From NCBI RefSeq assembly GCF_001293685.1, contig NZ_BCAG01000006.1, positions 434,001-498,000 of the forward strand: a stretch of DNA of 64,000 nt, in the 5' to 3' direction. The DNA comes from Desulfatitalea tepidiphila. GTDB lineage: Bacteria; Desulfobacterota; Desulfobacteria; Desulfobacterales; Desulfosarcinaceae. Position 1 is the first letter of the stretch. Each line of letters begins with the position of its first letter. The position numbers and the translations under genes are program-made. Below are positions 1-64,000 of this stretch, in pieces. A model generated the notes under the pieces. The model saw only the letters and a list, made by a program, of their open reading frames with translations, searched no databases and was not told the origin of the DNA.

Positions 1-31
1 AGGACCAACCCATAGGATCGAACTTCAGATA

Positions 32-140
32 TGCCCGCCGAGCATTTTACCGTCACTTGACCGCTTGGCGTGTGGCATCGGACATCTGCTCCAGCCACGC
101 CGGGTCTAATGAATAACAGTCAGATAGAATCGCTGACAGC
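32..140 (+). repeat. Partial copy A of dispersed palindromic element
   Basis: This stretch resembles the right half of the large element at 52293-52590 in the same orientation. Shared blocks are GACCGCTTGGCGTGTGGCAT, a diverged GCCGGGTCTAATGAAT and GAATCGCTGAC. It ends about 13 bases before the predicted htpG promoter. The left half is missing or lies outside the window. Confidence 0.6.
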
Positions 141-152
141 GCCGATACCCGG

Positions 153-180
153 TTGACAATCGCGTTTTTTCACCCATTAT
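153..180 (+). promoter_or_regulatory. Predicted sigma-70 promoter of htpG
   Basis: A consensus -35 box TTGACA (153-158) is followed after 16 bases by CATTAT (175-180), giving a start near 187 and a short leader to the ATG at 237. No CIRCE-type inverted repeat was seen. This is a prediction from sequence only. Confidence 0.45.
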
Positions 181-236
181 TAAGACGAATTTCCGGATCA
201 AGATCATTTCATGAAAGGAGTCGAAGAGGAGTCGGT

Positions 237-2171
237 ATGGAAAGCAAACGACAGACCCACCAGTTCAAGACCGAAGTTCGTCAGGTTCTCAACCTCATCA
301 TCAATTCCCTCTATTCCAACAAGGAGATCTTCCTGCGGGAACTGATCTCCAACGCATCGGATGCCATCGACAAGCTGCGCTTCAAGTCCCAGACCGAGCT
401 GGAGCTGCTGGCCGACGACGCCGAATTCAAAATCAAAATCAAGACCGATGGCATCGCCCGGACTCTCGAGGTCAGCGACAACGGCATCGGCATGACCTTT
501 GACGAGGTCATGGAGAACATCGGCACCATCGCCAAGAGCGGAACGGCTGGTTTCATGGAGATGCTCAAGCAGGCCCAGAGCGCCGAAATGCTCACCCCCG
601 AGCTCATCGGCCAATTCGGCGTCGGTTTCTACAGCGCCTTTATGGTGGCCGAAAAAATCACCTTGGTCACCCGCGCGGCCGGCGCGCCAAAAGATCAGGC
701 CGTGCGCTGGGAGTCCAGCGGCGACGGCAGTTTCGATATCGAGGCCACCGAAAAGGACAAGCGCGGCACCACCATCACCTTGCACCTGAAGCAGGCGGAC
801 AAGGATGAGCCCGATTTTACCGATCAGTGGCAGATCCGCAGGATCATCAAGCAGCACTCCGATTACGTCGCCTACCCCATCGTGATGGACGTGGAAAAAG
901 AGGTGCCCCTGCCCGACGAGGCGATCATCAAGGACAAGGACGGCAAGCCCATCGGCGAGACCAAACGGCGCGTGGTCGAAGAAGAGACCATCAACTCCAT
1001 GAAGGCCATCTGGGCCCAACCCAAGGACGAGGTCGACGACAAGACCCACGAGGAGTTCTACAAGCACCTGGCCCACGACTGGAACCCGCCCCTGGCCCGG
1101 CTGCATATGAAGCTCGAAGGCACCACCGAGTACGACATGCTGCTTTACATCCCCTCAAAGGCGCCTTTCGACCTTTTTCAGCCCGAACGCAAACACGGTG
1201 TTCAGCTCTACTGCAAGCGGGTCTTCATCATGGACGACTGTAAGGAACTGGTGCCCGAATACCTGCGTTTCGTGAAAGGGGTGGTGGACGCCCCGGATCT
1301 GAACCTCAACGTGAGCCGCGAGATCCTGCAGCAGGACCGGCTGGTGATGAATATCCGCAACAATCTGGTCAAGAAGGTACTGGACCTGCTCACCGACATG
1401 TCGGCCGAGGACTATGAAAAATTTTACGAGGAGTTCGGCGCCGTTCTCAAGGAAGGCATTTATACCGACACCAACAAACGGAATACAATCGCATCGCTGG
1501 CGAGGTACAAGACCACCCGGTCCGAAGGCAAGTGGGTCTCCCTCGACGAATATATCAAGCGGATGCAGCCCGACCAGAAAGAGATCTACTACATCACCGG
1601 CGACGACCTCAACGCGTTGATCAACAGCCCGTTGCTGGAAAAGCTCAAGGACAAATCCTACGAAGTGCTGCTCATGGCCGATCCGGTGGACGAGTGGGCC
1701 ATGCAGGCCCTGACCGAATATGACGGCAAGCCGTTCAAAAGCGCGGAAAAGGGTGATCTGGCGCTGGACAAGGTCGAAGAGGCCAAAAAGGAGGAGTTCA
1801 AGGCCCTCTTCGGTTTCATCAAGGGCCAGCTCGAAGCCAAGGTCAAAGAGGTCAAGGCCTCGGACCGCCTCAAGGAGTCGGTGGCCTGCCTCTCCGGCGA
1901 AGACTACGACATGAGCGCCTACATGGAGAAACTGATGCGCGCGGCCGGGCAGAAGCCGCCGGAGGTCAAACGGGTGCTGGAACTCAACATGGACCATCCG
2001 GTAATGGCCAAGATCAAAGCCGTGTATGAAAACGACCGCGACAATGCCGTATTGAAAGATTATAGTCAGATGCTCTACGACCTGGCCGTCATCGCCGAAG
2101 GCGGCAAACTCGACGACCCGGGCCGATTCTCGCGCCTGGTGAGTACGGTGATGAGCCAGGCTATAGACTAA
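237..2171 (+). CDS. htpG: Molecular chaperone HtpG (Hsp90 family)
   Basis: Cytosolic ATP-dependent Hsp90 chaperone of 644 residues, close to the usual bacterial length. The N-terminal GHKL ATPase domain is complete: catalytic Glu35 and Asn39 ([10 protein letters not shown]), Asp81 in [14 protein letters not shown] (lid) and [11 protein letters not shown]. Middle and C-terminal dimerisation domains follow. The ATG at 237 was chosen because a purine-rich ribosome site (GAAGAGGAG) precedes it and the conserved N-terminus begins there. An in-frame ATG at 153 lies inside the predicted -35 box and would add 28 unconserved residues. The gene is monocistronic, with a promoter at 153-180 and a hairpin terminator at 2189-2228. 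Confidence 0.97.
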
Positions 2172-2188
2172 GCAATTATTTTTTAATG

Positions 2189-2228
2189 TAAAAGCCGGCG
2201 CTGGGGAATGGGCAGCGCCGGCTTTTAC
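2189..2228 (+). terminator. Hairpin terminator after htpG
   Basis: A perfect 16-bp stem (GTAAAAGCCGGCGCTG at 2189-2204 pairing with 2213-2228) closes an 8-base loop, 18 bases after the htpG stop. The A-rich left arm and T-rich right arm fit intrinsic termination. Confidence 0.8.
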
Positions 2229-2395
2229 GTTTGACAAAACCCGATACCCTTTATACATGAAACATCGAACGCAAACGGAACCCGACACCCATTCTTGCCG
2301 CTTGACCCGGTGCAAAAAGGCCAACCGTGCAGAGTGTTCACGGCCACCGGTGTCGGACGGATGATGCATTGTTCTGAACAGTGAATTAAAGCCCA

Positions 2396-5014
2396 ATGCC
2401 CTTTTTCGATCAACCGTACACGCTTTTGCTGCTGGCAGCGGTAGGTATTTCGACGATTCTCGCCATTGCGGCGCTTAAAAACCGCCCGACCTTGGGCAAT
2501 CACGCCTTTGGGGCCCTCATGGTGTCCGTGGCCATGTGGGCCTTATTGACGATCTTCGAAGTCGCCTCGTATGATCATCAAACTAAAGTATTCAGCGGGG
2601 ACCTGAAGTATCTCTTCATTGCCATCGTCCCGGTGGCATGGTTCATCTTCAGCCTCTATTATGCCAATCGGATCCGCGCCCTGAAATTGGGACACCTGTT
2701 CTGGCTGGCCGCAATTCCGTTGGTGACCGTGGTATTGGTGGCCACCAACGGGCTTCATCATCTGATGTTTCAGAGTATGACCTCCTTTCGCGACGGTGAT
2801 TTTTATCTCATTTCACGAAAATTCGGCATCTGGTTCTGGATTCACACCGCCTATTCCTATGCATTGCTGTTCATGGGATTTGCCTTCATCGCCAAATCCC
2901 TGATGGATGCCCAACGCATTTACCGCAGCCAGGTCATTTCGCTGTTGATTGCGGCCGGTGCACCCTGGCTGTGCAACGTCCTGTTCCTCACCGGAGCCCA
3001 TCCTTTCCCCCGTCTCGACCTGACCCCCTTTGCCTTCAGCATCAGCGGTCTGGCCATCATGTGGGGCATCATCCGCTATCGACTGCTCGATATCGTTCCC
3101 ATTGCACGCGATTTTGTCATTCAGAACATGCGGGACGGCGTTATCGTCATCGATACCCATCGTCGTGTTCTCGATATGAATTCAGCCGCCGCGCAACTGG
3201 CCGAAGTGCGGCAAGCCGATGTCATCGGTCGGGATGTGGACCAGATCATCTCCTGGTTACCTGAAATGACCCTGCCCAGCGATCCACAAAAATCGGGACC
3301 GCCGGCCACTGTTTCGATCCAATACAACGGGGTACGGCGGTTCCTCGAGGTCGACGCATCGATGTTGCGCGAAAACGAAAAACTAACCGGTCACCTGGTG
3401 ATCCTCAGGGACATCACGGAGGCCATGGCCGCCCAGGAGGCACTGCGCCGCAGCGAAGAGCGCTTTAAATCGCTCAGCGAAAATGCGCCGGTCATCATCG
3501 TCATCCTCGACGTCGCCGGGATCATCACCTACGTCAATCCCACATGGGAAAAAATCCTGGGCCATGCCAAGGATGCCGTTGAAGGCCGCCCTTTCACCGA
3601 TTTTATCAACGATGAGGAGCGTCGGCGCTGCAACCAGATCTACCAGCGCCTGATGAGCGGCAAGCAAACCATGGCGGAAAGCAGTGTACGGGTTCAGAGC
3701 GAATCCGGGGAAATGCACATTTTCGACTTCACGGCATCGGTCAACTCCGATCAGGAGGGGCGCATCACCGGCTTCATCGGTATTGCCAAGGACACCACCG
3801 AAGAAACCCGCCTGCAATCCCAGTTGATGCAGTCGCAGAAAATGGAGGCGATCGGCACCCTGGCCGGCGGCATCGCCCACGATTTCAACAACATTCTTAT
3901 GGGCATGCAGGCCAACGTCTCGCTGCTGCGGATAGAAGCCGGCAACGACGCCCTGGCACGCGAGAAACTCAGGCGGATCGAGGACCAGATCCAATCCGGC
4001 GCCTCGCTCACCCGCCAACTGCTCGGATATGCCCGCAAGGGACAGTCGGTCATTCGTCCCGTCGATTTACATCAGTTGATCGAGGATACCCTGAACGTGG
4101 TTCAGCGGACCAACAAGAAAATCCGTATTCATCGTCATCTGGAGGCACGACCGCCGATCTTGAATGCCGACCAGGGGCAGATGGAGGTGGTGCTTCTCAA
4201 TCTCTTCATCAACGCCGTGGATGCCATGCCCAACAGCGGAGAGTTGACCGTCGCCACCCGCAGGCTCCTGGACGAGGAGTTGAAGGAGCAGTGGGGCGAA
4301 CTGAGCCCAGGGCCCTATATCGAAATCAGGATCGCCGATACGGGTATCGGCATGGATGAAACCACGATCAAACGCATATTCGAGCCATTTTTCACCACCA
4401 AGGAGATTGGACGCGGTACCGGACTGGGCCTGGCCTCGGTCTACGGTGTCGTCAAGAGCCATCACGGCCACATCCGGGTTGCTTCCGGCCTGGGTGAAGG
4501 CGCCACTTTTCTGCTGCTTTTTCCGGCCGCCGGCGACGCGTTACCCAAACCCAGGGAAAAGACGCCCGTACCGCTCATCGGCAGCAACGGCAGAAACGTC
4601 CTGGTGGTGGACGATGAGGCGGTGATTCTGGAATATGTCGGTGAATTGGTCGAAGGCCTTGGATTCAAGGCCCTCCTCTCCACGAGCGGTCAAGAGGCGA
4701 TACGCATCTATGAAGCCAGGTCCGATGTCATCGATGTGGTCATTCTGGATATGATCATGCCCGAAATGGATGGATATGAAGTGTTCACGGCCCTCTCTGC
4801 CTTGAACCCAAACCTTAAGGTGATCATTGCCAGTGGTTCAGAAATGGACGATCGCTCCAAAAAAATCCTGGAACAGGGGCGGCACTTTTTTCTCAAGAAG
4901 CCGTTTACCCTCGATGAAATGGTCTCGGCCTTCGCCTGCGTCCTCGGTGTGCCCCCCACCTGTGCGGCGCCCGAAAACCCCATGGTGCATGGCGACCGCC
5001 CGAACCCGCACTAA
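2396..5014 (+). CDS. Membrane hybrid histidine kinase (7TM-PAS-PAS-HisKA-HATPase-REC)
   Basis: An 872-residue hybrid sensor kinase. Residues 1-225 hold about seven hydrophobic helices like the N-terminal 7TM sensor module of some histidine kinases. Two PAS domains follow (about 235-345 and 350-475). The HisKA domain carries the phospho-accepting His495 (GGIAHDFNN). The HATPase_c domain shows DTGIGM and [15 protein letters not shown]-terminal receiver domain has acceptor Asp785 in ILDMIMPEMDG. The signal is unknown. No output regulator gene is adjacent, so phosphate probably passes to a distant partner. The gene converges with the dehydrogenase at 5016; the two stop codons are one base apart. 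Confidence 0.93.
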   Translation: MPFFDQPYTLLLLAAVGISTILAIAALKNRPTLGNHAFGALMVSVAMWALLTIFEVASYDHQTKVFSGDLKYLFIAIVPVAWFIFSLYYANRIRALKLGHLFWLAAIPLVTVVLVATNGLHHLMFQSMTSFRDGDFYLISRKFGIWFWIHTAYSYALLFMGFAFIAKSLMDAQRIYRSQVISLLIAAGAPWLCNVLFLTGAHPFPRLDLTPFAFSISGLAIMWGIIRYRLLDIVPIARDFVIQNMRDGVIVIDTHRRVLDMNSAAAQLAEVRQADVIGRDVDQIISWLPEMTLPSDPQKSGPPATVSIQYNGVRRFLEVDASMLRENEKLTGHLVILRDITEAMAAQEALRRSEERFKSLSENAPVIIVILDVAGIITYVNPTWEKILGHAKDAVEGRPFTDFINDEERRRCNQIYQRLMSGKQTMAESSVRVQSESGEMHIFDFTASVNSDQEGRITGFIGIAKDTTEETRLQSQLMQSQKMEAIGTLAGGIAHDFNNILMGMQANVSLLRIEAGNDALAREKLRRIEDQIQSGASLTRQLLGYARKGQSVIRPVDLHQLIEDTLNVVQRTNKKIRIHRHLEARPPILNADQGQMEVVLLNLFINAVDAMPNSGELTVATRRLLDEELKEQWGELSPGPYIEIRIADTGIGMDETTIKRIFEPFFTTKEIGRGTGLGLASVYGVVKSHHGHIRVASGLGEGATFLLLFPAAGDALPKPREKTPVPLIGSNGRNVLVVDDEAVILEYVGELVEGLGFKALLSTSGQEAIRIYEARSDVIDVVILDMIMPEMDGYEVFTALSALNPNLKVIIASGSEMDDRSKKILEQGRHFFLKKPFTLDEMVSAFACVLGVPPTCAAPENPMVHGDRPNPH

Positions 5015-5015
5015 T

Positions 5016-6446
5016 CTAATCCTCCTGGCCTCCCCCATCCAATCCCGACTTCGTTAAGATGGCCTTGGCCGGCATCAATCCTGTGGCGGCGGCCGAAACG
5101 ATATTGCCGGCCACGCCCGGTCCATCGCCGGCGACATAGAGTCCGTGAACCTTGGTTTCCAGATGCGCATCGGTCTCCACCTGGGTGGCGAAAAACTTGA
5201 TTTCGGGAGCGTATAACAAGGTTTCGTCGTTGGAAACGCCGGCGACCACCCGGTTGAGCTGTTCCAGGCCTTCGATGAGGTTGGTCAGTATCCGTTCGGG
5301 CAGGGCCATGGCAATGTCCCCGCAAACCACATTGGTCAGAGTCGGACGGATATAACCCTTTTCGATACGATGCCAGGTGCTGCGGCGACCGCGCTTCAGA
5401 TCCCCGAAGCGCTGCAGGATCGGTCGACCGCCGCCGATGAGCGTCGCCAACTGCCCGATCGCCTCACCGTAAGCCTGATTGTCGGTCACCGGCTCGGTGA
5501 GCACCACCTTGGACAAAAAAGCAAAATTGGTGTTTTCCGACTTACGCTCCTGATAGGCATGGCCGTTGACGCAAACAAAGCGGCTGTAGTTTTCCAGGGC
5601 CACGTAACCGCCCTGATTGGTGCAAAAGGTACGGGTCTGGTCGTCGTACTTGGCCGTTTGGATGAAAAAGGTCGGATCGTAAATGATTTCGCACAGATCA
5701 TGCAGAATATCGTTGTGCACTTCCACCCTGACACCCACCTCGATACCGCGCTGCTGAACCCCCAGGTCGAATTGGGCGGCCACCCGCCCCATCCAATCGG
5801 CCCCGGCGCGACCGGGCGCCAGAATGACATATGGGGCATGGTAGGCCTTGCGTTGGGTCGCGATACCGACGACCCGCCCGTGGTCCACCTGTATCTCGCG
5901 CACCTCCTCGGAGCTGTGAATCACCACCCCCCTGGCGCGCAGGTGATCCACCATGCCGGCGATATGCGCGGGCAAGCGGTCACTGCCCAGGTGCTTCTGC
6001 TTGATGATCATCAGATCGATGCCGAAGCGCTTGGCGGCCTTGCGGATCTGCTGGGCCGCGGCCATATCCGTGGGAAAGACGGGGCCGTCCATGCCGAACC
6101 GGTTGAAGATCGTTTCGGTCTCCCCGATCAACGTTTGGGCCGCCGACCGGCTCATGAACTGGGTCAGGTCGGTCTTGCCCAGCTTTTCGATGTAATTGAG
6201 CTTGCCATCCGAAAAGAGTCCGGCCCCGCCAAGACCGCACAGAACATTGCATGGCTTGCAGTGGCGGCACTCTCCTGTCGTCTTCATCGGGCATTGGCGC
6301 CGTTCCGGCGGTTTGCCCTTATCCACCATGAGCACCTTCAAATCCGAGTGCTCGCACAGCCAATAGGCGGCAAACAGACCGGCCGGCCCCGCTCCGACAA
6401 TGATCACATCGAATCGGGATGTCTGTGACGAATCCGCAGAGGGCAA
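5016..6446 (-). CDS. FAD-dependent dehydrogenase (COG2509-like)
   Basis: A 476-residue flavoprotein. The N-terminus has the Rossmann dinucleotide motif VIIVGAGPAGLFAA followed by an acidic strand end (MVDKG). A cysteine-rich stretch near residues 50-75 (ECRHCKPCNVLCG) leads into GGAGLFSDGKLN, a combination typical of the uncharacterised FAD-dependent dehydrogenases grouped with COG2509. A second FAD signature, GLYVAGDGPGVAGNIVSAA, lies near the C-terminus. The substrate is unknown. Whether the cysteines bind a metal cannot be decided from sequence. It may be co-transcribed with the flavodoxin-like gene upstream on the same strand (about 120-bp gap), suggesting redox chemistry, but this is inference. 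Confidence 0.88.
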   Translation of the reverse strand: MPSADSSQTSRFDVIIVGAGPAGLFAAYWLCEHSDLKVLMVDKGKPPERRQCPMKTTGECRHCKPCNVLCGLGGAGLFSDGKLNYIEKLGKTDLTQFMSRSAAQTLIGETETIFNRFGMDGPVFPTDMAAAQQIRKAAKRFGIDLMIIKQKHLGSDRLPAHIAGMVDHLRARGVVIHSSEEVREIQVDHGRVVGIATQRKAYHAPYVILAPGRAGADWMGRVAAQFDLGVQQRGIEVGVRVEVHNDILHDLCEIIYDPTFFIQTAKYDDQTRTFCTNQGGYVALENYSRFVCVNGHAYQERKSENTNFAFLSKVVLTEPVTDNQAYGEAIGQLATLIGGGRPILQRFGDLKRGRRSTWHRIEKGYIRPTLTNVVCGDIAMALPERILTNLIEGLEQLNRVVAGVSNDETLLYAPEIKFFATQVETDAHLETKVHGLYVAGDGPGVAGNIVSAAATGLMPAKAILTKSGLDGGGQED

Positions 6447-6568
6447 GTGGCGCTCCTTTCTGTCTGGGGTGAATCTGAAATGGCGCAGGGCTGACCTGTA
6501 TGAGGTGGACGAGGCGGAGGGGGAGATATTCAGTGGCCGCCCACAAACAGGCCATTTGGGGATCGGCC

Positions 6569-7075
6569 CTATTTAGTGACGCCCACCATCCCGTTGTCGC
6601 TGATCAACTTGGCCAGTTCGGACACGCGGCGGCCCATCTTTTTTGCGTTTTCACTGGTCCCGCTATCCGGCGCCCCCACGCAGGCCACCCCATAATGACC
6701 GGTGGCCGACAGCGGATCACCCACAATGACCATGCCGTAGATCAGCAGGGCCTGGAGAATTGACATCAAAGTGGTCTCCTTGCCACCGGTGGGATCTCCC
6801 GAAGTGGCAAAGGCCGCACCGATCTTGTTCTCCATACGCCTGCGCACCCCGACGTAGTCATCGAATACCTTCTTCAACGGCGCCGCCATGGTGCCGAAAT
6901 AGACGGGTGATCCGGCGATGACCGCCATGCTCTGTACGAAATCCTCGCGGCTCACCTCATCGGTGTGACGCAACAGGACCTGAACGCCATCCACTTGACC
7001 GGCCCCCTCTGCAACGGCTTCTGCCAAACGGCGCGTATTGCCACCCTTGGAATAGAAAAGTACGAGTATCTGCAT
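6569..7075 (-). CDS. Flavodoxin-like / WrbA-like FMN protein
   Basis: A 168-residue flavodoxin-fold protein. The FMN phosphate loop is YSKGGNTRRLA at residues 8-18, and GSPVYFGTMAAPLKKVFDD near residue 55 is typical of WrbA-type NAD(P)H:quinone oxidoreductases and related flavodoxins. Further flavin contacts are likely in FATSGDPTGGKE. The start at 7075 is set by an AAGGAG ribosome site just upstream; an earlier in-frame ATG at 7216 would add 47 residues with no homology. A role in two-electron quinone reduction or as an electron carrier is inferred from the family. Confidence 0.85.
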   Translation of the reverse strand: MQILVLFYSKGGNTRRLAEAVAEGAGQVDGVQVLLRHTDEVSREDFVQSMAVIAGSPVYFGTMAAPLKKVFDDYVGVRRRMENKIGAAFATSGDPTGGKETTLMSILQALLIYGMVIVGDPLSATGHYGVACVGAPDSGTSENAKKMGRRVSELAKLISDNGMVGVTK

Positions 7076-7498
7076 TTTTTTCTCCTTGGCTTTCAATCGG
7101 CGGCCGCGGGCCGCTTGCTGCACCGCTACGATCGCCATTCCGGTCATCCCGGGAATCGGATCCGATGCCGTTCCTGAAACCGATATCAATCTAATGGCTC
7201 CGGACGCGCATATCAAGCAAAGTTATGCATCTTCAGACGAACGGGGTCGATTGAAGGGATCCCGGAATCGGTCCGCAGCGGCCCGGGTGGTAAAATTGCC
7301 TTTGACTTGAACCACGGCCTGCACATATAGTGGTGCCATGCATACCGCACCATGCATCCTCGTTGAAACGGGGAGCATTACGGCCGATACCGCAATCACC
7401 CTGTTGAACTTTCTCCGCTCCCGCACCACCTGACCGTCTCCTGCTGCGCGCCCCGCCGAGGCCGTGTCCAACAACCCCTAATCCTTAAGGAGGTTCGT
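7076..7498. other. Intergenic region between flavodoxin-like and ABM genes
   Basis: About 420 bases without a convincing gene. The right part holds a promoter candidate (7302-7331) for the ABM gene. Downstream of it is a 31-codon open frame at 7338-7433 (starting MHTAPCILVE) with no good ribosome site, not annotated as a gene. An ATGCAT repeat pair (7338-7357) flanks CCGCACC. Confidence 0.5.
7302..7331 (+). promoter_or_regulatory. Predicted promoter of ABM-fold gene
   Basis: TTGACT (7302-7307) and TATAGT (7326-7331) are separated by 18 bases. Transcription would start near 7338, giving a leader of about 160 bases before the gene at 7499. Confidence 0.4.
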
Positions 7499-7795
7499 AT
7501 GGCAGTAAAAGCCCTGATCAAACGAGTCGTACCGGAAAGCAAAGCGCGCGAGATGATTCCCCTGTTCAGGCAGATGCGTTCCCTGGCCATGAATCAGGAT
7601 GGCTACATTTCGGGCGAAACGCTGCGGAACCTGAACAACTCCGAAGAATTCCTGGTCATCAGCAGCTGGCAATCTTCACAGGACTGGATCAAATGGCTTG
7701 AAAGCACTGAGCGGCAGCAGATTCAACAAAAAATCGATGCCCTCCTGGGCGGCCAGACCAAATATGAAATCTACCACTATGGGTTCAGTGAATAG
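7499..7795 (+). CDS. Antibiotic biosynthesis monooxygenase (ABM)-fold protein
   Basis: A 98-residue single-domain protein of the dimeric alpha/beta-barrel ABM superfamily. The pattern fits: a beta strand (AVKALIKRVV), a helix, GYISGETLRNLNN, FLVISSWQSSQDWIKWLES, and a final helix and strand. Members include small cofactor-free monooxygenases and haem-handling proteins, but many are uncharacterised, so no substrate is assigned. A strong AAGGAGG ribosome site lies 5 bases upstream of the ATG. It appears monocistronic, with an inverted-repeat terminator beginning at 7811. Confidence 0.82.
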   Translation: MAVKALIKRVVPESKAREMIPLFRQMRSLAMNQDGYISGETLRNLNNSEEFLVISSWQSSQDWIKWLESTERQQIQQKIDALLGGQTKYEIYHYGFSE

Positions 7796-7810
7796 GACCG
7801 CCGAATCGTT

Positions 7811-7878
7811 GAATTTCGGACTTTCGCGAAACCGTCAATTTTTAACGGCACCGTAAAACGTCCGAAATTCGTTTTTTC
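7811..7878 (+). terminator. Inverted-repeat terminator after ABM gene
   Basis: GAATTTCGGAC (7811-7821) pairs perfectly with GTCCGAAATTC (7860-7870) and is followed by GTTTTTTCC. The 38-base interior holds a smaller ACCGT/ACGG pairing. The position 15 bases after the stop and the T-run support termination. Confidence 0.6.
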
Positions 7879-7906
7879 CGTCATCCCGGCGTTCGCCGGG
7901 ATGACG
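7879..7906. terminator. Perfect 13-bp palindromic hairpin, likely bidirectional
   Basis: A 13-bp perfect stem (CGTCATCCCGGCG and its complement) with a 2-base loop sits between the convergent ABM and TolC-like genes. It could end transcription from either side or be a small dispersed palindrome; the sequence alone does not decide. Confidence 0.5.
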
Positions 7907-7930
7907 CCTCTGCGGCTTTTTGCGGTTTTA

Positions 7931-9388
7931 TCAATTCTTGAAGGTTTCTATAATCTGACCGGTGGCCGTCTGCAGATTGTACCAGGACACCCGCAGGGCC
8001 ACCCGGGCCTGGGCGAGCTGTGATTGTGACACATTCAAATCGCGCTGGGCCTGGTTCAGGCGCACCAGCGAGCCCACGCCCGCACGGTACTCTTTCTCCA
8101 CGAGGTCCCGCTGCTGCTGCACCAGGGCCGTATTGGACTCCTGGAGACGGAGCACGCCTTGGGCCGACTCGATCTCGGCGATGATCTTTTCGATTTCCGA
8201 CGCCACCTGCACCTGGGCGTCGCCGCGCAGCTTCTCGGTCTCGTAAAGGCGCGCCCTGGCTTCGCTGGTGCGCGCCCGCGTCAGGCCGCCGGCAAACAGG
8301 TTCCAGGTCAGCCCCACGCCGACGGAGTTGCCGAAATCTTCACTCTCGAAATCGAAATCTTCGCTGCGTTCGCCATCATAGCTGGCGGTAAGGGCGAGGG
8401 TCGGGTAGTATCCGGCCCGGGCTGTTTTTACCCCTGCGTCGGCCTGCTGCACGATCCAATCGAAGCGTTTCAAATCGGGCCGCAGGCTCAGGGCCAGTGC
8501 CACCGACCCGGGGCCGTCGGGCTCGGCCAGTTCCGGCGGTGTGGTCGGCGCCAGTTCGGCCAGGCCCACATGCCCGGGCAAGCGCCCCTGGGGCAGTCCC
8601 AACAGAGCGGCCAGGCTGGCCAGACCGGCGCGGTAGCCGCGCTCCTCCTGGATGCGGGCGCTCTTGGCTGCATTGACGCGCACTTCGAAATTGAGCACGT
8701 CGCTCAAGGCCCCGGTGCCCACCTCGTATCGCAGACGCGCCTCGACGAGCTGGCGCTGGTTGAAGCGCTCGTCTTCGTTGGCGATCTTGACATTCTCCAA
8801 CGCCAGCTGGGACTGTAGATAGGCGATCGTAACTGCGGACAGCAGCAGCCGCTCGACATCGTCCCGGGCCGCCTGGCTGGCCTTTTCCCCGTAACGGGCC
8901 GCCGCCAGGGTGAACTCACGGGCCAGACCGTCGAACAGAAGCCAGGTGGCCGACAGGCCGGCTGAGTAGTACTCTTCGGGATTGCTGTATACACTGTCAA
9001 AGGTCGGAACGGTTCCCGGTGGATACAATCCCCGGATCAAATCGTATGACAGCCGCTGGTTGTCGAGCTCTCTTTCCGAAAGATCCATGCGGACAGCCCC
9101 GGCCTTGGCATCGATCTGGGGCCAATAGGGAGCCTGGGCCTGCCGGACGACCTGACCCGCCTGCATCACCCGGGCCTGCGCCGCCGCCAGGGAAGGGTTG
9201 CCGGCCAGTGCAATTTGCGCGGCGGTCCGGAGGTCCAGAACCCGAATCTCCTTCAGCGCTTCGGTCGGATCGCCTGTCGGCACCCCTTCTACGGCCGAGC
9301 AGACGGGCGCTACGGCCAACAGCCCCATCGCGCACAGGCCCATCGCGGACAAGATAGATAACAGCGTTCGATACAACAGTGAAGTCAT
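7931..9388 (-). CDS. TolC-family outer-membrane efflux channel
   Basis: A 485-residue outer-membrane factor. The N-terminus carries a signal peptide (hydrophobic core LLSILSAMGLCAMGLLAVAP ending near residue 32). Two internally repeated OEP units of coiled-coil helices and beta strands follow; the motif NPSLAAAQARVMQAG starts the first. This is the exit duct of a tripartite pump. The start codon overlaps the stop of the RND gene in an ATGA arrangement, so the two are translationally coupled. It is the last gene of the marR-adaptor-pump-channel operon. No lipobox is evident. Confidence 0.93.
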   Translation of the reverse strand: MTSLLYRTLLSILSAMGLCAMGLLAVAPVCSAVEGVPTGDPTEALKEIRVLDLRTAAQIALAGNPSLAAAQARVMQAGQVVRQAQAPYWPQIDAKAGAVRMDLSERELDNQRLSYDLIRGLYPPGTVPTFDSVYSNPEEYYSAGLSATWLLFDGLAREFTLAAARYGEKASQAARDDVERLLLSAVTIAYLQSQLALENVKIANEDERFNQRQLVEARLRYEVGTGALSDVLNFEVRVNAAKSARIQEERGYRAGLASLAALLGLPQGRLPGHVGLAELAPTTPPELAEPDGPGSVALALSLRPDLKRFDWIVQQADAGVKTARAGYYPTLALTASYDGERSEDFDFESEDFGNSVGVGLTWNLFAGGLTRARTSEARARLYETEKLRGDAQVQVASEIEKIIAEIESAQGVLRLQESNTALVQQQRDLVEKEYRAGVGSLVRLNQAQRDLNVSQSQLAQARVALRVSWYNLQTATGQIIETFKN

Positions 9389-12300
9389 ACCCCATACTCC
9401 TGGTCCGGCCTGGCCGGAAGGTTAAAATGTGATACGGCAGAAGATGGCGCCTGCCCCGGCATCGACGAGGCCATTGGATCGCCGATTCGGCGACCGGCCG
9501 CCGGCTCGACCGCCTCGCGACTCGGCCACTGCCCGGTTTGCCATCGCCGTACCACGCGACGCAGATCATTGAGAATGGCCAACAGGCTCGGGATCATCAC
9601 CAGGGTCAACGCCGTGGCGAACGCAACGCCAGCAGCAAGGGCCAGGGCCATGGGAATCAGGAATCTGGCCTGGAAATCGGTCTCCAGGATCAGCGGCGCC
9701 AACCCGCCCACGGTGCTCACCGTGGTGAGGAAAACGGCTCGGAAGCGGCGTGCCCCACCGGCGATGATCGCGTCGAAAAAGGGCATGCCCTCGGCCAGGT
9801 TCTCGTTGACGCGTTCGATCATCACGATGGCATCGTTGACCACCACGCCGGTGAGCGCCACCATACCAAAGGCGCTCATCATCGACAGGTCATAGCCCAT
9901 GAGCAGGTGACCGAAGACGGCGCCGATGATCCCGAACGGCACGGTAAACATGATGACGAACGGCTGCAGATAGGAACGAAACATGGTGGCAATAACCACG
10001 AAAATCCCCAGCAAGGCCATGGGATAACCGATGCCGAGGGGCGTGAAAGCCTCGCGCATCTTTTTTTGTTCTCCCTGAAGGGCCACCCGCACACCCGGAT
10101 ACTGGTACATCAGTTGTGGAAAAAAAGAGTGATTCAACTCCGCAATAATCTCGTTGGCGTTGGCCCTGGAACTGTCTACCGCGGCGCTCACTGTGACCCT
10201 GCGCATTCCGTCGGCCCGGTTGATAGTGGCATAACCCGGGGCATGGGTCAACTCGGCCACCGAATTGAGGGGCACCTCAAGCCCGTCAGCCGTGCGAATC
10301 CGCACCTGGGCCAGATCCGACAGCCGGCTCCGTTCGTCGGCCGTGTAACGGACCTTGACGCGCACATCATCCCGACCGCGCTGCAGCCTCAGGGCCTCGT
10401 ACCCGAAATAGCCGGCATGGATCTGGCGGGCGAGGTCGTCCACAGTGAGACCCAGGGTGTGGGCTTCGGGTTTGAGCGAAAGGCGGATCTCGTTCTTGCC
10501 CGGGGAAAAATCGGAGCGGGTCTGATAGACGCCGTCGAACTTTCGGAGCCGCGCCATCAACGCTTCGGAAGCGTCCAGGATATCCGGCATCTGGTGGCCC
10601 TGAATCCAAACCTCGATGGGATCTCCGGGCGGACCGGCACTCAGGCCGGCAAATGTCAGGGACTTGATCCCCGGGATGGGACCGATCTCCTGCTCCCACA
10701 GGGACATGAGCCTTTTGGCATGCATCCCCCTGCGCTCGGAATCGAGCAAAATGGCCTGCACCGACCCCAAGTGGGGGCCGTTGCGCGGAATGTCCTCGAG
10801 GGTCTGACCCACCAGACTGAGGCGATCCTCGATGAGCGGCTCGCCGGAAAGGGTCGGGATCTTCTCCTGCAGGCGCAGCAAGGCCGCCTCGATGTGCCCC
10901 AGAGCATCGGCGGTGACTTCGGCAGGCGTGCCGCTGGGATATTCCACAGTAGCAGTCATGATGAAGCCGTCGATATCGGGCAGCACCTCGAACTTGAGGA
11001 GGCCGCCGACCACCAGGCCGAGACTGAGGAACAAAATGGCGATGGCCGTGGAAAGAGAGATGTAGCGCCAGAAGAGGGCCTTTTTTAAAAAGGGGGTATA
11101 CACCCGATCGACAAACCACTCCATGCCGTTGGCCGTGCCCTTTTGGAGGCGTTCGAACTGCCGCACGACGGGATGGGGCCGGCCATCGGCCTGGTTGGGA
11201 TCGGGTAGATCGCTCAGATGGGCAGGCAGCAAAAACATGCATTCGATCAGCGACACCGCCAGGCAGGCGATCACCACCACCGGCATGATGGCGATGAACT
11301 TGCCCATGATGCCGCCCACATAGAGCAACGGCAGAAATGCGACGATGGTGGTCAGGACGGCCGCCACCACCGGCATGCCCACCTCGCTGACCCCCTCCAC
11401 CGCCGCCTGCAGCGGTGGCTCGCCGTTTTTGCGGTGTACATAGATCGCCTCGCCCACGACGATGGCGTCGTCCACCACAATACCCAGCACCATGATAAAC
11501 CCGAACAGGGAGATCATGTTGATGGTGCCGCCCATTGCCCATAAGATCACCATCGCCCCGGCAATGGAGATGGGGATACCCATGCCGGCCCAGAGCGAAA
11601 GTCGGGCGCTGAGAAAAATGTAAAGCAGCACAAAGACGATGAACATGCCGATGAAGCCGTTTTTGAGCATCAGGTCGATGCGCGACTGGAGCATGTCGGT
11701 ATTGTCGTAGAGTACCTTCAGGCTGACACTTGCCGGCAGCTGCGCCTGCCGCCGGGCCACGAAATCCTGCACCGCCCTGGAGATGGCCAGGGCATCCTCT
11801 TCGGTGGTCTTGAAAACCATGAGGATCACGGCCGGTTCGCCGTTGATTGTAGCGGCGATGGGATCCTCGCTGAAGTCGTCTTTGATGTCGGCCAGGCGGT
11901 CCAAGGTGATGATCTGCCCGTCGGGAAGTGCCAATACCACGATATCGGCCAGCTCCTTGTCGGTATAACGGCGCCCCATGGTGCGCAAACGGATCTCCTC
12001 GCCCTGGGTGCGGATGGTGCCGCCACCCATGTTGAGGTTGCTGCGCCGTACGGCTGCGGCGACCTGATCGAAAGAGAGGCCATATCGCCGCAGGCGCTCC
12101 TCGGACACTTCTATGCCGATTTCGTAATCCCGGGTGCCGAAGACGCTGACCCGTGAAATTTCAGGCAGCAGCTGCAATTCGTCCTTGAACAGCTCGGCCC
12201 ACTCCTTGATTCGCCGCTCGGACATGTCGGCAGAAAGATATAGCAGGACCACCGGATCGAGCACACTCATCTCTTCGATCACCGGCTTTTCGGCATCCAC

Positions 12301-12660
12301 GGGGAAATTGGAGATGGCGTTGATCTTGGTGCGCACCTCGTCCAGCACCGTTTCGATCTCATAATTCTCCAAGACCTCGATGCGGGTGGTGCTCACGTTC
12401 TCGGCCGAGTGGGTTTCGATCAGCTTGATGCCCTCGAGCCCTTCCAGGGCCTCCTCGATCTTGCGGCTCACCCCCTCTTCCACCTCTTCAGGATCGGCAC
12501 CTGGAAAAGGCACGGTGATCAAAATCATGTCCAGGGAAAATTCGGGGAAATTTTCGCGGGTCATCGAGCAGGTGGTCAGTCCGCCGGCGGCCAGCATGAG
12601 CACCAGCATGATGTTTGCGAAAACGGTATTACGAGCAAAGGATGCCAGAAAATGTTTCAT
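9385..12660 (-). CDS. RND efflux pump permease (AcrB/MexB superfamily)
   Basis: A 1091-residue inner-membrane proton-driven exporter with the duplicated RND architecture: TM1 at the N-terminus, a large periplasmic loop, TM2-6, then the same again. The TM4 proton-relay motif is intact (GIVVDDAIVVGEAI, two adjacent Asp). In the TM10 counterpart (GVVVNDAIVMIER) the lysine found in AcrB (Lys940) is replaced by Val, a variation seen in non-HAE1 RND subgroups. A hydrophilic tail of about 65 residues follows the last helix. Neighbours supply the adaptor (24-bp gap) and channel (4-base overlap). The substrate cannot be read from sequence; multidrug or solvent export is a family-based guess. Confidence 0.94.
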   Translation of the reverse strand: MKHFLASFARNTVFANIMLVLMLAAGGLTTCSMTRENFPEFSLDMILITVPFPGADPEEVEEGVSRKIEEALEGLEGIKLIETHSAENVSTTRIEVLENYEIETVLDEVRTKINAISNFPVDAEKPVIEEMSVLDPVVLLYLSADMSERRIKEWAELFKDELQLLPEISRVSVFGTRDYEIGIEVSEERLRRYGLSFDQVAAAVRRSNLNMGGGTIRTQGEEIRLRTMGRRYTDKELADIVVLALPDGQIITLDRLADIKDDFSEDPIAATINGEPAVILMVFKTTEEDALAISRAVQDFVARRQAQLPASVSLKVLYDNTDMLQSRIDLMLKNGFIGMFIVFVLLYIFLSARLSLWAGMGIPISIAGAMVILWAMGGTINMISLFGFIMVLGIVVDDAIVVGEAIYVHRKNGEPPLQAAVEGVSEVGMPVVAAVLTTIVAFLPLLYVGGIMGKFIAIMPVVVIACLAVSLIECMFLLPAHLSDLPDPNQADGRPHPVVRQFERLQKGTANGMEWFVDRVYTPFLKKALFWRYISLSTAIAILFLSLGLVVGGLLKFEVLPDIDGFIMTATVEYPSGTPAEVTADALGHIEAALLRLQEKIPTLSGEPLIEDRLSLVGQTLEDIPRNGPHLGSVQAILLDSERRGMHAKRLMSLWEQEIGPIPGIKSLTFAGLSAGPPGDPIEVWIQGHQMPDILDASEALMARLRKFDGVYQTRSDFSPGKNEIRLSLKPEAHTLGLTVDDLARQIHAGYFGYEALRLQRGRDDVRVKVRYTADERSRLSDLAQVRIRTADGLEVPLNSVAELTHAPGYATINRADGMRRVTVSAAVDSSRANANEIIAELNHSFFPQLMYQYPGVRVALQGEQKKMREAFTPLGIGYPMALLGIFVVIATMFRSYLQPFVIMFTVPFGIIGAVFGHLLMGYDLSMMSAFGMVALTGVVVNDAIVMIERVNENLAEGMPFFDAIIAGGARRFRAVFLTTVSTVGGLAPLILETDFQARFLIPMALALAAGVAFATALTLVMIPSLLAILNDLRRVVRRWQTGQWPSREAVEPAAGRRIGDPMASSMPGQAPSSAVSHFNLPARPDQEYGV

Positions 12661-12684
12661 CGAAAATCTTCCTATGGAAACTCA

Positions 12685-14079
12685 CTAGGAGCGATCGTTC
12701 AGTACTTCAAGCATGCTATTCTCCAGTGGATCGACCAGGCGGGTGACGATGACCGCATCGCCTTCGTTCAGGCCGCCGGTGATGTATGCGTGATCACCAT
12801 CGAGCCGGGCCACCTGCACCGCCACGGTCTTGAGCCGTCCGTCCATAGCAACGAATACGGTATCCTTAAAACTTACCGCCGACCGGGGCACTCTGAAGGC
12901 CTGGGGCAGCGTCCGGCCGGGTATTTCCACGGAGCAGAACATCCCTTCGACCAGGGGCAGGTCCCCATTGCCCGCCACGGCATCGGCTGCCGCGATGCGC
13001 ACCGCCACTGTAATCGTGCGTGTCTTCTCATCGTAGGCCACGATGCGGTGCAAACGGCCGTGCCATGCATGCCCCGCCTTGTCCTCGCTCCAGCGAATGC
13101 GGCACGCCACCGTTTCGGGTTGACCGAACCAGGCCTGGTTGACCGGCTCGGATGCCGGGGCAAAACGCATCCATTGACGCACATCCCGGCTGTCCAAAGG
13201 CACCTGAATCTCCAGCAGGCGATCGTCGGCCAGGGTCAAAAGCGGCGGCCCGGGAGAAACATACTGTCCCTGTTCCACGGCGGCCAGGGTCAAACGGCAG
13301 TCGAAGGGAGCGCGGACCTCGCAACGCGCCAGGTTGGCGTGCGCCAGCTGCAACCTTGCCCGGGCGGCCGCCAGCGTGCTGCCGGCCTCCTGGATGCGGA
13401 TCGGATAGAGGGCCACGGCCTGGGCCATCTGATCGGCCTGGTCCACGGCCGTATTGTAGGCCTGTTCGGCCCGGTCCACGCTCGACCGCGTTCCGACCTG
13501 GTGCTCGTCGAACAAATTGCTCACCCGCTGAAACTCCGCGCCGGCCAATTCCCGGTTGCGCTCCAGGGTCCTGAGCCGCTGGGCGTCGATCCGGGCCTGT
13601 TTTTCCAGCCGTGCCACTACGCCGGCCAATTGATCCACCTCCGCCATCCCCTGGGCAACGGCGGCGGCATAATTGCGATCGTCGATGCGGAACAAAACTT
13701 CGTCGGCCACGATGCGCTCGCCGACCCGCAACCTGGGATGCACGGCCACCACCTGACCCGCCACCTCGGCCGAGATATGGACCGCCGTAACGGTGCGCAC
13801 CTGGCCGTATCCCGTGATCGTCACCGGGATCGAAGCCGCCTGGATCTTCTCCACCTTGACTTTCAGCGGCCGCTCGCCCTCCAGAACCTCGGCCGGCGGC
13901 TTTTTCAGGCTGGCCAGGGCGATGAATCCGGAGATACCGGCCAGCACGATCACCGTGCAAAGAACAATCCGCAACATATAACGCTGGCGAACCACCTGGG
14001 AATGTGGGGCTGCATCATGACTCAAAACATCACCTCTTCGACACTTCCCGTTATCCATCATAACCGGCATGCCGCACAT
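12685..14079 (-). CDS. RND periplasmic adaptor (HlyD/MFP family)
   Basis: A 464-residue membrane-fusion protein. After a hydrophilic N-terminus of about 35 residues comes one membrane anchor (LRIVLCTVIVLAGISGFIALA), then a lipoyl/barrel-sandwich half (VHISAEVAGQVVAVHPRLRVGERIVADEVLFRID in part), a long coiled-coil hairpin (about 115-215), the second lipoyl half, a beta barrel and a membrane-proximal domain. It bridges the RND pump and the TolC-like channel. The ATG at 14079 overlaps the marR stop as TGATG, implying translational coupling; a later start at the Met just before the anchor is possible. Confidence 0.9.
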   Translation of the reverse strand: MCGMPVMMDNGKCRRGDVLSHDAAPHSQVVRQRYMLRIVLCTVIVLAGISGFIALASLKKPPAEVLEGERPLKVKVEKIQAASIPVTITGYGQVRTVTAVHISAEVAGQVVAVHPRLRVGERIVADEVLFRIDDRNYAAAVAQGMAEVDQLAGVVARLEKQARIDAQRLRTLERNRELAGAEFQRVSNLFDEHQVGTRSSVDRAEQAYNTAVDQADQMAQAVALYPIRIQEAGSTLAAARARLQLAHANLARCEVRAPFDCRLTLAAVEQGQYVSPGPPLLTLADDRLLEIQVPLDSRDVRQWMRFAPASEPVNQAWFGQPETVACRIRWSEDKAGHAWHGRLHRIVAYDEKTRTITVAVRIAAADAVAGNGDLPLVEGMFCSVEIPGRTLPQAFRVPRSAVSFKDTVFVAMDGRLKTVAVQVARLDGDHAYITGGLNEGDAVIVTRLVDPLENSMLEVLNDRS

Positions 14080-14579
14080 CAGCCGGCCATGCCCGATCCA
14101 TAAGCCTCGTCGTCCATGATCACCTTTTGGATGGCGGCCAGGACCTCACACCATTTCCGGGTCGTGTCGGGATCCAATTTTTCCACCAATCCCCGGAATA
14201 ACCGAAAAAGGCTCTCTTCCACGGCGGAGATCTCCTTGACGGCCTCAGGTGAAATCCGCACCGCCACCTTTCGGCGATCCTCGCTGCTCTGCTCCCGCAG
14301 CAACACGCCCTTTTCCACCAGGCGATCCACCATGGCCGATGCCGAAGGGGCCGTAGTCCCCAACTGGTCGGCCAGCCCGCCAATGGAAAGGGGGCCCTGC
14401 TGGCTGAGAATGGCGATCATGTTCAGCTGGGCCACCGACAATTCGCTGCCGATGGCCCCGGCCCGGGCCGCCAGATGGCGGCTGTGGACCCTGAGGATCC
14501 GTTCGTGGATCAGCCGGCCGGTGGTATAAATGAACCGGGCCTGTTCCAGCTGATCGGAATCATTCATCATGTCACCCAT
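14079..14579 (-). CDS. MarR-family transcriptional regulator of efflux operon
   Basis: A 166-residue winged-helix repressor. The DNA-binding core is visible: LSVAQLNMIAILSQQGPLSIGGLADQLG (first part), then TAPSASAMVDRLVEKGVLLREQSSEDRRKVAVRIS in pieces, with the wing residues SSEDRRKV. It is the first gene of the operon encoding adaptor, pump and channel, and so probably autoregulates the operon and responds to a ligand that is a pump substrate. A dyad TTTAG-N5-CTAAA lies 35 bases upstream. Two further Met codons (residues 4 and 5) are alternative starts. Confidence 0.9.
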   Translation of the reverse strand: MGDMMNDSDQLEQARFIYTTGRLIHERILRVHSRHLAARAGAIGSELSVAQLNMIAILSQQGPLSIGGLADQLGTTAPSASAMVDRLVEKGVLLREQSSEDRRKVAVRISPEAVKEISAVEESLFRLFRGLVEKLDPDTTRKWCEVLAAIQKVIMDDEAYGSGMAG

Positions 14580-14613
14580 TATTTAAATTGGTTAAAGTTT
14601 AATTAGAAAAATA

Positions 14614-14628
14614 TTTAGACAGCCTAAA
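14614..14628. promoter_or_regulatory. Candidate MarR operator
   Basis: The dyad TTTAG-ACAGC-CTAAA lies in an A/T-rich stretch (14580-14640) just upstream of marR, where the operon promoter must be. Perfect 5-bp arms with a 5-base spacer are compatible with a MarR dimer site. This is inferred from position and symmetry. Confidence 0.45.
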
Positions 14629-14684
14629 ATTTAGCCCCTATATATGGCTGCCCGATGCCCTGTCAAGTCAACAGATGAGGCAGC

Positions 14685-14724
14685 AGGGATTCCAACTGAA
14701 TGCTATGCATATGACCCGGCAAGG
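14685..14724 (-). repeat. Fragment D of dispersed palindromic element
   Basis: The segment reads GGGATTCCAACTGAATGCTA, then a diverged CATATGACCCGGCAAGG. The first part closely matches the end of copy B at 44182-44200 (GGGATTCTAACTGAATACTA). Only the terminal module of the element is recognisable here. Confidence 0.45.
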
Positions 14725-14814
14725 ATGACGCATGCGGACAGCCCGAGCCAAAGGACCCGTAAAAGATCCATGTTTGTAAGAAATTCACCTACATGGAAAT
14801 CAGAAATCACCCAA

Positions 14815-14843
14815 TTGACCGGCGAGGTTGCAACGGATAGTGT
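14815..14843 (+). promoter_or_regulatory. Possible promoter of TRAP transporter genes
   Basis: TTGACC (14815-14820) and TAGTGT (14838-14843) are spaced 17 bases apart, about 80 bases upstream of the binding-protein gene. The -10 box is a poor match, so this is tentative. Confidence 0.3.
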
Positions 14844-14926
14844 CTGATCATTAAAAGGGGCACAAGCACTTCACCCTGCTTCACCCTCATCCCATCCGAT
14901 CCAATAACAATTCAAGGAGGTCAGAC

Positions 14927-15904
14927 ATGAAAAAGTTCAGCTTTCACCTAATGGTGCTCGTTGCAGCTCTGGCGCTGTTGGCGACACCGGCCATGGCCCA
15001 GGATTACAGCGTCCAGATCGGCGGCGGACCCACGGGCGGCACTTTCAACACCTTCTCCAACGCCATGGCCATCTATGTACCCAAGGTCAATGCCAACATC
15101 AAAGCCTCATCCGTGGGTTCGGGCGGATCGGTGGAAAACCTCAAACGGGTCTCCAGCGGAGAGTCCGATTTCGGCCTGGCCTACGCCGTTGACAGCGCCC
15201 TGGGATATGTGGGCAAACTGCCCAAGGACGAAAACAAATATTCTGGCCAACGCGTCTTGGGCTACCTGTACGGCGCACCTGCCCAGCTCGTGATCAATGC
15301 CGGCAGCGGTATCAACTCGGCCTCTGACCTGAAGGGCAAACGCGTGGCCGTGGGTAATGCGGGCTCCGGTGCCGCGGCCAGTGCCGAACGCTTCTTCCGC
15401 CACATCGGCGTGTGGGACAACTTCAAACCCACCTTCATGGGATACTCGGCAGCGGCCAGCGCCTTCAAAGACGGCAAGATCGACGCCTTCTGGGTGCTGG
15501 TAGGCTATCCCAACCGATCGATCATCGAAGCCAGTGTCCAGGCCAAGATCAACTTGGTCGACGTGGGTCTGGAAGCTGAAAAAACCGGTTTTTACGATGC
15601 CTTCGCCTACAGCCCGACCACCATTCCGGCCGGCATCTACGGCAAGGATGTGGGCGAATGCCAGACCTTCCAGGACTCGACCATGCTCATCGCCAACAAA
15701 GATCTCTCCGAGGATCTGGTCTATGCGGTCATGAAGACCCTGTGGTCCAAAGACGGCATGGAGGCCATGGTCACGGCCGCCAAGACCTTCGAAGAGATGA
15801 ACCTGGAAAACGCCTTCCGCGGCGCATCGGTGCCCCTGCACCCGGGTGCGGTGAAATTCTGGAAGGAACAGGGCAAGGAGATTCCGGCCAAGTTGATGCC
15901 GTAA
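14927..15904 (+). CDS. TAXI-family TRAP transporter substrate-binding protein
   Basis: A 325-residue periplasmic binding protein. A Sec signal peptide (MKKFSFHLMVLVAALALLA) is cleaved probably after AMA near residue 24. The mature protein starts with the TAXI hallmark IGGGPTGGTFNTFSNAMAIY and continues with SGGSVENLKRVSSGESDFGLAY, typical of the TRAP-associated extracytoplasmic immunogenic-protein family that binds small carboxylates or amino acids. Which ligand is bound cannot be read from the sequence. A strong AAGGAGG site precedes the ATG. The cognate fused permease lies 155 bases downstream, with a stem-loop between them. Confidence 0.93.
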   Translation: MKKFSFHLMVLVAALALLATPAMAQDYSVQIGGGPTGGTFNTFSNAMAIYVPKVNANIKASSVGSGGSVENLKRVSSGESDFGLAYAVDSALGYVGKLPKDENKYSGQRVLGYLYGAPAQLVINAGSGINSASDLKGKRVAVGNAGSGAAASAERFFRHIGVWDNFKPTFMGYSAAASAFKDGKIDAFWVLVGYPNRSIIEASVQAKINLVDVGLEAEKTGFYDAFAYSPTTIPAGIYGKDVGECQTFQDSTMLIANKDLSEDLVYAVMKTLWSKDGMEAMVTAAKTFEEMNLENAFRGASVPLHPGAVKFWKEQGKEIPAKLMP

Positions 15905-15943
15905 TCACCGTCCTGGGCGATTAATATCAAAGCATAATAGAAA

Positions 15944-15975
15944 AAGGGGGGACGGCCATGCGCCGATCCCCCCTT
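15944..15975 (+). terminator. Stem-loop between TRAP binding protein and permease
   Basis: AAGGGGGGA (15944-15952) pairs with TCCCCCCTT (15967-15975), with an inner CGG/CCG pair. No T-run follows, so it may be a partial terminator or an mRNA-stabilising structure that lets the binding protein be made in excess over the permease. Confidence 0.45.
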
Positions 15976-16059
15976 GCCCATAACAATCGGTTTGTCTGCT
16001 GGAACGGGACCCGAACCTTTTAAGGGCAGGATCCCGCCCATGCCATCGAGGAAACAAAA

Positions 16060-18417
16060 ATGAGCGACACCGAAAACATCCCAGCGGCCGGCGACCAGGA
16101 AAAACTCAAGAAGCTTATCGAGAAAGATGAGAAGTCCGGCCGCAACATCGCCACCGGCACCTGGTTCTACATCAGCGCAGCCATGGGCATCTTTATGGTG
16201 CTCTTTTACATGTATAGCGCCGCCACCCCGGTGGACACCCAGTATTTCCTGGGGATTTATGTCCTGCTGACCTACATGATGATATGCATCCACTATCCGT
16301 TCACCGACAAGAACCCCAAGATGAAAGGGTACTATATCGATGCGGCCGGCTCCTTTGCATGCATTTTCCTGAGCGTCTATTTCGCGCTCCATTTTCTGCT
16401 GGGCAGCAAGGGCGCCGAAGAGCCGTTTGCGGGCATCAACTGGTTCTATGCCATCGTCAGCCTCGTGGCAGCCGTATCGTTCTTCCTGCCCATCAAGGTC
16501 TGGGGAATCAAGCGCCATGGCGGTTCCGTCCTTTTGCTGGACGTCGTGCTGGCCCTGGTGTCCGCCTTTGTGGTCGGCTATTTCATGGTCGAATACCAGG
16601 ACATCAACTACCGCATGGGGTCGGAAAATGCCTTGGACACGGCCATCAGCATGCTGGGTATTCTCGTCTCCCTGGAGGTGGCCCGGCGCATGCTGGGATG
16701 GTCCATGACCATCGTTGGCCTGGCATTCCTCTGCTATGGCTTCTGGGGTGATGTGCTGCACCACATCCCCATCCTCAACGCCTTTGCTCATGAAGGGTTC
16801 ACCGTTACCCGCACCCTGAACCACATCTATCTGAAAGAAGAGGGTGTCTTCGGTATCATGGCCACCGTTCTGGTCACCTACGTAATCCTGTTCATCTTCT
16901 TCGGCTCGTTTCTCAAAGCGTCGGGCGCCAGCCGTTTCTTCCTCGATGTGCCCATGGCCCTGGCCGGACGAACCGTAGGCGGACCGGCCAAGGTGGCTGT
17001 CATGGCGTCGGGATTTTTCGGCTCGGTCTCCGGCTCGGCCATCGCCAACACGGTCTCCACCGGCGCCTTTACCATTCCACTGATGAAAAAAGCGGGCTTC
17101 AGACCCCACGTGGCCGGCGCCATCGAGCCGTCGGCCTCCATCGGCGGCATGTTCATGCCCCCCATCATGGGCGCCGGCGGCTTTATCATGGCCGAGATGA
17201 CCCAGATTCCCTACGTCAAGATCATGTTGATGGCCATCTTTCCGGCCCTCATGTATTTCCTGTCGGTCTTCGTCATGGTCCACTTCGAAGCCAAGCGCTA
17301 CGGCCTGGTGGGTCTCAAGGATCCCAACGCACCCACGGCCCTGCAGATCCTTAAGAAGCAATGGTTCATGTCCCTGCCCCTGGTGATCATCGTGGTGATG
17401 ATGCTCCTCGGCTACTCACCCGGTTACGCGGCCTTCTGGGCGATTCTCTCCTGCGTGGGCATCAGTTGGCTGACCAGCGACCACCGTATGGGCGCCAAGG
17501 AGATCCTCAATTGCATGATCGAAGGATCGCGCTCCACCCTGGTCATCGGTGCCACGGTAGGCGTGATCGGCATCATCGTGGGCACCATTCAGCTGACCGG
17601 CATCGGTCTCAAGTTCTCCCAGATCATCATCGAACTCTCGTTCGGCTCCCTGCCCCTGGCGATCCTGCTCGTCGGCCTCGCCTCCCTGGTGCTGGGCATG
17701 GGCGTTCCGGTCACTGCGGCCTATCTAATCACGGCTGTTCTGGCTGTGGGCGCCTTGAGCGACATGATCATCCAGACCCAGTTCGGCATGAGCCTGCGCG
17801 AATTCAAGGCACCCCTGGACACCTTGATGCCAAATGATCCGCAGTACATCGCCATCATGTCCAAGCTCGCCTGGGCCCTGCTCGCCTCGCACATGATCGT
17901 CTACTGGTTCAGCCAGGACTCCAACATCACGCCGCCGGTCTGCGTAGCCGCCTACGCCGGCGCCGCCATCGCCGGGTCAGACCCCTGGAAGACAGGCTGG
18001 ACCTCGTTCAAGTTCGCCAAGATGCTCTATATGGGGCCTTTCATCTTCGCCTTTTCACCGGGATTTCTGTTGGGCGGGCCCGATTTCATCATGCCCTGGT
18101 ACCAGGTGATCAGTACCTGGACCACCATCGTGCTGGGCACCATCGCCTTCGGCAGTCTCACCATGGGTTATTTCCTCTGCCCCACCACCATACTCGAGTG
18201 GATCATCTATGCGGTGGCCACCCTGCTGCTCTTCTTCCCCAAGCTCCTGATCTGGGCGGTGGGCGTGGATATGCCGGTGATCATCGTCGATTTCATCGGT
18301 ATCGGACTCTGGGCGGCGGTTTTCTTCATGCAGAAGGCACGAATTAAAAAGGACCCGTCGCTGCTTCATCCGATCTACCAGCGGCACGCCGACAAAAAGG
18401 CGAAAGCCATGGCATAG
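16060..18417 (+). CDS. TRAP transporter fused small/large permease subunit
   Basis: A 785-residue integral membrane protein combining the DctQ-like small and DctM-like large TRAP subunits, as is usual for TAXI systems. The N-terminal 45 residues are hydrophilic; about four helices follow (small subunit), then a DctM part with many helices. Conserved stretches include GFFGSVSGSAIANTVSTGAF, EPSASIGGMFMPPIMGAGGF and LVLGMGVPVTAAYL. It imports its substrate using an ion gradient together with the binding protein upstream. A GAGGAAA ribosome site lies close to the ATG. A strong terminator at 18452-18490 ends the unit. Confidence 0.94.
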   Translation: MSDTENIPAAGDQEKLKKLIEKDEKSGRNIATGTWFYISAAMGIFMVLFYMYSAATPVDTQYFLGIYVLLTYMMICIHYPFTDKNPKMKGYYIDAAGSFACIFLSVYFALHFLLGSKGAEEPFAGINWFYAIVSLVAAVSFFLPIKVWGIKRHGGSVLLLDVVLALVSAFVVGYFMVEYQDINYRMGSENALDTAISMLGILVSLEVARRMLGWSMTIVGLAFLCYGFWGDVLHHIPILNAFAHEGFTVTRTLNHIYLKEEGVFGIMATVLVTYVILFIFFGSFLKASGASRFFLDVPMALAGRTVGGPAKVAVMASGFFGSVSGSAIANTVSTGAFTIPLMKKAGFRPHVAGAIEPSASIGGMFMPPIMGAGGFIMAEMTQIPYVKIMLMAIFPALMYFLSVFVMVHFEAKRYGLVGLKDPNAPTALQILKKQWFMSLPLVIIVVMMLLGYSPGYAAFWAILSCVGISWLTSDHRMGAKEILNCMIEGSRSTLVIGATVGVIGIIVGTIQLTGIGLKFSQIIIELSFGSLPLAILLVGLASLVLGMGVPVTAAYLITAVLAVGALSDMIIQTQFGMSLREFKAPLDTLMPNDPQYIAIMSKLAWALLASHMIVYWFSQDSNITPPVCVAAYAGAAIAGSDPWKTGWTSFKFAKMLYMGPFIFAFSPGFLLGGPDFIMPWYQVISTWTTIVLGTIAFGSLTMGYFLCPTTILEWIIYAVATLLLFFPKLLIWAVGVDMPVIIVDFIGIGLWAAVFFMQKARIKKDPSLLHPIYQRHADKKAKAMA

Positions 18418-18451
18418 GTCAGGATTCGACGACCTCTCTCCACTCCAACCG

Positions 18452-18490
18452 AAAAGGCCCCCGCTTCGAAAGAAGCGGGGGCCTTTTTTT
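18452..18490. terminator. Strong intrinsic terminator after TRAP permease
   Basis: The 16-base arm AAAAGGCCCCCGCTTC (18452-18467) pairs with GAAGCGGGGGCCTTTT, followed by further Ts. The A-tract on the left arm would also serve the convergent methyltransferase gene ending at 18527. Confidence 0.92.
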
Positions 18491-18526
18491 ACCCCGTCGA
18501 GCCAACGTCTCCTCACCCGGTTCTGT

Positions 18527-19081
18527 TCAAACCGCTTCGAGCAGTGCCGTCTTGCTCAAGGCCGTGTCCGGGCGCCCCTTGACCGCCAGCATCGCCGCCT
18601 CGGCCATCTCCAACTCCTGTTGAAACGCCGCATCGGACACATGAAACTTGGGCTCGGTCACCAGCATGCGGCCGCCGGGCTTTAAAATCTCGCGGACCTG
18701 TTTGAAAAACACCTGAGGATCGGGCGTTTCGTGGACCATCCAGAACGCCAGGATAAAATCCACCGCCTCATCTATGTCCAGTGAATCGCTCTGACACAGC
18801 CGGGTTTCGACCACCGAGGACACTCCGGCCTTACGCGCCCGCCGCGCCACACGCACCAACATTTCCGGTTGCAGATCCACGGCGATCACCCGGCCGGTCG
18901 ATCCGACCAGATGGGCCAGACCAATGGTGAAATACCCCATCCCGCAACCGATGTCGGCCACTGCCATGCCTGGACGTATCATCGCCGCGAACATGCGGTC
19001 CGGCCGGTGAAACAGCTTCCGTAACGGATTGTCGAACGTGTAGCAAAACCACCAGGGGCAAACATGCTTGCGATCTATCAT
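18527..19081 (-). CDS. Class I SAM-dependent methyltransferase
   Basis: A 184-residue Rossmann-fold methyltransferase. Motif I is VADIGCGMGYFTIGLA, motif II is VIAVDLQPEML, and the later motifs include DFILAFWMVHE and LKPGGRMLVTEPKF. The N-terminal signature DRKHVCPWWFCYTFDNPLRK is characteristic of a short uncharacterised methyltransferase group; the acceptor is unknown. The start at 19081 has a GGAG site 5 bases upstream; an in-frame ATG 21 bases earlier (19102) is the alternative. It stands alone between the TRAP operon and a divergent deacetylase gene. Confidence 0.85.
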   Translation of the reverse strand: MIDRKHVCPWWFCYTFDNPLRKLFHRPDRMFAAMIRPGMAVADIGCGMGYFTIGLAHLVGSTGRVIAVDLQPEMLVRVARRARKAGVSSVVETRLCQSDSLDIDEAVDFILAFWMVHETPDPQVFFKQVREILKPGGRMLVTEPKFHVSDAAFQQELEMAEAAMLAVKGRPDTALSKTALLEAV

Positions 19082-19261
19082 CCCATCTCCATTATCAATC
19101 ATTCACTTGACACCGTCCCGTGCACGCTGTGATTTCCGGGTCATACCCCTCTCTCCTTCTCATTGTACTTCCAGGCCAATAAGATAAGTGGATTACCATG
19201 ACTGTCAAAAACCATTACCACGCCATCGGATCCCCGATTTAAAAATAGATAGGATTCCTTA

Positions 19262-19301
19262 ACTTTCATACTTTTGTACTTTCGTACTTTCATACTTATT
19301 G
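19262..19301. repeat. 8-bp tandem repeat upstream of deacetylase gene
   Basis: Four consecutive 8-mers (ACTTTCAT, ACTTTTGT, ACTTTCGT, ACTTTCAT) and a degenerate fifth (ACTTATTG) occupy the intergenic space 52-91 bases before the start codon at 19353. The period is not a multiple of three and the tract is non-coding. Confidence 0.75.
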
Positions 19302-19352
19302 TTCCAAAATAGATGCATCTGATAGCAACCCTTCACCCCCCGGGAGAAACAG

Positions 19353-20363
19353 ATGATCCTCTACGATACATCCATCCCCATGAGCCTGGAACCGTTCGGC
19401 ATTCTGATCCCCGTCCGCGACAGCCGCGCCACACGGACGTTTGCCGCCCTGACAGAGCATCCGACAATCGGCCCAATGGTCCGCCGCTGGCATCATCCAA
19501 CGGTCAGCGAACGGCTTTCAAGGGATGATCTGATGCGCGTCCACAGCCCCGAATACGTGCAGCGTCTCTTTTCGGATGGACTGGAAACGGAGATACTGGC
19601 CACCTATGAACTCATCGCGGCCGACGGCACCTACCACCGCTATGCGCCCCAAAAGGCCGTTTACCCGCTGCGCCAGCTGTTCGAACGGATGCTGGTCAAG
19701 GCGGCCGGCACCACCCAATGCGGCCGCCTGGCCTTGGCTCACGGCTTCTGCTATTACTTCGGCGGCGGCATGCACCACGCCCATCGGGACCACGGCAGCG
19801 GCTTTTGCATGGTCAACGACATCGTCATCGCGGCACGTAAGCTCCAGGCCGAGGGCGCGGTCAGCCGGGTATGGGTCATCGATGTCGACGCCCACAAGGG
19901 AGACGGTACCGCCGCGCTGACCGCCGGCGACGCCAGCATCCTCACCTTGAGCATTCACATGGCCGACGGTTGGCCTTTGGACGGCCCGGCTTGCCTTCCG
20001 GACGGCACGGCCAATCCGGTATTCATTCCCAGCGACATCGAGATCCCCATCGCCTCCGGGGAAGAATCGGCCTACATTGAACGTCTGGAAATAGGCTTGC
20101 AGCGGTTGTCACAAATGGGGCGGGCGGACCTGGCCATCGTCGTGAACGGGGCCGATCCTTACGAGGCGGACGAATTGCCCTCAACAGCCGGCCTGAGCCT
20201 CTCCATCGACCAGATGCTGGCCCGGGACCAGCTGATCTACCGCTTCCTGCGCCGGCAGGACATTCCCGCCGCTTTTCTCATGGCCGGTGGATATGGCGAT
20301 CGGGTCTGGCCGGTCTATGCCCGCTTTCTCACCTGGGCGCTGGCCGATGCCCTAAAAATCTGA
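19353..20363 (+). CDS. Histone-deacetylase-superfamily amidohydrolase
   Basis: A 336-residue arginase/deacetylase-fold zinc hydrolase. The catalytic set is complete: His141-His142 (GMHHAH), zinc ligands Asp179 and His181 (IDVDAHKGDGT) and Asp268 (NGADP), and the transition-state Tyr314 (AGGYGD). The second histidine usual after the zinc-binding His is Lys182. In bacteria this superfamily removes acyl groups from small amides such as acetylated polyamines; the real substrate is unknown. The stop codon directly abuts the stop of the convergent GNAT-deacetylase-GNAT gene, making a second deacetylase at this locus. The ribosome site is GGGAG, 7 bases upstream. Confidence 0.88.
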   Translation: MILYDTSIPMSLEPFGILIPVRDSRATRTFAALTEHPTIGPMVRRWHHPTVSERLSRDDLMRVHSPEYVQRLFSDGLETEILATYELIAADGTYHRYAPQKAVYPLRQLFERMLVKAAGTTQCGRLALAHGFCYYFGGGMHHAHRDHGSGFCMVNDIVIAARKLQAEGAVSRVWVIDVDAHKGDGTAALTAGDASILTLSIHMADGWPLDGPACLPDGTANPVFIPSDIEIPIASGEESAYIERLEIGLQRLSQMGRADLAIVVNGADPYEADELPSTAGLSLSIDQMLARDQLIYRFLRRQDIPAAFLMAGGYGDRVWPVYARFLTWALADALKI

Positions 20364-22616
20364 TTACTTCAAAATTTTCAAATAGATGGCCTTGCCATCG
20401 CCCGGGGCGTAAAAATCCTTCAGGGTGGCTTCGAGCCGGTAGCCGCAATTTTCGTAGAATATCCGAGTGCTTGCATATTCGGCCCGTTGGGAGGTGTCCA
20501 CGTAGATGCGCCTGCCGCCGGCCTTGTGGATGCGCCGCTCGGTCTCCTTGATCAGGCGGCGTCCCAGTCCGCGGCGCTGGAATTCGGGGTGTACGGCGAT
20601 CCAGTACAGATCGAAACTGTTGGCGCTGCCGGCGATGGGTCCGTAGCAGGCGTAACCCACCAGGCGGCCGTAATGCTCGGCCATGATGAAGTAATAGCCG
20701 CTGGCCTCGCCCTTTGCCAGGCGCTCGGTGACCAACTCCTCGGCCACATCGACCTCTTCGGGATTGAAAAAACCGGTGACGGTCACCAGCCGGCGGATGC
20801 GCTCCGGGTCCTGGGGTTCGAGGGTATCGCGCCACCGCAGGCCGTGCATGTTCTCCCTCGCCGCCGGTTGCTGCTCGGCCGCCTTGACGCGCGCCGCCAC
20901 CAACCCCTTGAAAAAATGGACCGCGCTTGTGCCCAGGGTACGGTTGCGATAGCCCCCCTCCTGGACCACAACGGTGGGCAGGTTCAGATCACCAATCATG
21001 CGGCCGTTGTTTTCAAAATCACGGGCACCCAACCGCCAGGTACCCGTGGGATCGCCCTTGGCCGTATCCAGCCCTAGTGCCACCACGAGAAACAAGGGTT
21101 TGAAAGCCGCGATGCGTTCGATGGCCCTGGACAGGGTCTTGGCATAGAGCTCTCCGTCTACCGTCTCAGGCAGCGGCAGATTCAGGTTGAAACCCTCCCC
21201 TTCACCCTCGCCGCGCTCGTCTTCAAAACCGGTGAAATAGGGATAGGCGAACTTGGGATGGCCATGGATAGAGATGGTCAGTACGTCGGAGCGGCGGTAG
21301 AAGATATCCTGCTGGCCGTTGCCGTGGTGATAGTCGATGTCCAGGATGGCCACCCGGCCGTGGGCGCTGAGGAAGTTGGCGGCAATGGCGTTGTTGTTGA
21401 AGTAGCAGAAGCCGCCGAAGGCGCAGCGCTCGGCATGGTGGCCCGGCGGTCGAACCAGGGCATAGGCGATGCGGCGTCCGGCCAGGATTTCGGCGGCAGC
21501 GGTCAGGGCGCAGTCCACCCCCCGGCGGGCCGCCGGATAGGCATTGCGGTTGATGGGCGTAAAAGTGTCGATGCAGTAGTAGCCGGACAAGACCGACGGT
21601 TCCTTGGGCGGCCGGGTCTTGTTGCGGATCGGAAAGATATAAGGATAGAGGGACTTGCCTTCGGGCATCTCGGCGCAGGCGCGGCGCAGATAGTTGACCA
21701 GGTCGGCATCGTGTACGGCCGTGATGTGCTTCTCGCCGAAGGCCCGCGGCGGGCTGACGGCAAAAAGGCCGCTGGGGTCCAGAGCCTTGCGGATGGTGCT
21801 GACCCGCACCGGCGCCTCCACGTAGCCGTGTTCGTGCACGTGGTGAATGTCGTGCTTGTCGTTGACGACCAGGGCGATCTGCTCGATGGAGCGCCCTTCC
21901 ACCGCGCTGCGCACCGCCTCGGGCTTCACATAGCGAAAAGGCCGTAGGGGCACCGGGTCCTTCTGAAACGAGCCCACCACGCGGTTCACATAGTCGGGCG
22001 GACAGTATTCGGCATATTTGCGCTCGAGGATGGCCCGTACCACCTTCTGAACGAAGTCCCGACGCAGGGGCGCGGTGCGGTCCAGGCCGTCGTAGACCAG
22101 GTGCGGCATGCAGGTGTCGCCGGGCTTCACCGGCGTTTCGTAGCCCGAATCCACGATGGGTCGCGCACCATAACGTTCGTAGAACCTCAGGCGCGCCCGG
22201 TTTTCCCGGAGCAGGGCCTCATCCGGACAACGCTCGTGATCGTCAGGCAGACATTCGAAAAATAGCCCCCTGGCCTCCAGGTCCACGGCCTCTCCGCGCA
22301 CGCGGTCATAGAGGGCGCTGCCCAGGCCGCCGCCGGTCTTGCCGCCGGCTAGGGCGATCCAATCCAGGTAGCAGAACCCGATGACCGGCTCGTGCAGCAC
22401 CATGGCGAAACCCAGCACGCGGCGCCGCAAATTTTCGGCCACCAGCAAGATGGTGCGGAAGCGCTGTTTGAACGGATTGCGCAGCTTTTCGCCGATCTGC
22501 TCGATCTCCTCTTCGGGCACCGCGTTGAACCGCGTGCGCAGGATCTGCTGCACCTGTTTGAGGATCTCCCGGTTGATGGGCAACACATCGTCGTATATTC
22601 TTCTGATTTTAAGCAT
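20364..22616 (-). CDS. GNAT - acetylpolyamine-amidohydrolase-like deacetylase - GNAT fusion
   Basis: A 750-residue three-part fusion. Residues 1-175 are GNAT-like (WIALAGGKTGGGLGSALYD). Residues about 255-580 form an HDAC-superfamily domain close to acetylpolyamine amidohydrolases: His393-His394 (RPPGHHAE), zinc ligands Asp428 and His430 (ILDIDYHHGNG) and Asp517 (LGLDT), Tyr556 (QEGGY). Residues about 595-750 are a second GNAT with the acetyl-CoA loop VHPEFQRRGLGRRLI. One chain could therefore both add and remove an acyl group. It is the last gene of the aminomutase/ATP-grasp operon and overlaps the upstream ligase by 8 bases. A small metabolite made by the operon is the likeliest substrate (inference). 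Confidence 0.88.
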   Translation of the reverse strand: MLKIRRIYDDVLPINREILKQVQQILRTRFNAVPEEEIEQIGEKLRNPFKQRFRTILLVAENLRRRVLGFAMVLHEPVIGFCYLDWIALAGGKTGGGLGSALYDRVRGEAVDLEARGLFFECLPDDHERCPDEALLRENRARLRFYERYGARPIVDSGYETPVKPGDTCMPHLVYDGLDRTAPLRRDFVQKVVRAILERKYAEYCPPDYVNRVVGSFQKDPVPLRPFRYVKPEAVRSAVEGRSIEQIALVVNDKHDIHHVHEHGYVEAPVRVSTIRKALDPSGLFAVSPPRAFGEKHITAVHDADLVNYLRRACAEMPEGKSLYPYIFPIRNKTRPPKEPSVLSGYYCIDTFTPINRNAYPAARRGVDCALTAAAEILAGRRIAYALVRPPGHHAERCAFGGFCYFNNNAIAANFLSAHGRVAILDIDYHHGNGQQDIFYRRSDVLTISIHGHPKFAYPYFTGFEDERGEGEGEGFNLNLPLPETVDGELYAKTLSRAIERIAAFKPLFLVVALGLDTAKGDPTGTWRLGARDFENNGRMIGDLNLPTVVVQEGGYRNRTLGTSAVHFFKGLVAARVKAAEQQPAARENMHGLRWRDTLEPQDPERIRRLVTVTGFFNPEEVDVAEELVTERLAKGEASGYYFIMAEHYGRLVGYACYGPIAGSANSFDLYWIAVHPEFQRRGLGRRLIKETERRIHKAGGRRIYVDTSQRAEYASTRIFYENCGYRLEATLKDFYAPGDGKAIYLKILK

Positions 22617-23616
22617 GGCTCAAACCCCGGGCCTCGACGATGCGTGCCACGGCTTCGTCCAGGGTCAGACCGGCCCGCTCGACCGCCGCGGCGAAACCGG
22701 CGTCGGGGGACAGACACGGGTTGGCGTTGATCTCCAGAACCCAGGGCAACTGCTCGGCATCCACACGAAAATCGACCCGGGCATAGCCACTCAGGTCGAA
22801 CAGCTCCCAGCAGCGAAGAGCCATGGCTTCGAGCTGATCGAGCAACAGGCCGTCCTCGCCGCCGAAATCGAAACGGCGCGGCGTGTGGTGATAGGCGTAG
22901 CTGTCGCTGTCCCATTTGGCCTGATAGCCGACGATGCGCGGCTGGTCCTCACCGAAACCCTCGAAAACGATTTCGGCCGGCGGCAGCACAACCGGTCCGC
23001 TCGGCCCGTCGAGTACCGACAGGTTGAATTCACGTCCTGGAATAAAGGCTTCGGCAAAGCAGTCGCCGCCCAGATGGGGCGCCCGCTCGGCCAGCACGGC
23101 ATTGAGATGGGGGGTCTCGGCACCCTCTATGAGCGCCGACGCATCGATGCCGATGGAGGCATGTTCCCAGACCGATTTGACGATCCAGCGCGACGGCCAC
23201 TCCGCGCTGGCGGGAAGCACACAGGGCCGGCTTCCGTTGCAGGGCCCGACCCATACCGGCGTGGGCACGCCGGCCGCGTGAAGGCGCGTCTTGGCCAGGA
23301 TCTTGTTGGAGGTGAGAAAGATCGCTTCGGCCGATGAGCCGGTGTAGGGCTGCCCCATGGCATCCAGCAGAGAGGGCAGCAGATGAATCAGCCGGCCGCT
23401 GCCATCCAGCGCCTCGACCAGGTTGAACACCAGATCGGGTCCTGCAGCCTCGATTTTTCCCTTGATATCGGTCAGATTCAGGTCACAGGCGAAACGCAGG
23501 GTCTCATGCCCCAGACGATGCAAAGCGGCACCGACCATTTCGGCCTGCACCAGCACATCCTGCTCGTCCGGCGCCCCCCCCTCCTGGACCGCATTATGCA
23601 CCACCACGACGCGCAA
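22609..23616 (-). CDS. ATP-grasp ligase, D-Ala-D-Ala-ligase-like (second of pair)
   Basis: A 335-residue ATP-grasp enzyme. The N-terminal domain has FNLVEALDGSGRLIHLLPSL and GQPYTGSSAEAIFLTSNK, as in Ddl-type ligases. The central domain supplies nucleotide contacts (RWIVKSVWEHASIG; FAEAFIPGREFNLSVL). The C-terminal metal-binding strands are ARVDFRVD and WVLEINANPCLSPDAG. Such enzymes join a carboxylate (as acyl phosphate) to an amine; the operon context suggests ligation of a beta-amino acid or its derivative rather than peptidoglycan synthesis. It overlaps the upstream ligase gene by 23 bases and the downstream fusion gene by 8, so translation is coupled. Confidence 0.86.
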   Translation of the reverse strand: MRVVVVHNAVQEGGAPDEQDVLVQAEMVGAALHRLGHETLRFACDLNLTDIKGKIEAAGPDLVFNLVEALDGSGRLIHLLPSLLDAMGQPYTGSSAEAIFLTSNKILAKTRLHAAGVPTPVWVGPCNGSRPCVLPASAEWPSRWIVKSVWEHASIGIDASALIEGAETPHLNAVLAERAPHLGGDCFAEAFIPGREFNLSVLDGPSGPVVLPPAEIVFEGFGEDQPRIVGYQAKWDSDSYAYHHTPRRFDFGGEDGLLLDQLEAMALRCWELFDLSGYARVDFRVDAEQLPWVLEINANPCLSPDAGFAAAVERAGLTLDEAVARIVEARGLSHA

Positions 23617-24628
23617 AGGCCTGCCCCCCCTTTTTCCCGGCTTGCTGGCGGACCCGTTTCAGGGCCGAACGCATGATCTGTCCGATCAGGTCCACGTAAG
23701 CGATCCCCAGCAGGTTGCACAATATCGGCAGGTCCGAATGTTGGGGATGCAAGCCGGCCAGGGGGTTGACCTCCATGAACATGGGATCCTGTTGCGTGTC
23801 ACAGCGAAGGTCCACCCGTCCGGCATCTCGACAGCCCAGCACCCGCCAGGCCTCAAGGGCCACGGCCTCGGTCCGGGCCACGACCGTATCCTCCTGGGGT
23901 CGCACCAGTCGATAGGAAACCAGGTCCTCGCAACGCTCCTTGTTCACGTAGGAATAAACATTGGGCTCAGCCTGCTTGAGCAGAAGCACCTCCATGGTCC
24001 CGAGGACCCGGGCATCGGCGCCGGTACCCACCAGACCCACGGTAAACTCACGGCCGGACAAAAAAGGCTCGACCAGCACCGGCTGGTCAAAGGCGACCTG
24101 CAGATTGCGGCAGGCCGCACCCAGATCGTCCCGCCGGCGCACGATGGAATCGGGCGTCACCCCCTTGCCCGTGCCTTCAGCCACCGGTTTGATGAAATAG
24201 GGCGGACCGAAAGCGATCCGGCGCAAGTCCTGGGGGCCTTCAACCACGGTAAAATCAGTCGTGGCAACGCCCGCATCGCGCAACACGTGTTTGGTCATGC
24301 CCTTGTGCAGGGTCAAGGTCATAACCAATGGATCGGAAAAGGTATAGGGAATCTCGTAAGCGTCCAGCATGGCCGGTACCTGGGCCTCGCGGCCGATGCC
24401 ATGCATCCCCTCGGCGATGTTGAATACCATGTCCCAGCGATCGCCGGCCGCCAAGCGGGCCATCAAATGACGAGCATGTCCGATGCGGTCGCTCTGGTAG
24501 CCCAACGACGCCAGGGCATTCTCCAAGGCGTCGATGGTGTCGGCGCGATCGAACTCGGCCGTCTCCTCTTCCGTATAGCCGGCCGCAAGGTAGTCGGCCC
24601 GCAGGTCATAGGTCAGCCCAATCTTCAT
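23594..24628 (-). CDS. ATP-grasp ligase, D-Ala-D-Ala-ligase-like (first of pair)
   Basis: A 344-residue ATP-grasp enzyme, paralogous in layout to the next gene. It shows MKIGLTYDLR at the N-terminus, FNIAEGMHGIGREAQVPAML, the ATP-binding Lys in YFIKPVAEGTGKGV, EPFLSGREFTVGLVG, and the metal-binding DLRCD and FMEVNPLAGLHP. The start at 24628 fits the conserved N-terminus and overlaps the Cys-cluster gene by 23 bases; an ATG at 24700 would add 24 residues without homology. The tail (about 310-344) is basic. Two consecutive ligases imply two bond-forming steps or two alternative substrates. Confidence 0.86.
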   Translation of the reverse strand: MKIGLTYDLRADYLAAGYTEEETAEFDRADTIDALENALASLGYQSDRIGHARHLMARLAAGDRWDMVFNIAEGMHGIGREAQVPAMLDAYEIPYTFSDPLVMTLTLHKGMTKHVLRDAGVATTDFTVVEGPQDLRRIAFGPPYFIKPVAEGTGKGVTPDSIVRRRDDLGAACRNLQVAFDQPVLVEPFLSGREFTVGLVGTGADARVLGTMEVLLLKQAEPNVYSYVNKERCEDLVSYRLVRPQEDTVVARTEAVALEAWRVLGCRDAGRVDLRCDTQQDPMFMEVNPLAGLHPQHSDLPILCNLLGIAYVDLIGQIMRSALKRVRQQAGKKGGQAFARRGGA

Positions 24629-25190
24629 CGACCAGACCCTCCCACATGATTTCATCATACAGCATTCGATGCCAGCATACGGCTTCCGCATCTCCGACAC
24701 CGGCGATACCGGCCGCGACGACCGCAGCGGGGTCGATCCGCGCGGCCAGGCATTCCATGTCCCATCGATGGGCCAACCCTATCGCTGAATAGACATGGGG
24801 GAACAGACGACAAACCAAGGGTCGCACAGCCAACGGCAATTGGCAACCCGTGGCGGTCAAAAAAATACAATCTCCACTCTCGCGCTGTCTCAGCACGCGG
24901 CGGGTACCGTCGGGCCGAAAGACCTGCTGCTGCCAGACCGGATCGTCATCCTGATCCGCATAGGCGGCATCGCCGCAGGCCCGGTATTCAATAATATCCG
25001 ATTGCCGGGTGTGGCTCAGTATTCTGCGGCAATCCCCCCATGTCACATAGATATCATGCCCCTGGCAGCAACTTCTTCCATTGCGGGCACATGTTTGACA
25101 TAAACACACCCCACCGGTGGGTTCCGGGGCGATGGGCCGAAAGCGCCCTCCCCCGGCCTGCCCGCCGGTTTCATTGGATAACGCGGTCAT
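24606..25190 (-). CDS. YkgJ-like cysteine-cluster protein
   Basis: A 194-residue protein with the conserved Cys arrangement of the YkgJ/zinc-iron chelatase-like family: CLCQTCARNGRSCCQG near residues 29-44, a Cys in SGDCIFL, then GCQLPLAVRPLVCRLFPH near 115-132. The R-P-x-x-C-R-x-F-P element is the family signature. The cysteines probably bind a metal ion or iron-sulfur cluster; function in any member is poorly known. It lies between the radical-SAM aminomutase (40-bp gap) and the first ATP-grasp ligase (23-bp overlap). A role in maturing or supporting the radical enzyme is conceivable but unproven. Confidence 0.78.
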   Translation of the reverse strand: MTALSNETGGQAGGGRFRPIAPEPTGGVCLCQTCARNGRSCCQGHDIYVTWGDCRRILSHTRQSDIIEYRACGDAAYADQDDDPVWQQQVFRPDGTRRVLRQRESGDCIFLTATGCQLPLAVRPLVCRLFPHVYSAIGLAHRWDMECLAARIDPAAVVAAGIAGVGDAEAVCWHRMLYDEIMWEGLVDEDWADL

Positions 25191-25230
25191 CTATCGCCGC
25201 CCTCTGTCGTGCGGCCGATTCCGGAATCGC

Positions 25231-26532
25231 TCAACAGCAGTCCGGATACTTGTAAAGGTTCCCTTCGTAGTTTTTCAAAACGACATGGCCATGTTCACGG
25301 CCCATGACGTATTCGGGCATCAGAGGCACCTTGCCCCCCCCTCCCGGCGCGTCGATGACGTAGGTGGGCACCGCATAGCCGGAAGTGTGCCCGCGCAATC
25401 CGCGGATGATCTCCAACCCTTTTTCCACCGGCGTACGAAAGTGCGCCGAACCGGAAATCGGATCACACTGATAGAGATAGTAGGGGCGCACCCGCATCTG
25501 AAGCAGGTGATGCACCAGCGCGCTCATGGTTTCCACCGAATCGTTGACCCCCTTGAGCAGCACGGTCTGTGAGCCCAGGGGGATACCCGCGTCGGCCAGA
25601 CGCTGGCAGGCGCGGTAAGACTCGGTCGTGCACTCGTCGGGATGGGTAAAGTGCAGGCTCATCCAGAGCGGGTGGTGGCGGCGCAACATCTTGACGAGTT
25701 GCGGCGTCACCCGTTGGGGCAATACCGCAGGAATCTTGGTGCCGATGCGAATGATCTCCACATGCTTGATCTGGCGCAATTGAGTGAGCAGCCAATCCAG
25801 GCGCGCATCGCCCAGGGTGAGTGGATCGCCGCCGGACAGCAGCACATCCCGGACCGTGGGGGTGCGGCGAATGTAGTCCAGCGCATTTTCCAGACGACGG
25901 CGGTTGAAAAACAGTCGACCATGCCCCACCACCCGGGAACGGGTGCAGTAACGGCAATAGGTCGAACAAAAGTCCAGGGTCAAAAAGAGCACGCGGTCGG
26001 GATAACGATGCACCAGTCCCGGCACAGGGCTCTGGGTATCTTCGCCCAGGGGGTCATCATCCTCACCGACGGATTTGACAAATTCATCGACCACGGGCAC
26101 CACGGTTTTGCGCAAGGCATAATCGGATCCGTGGCCCACCAGCAGGCTCATAAAGTAGGGCGTAATCGCCAGCGGCAGGTTGGTTTGCAATCCCATGGCC
26201 GCGTGACGCTCACGATCGGTTAGATCGAGAAACTTCTCCAGTTGGGCAAGGGTGTGCACCCGGTTGGCGATCTGCCACCGCCAGTCGTTCCACTGACGTT
26301 CGGTGACCGTGGGATAGTAAAGCTGTTTGAAACGTCTGCGCGGTGTAGGGGTGTCGGGAGGCGAAGGTTGGATGGAAAGCTTGTGCTTGATCCTTTTTTC
26401 AGCAGGCAGGCTGATGGGCGTTGCCGCCTCCTGACTTGGAGGCTCCTCTTCGACCTCCGCAGCCACCGTGTTGGCACAACTGGATTTGACATCTGCTCTG
26501 GCTTTGGCTGGACGTCGTTGATGAATAGGCAT
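25231..26532 (-). CDS. kamA: KamA-family radical SAM aminomutase, probable lysine 2,3-aminomutase
   Basis: A 433-residue radical SAM, PLP-dependent aminomutase. The [4Fe-4S] cluster motif is Cys189-x3-Cys193-x2-Cys196 (CSTYCRYC). The PLP lysine is Lys401 in PGGGGK. Asp357 (CDP) and Asp394 (IDAPGGGGK) are spaced exactly as the two aspartates that hold the lysine side-chain amine in clostridial lysine 2,3-aminomutase (293 and 330); glutamate aminomutases differ there. Production of beta-lysine is therefore the best prediction. The first 65 residues are a low-complexity extension. The start at 26532 has an AAGGAG site; an ATG at 26568 lacks one. First gene of a five-gene operon. Confidence 0.88.
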   Translation of the reverse strand: MPIHQRRPAKARADVKSSCANTVAAEVEEEPPSQEAATPISLPAEKRIKHKLSIQPSPPDTPTPRRRFKQLYYPTVTERQWNDWRWQIANRVHTLAQLEKFLDLTDRERHAAMGLQTNLPLAITPYFMSLLVGHGSDYALRKTVVPVVDEFVKSVGEDDDPLGEDTQSPVPGLVHRYPDRVLFLTLDFCSTYCRYCTRSRVVGHGRLFFNRRRLENALDYIRRTPTVRDVLLSGGDPLTLGDARLDWLLTQLRQIKHVEIIRIGTKIPAVLPQRVTPQLVKMLRRHHPLWMSLHFTHPDECTTESYRACQRLADAGIPLGSQTVLLKGVNDSVETMSALVHHLLQMRVRPYYLYQCDPISGSAHFRTPVEKGLEIIRGLRGHTSGYAVPTYVIDAPGGGGKVPLMPEYVMGREHGHVVLKNYEGNLYKYPDCC

Positions 26533-26936
26533 TGCTCGAGGTTCTCCTTCTTCCGGCATGGCCGGCAATTAAAAGTGACGTCGGTGATACGCTTTGGGAA
26601 CAGGCTGCGGACAAATCCCGTGCCAAATATTTTTCCATGATATATCATGCAGTTAAAATTGTGCCGCCCGAACCGATCGGAATCGACGATTCCTGTTTTT
26701 TTCAATTCCACCCTAAAACGCCTCCACGAAACGCATGAGACCCAACAACGATCCGATATTATTAGTTTAATTTAATAAAACAGCAATTTTGGAATCCATT
26801 AAAAAAGGAAATACAAGTTCCCTTTTCAATGCGTTGCGGTAATGATGGGTCCGTTCTTTGGAAAGGGGGTGTCGGACGTCTCGATGATTGAAAAATAAAT
26901 CCAGTCCAATCCATTCAATGAACGCGATCGGCTGGA
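26533..26936. other. Intergenic region upstream of aminomutase operon
   Basis: About 400 bases with no convincing gene. An A/T-rich patch at 26755-26815 (TTATTAGTTTAATTTAATAA, nearly palindromic) stands out from the GC-rich surroundings and is the likeliest place for the operon promoter. No clear -35/-10 pair could be fixed. Confidence 0.4.
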
Positions 26937-27794
26937 TCATTCCGAAGATTTGTGGATATCGATGATTTTGGTTTTTGCGGCATAGGACATGGTTTCGTAC
27001 CGGGTAATGCCTTGCAGTTTCGAGGTGATGGAGCCCATTCGCTCGACCTGTTCGAGCGCCTTGGCGATATACTCTGAAGCCTTCTCATCCGACGCGATTT
27101 TGAGGCTGAGCAATTCCAGATAACCGGAAAGTGCCTGCAGGGGCTGGTTGAACTCATGACAGACGCCGCCCGCGGTTTCGAGCACGCCTTCGAGCTTCTC
27201 TTTTTGCGCCCGGTCCCGGGCGGCCCGGTTCTTTTCGGTGAGATCCGAAAGAACGGCCACACTGCCGATCGCCTCTTTATCCTGATTCTGGATGAGCGCC
27301 AGGCTGAACAGGAAATCCCGCCGCTGTCCGTCGGCGCACTGCACCTCAGCCTCGAAAGTGTGGGACAACCCCTTTTGCATCATCACCAGTTCCTGGTGCT
27401 GATAGGTGGCGGCCAAGTCGGGCGGTATCTGATCGGGCAGATCCTGTGGCCGCCGGCCGATGATGCGATCGCGGGTCAATCCCAGCACAGCCCTTGAAAA
27501 TACCTGGTTACACCCCTGAAAAACGCCTTGGGCATCTTTGAAATAGATGGGGTTGGGAATCGTGTTGATCAGTTCGTCCATGAGCTTCAAATAGCCCCGC
27601 AAGCGATCTTCTTTGTTTTCACGATGGCTATCGAAGCGCTGCTGGTCCGTTTCCAGGGCGTGCACACGAAGCTTTGCCTCGTTGAGCGCCTTTCGCAGCC
27701 GTTCCAACCGCAGGGCCTGGGCGCGGATACGAAGACCGCACCAACCCAATCCAGCAAGCAGCAGCGCGACTATGAACCAAGACCAAAAGGGCAT
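26937..27794 (-). CDS. Membrane PAS-HisKA protein lacking an ATPase domain
   Basis: A 285-residue protein. One membrane helix (FWSWFIVALLLAGLGWCGL) is followed by a coiled coil (about 25-70), a PAS domain (about 75-190, with IPNPIYFKDAQGVFQGCN) and a HisKA dimerisation helix pair with His213 in GGVCHEFNQPLQ. The chain ends about 70 residues later, so the HATPase_c domain needed for kinase activity is absent. There is no downstream frame resembling it, so this looks like a natural short form rather than a recent frameshift. It could be a phosphotransfer or dimer partner of another kinase. The start at 27794 has a GGAGAAGAG site; an ATG at 27836 is an alternative. Confidence 0.78.
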   Translation of the reverse strand: MPFWSWFIVALLLAGLGWCGLRIRAQALRLERLRKALNEAKLRVHALETDQQRFDSHRENKEDRLRGYLKLMDELINTIPNPIYFKDAQGVFQGCNQVFSRAVLGLTRDRIIGRRPQDLPDQIPPDLAATYQHQELVMMQKGLSHTFEAEVQCADGQRRDFLFSLALIQNQDKEAIGSVAVLSDLTEKNRAARDRAQKEKLEGVLETAGGVCHEFNQPLQALSGYLELLSLKIASDEKASEYIAKALEQVERMGSITSKLQGITRYETMSYAAKTKIIDIHKSSE

Positions 27795-27963
27795 AACGTC
27801 TCTTCTCCGATCAAACGATTTGGGATAGGTTACCATACCGGACGCCGGTGCAAGAAGCTTTTTCGAAAGCCTTGCACCCTTGGCCGGAAATCAGTATGGT
27901 AGGTCACATCCGAAAATTGCGAAAGCTGCCCTATCACGCCATCCATCCTAAGAGGAGCACGAC

Positions 27964-28374
27964 ATGCCGACCACTACCGTTCGCTGGTTGACGGGCAAAC
28001 AGTTCGTGGGGACCGACTCCCGGAATCACTCCGTTGTCCTATCCGGAGACGATCCGGCCAAAGGGGTCAGCCCTTCCCAAATGCTGCTGATCGGCCTTTC
28101 GGCCTGCACTGCCTACGATGTCCTCAATATAATGGTTAAAAAGCGCAAGCCGCTCACCATGCTCGAAATCATCGCCGATGGCGAGCAGGATGCCAAACCA
28201 CCATGGGCCTACCGGCGAATTCATCTAAGGTACCGTGTCAGCGGCAAAGATTTGACGGAAAAAGCGGTAAGCCAGGCCGTGAAACTCTCCCAGGAAAAAT
28301 TCTGCTCGGTAGCGGCTACCGTGCGCGGCGTGGCCGACATCACGACCGAGGTTGAAATCGTGGCAGAAGATTAA
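27964..28374 (+). CDS. OsmC-family protein
   Basis: A 136-residue OsmC/Ohr-fold protein, divergent from the PAS-HisKA gene. The two conserved cysteines are Cys48 (GLSACTAYDVLNIM) and Cys114 (KFCSV), the redox pair that in OsmC and Ohr reduces organic hydroperoxides. The sequence is closer to the YhfA/OsmC subgroup, where peroxidase activity is less certain. An AGGAGCACGAC stretch before the ATG serves as ribosome site. Likely monocistronic; a short CCGGCGA/TCGCCGG hairpin lies at 28400-28418 without a T-run. Confidence 0.88.
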   Translation: MPTTTVRWLTGKQFVGTDSRNHSVVLSGDDPAKGVSPSQMLLIGLSACTAYDVLNIMVKKRKPLTMLEIIADGEQDAKPPWAYRRIHLRYRVSGKDLTEKAVSQAVKLSQEKFCSVAATVRGVADITTEVEIVAED

Positions 28375-28554
28375 AAAGGTATATTTTTTGCATTTTTCAC
28401 CGGCGAACGGATCGCCGGCGTGCCTTAAAAAGCCGAAAGATTCAAGTTTTTCGATGGAGGGGCCGATAGTTTGACTTCGGCCGAAGGCGATCTGTAAACA
28501 GACCGATCGAATATGTTTTCAAAAGGTTGCGGTATTCGGGGATAGCGAAACGAA

Positions 28555-29148
28555 ATGGCGGGGGGGCGAAAAACAATCATCGGGTTATGCACGTCAATTT
28601 TTGTCGGATTGACACTATTTGTCATGCCGTATGCCCAAGCCGACATCTATCTCTATATCGACAGCGAAGGGGTCCTGCATTTCACCAACACGCCCACCTC
28701 CAGCGACTATAAGGTCTACATGCGGGAAACGCCCACGCGTCCCAAGACATGGCGTCCGATCCAGAACTACGACGATGTGATCAACGAAGCGGCGCGGGAA
28801 AACGGCCTCTCTTCCTCGCTGCTCAAGGCCTTGATCCACGTGGAGTCCTACTTCAACCCGCGGGCGGTTTCCAAAAAAGGGGCACTGGGATTGATGCAGA
28901 TCATGCCCCAGAACCTCGAACTGTTGGACATCAGCGATCCCTTCGACCCATGGGAGAACATCATGGGCGGCGCCCGCTATCTCAAAGCCATGATCGAGCG
29001 TTTCGACGGCCAGCTGCCCCTGGCCCTGGCCGCCTACAACGCCGGTCCTTCCGCCGTCGAACGCTACCAGACCATTCCCCCCTACGACGAAACCCAGCGC
29101 TACGTCGAAAAAGTGATGAAGTTATTCCACCTCTACAAGAAAAGCTGA
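28555..29148 (+). CDS. Lytic transglycosylase (SLT domain) with DUF4124-like N-terminus
   Basis: A 197-residue exported peptidoglycan lyase. A signal peptide covers residues 1-29 (TLFVMPYAQA before the cleavage site). A short DUF4124-like segment follows (DIYLYIDSEGVLHFTNTP). The goose-lysozyme-like SLT domain starts near residue 72, with catalytic Glu97 in LIHVESYFNP and the conserved GALGLMQIMP, GARYL and LALAAYNAGP motifs. It cleaves glycan strands in the periplasm without hydrolysis. No membrane anchor or lipobox was seen. The gene converges with glgB. Confidence 0.92.
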   Translation: MAGGRKTIIGLCTSIFVGLTLFVMPYAQADIYLYIDSEGVLHFTNTPTSSDYKVYMRETPTRPKTWRPIQNYDDVINEAARENGLSSSLLKALIHVESYFNPRAVSKKGALGLMQIMPQNLELLDISDPFDPWENIMGGARYLKAMIERFDGQLPLALAAYNAGPSAVERYQTIPPYDETQRYVEKVMKLFHLYKKS

Positions 29149-29235
29149 GGACCGCCCGGTCATGCCGCCGGCTTGTCTTTCTCGTACACAACGGCAACGA
29201 CTTTTGACATCGCCATCAAAACAAAACACTTAAAA

Positions 29236-31269
29236 CTACACTTTCTTCCCGGGTTTAAGGACCAGCGCAGTGCGATGGGGCAGGTAGATGCTGAGCCGAT
29301 GGGGGGGATGAAATTTATCCCGGGCCGCCAATGCGACGTGGGAGATGGTGCGGTCGATGCGGTCGTAGCCGCCGAAGCGCACATCGTCGGAATCGAGCAC
29401 GATGTCGTACTTTCCCGGTGGAGAGGAAAATTGGTAGTCGGCAAACGAACGGGTGGGGTTGAAGTTGAAAGCCCATATCAATCCGCCACGCTCGAAGATC
29501 AGGATCTTGTCGTCATCGCGCTCCCAGAGCAGGCGGGCGGCGGGCGAGGCCAACACGTTGTACGACTTCGCCAGGGCGATCATCTCCCGGTCGAAAAGGG
29601 CCAATTGGGAGTATTTGAGGTTGGGGTCGTCGGCCAGGTGCCACTGGCGGCGGGCGTAGTGATAAGACCAGTTGTTGCCTTCCCTGGGGAAATCGATCCA
29701 TTCGGGGTGACCGAATTCGTTGCCCATGAAGTTCAGGTATCCGTGACCGGCCGTGGCCAGGGTGATCAACCGGATCATCTTGTGCAGCGCGATACCGCGA
29801 TCCACGACCATGTGGTGGTCGCCCATGCCCATGTGGTAGTACATCTCGGCATCGATCATGCGGAAGATCAGGGTCTTGTCGCCGACCAGGGCCTGATCGT
29901 GGGATTCGGTGTAGGAGATGGTCCGTTCGTCCTGCCGGCGGTTGTTCAGTTCGTACCAGAGGCCGCCCATGTGCCAATCTTCGTCCCGGATATCCTTGGT
30001 GAGCTTGATCCAGTTGTCGGGCACACCCATGGCGAACCGGTAGTCGAACCCGATGCCTCCCTCTTCCCAGGGTCTGGCCAAGCCCGGCATGCCGCTGACG
30101 TCTTCTGCGATGGTGACCGCATCCGGTCGCACCTGGTGAATCAATTGGTTGGCCAGGGCCAGGTAGCACAAGGCGTCTTCGTCCACGTTGGGATTGAAGT
30201 AGTCCTCATAGGAAGTAAAAGCTTTTCCCAGGCCATGATCCAGGTAAAGCATGCTGGTGATGCCGTCGAAGCGATACCCGTCCACGCGGAATTCATCCAG
30301 CCAGTAGCGGCAGTTGGACAGCAGGAAGTGGAGCACCTGGGGCTTGGCATAATCGAAGAGGCGCGAATCCCAGGCAATGTGACGACCGCGATGGCCTTTG
30401 TGGAAAAACTGGTACTCGCTGCCGTCATAGCGGCTGATGCCTTCGACTTCGTTGCTCACGGCATGGGAGTGAACCAGATCGATGAGCACCCGCAGTCCTG
30501 CCCCATGGGCGGCATCCACCAGCGCCTTGAATTCCTCGGGCGTGCCGAAGCGCGACGACGGGGCGAAAAAGCTGCTCACATGGTAACCGAAACTGCCGTA
30601 ATAGGGGTGTTCGGGGATGGCCATGATTTGCAGCGTGTTGTAGCCGGCCGCGACCACGCGGGGCAACACGTTTTCGGTAAACTCGACATAGCCGCCCACG
30701 CGCCCCTCGGGCTGAGCCATGCCCACATGAACTTCGTAGATCAGTGGCGGCTCATCGGCCGCGGTGAATTTCTCCACCTGCCACGGGTAAGGTTTTTCCG
30801 GATGCCAAACCTGGGCATTGAAGATATGGGTCACAGGGTCCTGCACGACCCGCCGAGCCCAGGCCGGAATACGGTCGCCGACGCCGCCGGGCCACTGCAT
30901 ATAGAGGCGATACAGGTCCCCGTGCCGGAGTCTTTCGCCCGGCAACCGCAATTCCCACGTCCCGTTGGCATCGATGCGCTGGAACGCCATATCTTCATGC
31001 GGCTGCCAGCTGCTGACATCTCCGATCAAATGGATGGCCGTGGCATTGGGCGCCCACTCCCGCAACACCCATTCTCCATCATGAAAATGCAGGCCGTAGT
31101 AAGTATGGCCCGATGCAAAATCGCCCAAAGCGCCCTGCCCGTCGGTCAGTTCCCGCAACGTGCTCGAGATCAGGGCAATGCGACGGGCGATGGCCTCGAG
31201 GTGCAGCTCGAGGTAGTCGTCGGAAGAGATGAAGCGCATGGCGCGCTGCCGGTCATTGTCTGTTATCAT
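29236..31269 (-). CDS. glgB: 1,4-alpha-glucan branching enzyme, eukaryote-like GH13
   Basis: A 677-residue branching enzyme. An N-terminal CBM48 domain is followed by a GH13 barrel with nucleophile Asp335 (DGYRFDGITS), acid Glu389 (IAEDVSGM) and the third acidic residue in YTESHDQ. The stretch GYLNFMGNEFGHPEW and NWSYHYARRQWHL closely matches animal, fungal and plant branching enzymes rather than classic E. coli GlgB. It creates alpha-1,6 branches in glycogen. It starts two bases after the glycogen synthase stop, so the two are one operon on the minus strand. Confidence 0.94.
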   Translation of the reverse strand: MITDNDRQRAMRFISSDDYLELHLEAIARRIALISSTLRELTDGQGALGDFASGHTYYGLHFHDGEWVLREWAPNATAIHLIGDVSSWQPHEDMAFQRIDANGTWELRLPGERLRHGDLYRLYMQWPGGVGDRIPAWARRVVQDPVTHIFNAQVWHPEKPYPWQVEKFTAADEPPLIYEVHVGMAQPEGRVGGYVEFTENVLPRVVAAGYNTLQIMAIPEHPYYGSFGYHVSSFFAPSSRFGTPEEFKALVDAAHGAGLRVLIDLVHSHAVSNEVEGISRYDGSEYQFFHKGHRGRHIAWDSRLFDYAKPQVLHFLLSNCRYWLDEFRVDGYRFDGITSMLYLDHGLGKAFTSYEDYFNPNVDEDALCYLALANQLIHQVRPDAVTIAEDVSGMPGLARPWEEGGIGFDYRFAMGVPDNWIKLTKDIRDEDWHMGGLWYELNNRRQDERTISYTESHDQALVGDKTLIFRMIDAEMYYHMGMGDHHMVVDRGIALHKMIRLITLATAGHGYLNFMGNEFGHPEWIDFPREGNNWSYHYARRQWHLADDPNLKYSQLALFDREMIALAKSYNVLASPAARLLWERDDDKILIFERGGLIWAFNFNPTRSFADYQFSSPPGKYDIVLDSDDVRFGGYDRIDRTISHVALAARDKFHPPHRLSIYLPHRTALVLKPGKKV

Positions 31270-31271
31270 CG

Positions 31272-32783
31272 CTAATGCAGCAAGGGCCTTTCCAGCATTT
31301 TTTCATAAAGGTCGATATACTGCCGGGCATTGAACGCATGGGTAAAGGTCTCCATGGCATGACGCATGACACGGGTGATCTGGCGCTCCCTGATCGGATC
31401 GGGCAACTGGAAAAAGTCCATGGCACGGTCCACGGCCCACAGCAGGCCCTGGGCGTCGTAAATATCGAAGAGAAATCCACTGCCCGTATCCCGATCGGCG
31501 TCGAGTTGGGACACCGTGTCATGAATGCCGCCCGTGTTGTGGGCCACCGGCAGGGCACCGTAAATCTGGCCGATCATCTGGGGCAGGCCGCAGGGCTCGA
31601 ATAGAGAGGGCATCAACACAAAGTCCGCCGCACCGTAAGCCTGGTGCTCCAGGCGCTCGCTGAAATCGCACACCGCCACCCGTTGGTGAAATTCGTGCTG
31701 ATTGACGATGTTGCGGAAGACATTCTGGTAAGGACCGTCGGCCACGAAGACCACCTGCAGTCCCTGCTCCCAGTATTTGGAAATCACGCCATAGAAGATA
31801 TCGGCCAGCAACTGGCACCCTTTCTGGACCGGATCGAGGCGCGAGGGCCAGATAAAGACCGGCGCCCGTTCGTCTTCGAGGAGCCCGAGCAACCGCTGCA
31901 GATCCCTCTTGTTTTTACGCTTGGCCGACAAGTGGTTTTCGGATCCATAGGTCTCGAACAGGAATTGATCCTTCTCCGGGTTGAAACCCGGATCCGGCGC
32001 ATTGAGAATGCCCGTGGCGCATTCGGCCCGGACCTTGTTGGTCAACTCCTGGCGCAGCGGCGGGGCGATGAAATGGTGGCGTCCTTCGACGATCTCGTCG
32101 AGAAAACGCTGACTGACCGTGTTGACGAAGTGGGCGGCAAACACGCCACTGGCTAGAAAATCGACGGGGACGCTCTCCCTGGCCTCTTCATAGCTGGCAG
32201 CGAAGTTCTCGTAATAGAGGTGATCCCAGAAGTAGGCCGCATCGATGCCACGGTCTTCGATATGGGAGAGAGTGGTCTTGACCGTGTGAATATTGTGAAT
32301 CGTAAACAAGCAGGGAACGCCCATCTGCCGGGCCATGCCTGGTATCAGACCGGTCATCCAGTCGTTGCAGTGGATGAGGTCGGGCCGCACCCGCGGCACG
32401 ATGTTGTTGATCACCTCGCGCTGGAACGCCAGGGAGATATGGGTGTTTTCCCCTCCATAGTTGGAATAGACGCGGTTGAGGTAAAAAAAGGCCCGATCCT
32501 CGGCCAGGTGAATGCGGTCGTTGGGCATCACCCGGTGCAGGGTACGCTGCTCCCGCCTGAGAAACGGGGCCAGGCGGTCCTCGAAAATCGAGCGATAGTC
32601 GGGCAATGCCACATGCACATCGGCGCCCTGATGAAAGAGCGCGCTGACCAGGGCGGCCGATACGTCGGCCAAGCCGCCGGCCTTGGCCGTTAGATAGTTG
32701 GCCAGGCTACCCATGCGGTCGGGAAGATAGGTCACCTCGGGGGTAACGATCAGGATCCGAGGTTTTTTTTGCTTTTTCGCCAT
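31272..32783 (-). CDS. glgA: Glycogen synthase (GT5)
   Basis: A 503-residue GT5 glucosyltransferase. The N-terminal glucosyl-nucleotide and acceptor loop is KAGGLADVSAAL; the C-terminal nucleotide-binding motif is LMPSLFEPCGLPQMIGQIYG, followed by NTGGIHDTV. It elongates alpha-1,4-glucan chains from a nucleotide sugar. GT5 bacterial enzymes normally use ADP-glucose, but no glgC is present here while galU is, so the donor is open. It lies in tandem with glgB (2-base gap) and 101 bases downstream of the phosphorylase. Confidence 0.93.
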   Translation of the reverse strand: MAKKQKKPRILIVTPEVTYLPDRMGSLANYLTAKAGGLADVSAALVSALFHQGADVHVALPDYRSIFEDRLAPFLRREQRTLHRVMPNDRIHLAEDRAFFYLNRVYSNYGGENTHISLAFQREVINNIVPRVRPDLIHCNDWMTGLIPGMARQMGVPCLFTIHNIHTVKTTLSHIEDRGIDAAYFWDHLYYENFAASYEEARESVPVDFLASGVFAAHFVNTVSQRFLDEIVEGRHHFIAPPLRQELTNKVRAECATGILNAPDPGFNPEKDQFLFETYGSENHLSAKRKNKRDLQRLLGLLEDERAPVFIWPSRLDPVQKGCQLLADIFYGVISKYWEQGLQVVFVADGPYQNVFRNIVNQHEFHQRVAVCDFSERLEHQAYGAADFVLMPSLFEPCGLPQMIGQIYGALPVAHNTGGIHDTVSQLDADRDTGSGFLFDIYDAQGLLWAVDRAMDFFQLPDPIRERQITRVMRHAMETFTHAFNARQYIDLYEKMLERPLLH

Positions 32784-32884
32784 ATCGATCTTTCAGCCAG
32801 CCCAAGGAGCCGGCATTGGAGGTGGGTGCGCCGTTGAAAAATCAAAACATCATAGAATACCAAAAATAAAAAGTAAAACCGGCG

Positions 32885-35434
32885 TCAAGCCCAGGTGAGC
32901 AATCCAGGCGTAAATCGGATCCAGTCGTCCGCGCGGGGGCCGATGCGCACCGTAAAGCCGTAACGCCCCGAATCCCGGCAGGTCACCGTGCAGCGGAACA
33001 GATAACTGCCTTCCCCGCGATCTTCGACCATCTCCATCTTCTGGGTGAGTCCGATTTCCAGTTCCGCGGTGCCCTTCATGCGACCGTAATACAACTCCAC
33101 ATCGACCTCGTCGGGGTCGAGACTGCCCAAATGGGCCACCGCGCTGACGGTGAAGGTATCTTCCACCTGGAAGGGCCCTTCATGGTCGCGCTCGGGGGTT
33201 TCGATCCGGATATCCTTCCAACAATCCCTGAGCCGCTTGTGCAGGACGCTCAATCGCTTGGCCTCGGCGCCGCCATCGGCCATCAGTTCGCGATGGCGTT
33301 GCACGGCCGGAAGGTAAAACCGCTGCTGATATTCGTTGATCATGCGGTGGCTGCAAAAATCGGCCATGGCCATTTTCATGGAGGCCTTCATCTTGGCCAG
33401 CCACTCGGTCGGCATGTTGCCCGAAGACCGGTTGTAGAACATCGGGATGACGTCGTTTTCCAGGATATTGTAGAGGGCCTGCTGATCGACGGCATCCTGG
33501 TACCCCTGATCGGCCGTCTCCTGGCCGCTGCCCAGGCTCCAACCGCGCTCGGAGGTGTACCCCTCGTCCCACCAACCATCGAGGATGCTCAGGTTCAAAA
33601 CGCCGTTGATGGCGGCTTTCATGCCGGAAGTCCCGCAGGCCTCCATGGGCCGCCTGGGCGTATTGAGCCAAACATCCACACCCTGCACGAGGTGACGGGC
33701 GATGCCCATGTCATAATCTTCCAGAAAAGCGATGTTGCTGCGCACGTCGTGGGTTTTGGCGAACTGAATGATGTTTTTGATCAGCTCCTTACCCTCGTTG
33801 TCCTGGGGATGGGCCTTGCCGGCGAATAGGATCTGAACCGGATGCGACGTGTTGGTCAGAATCGCCTTGAGCCGCGCCGGATTGCCCAGGATCAGGTTGG
33901 CCCGCTTGTAGGTGGCGAACCGGCGGGCGAACCCGATGGTCAGCACCTCTGGATCCAGGGCATTTTCGGCGGCCTTGACCACCGAAATCGGTGCGCTGCG
34001 CCGTTCGTACTGCTTGACCAGCAGGTCCCGAACCTTACTGATCAAGCGCGCCCGGGCCATTTCATGAGCGCGCCAGAGCTCTTCGTCATAGATCTCGCCG
34101 ATTCGCTCGATATTCTCCCCCTTGCGGCTGCTGTAATGCCACTCCGGTCCCAGATAGCGCTCGAAGAGGAAGAAAATTTCGGGTGCGATAAAACTCGATA
34201 CGTGAATGCCGTTGGTCACATGCTTGATCGGTATGTCATCCACCGACCGTTCCGGCCACACATGGGCCCACATGCGCCGCGCCACCCGTCCGTGCAGGCG
34301 GCTCACGCCGTTGCAGTGTTCGGAGAGACGCAACCCCAGGATGAACATGGAAAAGGGGCCATGGGGATGGGCGTTGCCCGTTCGCCCCCAGGAGAGGATC
34401 TCGTCCTCGGTCACGCCCATCCGCTTGGCGAGATTTCGAATATACGGCCGCACCGACTCGGGCGGGAATTCGTCATGCCCGGCCGCCACCGGTGTATGGG
34501 TCGTGAAAACCGACGTGCGTGCCACCGCCTCCAATGCCGTCGGTAGATCAACTTGATGCGCCTCGACCCACTGGGCCAGTCGCTCGACGTTGGCAAAGGC
34601 GCTGTGCCCCTCGTTCATATGGCACACGGTGGCCTCGATCCCCATGGCTTTGAGCGCCCGCATGCCGCCGATCCCCAACAGCACCTCCTGGGCGAGACGA
34701 ACGCCCGGCTCGCTGTTGTAGAGCCGGGCGGTGATATTACGGATGGCCGGTGGATTCTCGGGCACATTGGTATCCAGCAGCACCAGGGGAACCCTGCCGA
34801 TCATGATCTTCCAGACATCGGCCAGAATATCGCCGTCAGGTCCCTCAACCTGGATGCGCAGTTCGACGCCGGCGCTGTCTTTTACGCGCACCAGCGGCAG
34901 GGAGTAGAGATCCGTCTCCGGATAGGTCTCCTGCTGCCAGCCGTTGGGATCGAGCAGTTGGCGGAAGTAGCCCTGGCGGTAGAGCAACCCCACCGCCACC
35001 ATGGGAAGTCCCATGTGGGACGCGGACTTGAGATGATCACCGGCAAGAACGCCCAAACCACCGGCAAACAGCGGCAGGCTTTCGTGGATACCGAACTCCA
35101 TGGAGAAATAGGCGATGCGGGCGGTTGAACCGTATGGATTGGTGCCCAGATCGGGCGATGCCAGCACGCGTTCTTTAAACTGCTGCCGAACCCGGTCCAG
35201 ATGGGCCAGGAAGCTGTCGTCAGCGGCCAGCTTTTTCAACCGGATCTGAGAGACCTTGGTGGCGAAAACAATGGGATTGCGACCGGACGCCTCCCAAAGA
35301 CGCGGATCCACGCGTCGGAACAATTCGATGGCGTCGGGTTTCCACGACCACCACAAGTTGCGCGACAGAACGCCGAGAAAACTCAGCGAGCTTGGCAACT
35401 TGGGAAATACCTGAAAGGCTTGTATGTGCTTCAT
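32885..35434 (-). CDS. glgP: Alpha-glucan phosphorylase (GT35) with DUF3417 N-terminus
   Basis: An 849-residue phosphorylase of the bacterial/archaeal type that starts with a DUF3417 region ([21 protein letters not shown]). The PLP-binding lysine is Lys606 in [16 protein letters not shown]. It releases glucose 1-phosphate from glycogen ends using phosphate. A C-terminal extension from about 735 has beta-rich sequence. The start at 35434 has an AGGAG site 7 bases upstream; the ATG at 35461 does not. It belongs to the glycogen cluster and provides the degradative arm together with the debranching enzyme. Confidence 0.93.
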
Positions 35435-35504
35435 CGGACGACTCCTGTGGGACAGATTCACATGTTACCGGGCCAGTGCCGGGACTCGAGTTTGACGTCA
35501 CCCT

Positions 35505-35607
35505 AAAAGGTCCATTATCTGCGTTGCGCTCATCCCGTGGTCCTTGCGGCGTAGGGCAAGTACACCTCAGGACACGGAATGTCGCGCGCCTTGATCTTGA
35601 GCCTTTT
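35505..35607. repeat. Imperfect 103-bp palindromic element
   Basis: The outer arms AAAAGGTCCATTATC (from 35505) and GATCTTGAGCCTTTT (to 35607) form an imperfect hairpin, with further CGTTGCGC/GCGCGCC pairing inside. It occupies the 308-bp gap between the phosphorylase start and the carbohydrate-binding gene, which holds nothing else recognisable. The shape suggests a miniature mobile element or a structured RNA. It is unrelated to the 280-300 bp family. Confidence 0.4.
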
Positions 35608-35742
35608 ACAGCGCCGCCTGGCAACGCCTACTTACGAATCCATCGAGTTTAATCTCAGACCGCGCTTGGGAATGAAAGGCGCCTACCCTTTCGGCACGTT
35701 TTGCCGGCGGTTGAGAACGATCGATGGATGAAACAGAGACCC

Positions 35743-36051
35743 CTAAACGACCACCACCCCGTTCTGGGTGTTGGCGATACCGGCATGCACATATTTATCG
35801 GCCTGCGTGTCGGTAATCCAGTAGGCGCCATCCACAACGAATCGATATTGGTATTCCCTTCCGGTGGCCAAGTTGACCGTTACGGTGAAATCGCCGTTCT
35901 TGAGGGCCTTCATGGGGGTCTTTTCGGCCTGCCAATCGTTAAACTCCCCCGCGAGGCCGGCGTTCTTGCCGTTACCGGCAAATTCCTTGGTCAGGCGAAA
36001 CGTCACTTTGCAATAGGGTTTGTTTTTAAGATACTGCTTTTTGGTGCTCAT
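35743..36051 (-). CDS. Stand-alone glycogen-binding (CBM48/AMPK-type) protein
   Basis: A 102-residue single-domain protein. The early-set beta sandwich typical of AMPK glycogen-binding domains is seen in CKVTFRLTKEF, GLAGEFNDW, the conserved Lys/Gly turn and GREYQYRFVVDGAYWITD; the Trp residues in NDW and AYW are the usual sugar-contact positions. No catalytic domain is attached. The start at 36051 has an AGGAG site; an in-frame ATG at 36213 would add 54 residues without homology. It lies between the phosphorylase and debranching genes and probably tethers or regulates glycogen enzymes on the granule (inference). Confidence 0.85.
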   Translation of the reverse strand: MSTKKQYLKNKPYCKVTFRLTKEFAGNGKNAGLAGEFNDWQAEKTPMKALKNGDFTVTVNLATGREYQYRFVVDGAYWITDTQADKYVHAGIANTQNGVVVV

Positions 36052-36230
36052 CGCTCTCTCCTGGGTATTATGCCTGGTTGCCATGCGCGGCTTGATATCG
36101 ACAATGAAGACATGCCAGCGGGGAGCAAGGATCGCGCTCAAACACGCGCCATCGATCGACGAGAAAGAGGTGTCGCATGGGGTTGCTGTTCGCTCCATAG
36201 ATAGTTTTAGCACCGCGGTTTGTCAACCAA

Positions 36231-36292
36231 AGCGATTCCAACTCAGCGATTCTAACTCTATGCTCATCATTGTACCCGGCAAGGATGGAGCA
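36231..36292 (-). repeat. Fragment E of dispersed palindromic element, with 14-bp tandem duplication
   Basis: AGCGATTCCAACTC (36231-36244) is directly repeated with one change (36245-36258), followed by TATGCTCATCATTGTACCCGG. This matches the end module of copies A and B. The gap between the carbohydrate-binding and debranching genes (36052-36310) has no gene. Confidence 0.45.
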
Positions 36293-36310
36293 GGTGACAG
36301 AAGCCGTAAC

Positions 36311-39300
36311 CTATACCGCCCTCACCTTGCGCCACACCCGCAACAACTCGCTGACCCCCCACGCCTGGGCATCGCAACCCCGCTGGGTGTGGGGGATATC
36401 GCCGTCCACGATCTCCGGCACATGGCCGACACAATGGCTGTTGATCAGCTGCAGGCTGCTCGACAGCCAGGCCAGGGCGGCCGGTGCCGCGGAACGTCCG
36501 TACCGCTGAACCCAGGCCTCGCAGAATAACGGAAACGGCCATGTCCAGGCCGTGCCATTGTGGTAGGCCGGCTTGCGTCGCGTGTCCTCATCCCCCTGAT
36601 ACTGGCCCCAGTAGGGTGCCATGGGATCGTTGAGCAGCTGTCCTTCCCTTTGAATGACCAGGGGCGCCTTGACCGGCTGGTCGGCCAGGCTGCGGATGGC
36701 CCCCGGAACGAGCAGCCGCTGGCAGGCATCCAGCATGCGGCGGACCATTTCGGGATCTTCCACGGCCCCCAGGGTAATGGCCAGCAACTGGTTGGGACGC
36801 AGGGCATCGTCCGGCCGGGCCTGGTCGGCCGGTGTGCCCGGGGAACCATGCAGACAATCGCTCAAATGGCCGGCATCGGGGAGCCAATAACGGGTCTGGA
36901 TGCTGTTCCGGACGCGTTGGGCCAGATCCTTCCAGGCCGAGCCGGCCGCTGGATCGATATCCGATAGAAAGACCAGGGCGGCATACCACAGCGCCTGAAT
37001 TTCGATGGGATAGCCCTCGCGCGGCGTACCGGCCGGATAATTGGTATCCATCCAGGTAAAATGGGCGGGGCTGAAGAGCAGACCCGACCCCGGATCCATG
37101 CGGATCCCGTTAGGGGTGCCGGCCATCAAGGCGCCGGCCATGTCCACCAGGATCTGCCGGATCGAACGGCGCTCGCAATGCTGATCGAGAAAATCGTCCC
37201 GCCCTTCGGCAACCGCCAAATCGGCGCAGGCGGTGAAAAACCATAGAGGCGCATCAGAGGTGTCCCGATTGCCGGCATCGTTTCCGCGGATCATGTTGGG
37301 CAGGGTGCCGTTGGCCTCGAACTGGGCGAACTGCAACAGGATCGCGCGACTCGTCTCCAGATGGCCGGCGGCGATCAGGCCGCGCACCACGATCAGGGTA
37401 TCGCGCCCCCAATCGAGAAACCAGGGAAATCCAGCAATGACCGTATTGAATTCGCCCCGGAGCACCACGTACTGTTTCAGGGCGGCGGCCATGGCGCCTT
37501 CCAGTGGCATGTCGTCTCCCTCGATGGACCCATCCAGCGCGGCCGGCGGCTTGGCCTTGGGCGCCGACGGGGTTTCAACCCAGGCGGTCAACATGATCCG
37601 CTGCCCGCCCCTCAGCGGGCAGGAAAAGTAGCCCGGGCTGAACAAATCGGAATTCGGATCGAGTCCCCTGCCGGCCTCCAGGGATCGATGCACCATATAA
37701 TACCACTCCGGTTCGATCTCAAAGCGTCCCTGGTCCTGCTGCATGACCAGGGCATGATGGGCGCCAGGGGCGAAACGAAACCCTTTCTTATGCGCCGTGA
37801 GGGCATTGGGCCACAGGGTTTCGGGCCCGGAAAAGGCCTTGGTGCATTCATGGAAGTTGCGATCTTCGATGTCAGGACGAATCACGAGCGTGACGGCCTG
37901 GTCATCGGCCAGTTCGGCCTCGCCCGAAATCCGATGGAGCCGCTCGAATTGCATAGCCACCATGTTGGCCCGATCGGGCAGCATGCGAGCCCGTACCTGC
38001 AAGACGATGTGTTCGCCCTGTCCGGCGATAATCTGATAGCGCCACCAGGCACCGCCCTCATAATCGAAACCGAAATGTTCGAGACAATCGGGTTTGATCT
38101 CCTGGGAATACCCTTGGTAGACCACCCACCCGCGGCAACGGGCCAGCAGGATGCGCCGATCTTCCGGAAAATCAGGATTCAGGTTGGCCGCCAGCAAGGC
38201 GTCGTAGCGGCTATCCAACCGGCGCCAGTCGGCGCGCACCCGCATCATGGCGCCTCTTCCATTGGTCCCTAACACCAGCAACGGGGTCTGATGACACTCG
38301 TTTCGGCTGAAAGCGGTGCGCACCCGGGCGTTGCGCCCATCGGCCAGATAGAGCAGCCTGGCGCGATGGTGCACGGGCCCATCGGGCTCGAAACTGACGA
38401 TCTGCAGTTCACACGGCCGGTGGGCGACCGGTGTCGGCAATGGCGCAAAAAGCACAAAGGCGTGCCCGTCGCTGCCGGCCAGGCTATCCTCCTGAGCCAG
38501 GACGCGTTCGCCCTCCACGATCCGGGCGCGCATGGGGTGAGGCGCATGAACGAGCAACAGGAAGCCGGGCGGCACCATCACCTCGCGCCGAAGGTCTGTG
38601 GGAAGCTGCCAGCGCACCAGGCGAGGCATCTCCACCCGGGGATCGAGACCGCGGCAAAAAGCCTCTGGATCGGCCTGCAACCGCCGCGCGGCCGCATCGA
38701 GATCACCGCTCGCGACGGCTCTGAAAACCACCATCACTTCCAGCGCCTTAGCCCGCAGACACTGCAACAGGACGGCCGGCGGCGGCGTATAGGGATCTTC
38801 GGGAGCCGCAGACGCCCATCCATCCCGGCTGTCGGCCAGGCAGACGACCTGCCCGGCGGCCAGATCGATCTGCCCCAGCTCATCCTTGTGAACAATGGCG
38901 ACGGGCTGTCCGCTGACCAGATCTATTACCGGCGGCTTTAAAAACGGGGCCCTGGCGGCATCCCAGCCGGCCGTCACCGGCCGGACGGCATCCAGGTTGG
39001 CCACGACGACCACACCACGGCCACTGGGCAGGTGATGCCGCGCCAGGGCGATGAAATTGCCCTCCCCCCGGTGGATGAGGGTCAACTGCACCCCGGGACC
39101 GAAAGCTGGATGGGTCTTGAGCAAACGACTCAAGTGAGCGATGACGTCGACCTGATTCTCGGAAGCGCCCCAATTCAGCGCACACGCCTCGTGGACATTG
39201 ATCTTTTCGGTGGCCAGCCACTCGACCCCGTTGGCAAAGCCGAAGGCGCCGTTGGGCGCCAGCAGGGCGCACAGGGCCGTCCGCATGCGGGCATAGGTGG

Positions 39301-40594
39301 CCGAGGTGGCGGCCAGGCGATTGTTGTCGTGGGTTTCGGCAAAGTGAACGGTGATGCCGTCGGTGTCGCTGATCTCCAGGGCCTCGGGCAGATAGTGCTC
39401 GATCTGGCTCCGGTCGTAATTCTGAAACAGCTCCGAGTAGGCCCAGTTGAAATTGGCCCGGTCGAGCAGGTCGCGGGTGACCGATATTTTACCGCCCAAC
39501 CCTTCGAGCAGAAACAGGGCGTCGGAGAACTGGTCGCGCACCTTGGCGATGATGTACTGCCAGGCCGGAAGGGGAATCATGTACCCGGCGTCGCAGCGGA
39601 AACCGTCCACCCCGCGCCGGCACCAGGTGAGAAAAACATCGGCCATGTAAGTCCACATATCCTGGTGACTGTAATCCAGGGAGGTCAAATCGGCCCAAAC
39701 CACTCCCCAGGCCCCTGGGTTCTTGATTTCACCGTTCGCCTGACGCACCAGCCATTGGGGATGGGTTTCGTGCAGGCTGGCGGCCCAACCCGTGTGGTTG
39801 ATGGCGATATCGAGGATCACCTTGCCGCGCCGGGCATGCACCGCATCGACCAGTTCGATGAATTGCTCGAGCGGTGTGGCGGCCGGGTCGAACACGGCCA
39901 GGGCCCGGTCCACGGCCGTAAAACTCAAGGCGGCGTAAGGGCTGCCATAGCGACCCATGCGGGCATAGGTGGTCGGGGGCGGATTGATGGGAAGCAGCTG
40001 CAGCAGGCGGCACCCCAGGCGCCCCATGATAAAATCGAGCTCGGCAATCACGTCGCGAAAGGTGCCGGACGGCGGGATGACCGTATAGTGGGCATTGTCC
40101 AGAACCCGCATGCACTCGGCGACGTCCGACATATCGCTGTACGGCCGGCCCTTGTTGGGGCCGAACTGACGCACGAAGGCATTGTAGATGATATTGCCGC
40201 ATACCGTATCGGCCGGTTCCACATTGATGGCCGTATTGGATCCGGGCGGCCACAGGGGCTCATTCCGGTCCTCGGGCAGAAAGAGGCACTTGGCCTCGAA
40301 GTGTCCCACCTCGTTGAGCGGCAAACTCACCTCGTAGTGGCCCTCGCCTGTTTGAATCATGGGGATGTCGTACCAATCGCGCGCCTGGGGCGCCTCGTTG
40401 AATTCGATATTACGGATGATCTCCCGCCGGATGATACGCGCCTTGCCCAGGTTGGTCCGAACGTAAGCAGCGCCGGCCGGAGATGGGGCCACATGGAGAT
40501 GGAGATGGATCATATCCCCGCGAAACCGGAGGATATGGCTGCCAGGCGCCGGCGTTTGATGGATTTGGACGTTCTTGTATGTTTTGGATGCCAT
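36311..40594 (-). CDS. Bifunctional-type glycogen debranching enzyme (GH13 + GDE domain)
   Basis: A 1427-residue enzyme with the layout of eukaryotic debranching enzymes (about 1500 residues). After an N-terminal beta domain, a GH13 barrel carries nucleophile Asp335 (DGFRCDAGY), acid Glu364 (LLEGLGG) and FAETHDNNR, for 4-alpha-glucanotransferase activity. The C-terminal third has the amylo-alpha-1,6-glucosidase signature GFPWFLDWGRDTLIVVRGL and the downstream NDAGNRDTSDAPLWF. It moves maltosyl units and removes the remaining branch glucose. Most bacteria use the unrelated GlgX, so this large form is notable. It reads in the same direction as the other glycogen genes, with a 259-bp gap before the next one. 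Confidence 0.92.
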   Translation of the reverse strand: MASKTYKNVQIHQTPAPGSHILRFRGDMIHLHLHVAPSPAGAAYVRTNLGKARIIRREIIRNIEFNEAPQARDWYDIPMIQTGEGHYEVSLPLNEVGHFEAKCLFLPEDRNEPLWPPGSNTAINVEPADTVCGNIIYNAFVRQFGPNKGRPYSDMSDVAECMRVLDNAHYTVIPPSGTFRDVIAELDFIMGRLGCRLLQLLPINPPPTTYARMGRYGSPYAALSFTAVDRALAVFDPAATPLEQFIELVDAVHARRGKVILDIAINHTGWAASLHETHPQWLVRQANGEIKNPGAWGVVWADLTSLDYSHQDMWTYMADVFLTWCRRGVDGFRCDAGYMIPLPAWQYIIAKVRDQFSDALFLLEGLGGKISVTRDLLDRANFNWAYSELFQNYDRSQIEHYLPEALEISDTDGITVHFAETHDNNRLAATSATYARMRTALCALLAPNGAFGFANGVEWLATEKINVHEACALNWGASENQVDVIAHLSRLLKTHPAFGPGVQLTLIHRGEGNFIALARHHLPSGRGVVVVANLDAVRPVTAGWDAARAPFLKPPVIDLVSGQPVAIVHKDELGQIDLAAGQVVCLADSRDGWASAAPEDPYTPPPAVLLQCLRAKALEVMVVFRAVASGDLDAAARRLQADPEAFCRGLDPRVEMPRLVRWQLPTDLRREVMVPPGFLLLVHAPHPMRARIVEGERVLAQEDSLAGSDGHAFVLFAPLPTPVAHRPCELQIVSFEPDGPVHHRARLLYLADGRNARVRTAFSRNECHQTPLLVLGTNGRGAMMRVRADWRRLDSRYDALLAANLNPDFPEDRRILLARCRGWVVYQGYSQEIKPDCLEHFGFDYEGGAWWRYQIIAGQGEHIVLQVRARMLPDRANMVAMQFERLHRISGEAELADDQAVTLVIRPDIEDRNFHECTKAFSGPETLWPNALTAHKKGFRFAPGAHHALVMQQDQGRFEIEPEWYYMVHRSLEAGRGLDPNSDLFSPGYFSCPLRGGQRIMLTAWVETPSAPKAKPPAALDGSIEGDDMPLEGAMAAALKQYVVLRGEFNTVIAGFPWFLDWGRDTLIVVRGLIAAGHLETSRAILLQFAQFEANGTLPNMIRGNDAGNRDTSDAPLWFFTACADLAVAEGRDDFLDQHCERRSIRQILVDMAGALMAGTPNGIRMDPGSGLLFSPAHFTWMDTNYPAGTPREGYPIEIQALWYAALVFLSDIDPAAGSAWKDLAQRVRNSIQTRYWLPDAGHLSDCLHGSPGTPADQARPDDALRPNQLLAITLGAVEDPEMVRRMLDACQRLLVPGAIRSLADQPVKAPLVIQREGQLLNDPMAPYWGQYQGDEDTRRKPAYHNGTAWTWPFPLFCEAWVQRYGRSAAPAALAWLSSSLQLINSHCVGHVPEIVDGDIPHTQRGCDAQAWGVSELLRVWRKVRAV

Positions 40595-40718
40595 GAACGC
40601 TCCGAGGTGGATTGAAAGACGCTATTGGGTCTGGGTTAACAGGGCGGATACATCATATATCGGCAAGATAATACAAACGGATGAGAACTCAACGGCTGAG
40701 TGGCGGCGCCGGACGGCT

Positions 40719-41987
40719 TCACCCCCCCGTCACCCCGAAAAAGCCGTAAATCAGCATATTGAGCCAGTGCCGCAACCCGTCGTAAGAATAATAGCGCCGG
40801 GCCACGGCATAGTTGTGTTCGACCATCTGTTTACGCCGCCCTTCGGATTCAAGCGTCTCGCGCACGTGGCGTACGTTCTTTTCGGTCAGGAATCCGTCCA
40901 TGACGATCACATCAAACCCTCTGGGTTCTATATCGCGCACGAAAATGGCATAGCGATTGATCAGCAAGGGCTTTTTAAAATAGATCGCCTCGAGGAAGGC
41001 GTTTCCGAAGCCTTCGTACAAGCTGGGATAGGTAATGAAGTCGGCATGCGGATAGATATCCCAGAGCGAATAAGGGGCGTTGCCGCGGCGGCCATGACCA
41101 TTGAACGGATCTCTCATCTGCGTGTTGACCAGGCGCAGGTCCACGCCGTGTTCCCGGGCAAAGACCTTGAGCCACTCGGCATATTCGAATCCCTCGTCTC
41201 CCGCTTCGTGGGAAATCACCAGTTTGTATCTGGGATCGCCGAGTCGCCGGACCAGTTCGATGGCGTGTTCGATGCCTTTGCGCTGGACGATGCGGGTCGG
41301 TTGGAGGATCATCTTATCTTCCGGCGTCAACCCCACCGACTGTTTGAATGCGGCGGCATGGTCTGGATCGATCGGGGTACTGTTTTCAAAATCTAACACA
41401 TTGGGGATCACGGTCGATGAAATGCCGGTGCGCAGGGCCAGCTCCTCCTGGGCCGCGGAGTTGATCACCACGTGGGCGATGCTGTTGAGCTTGGGCGGAA
41501 ACGACATGCGCAGAAAATCATCCACCGCATTGACGCTGAAACGGGTGCGCTCCCAGTAAAAATCGTGGTGGTGAGCGATGGTGGGAATCTGGCGCTCGGC
41601 GATCAATTCGGTCAGGGCGACGCCCAGGGGAATGTGCAAAGGAATGGTCAGGGCATTTTCAACGATCAGCATGTCGATGGCATACTGCTCGATGAATTCA
41701 CCCAGAGCCACCTTGATCAGCGTCTTGACCGCATGAATGGTATCGGTGACATTGGATTTGCGGCTCTTGTGGCCGAAAACGCGGTCATTGATCCACTGAT
41801 TCTTCTCGTGCCGGAAATAGGCTTCGGGCACCAGCATGGAGATTTCCGGGTCCCGATCCAGCTCCCCGGCCAACCAGAAACAGCGGTGACCGGCCTGTTC
41901 GAGCACCTGGGCCCACTTGCTGGCCTCCAGGGTCACCCCGTCGGTACCCGCGAAACGGGTGGAGACGAATCCGATGTTCTTGGTCAT
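40719..41987 (-). CDS. GT4-family glycosyltransferase
   Basis: A 422-residue GT-B enzyme. The N-terminus MTKNIGFVSTRFAGTDGVTLE contains the acceptor-side glycine loop; ILQPTRIVQRKGIEHAIEL begins the nucleotide-binding domain, and YPSLYEGFGNAFLEAIYF holds the donor-contact Glu residues (EX7E). The donor and acceptor are unknown. Adjacent galU (55-bp gap) suggests a UDP-sugar donor, and the glycogen genes downstream suggest storage-glucan or compatible-solute glycosylation, but both points are inference. The start at 41987 fits the conserved N-terminus; an upstream ATG at 42002 is equally possible. Confidence 0.82.
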   Translation of the reverse strand: MTKNIGFVSTRFAGTDGVTLEASKWAQVLEQAGHRCFWLAGELDRDPEISMLVPEAYFRHEKNQWINDRVFGHKSRKSNVTDTIHAVKTLIKVALGEFIEQYAIDMLIVENALTIPLHIPLGVALTELIAERQIPTIAHHHDFYWERTRFSVNAVDDFLRMSFPPKLNSIAHVVINSAAQEELALRTGISSTVIPNVLDFENSTPIDPDHAAAFKQSVGLTPEDKMILQPTRIVQRKGIEHAIELVRRLGDPRYKLVISHEAGDEGFEYAEWLKVFAREHGVDLRLVNTQMRDPFNGHGRRGNAPYSLWDIYPHADFITYPSLYEGFGNAFLEAIYFKKPLLINRYAIFVRDIEPRGFDVIVMDGFLTEKNVRHVRETLESEGRRKQMVEHNYAVARRYYSYDGLRHWLNMLIYGFFGVTGG

Positions 41988-42042
41988 GTCAGCGCCGTGC
42001 ATGTGCAACCCACCGCGTGAACATTGCACGCAAGGAGCGATC

Positions 42043-42918
42043 CTACCCACAGACGTTCAAGGTGCCTCGCAGAAAAGAGAGCAGGCGATCGCGAAGATCG
42101 GTCCGGTCCAGGGCATACGAGAGATTGGCCATCTGAAAACCCACCTTGGTGCCGCAATCGAAGCGTTCGCCTTCGTAGCGGTACCCGTAAATCGGCTGCG
42201 TCGCCAGCAGCCGCGCCATGGCGTCGGTGATCTGAATCTCGCCGCCGGCGCCGGTCTCCTTGCGCTCCAGGATATCGAAGATTTCCGGCGTCAGGATATA
42301 CCGGCCGATAATGGCCAGATTGGACGGCGCCTCGGCCGGTGCCGGCTTTTCCACCAGCCCGCGAACCCGGGTAATACGATCTTTTGGTGGATCGGCGTCG
42401 AGAATGCCGTAACTGGCCGTGGCCGTCGGGTCGACCTCCTCCACGCAAACCAGGGAGGACTGCAGGCTTTCGAACCGCTCGATCATCTGTTTGAGAACCG
42501 GCTTTTCCGATTTCATCAGGTCGTCGGCCAGCAAGACGGCGAACGGTTCGTTGCCGACGATCTTGCGGGCACACCAGATGGCGTGCCCCAGCCCCAATGG
42601 CTCGTTTTGACGGGTATAGATAAAGGTTCCCGATTCGGGGACCAGCAGGGTGATCTCCTTGAGGAGGGCATCCTTGCTGCGCGCCATCAAGGTATGTTCC
42701 AGTTCGCAAAAATGGTCGAAATGGTCCTCGATGGCCTGCTTGCTGCGCCCGGTCACAAAGATAATTTCGCTGATGCCGGCGTTCAGTGCCTCTTCCACCG
42801 CATATTGGATCAGCGGTTTGTCTACGACCGGCAACATCTCCTTGGGCATCGCCTTGGTTGCCGGGAGAAACCGGGTGCCCAAACCTGCGACGGGGAAAAC
42901 AGCCTTGCGTACCTGCAT
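42043..42918 (-). CDS. galU: UTP-glucose-1-phosphate uridylyltransferase
   Basis: A 291-residue nucleotidyltransferase. The signature FPVAGLGTRFLPATKAMPKEMLPVVDKPLIQY gives the nucleotide loop and the catalytic Lys residues; FVTGRSKQAIEDHFD, DDLMKSEKPVL and GLVEKP follow in the usual order. It makes UDP-glucose from UTP and glucose 1-phosphate in the cytosol. The start at 42918 has AAGGAG six bases upstream. It lies between ilvE and the GT4 gene on the same strand, and could feed both the GT4 enzyme and glycogen synthesis. Confidence 0.95.
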   Translation of the reverse strand: MQVRKAVFPVAGLGTRFLPATKAMPKEMLPVVDKPLIQYAVEEALNAGISEIIFVTGRSKQAIEDHFDHFCELEHTLMARSKDALLKEITLLVPESGTFIYTRQNEPLGLGHAIWCARKIVGNEPFAVLLADDLMKSEKPVLKQMIERFESLQSSLVCVEEVDPTATASYGILDADPPKDRITRVRGLVEKPAPAEAPSNLAIIGRYILTPEIFDILERKETGAGGEIQITDAMARLLATQPIYGYRYEGERFDCGTKVGFQMANLSYALDRTDLRDRLLSFLRGTLNVCG

Positions 42919-42994
42919 GGATCGCTCCTTTATGAACGGCGCCCCGCCGGTACGGCAGGGTCGCCCGAATAAGGGATCTTGGACTACTGGCCGC

Positions 42995-44059
42995 CTAAAG
43001 CACCGGCTCGATCCAGCCCAAGGTGTCCTTAGCCCGGCCGTATTGGATGTCTGAAATGATATCGAACAGGCGTTGGGCGACGGGACCGACCTTTCCACCG
43101 CCGATGGTGATCACACGATCTTCATACTTGAGCTCGCCCACCGGAGAGACCACGGCCGCCGTGCCCGAACCGAAAATTTCAGAAAGACGCCCGGCCGTGT
43201 GGGCCTCGAATACTTCATCGATGCTGATCCTGCGTTCGCTTACCGGCATCCCCCAGGACTTGGCCAGCGCCAGGACCGAATCGCGGGTAACACCCGGCAA
43301 GATGCTGCCGTTGAGCATGGGCGTGACCAACTCGCCGTCGATAACGAACAGGATGTTCATCGATCCCACCTCTTCTACATACTTTTGCTCCACGCCGTCC
43401 AACCACAACACCTGCGTATAGCCGGCCTCATGGGCCTTTTCGCCGGCCAGCAGGCTGGCGGCATAGTTGGCCATGGTCTTGGTGTCGCCGATGCCGCCGC
43501 GTACCGCACGCACATGCTCACGGGTTACCATAATCTTGACCGGATTGAACCCTTCCGGATAGTAGGCGCCCACCGGCGACAGGATGATATAGAAGCGATA
43601 GGTATGCGATGCACGCACGCCGAGATAAGGATCGGTGGCGATCACCGTGGGACGGATATAAAGAGAGGTCCCCGGCGCAGACGGCACCCACGCCTGCTCG
43701 ACGCGCAGCAGCTCCTTGAGCGCCTCGAGGGCAAAGGCTTCGTCGATCTTCGGGATGCAAAGTTTGCCGGCCGAATAGTTCATCCTCTTGAGGTTGGCCT
43801 GGGGCCGGAACATCTGGATATGGCCGTCGGCGGTGCGATACGCCTTGAGTCCTTCGAAAATGCCCTGGCCGTAATGAAAAATCATGGTGGCCGGGTCCAG
43901 TACGAAAGGCGCATAAGGTTCGATGCGCGCGTTGTGCCAACCCTTATCCGGCGCATAATCCATATTGAACATGTGGTCGGTGAAAAGCGTGCCAAAACCA
44001 AGTTTGTTTTCGTCCGGCTTTGACTTCAACTGATCTCTGCGGGTAACGGTTAACTGCAT
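42995..44059 (-). CDS. ilvE: Branched-chain amino acid aminotransferase
   Basis: A 354-residue fold-type IV PLP enzyme of the larger BCAT group (BCAT1/2-like). Motifs include FHYGQGIFEGLKAYRT, the substrate-side IRPTVIATDPYLGV, the PLP lysine in GGIGDTKTMANYAAS, EVGSMNIL, and the phosphate-binding FGSGTAAVVSPVG. It carries out the last step of valine, leucine and isoleucine synthesis. The start at 44059 is preceded by GAGGAG at a 6-base spacing; the ATG two codons earlier lies too close to that site. Copy B of the dispersed element lies upstream. Confidence 0.95.
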   Translation of the reverse strand: MQLTVTRRDQLKSKPDENKLGFGTLFTDHMFNMDYAPDKGWHNARIEPYAPFVLDPATMIFHYGQGIFEGLKAYRTADGHIQMFRPQANLKRMNYSAGKLCIPKIDEAFALEALKELLRVEQAWVPSAPGTSLYIRPTVIATDPYLGVRASHTYRFYIILSPVGAYYPEGFNPVKIMVTREHVRAVRGGIGDTKTMANYAASLLAGEKAHEAGYTQVLWLDGVEQKYVEEVGSMNILFVIDGELVTPMLNGSILPGVTRDSVLALAKSWGMPVSERRISIDEVFEAHTAGRLSEIFGSGTAAVVSPVGELKYEDRVITIGGGKVGPVAQRLFDIISDIQYGRAKDTLGWIEPVL

Positions 44060-44180
44060 GGACATCTCCTCAAACAATGGAATGGGTACATCGATCGCCG
44101 GCTGCAACGGTGCGGACTGGCCGAATTGAAAAACAATAACACCACACCCCATCAACATGCAAGCCTGCAAGCATGCTTTA

Positions 44181-44486
44181 AGGGATTCTAACTGAATACT
44201 ATTCATTAAACCCGGCCCGGGTGGACCAGGTGGCCGATGCCACACGCCAAGCGGTCAAGAGCCAGTAAAAATGCACGGCGGGCGGTCCAGAAACTCCCCC
44301 GGCCTGCGCCGTGGTCAAACAGTCTGGGCCGCTTGTCCGCCGTTTGCATTTAACTGGCTCTATGACCGCAGGCTCACGTTGCCCTGGCCACCTGCCCCAC
44401 CCGGGCCTGCCATAACCGTTGCCACGCGAATCTTTTTATCAAACAACTGCTGGGATGCACGCCCTTCAGGGTGAATCACATTCAGT
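44181..44486 (-). repeat. Dispersed palindromic element, copy B
   Basis: This 306-bp non-coding block is a near-identical inverted copy of 52293-52590. Its core (44214-44407) folds on itself: GGCCCGGGTGG pairs with CCACCCGGGCC at the edges, and GAGCCAGT...GCATTTAACTGGCTC arms pair inside. Long identical stretches with copy C include GGTGGCCGATGCCACACGCC and CAAACAGTCTGGGCCGCTTG. The rest of the 44060-44790 intergenic region holds only a candidate promoter for the thiolase gene. Confidence 0.85.
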
Positions 44487-44618
44487 GAGAACGGCTGCCT
44501 GCAACCATGCTTTTGGCGGCTATCCGGACAAACCTGAACAATGCCGGCAATTGTCACCGGGCGAGATTCCATCACTTGATGGGACTTGGCCGCTGTCGGC
44601 CGTAGGCCATGGTGATTG

Positions 44619-44647
44619 TTGACACACCTTAAGGATGTTGTTATGGG
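44619..44647 (+). promoter_or_regulatory. Possible promoter of thiolase/acyl-CoA dehydrogenase genes
   Basis: A consensus TTGACA (44619-44624) is followed after 16-17 bases by TTATGG/TATGGG. Transcription would start about 140 bases before the thiolase ATG. The -10 match is weak. Confidence 0.35.
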
Positions 44648-44790
44648 AATTTGCTTGGCACAAAATGGCGGATTGTTCACACTCGATCGATAGATATCCA
44701 TTCCGTACCTGTATCTCTGGGATAGAAAGGGTGCCTGCCTACAAATAGGCGAATCGGCCGTTTGTCGATGGGCACAAAAGAGGAAATCGC

Positions 44791-46032
44791 ATGAAAGAAG
44801 TGGTTATTGTCAGCGGCGTCCGAACGCCGGTGGGACGTTACATGGGGGCCCTTAAAACTATCGAAGCATACGACCTGGCCGCCCTGGTGATGAATGCCGC
44901 GGTGGAAAGGGCCGGGGTCGACCCGGCCGATGTGGACGAAGTGATCTTCGGTCAGGCTTATCAAAACGGTGAATATGTCAACATCGCACGGATGGGACTG
45001 CTGACGGCCGGATGGCCGGACACCATCACCGGCGTCACCCTCGACCGCCGCTGCTGCACCGGCCTGGACGTGGTGCGTTTCGCCGCCTCCCTGATCCAGT
45101 CCGGAGACGCCGAAATCGTGGTGGCCGGCGGCGTGGAAAGCATGAGCAACGCCGAGTTCTATCTGCCCGGCAACATCAAATGGGGCGTGGGCGGCACCGG
45201 TGGCATGCCCCGCGGACACGGCGACCTCAGCATCTGGGGCCTGCGCTTCTACGACCGCATCCAGCGCGCACGGGTCATGTCCCAACCCGAATACCGCTTT
45301 GGGGTTCTGCCCTCGATGATGGCCTGGGCCGAAACCGCTGCCGAAGTCGAGCAGATCTCCCGGGAAGCCTGCGATCAGTGGGCTTTGGAAAGCCACCAGA
45401 AAGCCTGCGCTGCCATCGCCGCCGGCAAATTCAGCGAAGAAATCATCCCGGTGCCGGTACCCCAGCGCAAGGGTGACCCGATCCTCGTGACCCAGGACGA
45501 AAACCCTCGCAGCGACACCACCCTGGCCCAGTTGGCCAAGCTGAAGCCCGTGCTCGGCGGCGTCTGCACGGCCGGCAACTCCTCAACTGAAAACGACGGC
45601 GCCGCCGCCGTGGTGGTGACCAGCCGGGAAAAGGCCGAAGCTTTGGGCATCGAACCCATGGCCACCTTCAAGGCTTGCGTGGTGGCCGGCGACGACCCGC
45701 GCCACGCTTATCGAACGGTGGCCGTGGCCGCAGACAAGGTCCTGAGAAAGACCGGCGCCACCATCGAACAGATGGAACTGATCGAAATCCAGGAGGCCTT
45801 TGCCGCCCAAGTATTGGCCGACCTGAAAGAGATGGGCGTGGGCCCGGATGATTACGGCAAGGTCAATGTCAACGGCTCGGGCATCTCCCTGGGTCATCCC
45901 ATCGCCGCCACCGGCACCCGCGTGCTGGTCTCCTTGCTGCACGAAATGCGGCGGCGCGGCACCCGCATGGCCATGGAGTGCATCTGTGGCGGTGGCGGCC
46001 TGGGCATTGCCGGCATTCTGGAACGGAAATAG
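44791..46032 (+). CDS. Thiolase (acetyl-CoA C-acyltransferase)
   Basis: A 413-residue type II thiolase-fold enzyme. The nucleophile is Cys88 in DRRCCTGLDV; GGVESMSNAEFYL, NVNGSGISLGHPIAATGTR (active-site His) and CICGGGGLGIAG (second active-site Cys region) complete the site. It cleaves or forms beta-ketoacyl-CoA. The neighbouring acyl-CoA dehydrogenase, 69 bases downstream on the same strand, points to fatty- or aromatic-derived acyl-CoA degradation. The chain-length specificity is not readable. Confidence 0.94.
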   Translation: MKEVVIVSGVRTPVGRYMGALKTIEAYDLAALVMNAAVERAGVDPADVDEVIFGQAYQNGEYVNIARMGLLTAGWPDTITGVTLDRRCCTGLDVVRFAASLIQSGDAEIVVAGGVESMSNAEFYLPGNIKWGVGGTGGMPRGHGDLSIWGLRFYDRIQRARVMSQPEYRFGVLPSMMAWAETAAEVEQISREACDQWALESHQKACAAIAAGKFSEEIIPVPVPQRKGDPILVTQDENPRSDTTLAQLAKLKPVLGGVCTAGNSSTENDGAAAVVVTSREKAEALGIEPMATFKACVVAGDDPRHAYRTVAVAADKVLRKTGATIEQMELIEIQEAFAAQVLADLKEMGVGPDDYGKVNVNGSGISLGHPIAATGTRVLVSLLHEMRRRGTRMAMECICGGGGLGIAGILERK

Positions 46033-46101
46033 TCCGGCATTGCCGGCATCAGCACCACTCAGCGATACGGTTTCGAATAAAAAACTTAAAGGGAGTCAAC
46101 C

Positions 46102-47265
46102 ATGGATTTCAAACTTTCCAAAGAACATGAAATGTTGCGCAAGGCCGTACAGGATTTCGCCAAGAAGAAAATCGCCCCCTTCGTGGACGAATGGGATGCC
46201 AAACATTACCTGCCCATCGAAGAGGTGATTCGTCCCATGGGCGATCTGGGATTTTTCGGCGCCGTCATCGGCGAAGAGTATGGCGGAGAAAACATGGGGT
46301 GGCTGGCCGCCTCGATCATCACCGAAGAGATCGCCCGGGTTTCCAGCTCGCTGCGCGTGCAGTACAACCTGTCGGCTTTGGGCTGCGCATTTCCCATCTA
46401 TAAATACGGTACCGAAGCCGCCAAACAAAAGTATGTGCGCAAGCTGTGCGAAGGCAATTACCTCGGCGGCTTTGCCATCACCGAACCCAATGCCGGCTCG
46501 GACATCATGTCCATCGAGACCGAGGCCGAGGAAAAAGAGGACTGTTTCATCCTCAACGGCTCCAAGACCTGGATATCCAATGCCAACCAGGCCGACGTGG
46601 TGATCTGCTACGCCTTCACCGACAAGGCCAAAAAAGGCAAAGGGCTCTCGGCCTTCATCGTCGAGCTGCGCAACTTCAACGGCATCAAAACCACCGACCT
46701 GGACAAGATGGGCTCCTACTCCTCGCCCACCGGCGAGATCTTCTTCGACGGCACCCGCGTGCCCAAGGAGAACCTGTTGGGCAATGTCGGCGACGGTGCC
46801 AAAATCGTCTTCGGTTCCCTGAACAACACCCGCCTGTCGGCGGCCGCCGGCGCGGTGGGCTGTGCCCAGGCCTGCCTGGACATCGCTACCAAGTACTGCA
46901 ACCAGCGTGTGCAGTTCGGCCAGCAGATCGGCAAGTTCCAGATGAACCAGGACCTGATCGCCCAGATGGTCTGCGACGTGGAAGCGGCCCGCCTGCTGGT
47001 CTACAGGGCCTCCCTGCAGAAGGACGCCGGCCAGCTGGGCAACGGCATGGAAGTGGCCCAGGCCAAATACTTCGCCGGCGAAACCGCCATGAAGTGCGCC
47101 AACTACGCCCTGCGCATCCTCGGCGCCTACGGCTACTCCACCGAGTATCCCATCGCCCGGTTCTACCGGGACATCCCCACCTACGTCATGGTGGAAGGCT
47201 CTGCCAATATCTGCAAGACCATCATCGCCCAGGATCAGCTCGGCTACCGCAAAGCCAACCGGTAA
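46102..47265 (+). CDS. Acyl-CoA dehydrogenase
   Basis: A 387-residue FAD flavoenzyme with the three-domain ACAD layout. Motifs: FAITEPNAGSDIMSIET (flavin and substrate strands), KTWISNANQADVVICYAF, and a C-terminal helical domain with RVQFGQQIGKFQMNQDLIAQM in pieces, RILGAYGYSTEYPIARFYRD and VEGSANICKTIIA. The Glu in VEGSANI is at the position of the catalytic base in many ACADs. It oxidises an acyl-CoA to enoyl-CoA and passes electrons to ETF. The preferred acyl group is unknown. A terminator follows at 47321-47352. Confidence 0.94.
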   Translation: MDFKLSKEHEMLRKAVQDFAKKKIAPFVDEWDAKHYLPIEEVIRPMGDLGFFGAVIGEEYGGENMGWLAASIITEEIARVSSSLRVQYNLSALGCAFPIYKYGTEAAKQKYVRKLCEGNYLGGFAITEPNAGSDIMSIETEAEEKEDCFILNGSKTWISNANQADVVICYAFTDKAKKGKGLSAFIVELRNFNGIKTTDLDKMGSYSSPTGEIFFDGTRVPKENLLGNVGDGAKIVFGSLNNTRLSAAAGAVGCAQACLDIATKYCNQRVQFGQQIGKFQMNQDLIAQMVCDVEAARLLVYRASLQKDAGQLGNGMEVAQAKYFAGETAMKCANYALRILGAYGYSTEYPIARFYRDIPTYVMVEGSANICKTIIAQDQLGYRKANR

Positions 47266-47320
47266 CCGACCTGCCACCGGAACGGTCTGTTCGATCTGCG
47301 ATCCGGAACGCAACAATCCA

Positions 47321-47352
47321 AAGGCCATCGCCCGATATCGAGCGATGGCCTT
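47321..47352. terminator. Terminator between acyl-CoA dehydrogenase and hybrid kinase genes
   Basis: AAGGCCATCGC (47321-47331) pairs with GCGATGGCCTT (47342-47352) around a 10-base loop containing CGATATCG. It lies between convergent genes and probably serves both. Confidence 0.75.
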
Positions 47353-47380
47353 CTTGCATTCAGACGATCAGCCGACGGCT

Positions 47381-49621
47381 CTATTCATCCAGGACCGCAC
47401 GCACCTTGGCCGCCAGATCCTTGATCTGGTATGGCTTGCCGATGAACCCCCTGGCCCCTGAAACCAACGCCTCGCGGGCATGGCCGTTTTGCGTGTAGCC
47501 GCTGGATATGAGCACCCTTGTCGAGGGATCACGAGACAACAGCTCCTGCAAGCTCTTGGTTCCGCCCATGCCGGGCATGTTCAAGTCGAGGAGGATCAAT
47601 TGGATTTCTCCCTTTTTCCGGTCAAAAATTTCCAGGGCCTGTTCCCCATTCTCCGCCAGGAGCACTCGATACCCGAAGGATTTCAAAATCTCCCGGGTCA
47701 AATCCCGTATTTCCGGCTCATCGTCCACCACGAGAACGGTCTCGTTCCCGCCCCGGGGCATGTCCAGGGCAAGAGGGGATTCAGGCAAAAGTTCTTCCTG
47801 GTCCAATGCCGGCCAATAGATTTTAAAAGTCGTACCCTGTCCGGGTTCGCTGTAGCATTGGATGTGTCCACCATGGGATTTGACGATGCCGTAAGTCGAG
47901 GCCAGACCCAAGCCGGTGCCCTTGCCCACCTCCTTGGTGGTGAAAAACGGGTCGAAGACGTGGGCCAAAGTTTCCCTGGTCATGCCGCATCCAGTATCCG
48001 TCACCGTTAAAAGCACGTAAGGGCCAGGCGAGGCTTCCATGCCCATTCCCGTGGCAAGACCGACGTCCAGCAGGATGTTCTTGGTCTCCACCACGAGTTT
48101 TCCGCCATGGGGCATAGCGTCCACGGCATTGGCGCCCAGGTTGAGCAAAACCTGCTCCACCTGGACCGGATCCACGTTCACCGGCCAGAGGTTGCCCGCC
48201 AAATGCCGTTTGATCAGGATCATCTTGGGGATGGTCCGCTCCAAGATCTTGACGGCTTCGTCCACCTCGCGGTTCAGGTCCAGAGGCTTGCGCTGCACCA
48301 AGGCCTTGCGGCCGAACAAAAGCAGTTGCTGAACGAGCCTTCCGGCCCGCTCAATGGATCTGGACACGGTCGCCAAGCGGCTCCCGTCGGGATCACCGGG
48401 GTGACTTTTGGCGAGCAGCACCTCAATGTTGCCCCCCATAATCTGAAGCAGGTTGTTGAAGTCGTGAGCCACACCCCCGGCCAGGATACCCAGGGACTCC
48501 ATCTTTTGGGCCTGGAACAGGGAAAGCTGCAATTTGTCCCGTTCCTCCTCGGCCTTTTTCCGCTCGGTGATGTCCCGGTCAAAGGCGATGCCTAAAAAGC
48601 GGCCCTTGTATTCAATATAATTGGTGGTCACCTCCACGGGAAAGAGCCGGCCCTCCTTGGTCCGGTGGCGGCCTTCGAAGGTCATCCGACCCAATCGCTT
48701 CAAGTTGATTTTGTGTTGTTCCCAACCCGATGCAGGGAAATCCGGGTCCACATCGAAGACCTTCATTCGCAAAAGCTCATTCTGGGTAAACCCCATGGAT
48801 GAGCAGGCCGCGCGGTTTGCGTAAATCAGGTGACCCTGGTCATCCACCCAGAGGATGCTGTCCGGAGCTTGATCCATGGCGAACTGGGTCAGGAACATGG
48901 CCTCTTCGGCTTGCTTTTTCTGGGTGACGTCCTGCAGAATGAAAATATAATGCGGCACGCCATCGATCAGGATCGGACGGGCCGAATATAGCCCATCGCG
49001 ATCTGACAGGTTCCTGCAGCGAAACCTGAACTCGCGGTTCAACACATCGCGGCCCTTTTTCAGTTCGGTCAGCAGGGTTCGCCGCTCTTGCGGATCGACC
49101 CCGAACCCGCTGGCTGCCATAGCCTGGCCCATAATCTCGCTTCGCTTCCAGCCTGTAGTTTCTTCGAAAGCCGCGTTCACGTCGACGATGATGCCATCGT
49201 CCAATCGAATGATAGCAATGGCGTTCGGCGCGGCCATGAAGACCTGGGCAAATTTTTCTTCGGAAAGGCGGGAATTTTCCTCGGCCTGCCTGCGGTCGGT
49301 GATATCAAGGACGTAACCTTGAAACAGGACCGCCCCCCCTTCTTCTTCCCGCATCACACTGGCGTTGAGTGACGCCCAAAAAATGGATCCGTTCCGACGA
49401 ATCATCCGGCACTCATGGTTGGCCACTCGCCCGTTCGCGTGCAAAAGCCGCCGGAATTCATCTCTGTCTTTGAAATCGGCATAGAGCTGTTCACCGATGT
49501 CCGTAACGGAACGGAGCATGGCCTGGGGCGTGTCATGGCCATACAGTCTTGCCAGGAGCTGATTGGCGTACAGGAGGCGACCCTCGGGCGTAGAGATAAA
49601 AACCCCCACGGGCGCATCCAT
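47381..49621 (-). CDS. Soluble multi-PAS hybrid histidine kinase (PAS x4-HisKA-HATPase-REC)
   Basis: At least 746 residues with no membrane helix. About four PAS/PAC units (from residue 1, near 125, 250 and 255-375) lead to HisKA with His386 (GGVAHDFNN), HATPase_c ([19 protein letters not shown]) and a receiver domain with Asp679 ([11 protein letters not shown]). The first ATG (49621) falls inside the first PAS helix. The open frame continues upstream (encoding YPEHCHDLL, as expected for a PAS lead-in) without a start codon, while an ATG with a strong AAGGAG site at 49698 is in another frame. A single-base shift near 49640-49690 would join them, so the gene may be frameshifted or the sequence may contain an error. 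Confidence 0.88.
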
Positions 49622-49921
49622 GAGAAGGTCATGACAGTGTTCGGGGTAGGGACGGACGCTTGAATTGGGTCCATTGGCGGGGAGCCTTCCGGGTTCATTG
49701 CGGACTCCTTCACGTCGGTAAGAGAGGCATGTGTATCAGGGATCGACCGGCATTCCGGCATTCTTTTTTGTCGCAAAGATCGTTATGAAAAACAAGCCGA
49801 ATCGTCTCTTGCCCGGAGTGGACAATGATTGGTACAAAGCGATTGAAAGAACAAGCACGATCCGGGTGTCGTCTGCAAAAAGGCATTAAACCGAAGGTGG
49901 CATTGAAAAGGGAGGTCGGCG

Positions 49922-50173
49922 ATGGGAATTCTGTCTTGGATTGTCATGGGCTTGATCGTTGGGGTGCTCGCCAAGTTCATCATGCCGGGCAAAGACCCGG
50001 GAGGGATCATCATCACCATTTTGCTTGGCATAGGCGGCGCTTTCGTAGGCGGATTCATTGGATCCTCTCTGGGGCTCGGGCCGGTCACCGGTTTTAATAT
50101 CGGCAGCATCGTCCTGGCCACAGGCGGCGCCATTCTGCTGCTGGTCGTGTATCGCGCCATCAAGAAGAAATAA
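49922..50173 (+). CDS. GlsB/YeaQ/YmgE-family stress-associated membrane protein
   Basis: An 83-residue protein with three hydrophobic segments (LSWIVMGLIVGVLAKFIM; GGIIITILLGIGGAFVGGFIG; IGSIVLATGGAILLLVVYRAI) and a lysine-rich end. The glycine-rich pattern and PGKDPGG turn are typical of the transglycosylase-associated/GlsB family, small inner-membrane proteins often induced by general stress. The biochemical role is unknown. A GGGAGGTCGGCG stretch precedes the ATG. The HAD gene follows 42 bases downstream. Confidence 0.88.
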   Translation: MGILSWIVMGLIVGVLAKFIMPGKDPGGIIITILLGIGGAFVGGFIGSSLGLGPVTGFNIGSIVLATGGAILLLVVYRAIKKK

Positions 50174-50215
50174 CCTGCCGTCGCAATCCGACGAGGTTAA
50201 CGCAAAGGGTGGGCC

Positions 50216-50974
50216 ATGCATCTCTTTTTCGATCTCGACGGCACGCTGACCGACCCATTTGAAGGGATTACCCGCTGCATCGCGCATGCCTTGGCGGTCA
50301 TGGGTCGGCCGTGCCCCCCGCTTGCCGAGCTGCGCTGGTGCATCGGGCCACCGCTCAGGAAAAGCCTGGCGGTGCTGCTCGGCACGGATGATGATAAACT
50401 GGTCGAAGAGGCGGTTTCTGCTTATCGGGAGCGGTTCGGTGCGGTCGGCCTGTTTGAAAATCGGGTCTACGACGGCATCCCCGAAATGCTTCAAACCCTC
50501 TCAAGCTTCAGCCACACGCTATATGTGGCCACCGCCAAGCCATGGATTTTCGCCGAACGAATTGTCGATCATTTCGGCCTCAGCGGCCACTTCAAAAGCA
50601 TCTACGGCTGCGAACTCGATGGCGCACGGGGCGATAAGGCGAGTTTGATCGCCCACATCCTGGATGCTGAATCCATCGATTCGTCCGAAACCGCAATGAT
50701 CGGGGATCGCGAGCACGACATCATCGGGGCAAAGGCAAACAGGATTCCCGCCTTCGGCGTGCTCTGGGGGTACGGCACCAGGGACGAGTTGGAAGCCTCG
50801 GGTGCACGCGCCTGTTTCGGAAGTCCGCGGGAAATCCCAACCGCCTTCAATGGAAAGTCCGATTCCAAATCGCTGTCATTCCCTTCGAGCAGCGCCGCGG
50901 ACAGGGCGGGCCCAACCGGTAAAGGGGCGCCAGTCTATTGGGATCGACCCCGGCCAGGCAGCCGGCGGCGATGA
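50216..50974 (+). CDS. HAD-superfamily phosphatase (phosphoglycolate-phosphatase-like)
   Basis: A 252-residue HAD hydrolase. Motif I is FFDLDGTLTDP (nucleophile Asp6, acid Asp8), motif II is VATAKPW, motif III Lys lies in GDKASLI, and motif IV is IGDREHDIIGA. The cap and lengths to residue about 215 match Gph-type phosphatases. The last 35-40 residues (SFPSSSAADRAGPTGKGA onwards) are low-complexity and overlap the 3' end of the convergent glycosyltransferase gene by 128 bases. They look like read-through into non-native sequence after loss of an earlier stop. The substrate is unknown. Confidence 0.87.
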   Translation: MHLFFDLDGTLTDPFEGITRCIAHALAVMGRPCPPLAELRWCIGPPLRKSLAVLLGTDDDKLVEEAVSAYRERFGAVGLFENRVYDGIPEMLQTLSSFSHTLYVATAKPWIFAERIVDHFGLSGHFKSIYGCELDGARGDKASLIAHILDAESIDSSETAMIGDREHDIIGAKANRIPAFGVLWGYGTRDELEASGARACFGSPREIPTAFNGKSDSKSLSFPSSSAADRAGPTGKGAPVYWDRPRPGSRRR

Positions 50975-52202
50975 GGTAGTTGATCAGGGTGGTGCGCACT
51001 ATGCCCAGCCGGCGCCAGCGCCGGCCCGAGGTGATAGCCGCACCGGGGGCCAGCACGATGCGGCCCAGCCCGGCCATGTTTCGGGCCAGGAAAAGGTCTT
51101 CCGCAATGGGCACCTCGGGGAAACCGCCCGCCCGCCAAAAACCTGCTCGACGCATGAACAGGGCCTGGTCGCCGTAAGGCAGCCTGAGCCACCGCACCCG
51201 CAGGCGTGCGGCAGCCTCGATCCAGCGCATGGTCCGCCCCTGCAGATCGGTCTTGAACTGGAAGGCGCCCATGGCCACGCGCGGATCCATGAGCACCTCG
51301 AACAGCTGCAGATCGAAATCAGCGGACAGGCGGGTATCGGCATGCAGAAAGAGCAGGGCCCGCCCCCGGGCCTTTGCGGCGCCGATGTTCTGCTGCACAG
51401 CCCGACCGGGCGACGTGACCAGGACCTCGGCGCCGGCGCGGCGCGCCAGCAGCGGTGTCTGGTCGCGGCTGCCGCCGTCGACCACGAGGGTTTCGACGCC
51501 CGGCCGCAAGGTCTGTTCCACGGCTGCGGCGATGCGCGGCGCCTCGTTCAGAGCCGGAATGACGACACTCAGGTAGGGCCGGCGCCAATCATAAGCCGGC
51601 CGCCAGGCGCGCAGATCCTCGGGCGTGTCCATGTCGTCGAGGGGCGGCAGCAGGGCCGCCGACAGGCCTTGCCGCCTGGCCAGATCCAGGCTCTGGTCGA
51701 GCACCCGGCCGGTCCCCCACGCGATGCCGTCGAACACCCCCGCCGGCCGCCGAGTTCCCACCAGCCAGTAACCGCCGTCCCGGCTCGGCCCGAACACCAG
51801 GTCGTGGGAGTCCAGGGCCGCGAAAGCCTGCGCCAGGTGGGATGCGGACAGGCCGGGAACATCGGTTCCCACCAGCACCGCCTGGCGTGCGCCCGTCGCC
51901 AGTGCGTTTTCAAGGGCGCTTTGCATGCGTTGGCCCAGATTCCCCTCCTCCTGGGGATAAAGGCCGACCCGCCGGCCGGCCAGCCAACGCCCCATCTGCG
52001 CCGGCGTACCGCCGGTATAGGCAAACGCCACCGGCGCCAGACCGGCACGCGTCATCGTCGCCAGGGTTCGCTCGGTCAGTTCGCGCTGAAGCTCGGCCGC
52101 CCCCAAAGGCCCGAGCAACGGTATCAACCGGGTTTTGGTCTCTCCCGGGCGCGGATAGCGGCCGAACAGGATGAGTCGGCGTTGGGCGAATGGCGGCGTC
52201 AT
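50847..52202 (-). CDS. Fused DUF2064 (TIGR04282-like) and GT2 (TIGR04283-like) glycosyltransferase
   Basis: A 451-residue fusion. Residues 1-195 match the CofC/DUF2064 nucleotidyltransferase-like family (ILFGRYPRPGETKTRLIP, VGTDVPGLSASHL, GPSRDGGYWLVG). Residues about 210-430 are a GT-A family 2 glycosyltransferase (LSVVIPALNEAPRIAAAVEQ, VDGGSRDQT, LFLHADTRL, EDLFLARNMA). The two families are commonly encoded by neighbouring genes, so the fusion supports joint action in an uncharacterised pathway. The start at 52202 fits the conserved N-terminus; an ATG at 52262 would add 20 residues. It overlaps the HAD gene tail to tail. Confidence 0.87.
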   Translation of the reverse strand: MTPPFAQRRLILFGRYPRPGETKTRLIPLLGPLGAAELQRELTERTLATMTRAGLAPVAFAYTGGTPAQMGRWLAGRRVGLYPQEEGNLGQRMQSALENALATGARQAVLVGTDVPGLSASHLAQAFAALDSHDLVFGPSRDGGYWLVGTRRPAGVFDGIAWGTGRVLDQSLDLARRQGLSAALLPPLDDMDTPEDLRAWRPAYDWRRPYLSVVIPALNEAPRIAAAVEQTLRPGVETLVVDGGSRDQTPLLARRAGAEVLVTSPGRAVQQNIGAAKARGRALLFLHADTRLSADFDLQLFEVLMDPRVAMGAFQFKTDLQGRTMRWIEAAARLRVRWLRLPYGDQALFMRRAGFWRAGGFPEVPIAEDLFLARNMAGLGRIVLAPGAAITSGRRWRRLGIVRTTLINYLIAAGCLAGVDPNRLAPLYRLGPPCPRRCSKGMTAIWNRTFH

Positions 52203-52292
52203 CGACGGGCGGCGTTTCCTTTCCAAGCAGGATATGCAATTTCTATCATGGGTGCAGGCCATAGTCCATTGTCCGGCTTGCCAGCAATTTTG

Positions 52293-52590
52293 CCTGAATG
52301 TGATTCACCCTGAAGGACGTGCTTTTCAATAATATTTTGAAGTTTACACCCGCATCACAATGGAGATGGCAGGCCCGGGTGGGGCAGGTGGCCAGGGCCA
52401 CGTGAGCCTGCGGTCTTAGAGCCAGTTAAATGCATACGGCGGACAAGCGGCCCAGACTGTTTGAGCGCAGCGAGTTTCTGGGCCGCCCGCCGTGCATTTT
52501 ACTGGCTCTTGACCGCTTGGCGTGTGGCATCGGCCACCTGTTCCACCCGGGCCGGATTTAATGAATCGCATTCCGTTGGAATCGCTGACG
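52293..52590 (+). repeat. Dispersed palindromic element, copy C
   Basis: A 298-bp non-coding element bounded by imperfect terminal inverted repeats: GAATGTGATTCA (52296-52307) and the complement of GAATGCGATTCA (52562-52573). The core 52372-52553 is one long interrupted hairpin with arms beginning GGCCCGGGTGG and ending CCACCCGGGCC, and an inner GCGGCCCAG/CTGGGCCGC pair around 52447-52486. Copy B is the inverted near-identical match. No open frame of note is inside. It separates the DUF2064/GT2 and pabA genes. Confidence 0.85.
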
Positions 52591-52698
52591 GCCCGCAATT
52601 CCGCTTGACGGACCGCACGTTTTCCCCTATCAATCATCGCGATGGATTCAATCAAGCCATCCAAGGCTTGATTCCAAGATGAGTTATGCCATAGGCTC

Positions 52699-52735
52699 AG
52701 CCACCCAGACTCATGTCGGGTGGCTGTTTTCTTTG
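52699..52735 (+). terminator. Terminator-like leader hairpin before pabA
   Basis: AGCCACCC (52699-52706) pairs with GGGTGGCT (52718-52725), followed by GTTTTCTTT. It ends only about 13 bases before the GTG start, so it is either an attenuator of the pab operon or a terminator for a short leader transcript. No Trp-rich leader peptide was found. Confidence 0.5.
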
Positions 52736-52747
52736 GGGTAATAAACC

Positions 52748-53336
<589 letters not shown>

Positions 53337-53359
<23 letters not shown>

Positions 53360-55604
53360 ACCGCCGATCCCTCCGGCCACCCTGACCGGCGTGCACGTGC
53401 AGCCTTACCCGCTGAAAATGCCGTTCATCGATCTGGCCGCACGCTTCGCCCATCTGCCCGGTACGGTCGTGTTGCTCAGCGGCGGCGAGCAGGACAGTGC
53501 CCGCCACCATCTTCTGGGTATCGATCCCTGGATGACGCTGCGAAGCCGCAAAAACCGCATGGCCCTCAGCCTCGACGATCGCTCCTTTGAACTCTCCGGT
53601 TCGGCCAGCGATCTGCTTCGCCAGATCGTCGACACGGTGCGGCTGCCCGAGGGCGATTGGCCCGGCCCTCTGGCCGCCGGGCTGATGGGCTACCTGGCCT
53701 ACGATCTCAAGGACGACATCGAACGGCTGCCCAAAACCAGCGTGGACGACCTGCGACTGCCGCACATGCTGTTAACGGCGCCGTCCCTCGTCGTGGTGCA
53801 TGATCGAAAAACCGAATCGACCCGGCTGATGGTCCCGTTGCGCCGGGAACCCGAAACCGATGCGGTTCGCATCGTGTCCCGATTCCATGACGCCGTGAAC
53901 ACATTCCCGGTGGAGAGCGAAGCCTTTACCATCGGAGCTCAAGGCCCCTCCGCCAATTTCACGGCCGACGGGTACCGCACTGCGGTGCAGCGGATCATCG
54001 ACTATATCGGTGCCGGCGATGTCTACCAGGTCAACCTCTCCCAGCGATTCAGCGTGCCATTTCAGGGCAGTGCCTTTGCCTACTTCCGGCGGCTTTTCAC
54101 CCTGAACCCGGCCCCCTTTTTCGCGTTCGTCCAAGCCGGCGACCACCAGATCGTCTCCACCTCGCCCGAACGCTTCCTGCTGCAAAACGGCCGCCGTGTA
54201 GAAACCCGGCCGATCAAAGGGACGCGCCCGCGCGGCGGCACGGCCGAAAAGGACGAGGCCATGCGCCGGGAACTGCTCGAGAGCCCGAAAGACGATGCCG
54301 AGCTGTCGATGATCGTCGACCTACTGCGCAACGACATCGGCAAAGTGTGCCGGGCCGGCAGCGTCACGGTGGCCCATCACAAACGCCTGGAGGCCTACGA
54401 CAATGTCTACCACCTGGTCTCGATCATCGAAGGCGAACTGGATGAAGACCGGAACAGCGCGGATCTGATCCGGGCTGCCTTTCCCGGCGGTTCGATCACC
54501 GGCTGCCCCAAGGTTCGCGCCATGGAGATCATCGACGAACTGGAGCCCTGCCGGCGACATGTCTATTGCGGCAGTATCGGCTATATCAGCTTCCACGACA
54601 CCATGGATCTGTCCATCGCCATCCGCACGGCAACGATCACCGGCGGATCGCTCTGCTTCTCCGTGGGCGGCGGCATCGTCTTCGACTCCGACCCCCAGGC
54701 CGAATACGAAGAGACCCTTCACAAGGGCCGAACCCTTATGGCCGCGTGCCAGAACGAATGCACGCTGCCGGCGCCCGAGACCATCGTGTGGCACAACGGT
54801 CGACTGATGCGTGCGGCGGATACCCGCGTCTCCATCGCCGACCAGGGCCTGCTCTATGGCTTCGGCCTCTTCGAAACCATACGGGTGGATCGCGGCGCCG
54901 TCCCACTGCTCGACGGCCACGTGGCCCGCTTCGACCGCAGTTGGCGCGCCCTGATGCCCGACGACCCGCCCGACCTGACATGGGCCGACGTCATTGCCCA
55001 GGTGGTCGCCGCCAATGACCTGTCCCGACGCTGCGCCGCCGTTAAAATTCTGGCCACCCGCGGCAGCCGCGATCGAGCGCCCTGGGACCATGCCCTGTTC
55101 GTGACCGCGCGACCCTACAGCCACCGGCTGAAGACGCTGAACACACCCGGCATCAGACTAGGCACCTTCCCCCACCCACGCCAGAGCCCCCTGGCCGGCC
55201 ACAAGACCCTCAACTATCTTTACTACCTGAAAGGCGGTCAATGGGCCAGGGAGAACGGATACGACGAAGCACTGGTGCTCAATCCGGACGGAAGCGTTTC
55301 GGAGACACACACCGCCAATCTTCTGATCGTAAACAGCGCCGAAGTGATCCGCCCCGCATCGCCGACCGTCCTGCCAGGCGTGATGGCCGAAGCCGCCTGC
55401 CGGCTGCTGGCTCAGTGGGGATATCGTATCCACGAAACCATCGTCCGGCCCGAAATGCTGCTTCAGGCCGACCAGGTACTCGCCGCCAATGCCCTGATGG
55501 GGACCGTGCCGGTCATCGGCGTCGATAACAAGGTCCGCCCCGAAGGCGGAGATCTCTGGCGACGAGTCAACGACGCGATTCTTCCCCATTGGAACGCAGA
55601 CTGA
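53337..55604 (+). CDS. pabB: Aminodeoxychorismate synthase component I fused to 4-amino-4-deoxychorismate lyase
   Basis: A 755-residue bifunctional enzyme for p-aminobenzoate. Residues 1-480 are a chorismate-binding PabB domain (GAGDVYQVNLSQRFS, ETRPIKGTRPRGG, ELSMIVDLLRNDIG, GGSITGCPKVRAMEIID). Residues about 485-755 are a fold-type IV PLP lyase, PabC-like (SIADQGLLYGFGLFETIR; PLP Lys in GHKTLNYLYYLK; DGSVSETHTANLL). Together with PabA it converts chorismate and glutamine to p-aminobenzoate. The ATG at 53337 overlaps pabA by 23 bases. The fusion keeps the lyase next to the unstable aminodeoxychorismate. Confidence 0.93.
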
Positions 55605-56204
55605 ATGCGCCTTCGGTGCAAGGAAACATTCGAGCCCTACAATTTGATGACCCCGTCTCCGGTCATTGCTCTGAATCGCCCAAAAAAGCACAAGATCCAG
55701 CCACGCGAAATTTTGGGTTGACAGCCCGTTCTATTTTTCCTAAGTCATCCGCGAACGTCGACATGACGAAAAGCGGCTCAGCGGGTATCCCATCATCGCA
55801 ACCATTAACGCCCTTGAGCCCCGCGATAGCGATAATCGCGTCTTGCCCTGCCGCGCAGGTATGTCCGAAAGCCCGTCTGGCTTTAAGACCCGATCGGTCC
55901 GATCGCTCTCATATCTGAAGCATGTCTCGGAACCTCCGCCCATCTCTCATGGGACCGCGCGGCGAGATGAACAGGCTGTCACACACGCCAATCGACCATT
56001 TCTGAAACGTGAGGATCTCCCACTCTGTGTTGCGTTGTCTTTTTTTGCGTCACGGCGGCGACTCGACCGCGGCGCGTATGTTCTTCCGGCGTGCGAACGC
56101 ATTCTGACGGAAATCGATGGTTCATCCCAATGTTATCCGGGCTGATCCTTTTGCGAAGGATGCCCCAACCCAAGTAAAGAAGAAAAAGAAAAGGAGGAAT
56201 CCCC
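55605..56204. other. Non-coding region upstream of the type VI payload genes
   Basis: Six hundred bases with no open frame that looks like a gene, no recognisable hairpin terminator and no clear promoter. Base composition is lower in GC than the flanking genes. It marks the boundary between the pab genes and the type VI module and presumably holds the hcp promoter. Confidence 0.5.
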
Positions 56205-56720
56205 ATGCCGACCCCAGCTTACCTGACCATCCAAGGCGCCAGCCAGGGCCACATCACCGAAGGCGCTTTTACCATCACCAGTGTGGGAAACGTCTACCAG
56301 GAGGGCCACGAAGACGAAATCCTGATCCAGGGATTCAAACACGAGGTGACCGTACCGACCGATCCGCAGAGCGGGCAGCCTACCGGCCAACGCGTGCACC
56401 GACCCCTGGTCGTCACCAAGGTGTTCGACAAATCTTCGCCCATGCTCTACACGGCACTCTGCTCGGGCGAAAAGCTCAACACCTGCACGCTCAAATGGTT
56501 CCGGACAGATCCGTCCGGCACTCAGGAGCACTACTTCACCATCGAGCTCGAAGACGCGATCATCACCGACATCACAGCGCACATGCCCAATTGCCAGGAC
56601 CCGGGAATGGTCCACTTCACCCATCTGGAAGAAGTCTCCTTCACCTACCGAAGCATCACCTGGACCCATGAAGCGGCCGGAACCTCGGGCTCGGACGACT
56701 GGCGGTCACCCAAAGAGTAA
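56205..56720 (+). CDS. hcp: Type VI secretion tube protein Hcp
   Basis: A 171-residue Hcp-family protein: LTIQGASQGHITEGAF at the N-terminus, ILIQGFKHEVTVP, RPLVVTKVFDKSSPMLYTAL, and HLEEVSFTYRSITWTHE near the C-terminus, in the family order. Hcp hexamers stack to form the inner tube that is ejected with VgrG. An AAGGAGG ribosome site lies 8 bases before the ATG. It is the first gene of the payload module and is followed by vgrG after 13 bases, which implies co-transcription. Confidence 0.95.
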   Translation: MPTPAYLTIQGASQGHITEGAFTITSVGNVYQEGHEDEILIQGFKHEVTVPTDPQSGQPTGQRVHRPLVVTKVFDKSSPMLYTALCSGEKLNTCTLKWFRTDPSGTQEHYFTIELEDAIITDITAHMPNCQDPGMVHFTHLEEVSFTYRSITWTHEAAGTSGSDDWRSPKE

Positions 56721-56733
56721 GCACGGAGGCAAA

Positions 56734-59034
56734 ATGGCCGGTCACACGGCATCCAATCAATCCCGCTTTCACTTCCGGGCCGGCGGCATCTCTTTTAGGG
56801 TGGCCGCCTTCAAGGCCCGGGAGGACCTGTCCGAGTTGTACCGTGTGGAGTTGAATCTGGCCGTCGAAGAAGAGATCGAAACGGATGCGGCCTTGGGCCA
56901 TAGCGGTCTGCTGACCATCGACAGCAACGATGGCGATCGGTTCTTCCATGGCGTCGTATACCTCTGCCGGCACACCGGTCGATCGGGACGGTTCCATCTT
57001 TACGACGCTCTGCTGATGCCACAGGCCGCCCTGCTCGATCTGCGCCACGACTGCCGGATCTTCCAGGATCTGGATGTGCCCGGTATCGTGGCCCAGGTCT
57101 TCGAGGAGGCCGGCATCACTCCAGAGGCCTATGTCTTCCGTCTTCAAGAGAAGTATATCCGGCGAAATTATTGTGTACAGTACCGCGAAAGCGATCTGCA
57201 TTTCATCCGCCGCCTGCTGGCCGAAGAAGGCATCTTCTTTTTCTTCGAACACGGCCGGGATCAGCATCGGATGGTCTTTGGCGACGGCACGGTGTGTTAT
57301 CCCCCCCTTCCCGACGGAGAACCGATATCGCTGAACCCTGGAGGCGGTCTATCGGCCGACCGGGAGACCATCCTGACGATCCAGCACGAGCGACGCATCA
57401 CGAGCGGCCGCTATACCCAGCGCGATTTCAACTTCAAAAAGCCGGCCCTTGACCTCACCACCGGCGATCAGTGCGACCGCTTCGCCCGCCTCGAACGCTA
57501 CGATTATCCCGGCATCTATGCACTGCCCGAAAATGGCCGCCGACTGGCTAGGGTACGCCTGGAGCAGACGGTGATGACCCGCCGCACGATCAAGGGGCAG
57601 GGCGTGGTGGCCCGCTTTGTTCCCGGGTTTACGTTCCATTTGGACAGCGGCGATAGTGCAGGAGATTTTCTGCTCCAGTCGATCGTTCACCGCGGCGAGC
57701 AGCCCCAGGTGCTGGCCGAACGAAGCGACCATGGCCGGGGCACCCGATATATCAACGACTTCGAGGCGCTGCCCGCCGATGTGCCTTTCCGACCCGCACC
57801 TATGCAAAAGCCTACGGTTCCGGGTGTCCAGACCGCCATCGTCTCCGGACCCAAAGACGAAGAAATTTACACCGACCGGTACGGGCGGGTAAAGGTCCGT
57901 TTTCACTGGGACCGCCGGGGTCGGTCCGGCGATCGCAGCTCGTGCTGGTTGCGGGTGAGCCAGAGCTGGGCCGGCACGGGCTGGGGCAGCATGTTCATCC
58001 CGCGCATTGGCCAGGAGGTGGTGGTCGACTTCCTCGAAGGCGACCCGGATCGCCCCCTGATCACCGGCCGGGCCTTTCACGGCGAAAATCCGCCACCCTA
58101 CGACCTGCCCGCCCACAAAAGCATCTCTACGTTCAAAAGCCTCTGTACACCGGGCGGCGGTGGCTTTAACGAAATCCGTTTCGAGGATCGACATGCGCAA
58201 GAACACATCTTCGTCCATGCCCAGCGGGACATGGACCTGCAAGTAAACAACGACCGACGCACCCGCGTGGGCGCCAATGCCCACACTCGCATCGAAAAGG
58301 ATGTGATCGAAGCGATTGCGGGCGACGCCCACCTCACAGTTCACGCCGACAGCATCCAGCAGGTCGACGGCAGCGTGTCCCAAACCGTCGGCCGCGACCG
58401 TCAGGAGAGGGTCGCCGGCCATTACGGCCTGGCCAGCGATCGCCAGATCCATATCGACGCCGGCACCGAATTGTTGATTTCGGCCGGCAAGACCCTGACC
58501 CTCAAGGCCGGGGCCGGATTCATGACCATCGATGCGGACGGGGTGTCGCTGGTCGGCCCCCGCATCAAGCTCAACAGCGGTGGCAGCCCGGGAACGGGCC
58601 GCGGCTGTATTGTCCAGGCCCCGCGGCAGCCCCAGGAGGTGATCGGGGCGTTGCCCGGCCAAACCGATGGTCCACCGGCCGCCGGAAGAGATTCACACGG
58701 GAAAGCGTCACCCGATGATGTGGCCATGGAACCGAATCGGAAAAACGACTGCAACCTGCCCGATGTCGAAAACCTGTCGGCTTGCTTTCAGCATGCAAAG
58801 ACCCTGGCCGATTCCAAAATCGATCTGTCCGCATGGTTGCAAACAGGCTATGACATCGACGGCCCGACGCGGATGACAAAACCCGGGCCGCTCGATTCGT
58901 CTTTCAACGCCATCTGGAACCGGGACGTGCCGACTGGAGAGTATGGCCTGCGCCTGAATGGTTTTTGCCTTGATGCGGAGGCGATCAAGGGATCTCAAGG
59001 GATGGAAACACAGGACAAATGCGATGATTCATGA
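56734..59034 (+). CDS. vgrG: Type VI secretion spike protein VgrG with C-terminal extension
   Basis: A 766-residue spike protein. The gp27-like part occupies the first 370 residues (NYCVQYRESDLHFIRRLL is typical). The gp5-like OB fold follows (VSQSWAGTGWGSMFIPRIGQ split over the motif, EGDPDRPLITG), then the beta-helix with repeated short units to about residue 620. Residues about 635-766 are an additional region with no recognised enzymatic motif, ending in a Cys-containing tail; it could dock the lipase encoded next. The start at 56734 has GGAGG four bases upstream. The gene overlaps the lipase gene by 11 bases. Confidence 0.94.
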   Translation: MAGHTASNQSRFHFRAGGISFRVAAFKAREDLSELYRVELNLAVEEEIETDAALGHSGLLTIDSNDGDRFFHGVVYLCRHTGRSGRFHLYDALLMPQAALLDLRHDCRIFQDLDVPGIVAQVFEEAGITPEAYVFRLQEKYIRRNYCVQYRESDLHFIRRLLAEEGIFFFFEHGRDQHRMVFGDGTVCYPPLPDGEPISLNPGGGLSADRETILTIQHERRITSGRYTQRDFNFKKPALDLTTGDQCDRFARLERYDYPGIYALPENGRRLARVRLEQTVMTRRTIKGQGVVARFVPGFTFHLDSGDSAGDFLLQSIVHRGEQPQVLAERSDHGRGTRYINDFEALPADVPFRPAPMQKPTVPGVQTAIVSGPKDEEIYTDRYGRVKVRFHWDRRGRSGDRSSCWLRVSQSWAGTGWGSMFIPRIGQEVVVDFLEGDPDRPLITGRAFHGENPPPYDLPAHKSISTFKSLCTPGGGGFNEIRFEDRHAQEHIFVHAQRDMDLQVNNDRRTRVGANAHTRIEKDVIEAIAGDAHLTVHADSIQQVDGSVSQTVGRDRQERVAGHYGLASDRQIHIDAGTELLISAGKTLTLKAGAGFMTIDADGVSLVGPRIKLNSGGSPGTGRGCIVQAPRQPQEVIGALPGQTDGPPAAGRDSHGKASPDDVAMEPNRKNDCNLPDVENLSACFQHAKTLADSKIDLSAWLQTGYDIDGPTRMTKPGPLDSSFNAIWNRDVPTGEYGLRLNGFCLDAEAIKGSQGMETQDKCDDS

Positions 59035-60652
59035 GCGCATCCACCGTATCGACATCGGGTGGCAGGATCTGTTCAAGCCGATCCAGGGACTCAAGACCGC
59101 ACCGGAGAATGATCCATTGATCAATCAGATCGCCATCCGCAAGGAGACCCTGCCCATCATCCTGGTTCCCGGCATCATGGGCAGCCGTCTCAAACAAGCC
59201 GCGGGTGGGGATAAGGTGTGGGATCCGGATGCCAAGGGATTCATGCTGATAAAGTATGGGCGGATTTTTATCACCCCCGAGGATCGCAAAAAGTATCTCA
59301 TCGGGGATACAATTTACAGCGATGGTTTCCTGGTCGTCGATCCGGACAACGCCGAAGTGCCCGAACCGGGAAGAGATCGCGGATGGGGCACGGTGGCCTG
59401 GCAGCATTACGGCAGCCTGCTCGGCGCCCTGGCCGGCCACGAGTGGCCCGCGACTTTGGATGTCTGCTTCGACCTTCCGGTGTACGCCTTCGGCTACAAC
59501 TGGACCGATTCCAGCCACGCCTCGGGCCGGGCCCTGGCGGACTACATCGACCGGGTGATCGATGAACAGGGCCGGATCCAGCCCTGCCGGCAGGTGATCC
59601 TGGTGACCCACTCCATGGGCGGGCTGGTGGCCCGCTCGGCCTGCAAGCTGCACGGCGCCGAATCCAAAGTGCTGGGGGTGCTGCACGGCGCCCAGCCCGC
59701 CTTCGGGGCCCCGGCCGCCTACCAGCGCATCAAGCACGGGTTCCGGGAGCTGGACGGCTCGCTGTGGGACTGGCTGTGCCATCCGATCCGCAAGATCTCC
59801 GACACGCTCACCGAACGGGTGCTGGGCGACGAAGGCCCTGAGGTGACCCTGCTCATGGCCCACATGCCCGGCGGCCTGGAGCTGCTGCCCACCCGGGCGT
59901 ACCGCACCAACGAGGGCCGCGCCGAGTGGCTGCACTACCGGGGCCGCCACGGCCACAGCCTCGATCTGCCCCGCCGGGGCGATCCCTACGACGAAATCTA
60001 CGGCGCCAAAGAGGCCCCCTTTCGCTTGATCGATCCCCGGTGGCTGGGAGAAAAAACCAGTCGCAAAAACAGCCGCCATACAAGTGAAGACAAAAGTGCG
60101 TGGCACAATTTCTCCTTCAATTTAAACAAGGCCAAGGTATTCCATGAGAATCTCGGCAACTACGCCCATCCCGAAACCTACCAGTTTTACGGTACGGCGC
60201 TCGAAACCCCAGATCGCATCGAAATCGGCTGCCAGAAGTTTTCCGGCCGGCAGCTCTTCGACCTGCAGCATCTGGAGGGCAAGCACTTTTTCGAGTTCCG
60301 CGACGCGCACAACCAGGTGATCGATACCGATCGCGATATGTATCTGGACGATCCGGCGGCCTTCGAGATCCCCAACCGCTGGCACACCGAATCGATCTGG
60401 GCTTACGCGGTATCGCCGCCCACAGGCTCGGGCGACGGCACGGTGCCCGACGCATCGGGCCGTGCCCTGGCCGCCCGCCCCAGTTTTTACGACAAGGGCC
60501 CCGACGGAACGGTGTCCATCGATGCCGACGATGAAAACGACCATGCCCGAACCCACGACCGGATCTTTAACACGGCGACGGCCCGGCACATCACGATAAA
60601 GGTGATTGAAAACCTATGCAAAGCCAAGATCAGACACGAAACCGGCGCATGA
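59024..60652 (+). CDS. Alpha/beta-hydrolase lipase, probable type VI effector (Tle-like)
   Basis: A 542-residue alpha/beta hydrolase. PIILVPGIMGSRLK resembles lecithin:cholesterol-acyltransferase and PGAP1-type lipases (oxyanion region). The nucleophile elbow is THSMGG with Ser197. The Asp/His partners are probably in DGTVPDASG and the C-terminal HARTHDRIF, which I place tentatively. No signal peptide, as expected for a cargo delivered by VgrG. The overlap with vgrG (11 bases) and the lipoprotein gene that follows support an antibacterial phospholipase effector with its immunity protein. Confidence 0.85.
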   Translation: MIHERIHRIDIGWQDLFKPIQGLKTAPENDPLINQIAIRKETLPIILVPGIMGSRLKQAAGGDKVWDPDAKGFMLIKYGRIFITPEDRKKYLIGDTIYSDGFLVVDPDNAEVPEPGRDRGWGTVAWQHYGSLLGALAGHEWPATLDVCFDLPVYAFGYNWTDSSHASGRALADYIDRVIDEQGRIQPCRQVILVTHSMGGLVARSACKLHGAESKVLGVLHGAQPAFGAPAAYQRIKHGFRELDGSLWDWLCHPIRKISDTLTERVLGDEGPEVTLLMAHMPGGLELLPTRAYRTNEGRAEWLHYRGRHGHSLDLPRRGDPYDEIYGAKEAPFRLIDPRWLGEKTSRKNSRHTSEDKSAWHNFSFNLNKAKVFHENLGNYAHPETYQFYGTALETPDRIEIGCQKFSGRQLFDLQHLEGKHFFEFRDAHNQVIDTDRDMYLDDPAAFEIPNRWHTESIWAYAVSPPTGSGDGTVPDASGRALAARPSFYDKGPDGTVSIDADDENDHARTHDRIFNTATARHITIKVIENLCKAKIRHETGA

Positions 60653-61650
60653 GCCCCATCTTTTGCAGATGGGCGGCCGCCCTGGCAACAGTTGCCATCA
60701 TGGCCGGCTGCGCCCCAACGAACAGGAACCAACCCATGCACCGTTTCAACGAACACACGCGCACCTGCGGCGTCGGCCGCTTTGTCGTCGACATCCCTGC
60801 CGCCATGACCTTTTCCGGCGGATACTCTTTTCAGGGTCGCAAAATCGAGGAAATCGTCTGGCAAGACAAAGAAGACCCCCTAAATACTTGGAACCATCAC
60901 ATTGAAAAAATTAACCGACGCGAGGCGCCTAAAGGGGTGTCCAGTGCGCTCATCGAAGAGCGGGAGATCGCTGGAATCGGAGTGTGGTGTAAAACGGTAC
61001 TATACTTCAATGAACCGTTGGATCCCCACTATGGCGCCATGGATTTGTTGCTCAATACGGGTCCAACCGGCTTATGGATCAAGGCGTGGGACAAAAAGCT
61101 CTCTGCCAAGGAGACGATCTATGAAATTTCCACCGACATCGCCCGGGCCTATCGTGCCCCGGAAAAGCGGTTCAACCGTGTCGAGGTCGTCGACGGCCGC
61201 GATGCCTTTTACCTGCGGTACGGTGCCGTCGATCTGCCCTTCGAATATAAAGAGAGCGTGGATATCGTCTTTCGGGAACATGCGTTGGACGATCGGCTCA
61301 AAATTCATATCATGACCTGGGTGGTGCACGAGGAAAACAAGATCGGCCTGTTGGAGCGGGCGGCCAACTCCCTGATGATGAAGCTCGTCGGAGATCTGAA
61401 GATCGAGAAGCTGCGTTCCGGCCAGCGCACGGTCGCAGGCCTGCCGGGCGAAGAGTTGATCGAAAGATTTACGGAAAACGGCCGCAATACCCTGTCCTTC
61501 ACCTGGATGCATTTGGGGAAAAAGGATTCCGCCCATTGGCCCAGGGTCGTCGTCGATATGGAATCCAGGGACGGACACCTGGAAGAAAAACTATACCTGT
61601 GGGATGCGCTCCTCGATTCCATGTGCGCGGCAGGCAGACAGGATCGCTGA
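60616..61650 (+). CDS. Lipoprotein, probable Tli4-like immunity protein
   Basis: A 344-residue predicted lipoprotein. A hydrophobic signal (WAAALATVAIMAGC) ends in a lipobox with Cys32, placing the protein in the periplasm. Just after it, TCGVGRFVVDIPAAMTFSGG matches the opening of Tli4-type immunity proteins that protect against type VI lipases. The rest is beta-rich without catalytic motifs. It overlaps the lipase gene by 37 bases. The start at 60616 has an AAAGGTGA site; a second ATG at 60649 overlaps the lipase stop as ATGA. The immunity role is inferred from position, lipobox and the motif. Confidence 0.78.
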   Translation: MQSQDQTRNRRMSPIFCRWAAALATVAIMAGCAPTNRNQPMHRFNEHTRTCGVGRFVVDIPAAMTFSGGYSFQGRKIEEIVWQDKEDPLNTWNHHIEKINRREAPKGVSSALIEEREIAGIGVWCKTVLYFNEPLDPHYGAMDLLLNTGPTGLWIKAWDKKLSAKETIYEISTDIARAYRAPEKRFNRVEVVDGRDAFYLRYGAVDLPFEYKESVDIVFREHALDDRLKIHIMTWVVHEENKIGLLERAANSLMMKLVGDLKIEKLRSGQRTVAGLPGEELIERFTENGRNTLSFTWMHLGKKDSAHWPRVVVDMESRDGHLEEKLYLWDALLDSMCAAGRQDR

Positions 61651-61674
61651 CCGACATCTCAAAGGATCATAACG

Positions 61675-62010
61675 ATGAAGGAGGACCCCTTGCCCGGTTT
61701 GGCCCGGCTCGGAGACAAGGCCCGCGCGGAAAAAGACAGCCACGGGTGTCCGGAATGCAGCCATACGGTGATCGGCCCCGCCGTGACCGGGTCCGACACC
61801 GTCCTGATCAATCAAAAACCCGCATTGCGATTGGGCGACACGGGAAAGCACGCCCAGTGCTGCGGCGCCAATGTCTGGACCGTGGCCGGGGCGAGCCAGT
61901 CGATTTATATCGACGGCCGGCCAGCAGCCCGGGTGGGCGACATCACCCGGCATTGCGGCGGCATGGGCGCTATCGTGGAGGGCAGCCCTGACATCGAAGC
62001 CGGCGAATAA
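61675..62010 (+). CDS. PAAR-domain spike-tip protein
   Basis: A 111-residue PAAR protein. The short repeats HTVIGPAVTGSDTVLINQKPALRLGD, CCGA and IYIDGRPAARVGDITRHCGG carry the His/Cys residues that bind zinc at the tip of the cone. It caps VgrG and sharpens the type VI spike. The ribosome site is AAAGGA. It is located 24 bases after the immunity gene, completing the payload module Hcp-VgrG-lipase-immunity-PAAR. Confidence 0.9.
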   Translation: MKEDPLPGLARLGDKARAEKDSHGCPECSHTVIGPAVTGSDTVLINQKPALRLGDTGKHAQCCGANVWTVAGASQSIYIDGRPAARVGDITRHCGGMGAIVEGSPDIEAGE

Positions 62011-62111
62011 CCGCCTCGTCATTCCCTCCAAACCCCTGGGCTGTCCGGGGGCGGCATCTCCCTGACCCCACCTTGTCTTTGCACCCGAATCCGGATATAG
62101 CCCACATCATC

Positions 62112-64000
62112 ATGAACGAAATGGCCCCACTGGAAAAACTGCGCATCGCCGATCCGGAGACTCATGTCCGGGTGACCGGACGACTGGCATTGCTCGCCGA
62201 CCGGCCCGATGACGAATGGCTTGCCCGGGTGGTGGATGACATGATCTGGGCGCTGACCCAGGAGGCCGGCCTGGGCCGCTCTGTCAGCGACGGTTTGATG
62301 CGCCTGGTCGAACGGGGCGATCCATCCAAAACGACCGTTTACATGGATCGGGTCCGCGAAGCCACCCGCACTGGTCCGGCGTTGGGGCGCATCCTGGCCG
62401 ACCACCTGGCCGCGGTCCTCTTAGCCGATCCTCCGCTGCTCGAACCCTTCACACACGCCCTGGCGATCATGCGCACCAAGGGCACCTATACCCTCAAAGA
62501 GCCCCTGGCCGTCCTGACCGAGCTGCTCCAAGCGGGCGAGGGGGCATCGGCCCGGGCCTATCTGGAACTCCTGTCAACGCTTTTCGAACAGCAGATCAGT
62601 TACAACCTGAGCGTCCGGCTGGTCTATGTGGTTCCCAGGGCGGTGCGAAGCTTTGTGCCGCGACGCCGGGCCGCCCAGATCGAAGCCTTTGTCCGGGTGG
62701 TGGCGATCGATCTGCAACTGGTGGACGCCTTTCTGGAAGGGATGCAAAACGGATTGGGACTTCTGGCGCCCCGGGACCTGAACGATTACCTCGACCAGGC
62801 CCTGGCCAGATATCGCCAATCGGCCAATGCAGGTCTCGCCTTTATCGGGTTGTCCTCCAAGGCGGGCCAGGCGGCCTATGCCCGACTGCTCGTGGTGGTG
62901 CCCCTCGCCCAGGTCAAGGGCCCTCTTGACCGCTACCTCAATGCCCGAATCGGTCGGCCGGTGCCCGTCAAGGCGCTCTCGGGCCCCACTCGAACGGACA
63001 TTCAATGGATCGCCTCGGATGGCAGAACGATCTATCTGGCCGACGAGATCGACCGCTTCGAACGCCGCGACGACAACCTTCAACTGGCCAAAATCCTGGT
63101 CCGCCTGGAAGCCGGATATTTCGAAAACGGCACCTTTGCCTTCGATCTCGAGAAAGCTGTGGATCTCTATCCCGAGGTGGCCGAACACAGCACCCGACGG
63201 GAGCAGGCCGCCGACGCGACGGCGAACGATGTCCTGCGGTTTATCAACGGCTTCGACCATCCCGGCCTGGCCGAGGATCTTTTCGAACTCTTCGCCCAGA
63301 CCCGAAACACGGGCTACCTGGCCGGCCATTATCCTGGCTTGATGAAACAGGCCCTGCCCCTGCTGCGGGCCGAAGCGCTGCTTCTGAAGCGATCCTCATC
63401 CAGATCATCTGTTCTGGTGGGACTCTACGATCACCTGGTGCTGGATATGCCGATCGGACCCGCCGGCACGTACCGGCACCCTGCTCCTCTTTTTCACAAA
63501 CGGGCCGCAACGTGGCGCGGCCACCTGAACGCGAACGCCCCGATCGAATGCTGCGCTCGACTGGTCTGCCTGGCCTATGACGACTTCATCGCGGAATTGC
63601 GCGCCTCGCACCGGCGATACGACCGGTTGACCACCCCCTTCGGACGCCGCCTGCACTGGGACCTGGTCGCCAGGGCTTCGGCCGAACAGCAAATGCAAGC
63701 CGCAAGGGTCAAGATCCGGCTGGCCGAACAGGGGCTCTCCGTCTATCTGTCCGACGTGCAGGACAAACTGAGCGACGGGCAGGGCCGCCTCTCCGCCGAG
63801 GACGTGCGCAGCCTCGTCTTGTCGCGCGCCCGGATCAGGGGCCGCCAGGCCGCCTTGTCCCTCGATTTGAACGAGGCTGACCTGAATCTTCTGCTGGAAA
63901 AGGCCGGGGTTCAATCGGCGGGGGTGTCCGGCGACGATACGACCGGGTTTCGTTACCCGGAGTGGAACGACCAACTCCAGGACTATCTGCATGATCATGT
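62112..64000 (+). CDS. NorD-like protein, N-terminal part (gene continues beyond the window)
   Basis: An open frame of 629 codons runs without a stop from the ATG at 62112 to the window end, so the gene is truncated by the boundary. The N-terminal 600 residues are helical and leucine-rich, without membrane segments. The last residues read RYPEWNDQLQDYLHDH, which resembles the linker before the von Willebrand A domain of NorD/CobT-like proteins (RYPEWD...DY). Such proteins act with an MoxR-type AAA ATPase in metal-enzyme activation; the VWA domain itself would lie past 64000. No good ribosome site precedes the ATG, so the start is uncertain. Link to the type VI genes is not evident. Confidence 0.7.
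   Translation, partial: MNEMAPLEKLRIADPETHVRVTGRLALLADRPDDEWLARVVDDMIWALTQEAGLGRSVSDGLMRLVERGDPSKTTVYMDRVREATRTGPALGRILADHLAAVLLADPPLLEPFTHALAIMRTKGTYTLKEPLAVLTELLQAGEGASARAYLELLSTLFEQQISYNLSVRLVYVVPRAVRSFVPRRRAAQIEAFVRVVAIDLQLVDAFLEGMQNGLGLLAPRDLNDYLDQALARYRQSANAGLAFIGLSSKAGQAAYARLLVVVPLAQVKGPLDRYLNARIGRPVPVKALSGPTRTDIQWIASDGRTIYLADEIDRFERRDDNLQLAKILVRLEAGYFENGTFAFDLEKAVDLYPEVAEHSTRREQAADATANDVLRFINGFDHPGLAEDLFELFAQTRNTGYLAGHYPGLMKQALPLLRAEALLLKRSSSRSSVLVGLYDHLVLDMPIGPAGTYRHPAPLFHKRAATWRGHLNANAPIECCARLVCLAYDDFIAELRASHRRYDRLTTPFGRRLHWDLVARASAEQQMQAARVKIRLAEQGLSVYLSDVQDKLSDGQGRLSAEDVRSLVLSRARIRGRQAALSLDLNEADLNLLLEKAGVQSAGVSGDDTTGFRYPEWNDQLQDYLHDH

Follow-up and report, generated by a model that had tools for sequence, protein, structure and literature searches.

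A lysine-type 2,3-aminomutase (KAM) standing in one operon with two Ddl-like ATP-grasp ligases and a protein that joins acetyltransferase and deacetylase domains raises the question of what such a set of enzymes makes. The operon runs from position 26532 to 20364 on the minus strand of the window, by which we mean the whole 64,000-nucleotide stretch of the Desulfatitalea tepidiphila genome that was analysed.

Gene content of the operon

Gene calls and a domain search returned the five same-strand genes of the initial annotation, namely KAM, a YkgJ-like gene, two ligases and a GNAT-deacetylase-GNAT gene, and the overlaps of 8-23 bases that it gave for four of them were exact (23, 23 and 8 nt in gene order), with a spacing of 40 nt between KAM and the YkgJ-like gene (Table 1). 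KAM starts with ATG at 26532, with an in-frame TTG at 26568, and the start codon of ligase 2 is TTG. The Pfam domains were LAM_C and Radical_SAM in KAM, Dala_Dala_lig_C in each of the two ligases, and Hist_deacetyl and a C-terminal GNAT in the fusion protein; the YkgJ-like protein matched CxxCxxCC at 20.9 bits, below the Pfam cut-off of 23. The Pfam search of the fusion protein gave no match at the N-terminal GNAT, which was recognized when its profile was aligned with that of the C-terminal GNAT (hhalign 95%, E 1.8e-8). A convergent second deacetylase-family gene was found beside the operon in 2 of 22 loci from relatives.

Table 1. Features of the operon and of its convergent neighbour in the window.
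Feature	Position	Strand	Basis
KAM, lysine-type 2,3-aminomutase (radical SAM)	25231..26532	-	domains, TIGR03820, PDB 2a5h match, residues
YkgJ-like Cys-cluster protein, accessory	24606..25190	-	domain match; loci counts
Ligase 1 (ATPg1), ATP-grasp of Ddl type with intact catalytic residues	23594..24628	-	domain, residue alignment
Ligase 2 (ATPg2), ATP-grasp of Ddl type with intact catalytic residues but a replaced Ddl acceptor motif	22609..23616	-	domain, alignment
GNAT-deacetylase-GNAT fusion protein, 750 aa	20364..22616	-	domains, hhalign
N-terminal GNAT-like domain, accessory	22062..22616	-	hhalign to C-terminal GNAT, residues 11-154
Deacetylase domain, acetylpolyamine amidohydrolase-like, accessory, catalytic residues intact	20904..21821	-	domain, 9gkz match
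C-terminal GNAT, core acetyltransferase	20382..20867	-	2r7h match; ligase 2 fusions in other genomes
Second deacetylase-family gene, convergent, outside core	19353..20363	+	end meets operon end

A conserved core of four genes

Of the 22 ligase 2-bearing loci of relatives, 21 have KAM next to ligase 2, 21 have ligase 1 there and 20 have the C-terminal GNAT, which indicated that the grouping is not due to chance. The one absent KAM and the two absent GNATs coincided with contig ends; the absent ligase 1 (genome G009, locus L037) did not, and only a distant ligase-1 homologue was found in that genome. Of 82 distinct full-context loci, 63 had all four genes linked, the close loci contributing 46 of 52 and the distant ones 17 of 30. 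The conserved core is thus KAM, ligase 1, ligase 2 and the C-terminal GNAT, and the remaining parts are optional: YkgJ was present in 10 of the 82 loci, the deacetylase in 30 and the N-terminal GNAT-like domain in 29. Co-occurrence of all five genes, which the initial annotation had proposed as a check, therefore held for the four core parts but not for YkgJ and the deacetylase. Its proposal had also depended on gene order being conserved beyond this genome; it is conserved, and KAM and the ligases form one co-occurring module.

Where a core gene was absent from the operon it was usually found elsewhere. A missing GNAT was located in 5 of 6 genomes tested, and a KAM of 466-532 bits was found in 17/17 genomes lacking one near distant ligases, one of these KAMs proving to be linked. 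A survey of 297 genomes from the phylum found ligase 2 together with a KAM scoring 454-535 bits in 88, ligase 2 only in 7, KAM only in 12 and neither in 190 (Fisher test, 6e-53, a value that ignores kinship and uses a bit range chosen after the scores had been seen). Among the 12 KAM-only genomes, ligase 2 lay just below threshold in 5, gave no match at 1e-20 in 4 and had weak relatives only in 3; pieces of KAM were present in 3 of the 7 ligase-only genomes. Ligase 2 occurred without a KAM of this score range in G066 and G322, G312 had only weaker KAMs, and G052 had the ligases together with a KAM in a different score class (610 bits) and no GNAT of this type. The module is also carried by MAGs with the labels of several other phyla.

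After gene order had been checked and duplicate places removed, a ligase 2-GNAT fusion was counted in 21 of 134 distinct loci (L172, with its genes in another order, being excluded), and the GNAT lay downstream in 109 of the 134. Apparent fusions of KAM to ligase 1 were rejected, the long frames in L148-L151 being wrong-frame readings according to their translations and that in L147 an artefact of gene order. Beyond the core, YkgJ and antisense shadow frames, none of the gene families in 102 clustered loci was present in more than 10 of them, and the pathway thus appears self-contained.

Identity of the aminomutase

The KAM of the window scored 488.7 bits against the AblA model TIGR03820, below its cut-off of 525.4, and covered model positions 3-359 of 417. 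It also fell below the cut-offs for glutamate 2,3-aminomutase (TIGR04368, 423.5 against 650 bits) and EpmB (TIGR03821, 241.5 against 369.3 bits). Given that relatives of the same clade reach up to 532 bits, the margin to the AblA cut-off is narrow, and 9 of the 17 KAMs from genomes with distant ligases narrowly exceed it. The protein matched PDB 2a5h (E 9e-141) and has equivalents of R134, D293, D330 and K337 of that structure, which we take to be the substrate- and PLP-binding residues. These were kept in 129, 132, 132 and 132, respectively, of 133 fetched KAM matches, which include KAMs outside operons, and the remainder were unaligned. A glutamate 2,3-aminomutase would presumably have Lys and Asn at the two Asp positions, whereas KAM has Asp at both. 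The lysine-type residues being retained wherever they could be aligned, the enzyme is predicted to be lysine-type, as first annotated.

In a tree of KAMs, the 16 unlinked KAMs of distant-ligase genomes shared one clade with 24 of 32 operon KAM rows (row L202, labelled unlinked, is the same place as L174). Outside this main clade were the operon KAMs of L147, L165 and L172, L149-151, L156 and L174; given that operon KAMs belong to several clades, recruitment or replacement of KAM seems to have happened more than once.

The ligases, acetyltransferase and deacetylase

Both ligases share the ATP-grasp fold and catalytic residues with Ddl, but their scores against NF002378 and TIGR01205 (148 and 110.2 bits for ligase 1, 102.7 and 87.1 bits for ligase 2) were well below the cut-offs of 243 and 245.65. 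The residues scored were those that we take to be the ATP Lys pair, the Mg-binding Asp/Glu/Asn and the Arg. They were retained in 139-140 of 142 for ligase 1, with the rest unaligned (in loci without ligase 1 the best match may be a paralogue), and in 140-142 of 142 for ligase 2, where the exceptions were one gap, one K-to-R and two E-to-D changes, as expected of carboxylate-amine ligases. Compared with two Ddl rows (L024 and L025), ligase 2 has an altered sequence in place of the Ddl acceptor motif, the residues of which presumably have the roles assigned to them in Ddl. Another, weakly similar Ddl-like gene was observed in the genome (G000:C4), and other Ddl-like paralogues in L053-L056 and L058.

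The C-terminal GNAT matched 2r7h (E 1.8e-42) and showed a weak likeness to RimI (46.5 bits, cut-off 86.4). It is not an AblB, given a score of 20 bits against TIGR03827 (cut-off 205.1), a model that was passed elsewhere in the genome by 3 of 40 relatives. The deacetylase domain was closest to acetylpolyamine amidohydrolases (9gkz, E 2.1e-73), and its HH dyad, three Zn ligands and Tyr, presumably the catalytic and Zn-binding positions, were each retained in 42-43 of 44 sequences, with one D-to-E change and the rest unaligned. It differs from these enzymes in its setting, lying between two GNATs in a KAM/ligase operon, and it is absent from 52 of the 82 full-context loci. The reversible acetylation suggested by the initial annotation is accordingly possible in the lineages that have the domain but is not pathway-wide; with the YkgJ and deacetylase parts being accessory, it would be a property of some lineages only.

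Discussion

The module is apparent from its genes, their intact catalytic residues and linkage, the unlinked co-occurrence, the fusion and the KAMs of different clades; from these we infer its substrates, product and role. The reading that we favour, at about even chances, is a four-enzyme pathway to an N-acetylated beta-lysine pseudopeptide that is kept in the cell, perhaps as a solute. Judging from its conserved residues, KAM would convert L-lysine to beta-lysine, and ligases 1 and 2, using ATP via an acyl phosphate, would link the beta-amino acid by amide bonds to what may be one or two further amino acids or amines. The C-terminal GNAT would then acetylate a free amine of the product, an order suggested by the ligase 2-GNAT fusion. 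Such an N-acetyl beta-lysine pseudopeptide, small and of reduced charge, would most likely serve as a compatible or stress solute, comparable to N-acetylglutaminylglutamine amide and N-epsilon-acetyl-beta-lysine. In genomes such as that of the window, the part comprising the N-terminal GNAT and the acetylpolyamine amidohydrolase-like domain could remove or reset the acetyl group. Counting against a solute, an Rfam scan of the window operon and 8 further loci gave no family at gathering score and thus no riboswitch sign of osmotic control, so that riboswitch control was rejected for the scanned loci.

Synthesis of N-acetylglutaminylglutamine amide (asnO/ngg) likewise combines a GNAT and an ATP-grasp ligase to give an N-acetyl dipeptide-type solute. 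The operon differs from it by its Ddl-like ligases, by the ligase preceding the GNAT in fusions and by the added aminomutase, and the corresponding models TIGR03103 and TIGR03104 gave no match for ligase 2, for the fusion protein or among the best 25 of 32 for ligase 1. With AblA/AblB the operon has in common a lysine-type 2,3-aminomutase and a GNAT. However, its KAM lacks the AblA C-terminal end and groups separately from the high-scoring AblA-type rows, even though some members of its clade narrowly pass the AblA cut-off, its GNAT is of another kind and two ligases are added. KAM and a GNAT would be enough for N-epsilon-acetyl-beta-lysine, and the KAMs just above the AblA cut-off fit such an ordinary pathway with the ligases as unrelated neighbours; since the GNAT is not AblB and the ligases are constant partners, one of them at times fused to the GNAT, we regard this as very improbable.

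The ligases may instead couple agmatine, putrescine or a spermidine with beta-lysine or a different amino acid, the GNAT and deacetylase acting on the free amines; we regard this as a less likely alternative. Five families have polyamine genes rather than KAM ahead of the ligases, which points to a role other than that of an osmolyte. Of the 10 full-context loci without a nearby KAM, seven (L163, L167, L168, L170, L171, L173 and L180) had PvlArgDC upstream of ligase 1; an agmatinase-family gene accompanied it in five of the seven and a gene of the deoxyhypusine synthase family in L173 and L180, and in all seven genomes a KAM was present on a different contig or at a large distance. The affinity of the deacetylase domain and the lack of the Ddl acceptor motif in ligase 2 agree with a polyamine acceptor, the latter argument drawing on two Ddl rows and presumed residue roles. 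Against this, PvlArgDC was found in 0/72 and an agmatinase-family gene in 1/72 KAM-linked full-context loci, a RimK-like gene separates PvlArgDC from ligase 1 in L171, and the link may reflect co-regulation only. Such a product, which we put forward as doubtful, would be an undescribed and widespread class of N-acetylated beta-lysine-polyamine or -diamine conjugates, built by the Ddl-like ligases and capped by the GNAT; as part of the same doubtful reading, it might be uncapped in some lineages by the deacetylase-like domain on the acetyltransferase's own protein. A secreted or signalling natural product based on acetyl-beta-lysine, e.g. a metallophore or small antibiotic, appears unlikely. 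Streptothricin-type antibiotics contain beta-lysine, small peptide pathways commonly use ATP-grasp ligases and module-bearing MAGs carry several phylum labels, but no exporter, NRPS or resistance family exceeded 10 of the 102 loci (families of 4-10 loci being only partly named), and presence in 95 of 297 genomes is, in our judgement, unlike most natural-product clusters. That the ligases and GNAT act on an amine of a protein or the cell envelope rather than on a free metabolite is quite unlikely: the KAM relative EpmB serves protein modification, and the RimI likeness and Ddl-like fold would fit, but no target gene recurs beside the module and the EpmB and Ddl cut-offs were missed.

The statement in the initial annotation that no pathway with this gene set has been described was not contradicted by the literature searched, mostly at the level of listings, with the ATP-grasp survey of Iyer et al. 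2009 lying outside the search. The main texts of two fitness papers on two Desulfovibrio strains (PMC10102598 and PMC4215793) did not mention the searched terms, two passages of a sigma-54 paper (PMC12316311) concern other groups, and a search on 2R7H gave nothing relevant among the matches listed.

Ligase 2 of this four-enzyme pathway is carried by roughly one third (95 of 297) of the genomes sampled from the phylum, and the product of the pathway did not appear in the literature searched. If that product is an acetylated beta-lysine pseudopeptide, this would extend the known physiology of sulfate-reducing and syntrophic bacteria by a metabolite that is common and probably serves as a solute.

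The operon and its conserved core

Five genes, running from a lysine-type 2,3-aminomutase (KAM) to a GNAT-deacetylase-GNAT fusion, had been proposed in the initial annotation, and the gene coordinates confirmed their positions, all on the minus strand. Neighbouring genes overlap by 23, 23 and 8 nt, and the KAM-YkgJ gap is 40 nt. KAM matched Pfam LAM_C and Radical_SAM. The N-terminal part of the fusion gave no match in the Pfam search and aligned with the C-terminal GNAT in a profile comparison, and therefore the GNAT-deacetylase-GNAT description stands. The second deacetylase-family gene adjoins the operon in 2 of 22 relatives' loci. The 564-aa ORF after the VgrG-like gene had no Pfam match at 1e-10.

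Genes of the operon and other features observed in the window
Feature	Position	Strand	Remarks
KAM	26532-25231	-	445 aa with in-frame TTG at 26568 as start
YkgJ-like (Cys-cluster protein)	25190-24606	-	CxxCxxCC match slightly below Pfam cut-off
Ligase 1 (Ddl-like ATP-grasp)	24628-23594	-	Pfam Dala_Dala_lig_C
Ligase 2 (Ddl-like ATP-grasp)	23616-22609	-	Pfam Dala_Dala_lig_C
Fusion	22616-20364	-	750 aa; Pfam Hist_deacetyl and C-terminal GNAT
Second histone-deacetylase-family gene	19353-20363	+	Converges on operon; stops at the base next to it
VgrG-like type VI secretion/phage spike gene, then overlapping 564-aa ORF	56668-60652	+	
Glycogen-type genes	32885-40594	-	One phosphorylase-family and one debranching-enzyme-family protein
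Two more ORFs	29236-32783		Branching-enzyme-like and glycogen-synthase-like; assigned by reading alone

With E below 1e-80 as the mark of a close ligase 2, 23 of 40 genomes have one, D. tepidiphila included. Beside it at the 22 other loci, KAM and ligase 1 each occur 21 times, the C-terminal GNAT 20 times, the deacetylase domain 13 times and YkgJ 10 times. A wider scan of named genomes gave at least 577 confirmed relatives; for the best 80 of these, many on contigs that end early, the counts were 76 for ligase 1, 69 for the C-terminal GNAT, 65 for KAM, 27 for the deacetylase and 11 for YkgJ. Judged by record titles, the relatives are mainly Desulfobacterales and other former Deltaproteobacteria, and there are also MAGs labelled, perhaps wrongly, Planctomycetota, Acidobacteria, Verrucomicrobia, Kiritimatiellae, Spirochaetes and others.

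Full-context loci were defined by more than 3.6 kb before and more than 2.5 kb after ligase 2, with duplicate places removed (n = 82). KAM was present in 72, ligase 1 in 76 and the C-terminal GNAT in 73. KAM, both ligases and the C-terminal GNAT were together in 63 of the 82 loci, the deacetylase was present in 30 and YkgJ in 10. Ligase 1 was not nearby in six loci, in three of which (L164, L184, L185) it lay farther along the same stretch. When 102 loci (some included twice) were clustered by gene, with the core, YkgJ and antisense shadow frames set aside, no extra family exceeded 10 loci; those found in 4-10 were named in part. From the locus counts and this clustering, therefore, the conserved unit is KAM, ligase 1, ligase 2 and GNAT, with the YkgJ and deacetylase parts optional.

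Co-occurrence beyond linkage

The core genes form a module, which is more than a shared neighbourhood. Of 297 genomes taken from the phylum, 95 have ligase 2 (E of 1e-50 or lower) and 100 have a KAM scoring 454-535 bits, with both in 88, ligase only in 7, KAM only in 12 and neither in 190 (association test, 6e-53, kinship being ignored and the KAM bit range chosen once scores were seen). Five of the KAM-only genomes have a ligase 2 just past the threshold and three have weaker relatives; a search at 1e-20 found no ligase 2 in the other four. The ligase-only genomes comprise three with partial KAM matches (G291, G044, G088), one with weaker ones (G312), one with a KAM of 610 bits (G052), one with at most 183 bits (G322) and one, G066, in which a search at 1e-20 found no KAM. 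A KAM scoring 466-532 bits is present in each of the 17 distant-ligase genomes, and nine of these KAMs exceed the cut-off for AblA, an enzyme of N-epsilon-acetyl-beta-lysine synthesis; the KAM of G168 turned out to be linked to the ligases, and the contigs of G223 are short. In the single-contig genome G235, KAM and the ligases are about 460 kb apart.

GNAT was absent from 9 of the 82 full-context loci; of six genomes checked, with G037 as positive control, five carry it outside the fetched stretch, and none was found elsewhere in G052. Locus L086 is without ligase 1, which is present elsewhere in its genome, and an operon of the same genus (G009, L037 7556-13469) is without it in a genome having merely a distant homologue. 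Of 134 distinct loci, GNAT is downstream in 109, and 21 encode ligase 2 and GNAT in a single open frame.

In 7 of the 10 full-context loci with no KAM nearby, spanning families f39, f42, f65, f73 and f78, there is a PvlArgDC gene upstream of ligase 1. Five of the seven also have an agmatinase-family gene, and the remaining two (L173, L180) have one of the deoxyhypusine-synthase family. The 72 KAM-linked loci contained no PvlArgDC and a single agmatinase-family gene. Given that all seven PvlArgDC genomes also have a KAM, polyamines may be an additional building block, or there may be co-regulation alone. In L171 a third, RimK-like ATP-grasp gene (4633-5559) lies between PvlArgDC and ligase 1.

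Residues and relationships of the enzymes

The single solved relative of KAM by sequence (E 0.001 or better) was lysine 2,3-aminomutase 2a5h, and the equivalents of its R134, D293, D330 and K337, which we take to bind the lysine side chain, carboxylate and PLP, are retained wherever alignable. Glutamate 2,3-aminomutase deviates at the two Asp positions. The window KAM scores below the AblA cut-off, its match ending at about position 360 of 417. In the KAM tree, the KAMs of the 16 distant-ligase genomes other than G168 and 24 of 32 operon rows form one clade (support 100/96), separate from the high-scoring AblA-type rows L209-L216; the operon KAMs of L147, L165 with L172, L149-151, L156 and L174 fall outside it. 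The tree demands at least six operon-label changes, and KAM seems to have repeatedly joined, or been replaced in, the operon. The exact placement of some of these rows and their neighbours is unsure because of long branches (0.9 for L174, 1.0 for L204, 1.2 for L219). G022, G024, G014, G017, G020, G038 and G039 have open frames, roughly 680-866 aa long, in which one KAM-type match follows another, and the genomes of three relatives (G022, G024, G015) have an AblB over its cut-off.

The two ligases are mutually related (hhalign E 1.2e-61) and match structures of D-alanine-D-alanine ligase (Ddl), yet score far under Ddl cut-offs. ATP-grasp amidoligases were reportedly treated by Iyer et al. in 2009. 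Residues for ATP and Mg binding are intact in both. With two Ddl rows as reference, the Ser of what we take to be the Ddl acceptor motif is retained by ligase 1 (126 of 142) but not by ligase 2, a hint from the alignment that the acceptor of ligase 2 differs from that of Ddl. Extra single Ddl-like paralogues with a VFN motif occur in other neighbourhoods of relatives (L053, L054, L055). The C-terminal GNAT matches 2r7h, titled putative D-alanine N-acetyltransferase by its depositors. The deacetylase domain is closest to acetylpolyamine amidohydrolases and has intact catalytic residues.

Proposed pathway

What the genomes show is the co-occurrence, the ligase 2-GNAT fusion, the catalytic residues and the gene content; we infer the substrates, step order, product and role. 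KAM would turn lysine into beta-lysine, ligases 1 and 2 would form amide bonds driven by ATP, GNAT would N-acetylate the product and, in some lineages, deacetylation would follow. Since no further gene family accompanies the core, a charge-reduced solute inside the cell is the preferred role; against it, an Rfam scan of the window operon and eight further loci found no osmotic control element, and some relatives come from fen, groundwater and reactor samples, according to record titles. In the literature, ablA for beta-lysine is sometimes associated with Na+ riboswitches (PMC9337991). N-epsilon-acetyl-beta-lysine synthesis via ablA/ablB is proposed for Pelobacter carbinolicus (PMC3543383). A literature search on aminomutase with ATP-grasp gave no account of this gene set among the matches listed, and the set may have been noted earlier. 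The four-enzyme pathway is real and conserved, and apparently represents a so far uncharacterised variant of beta-lysine/ATP-grasp/GNAT metabolism.
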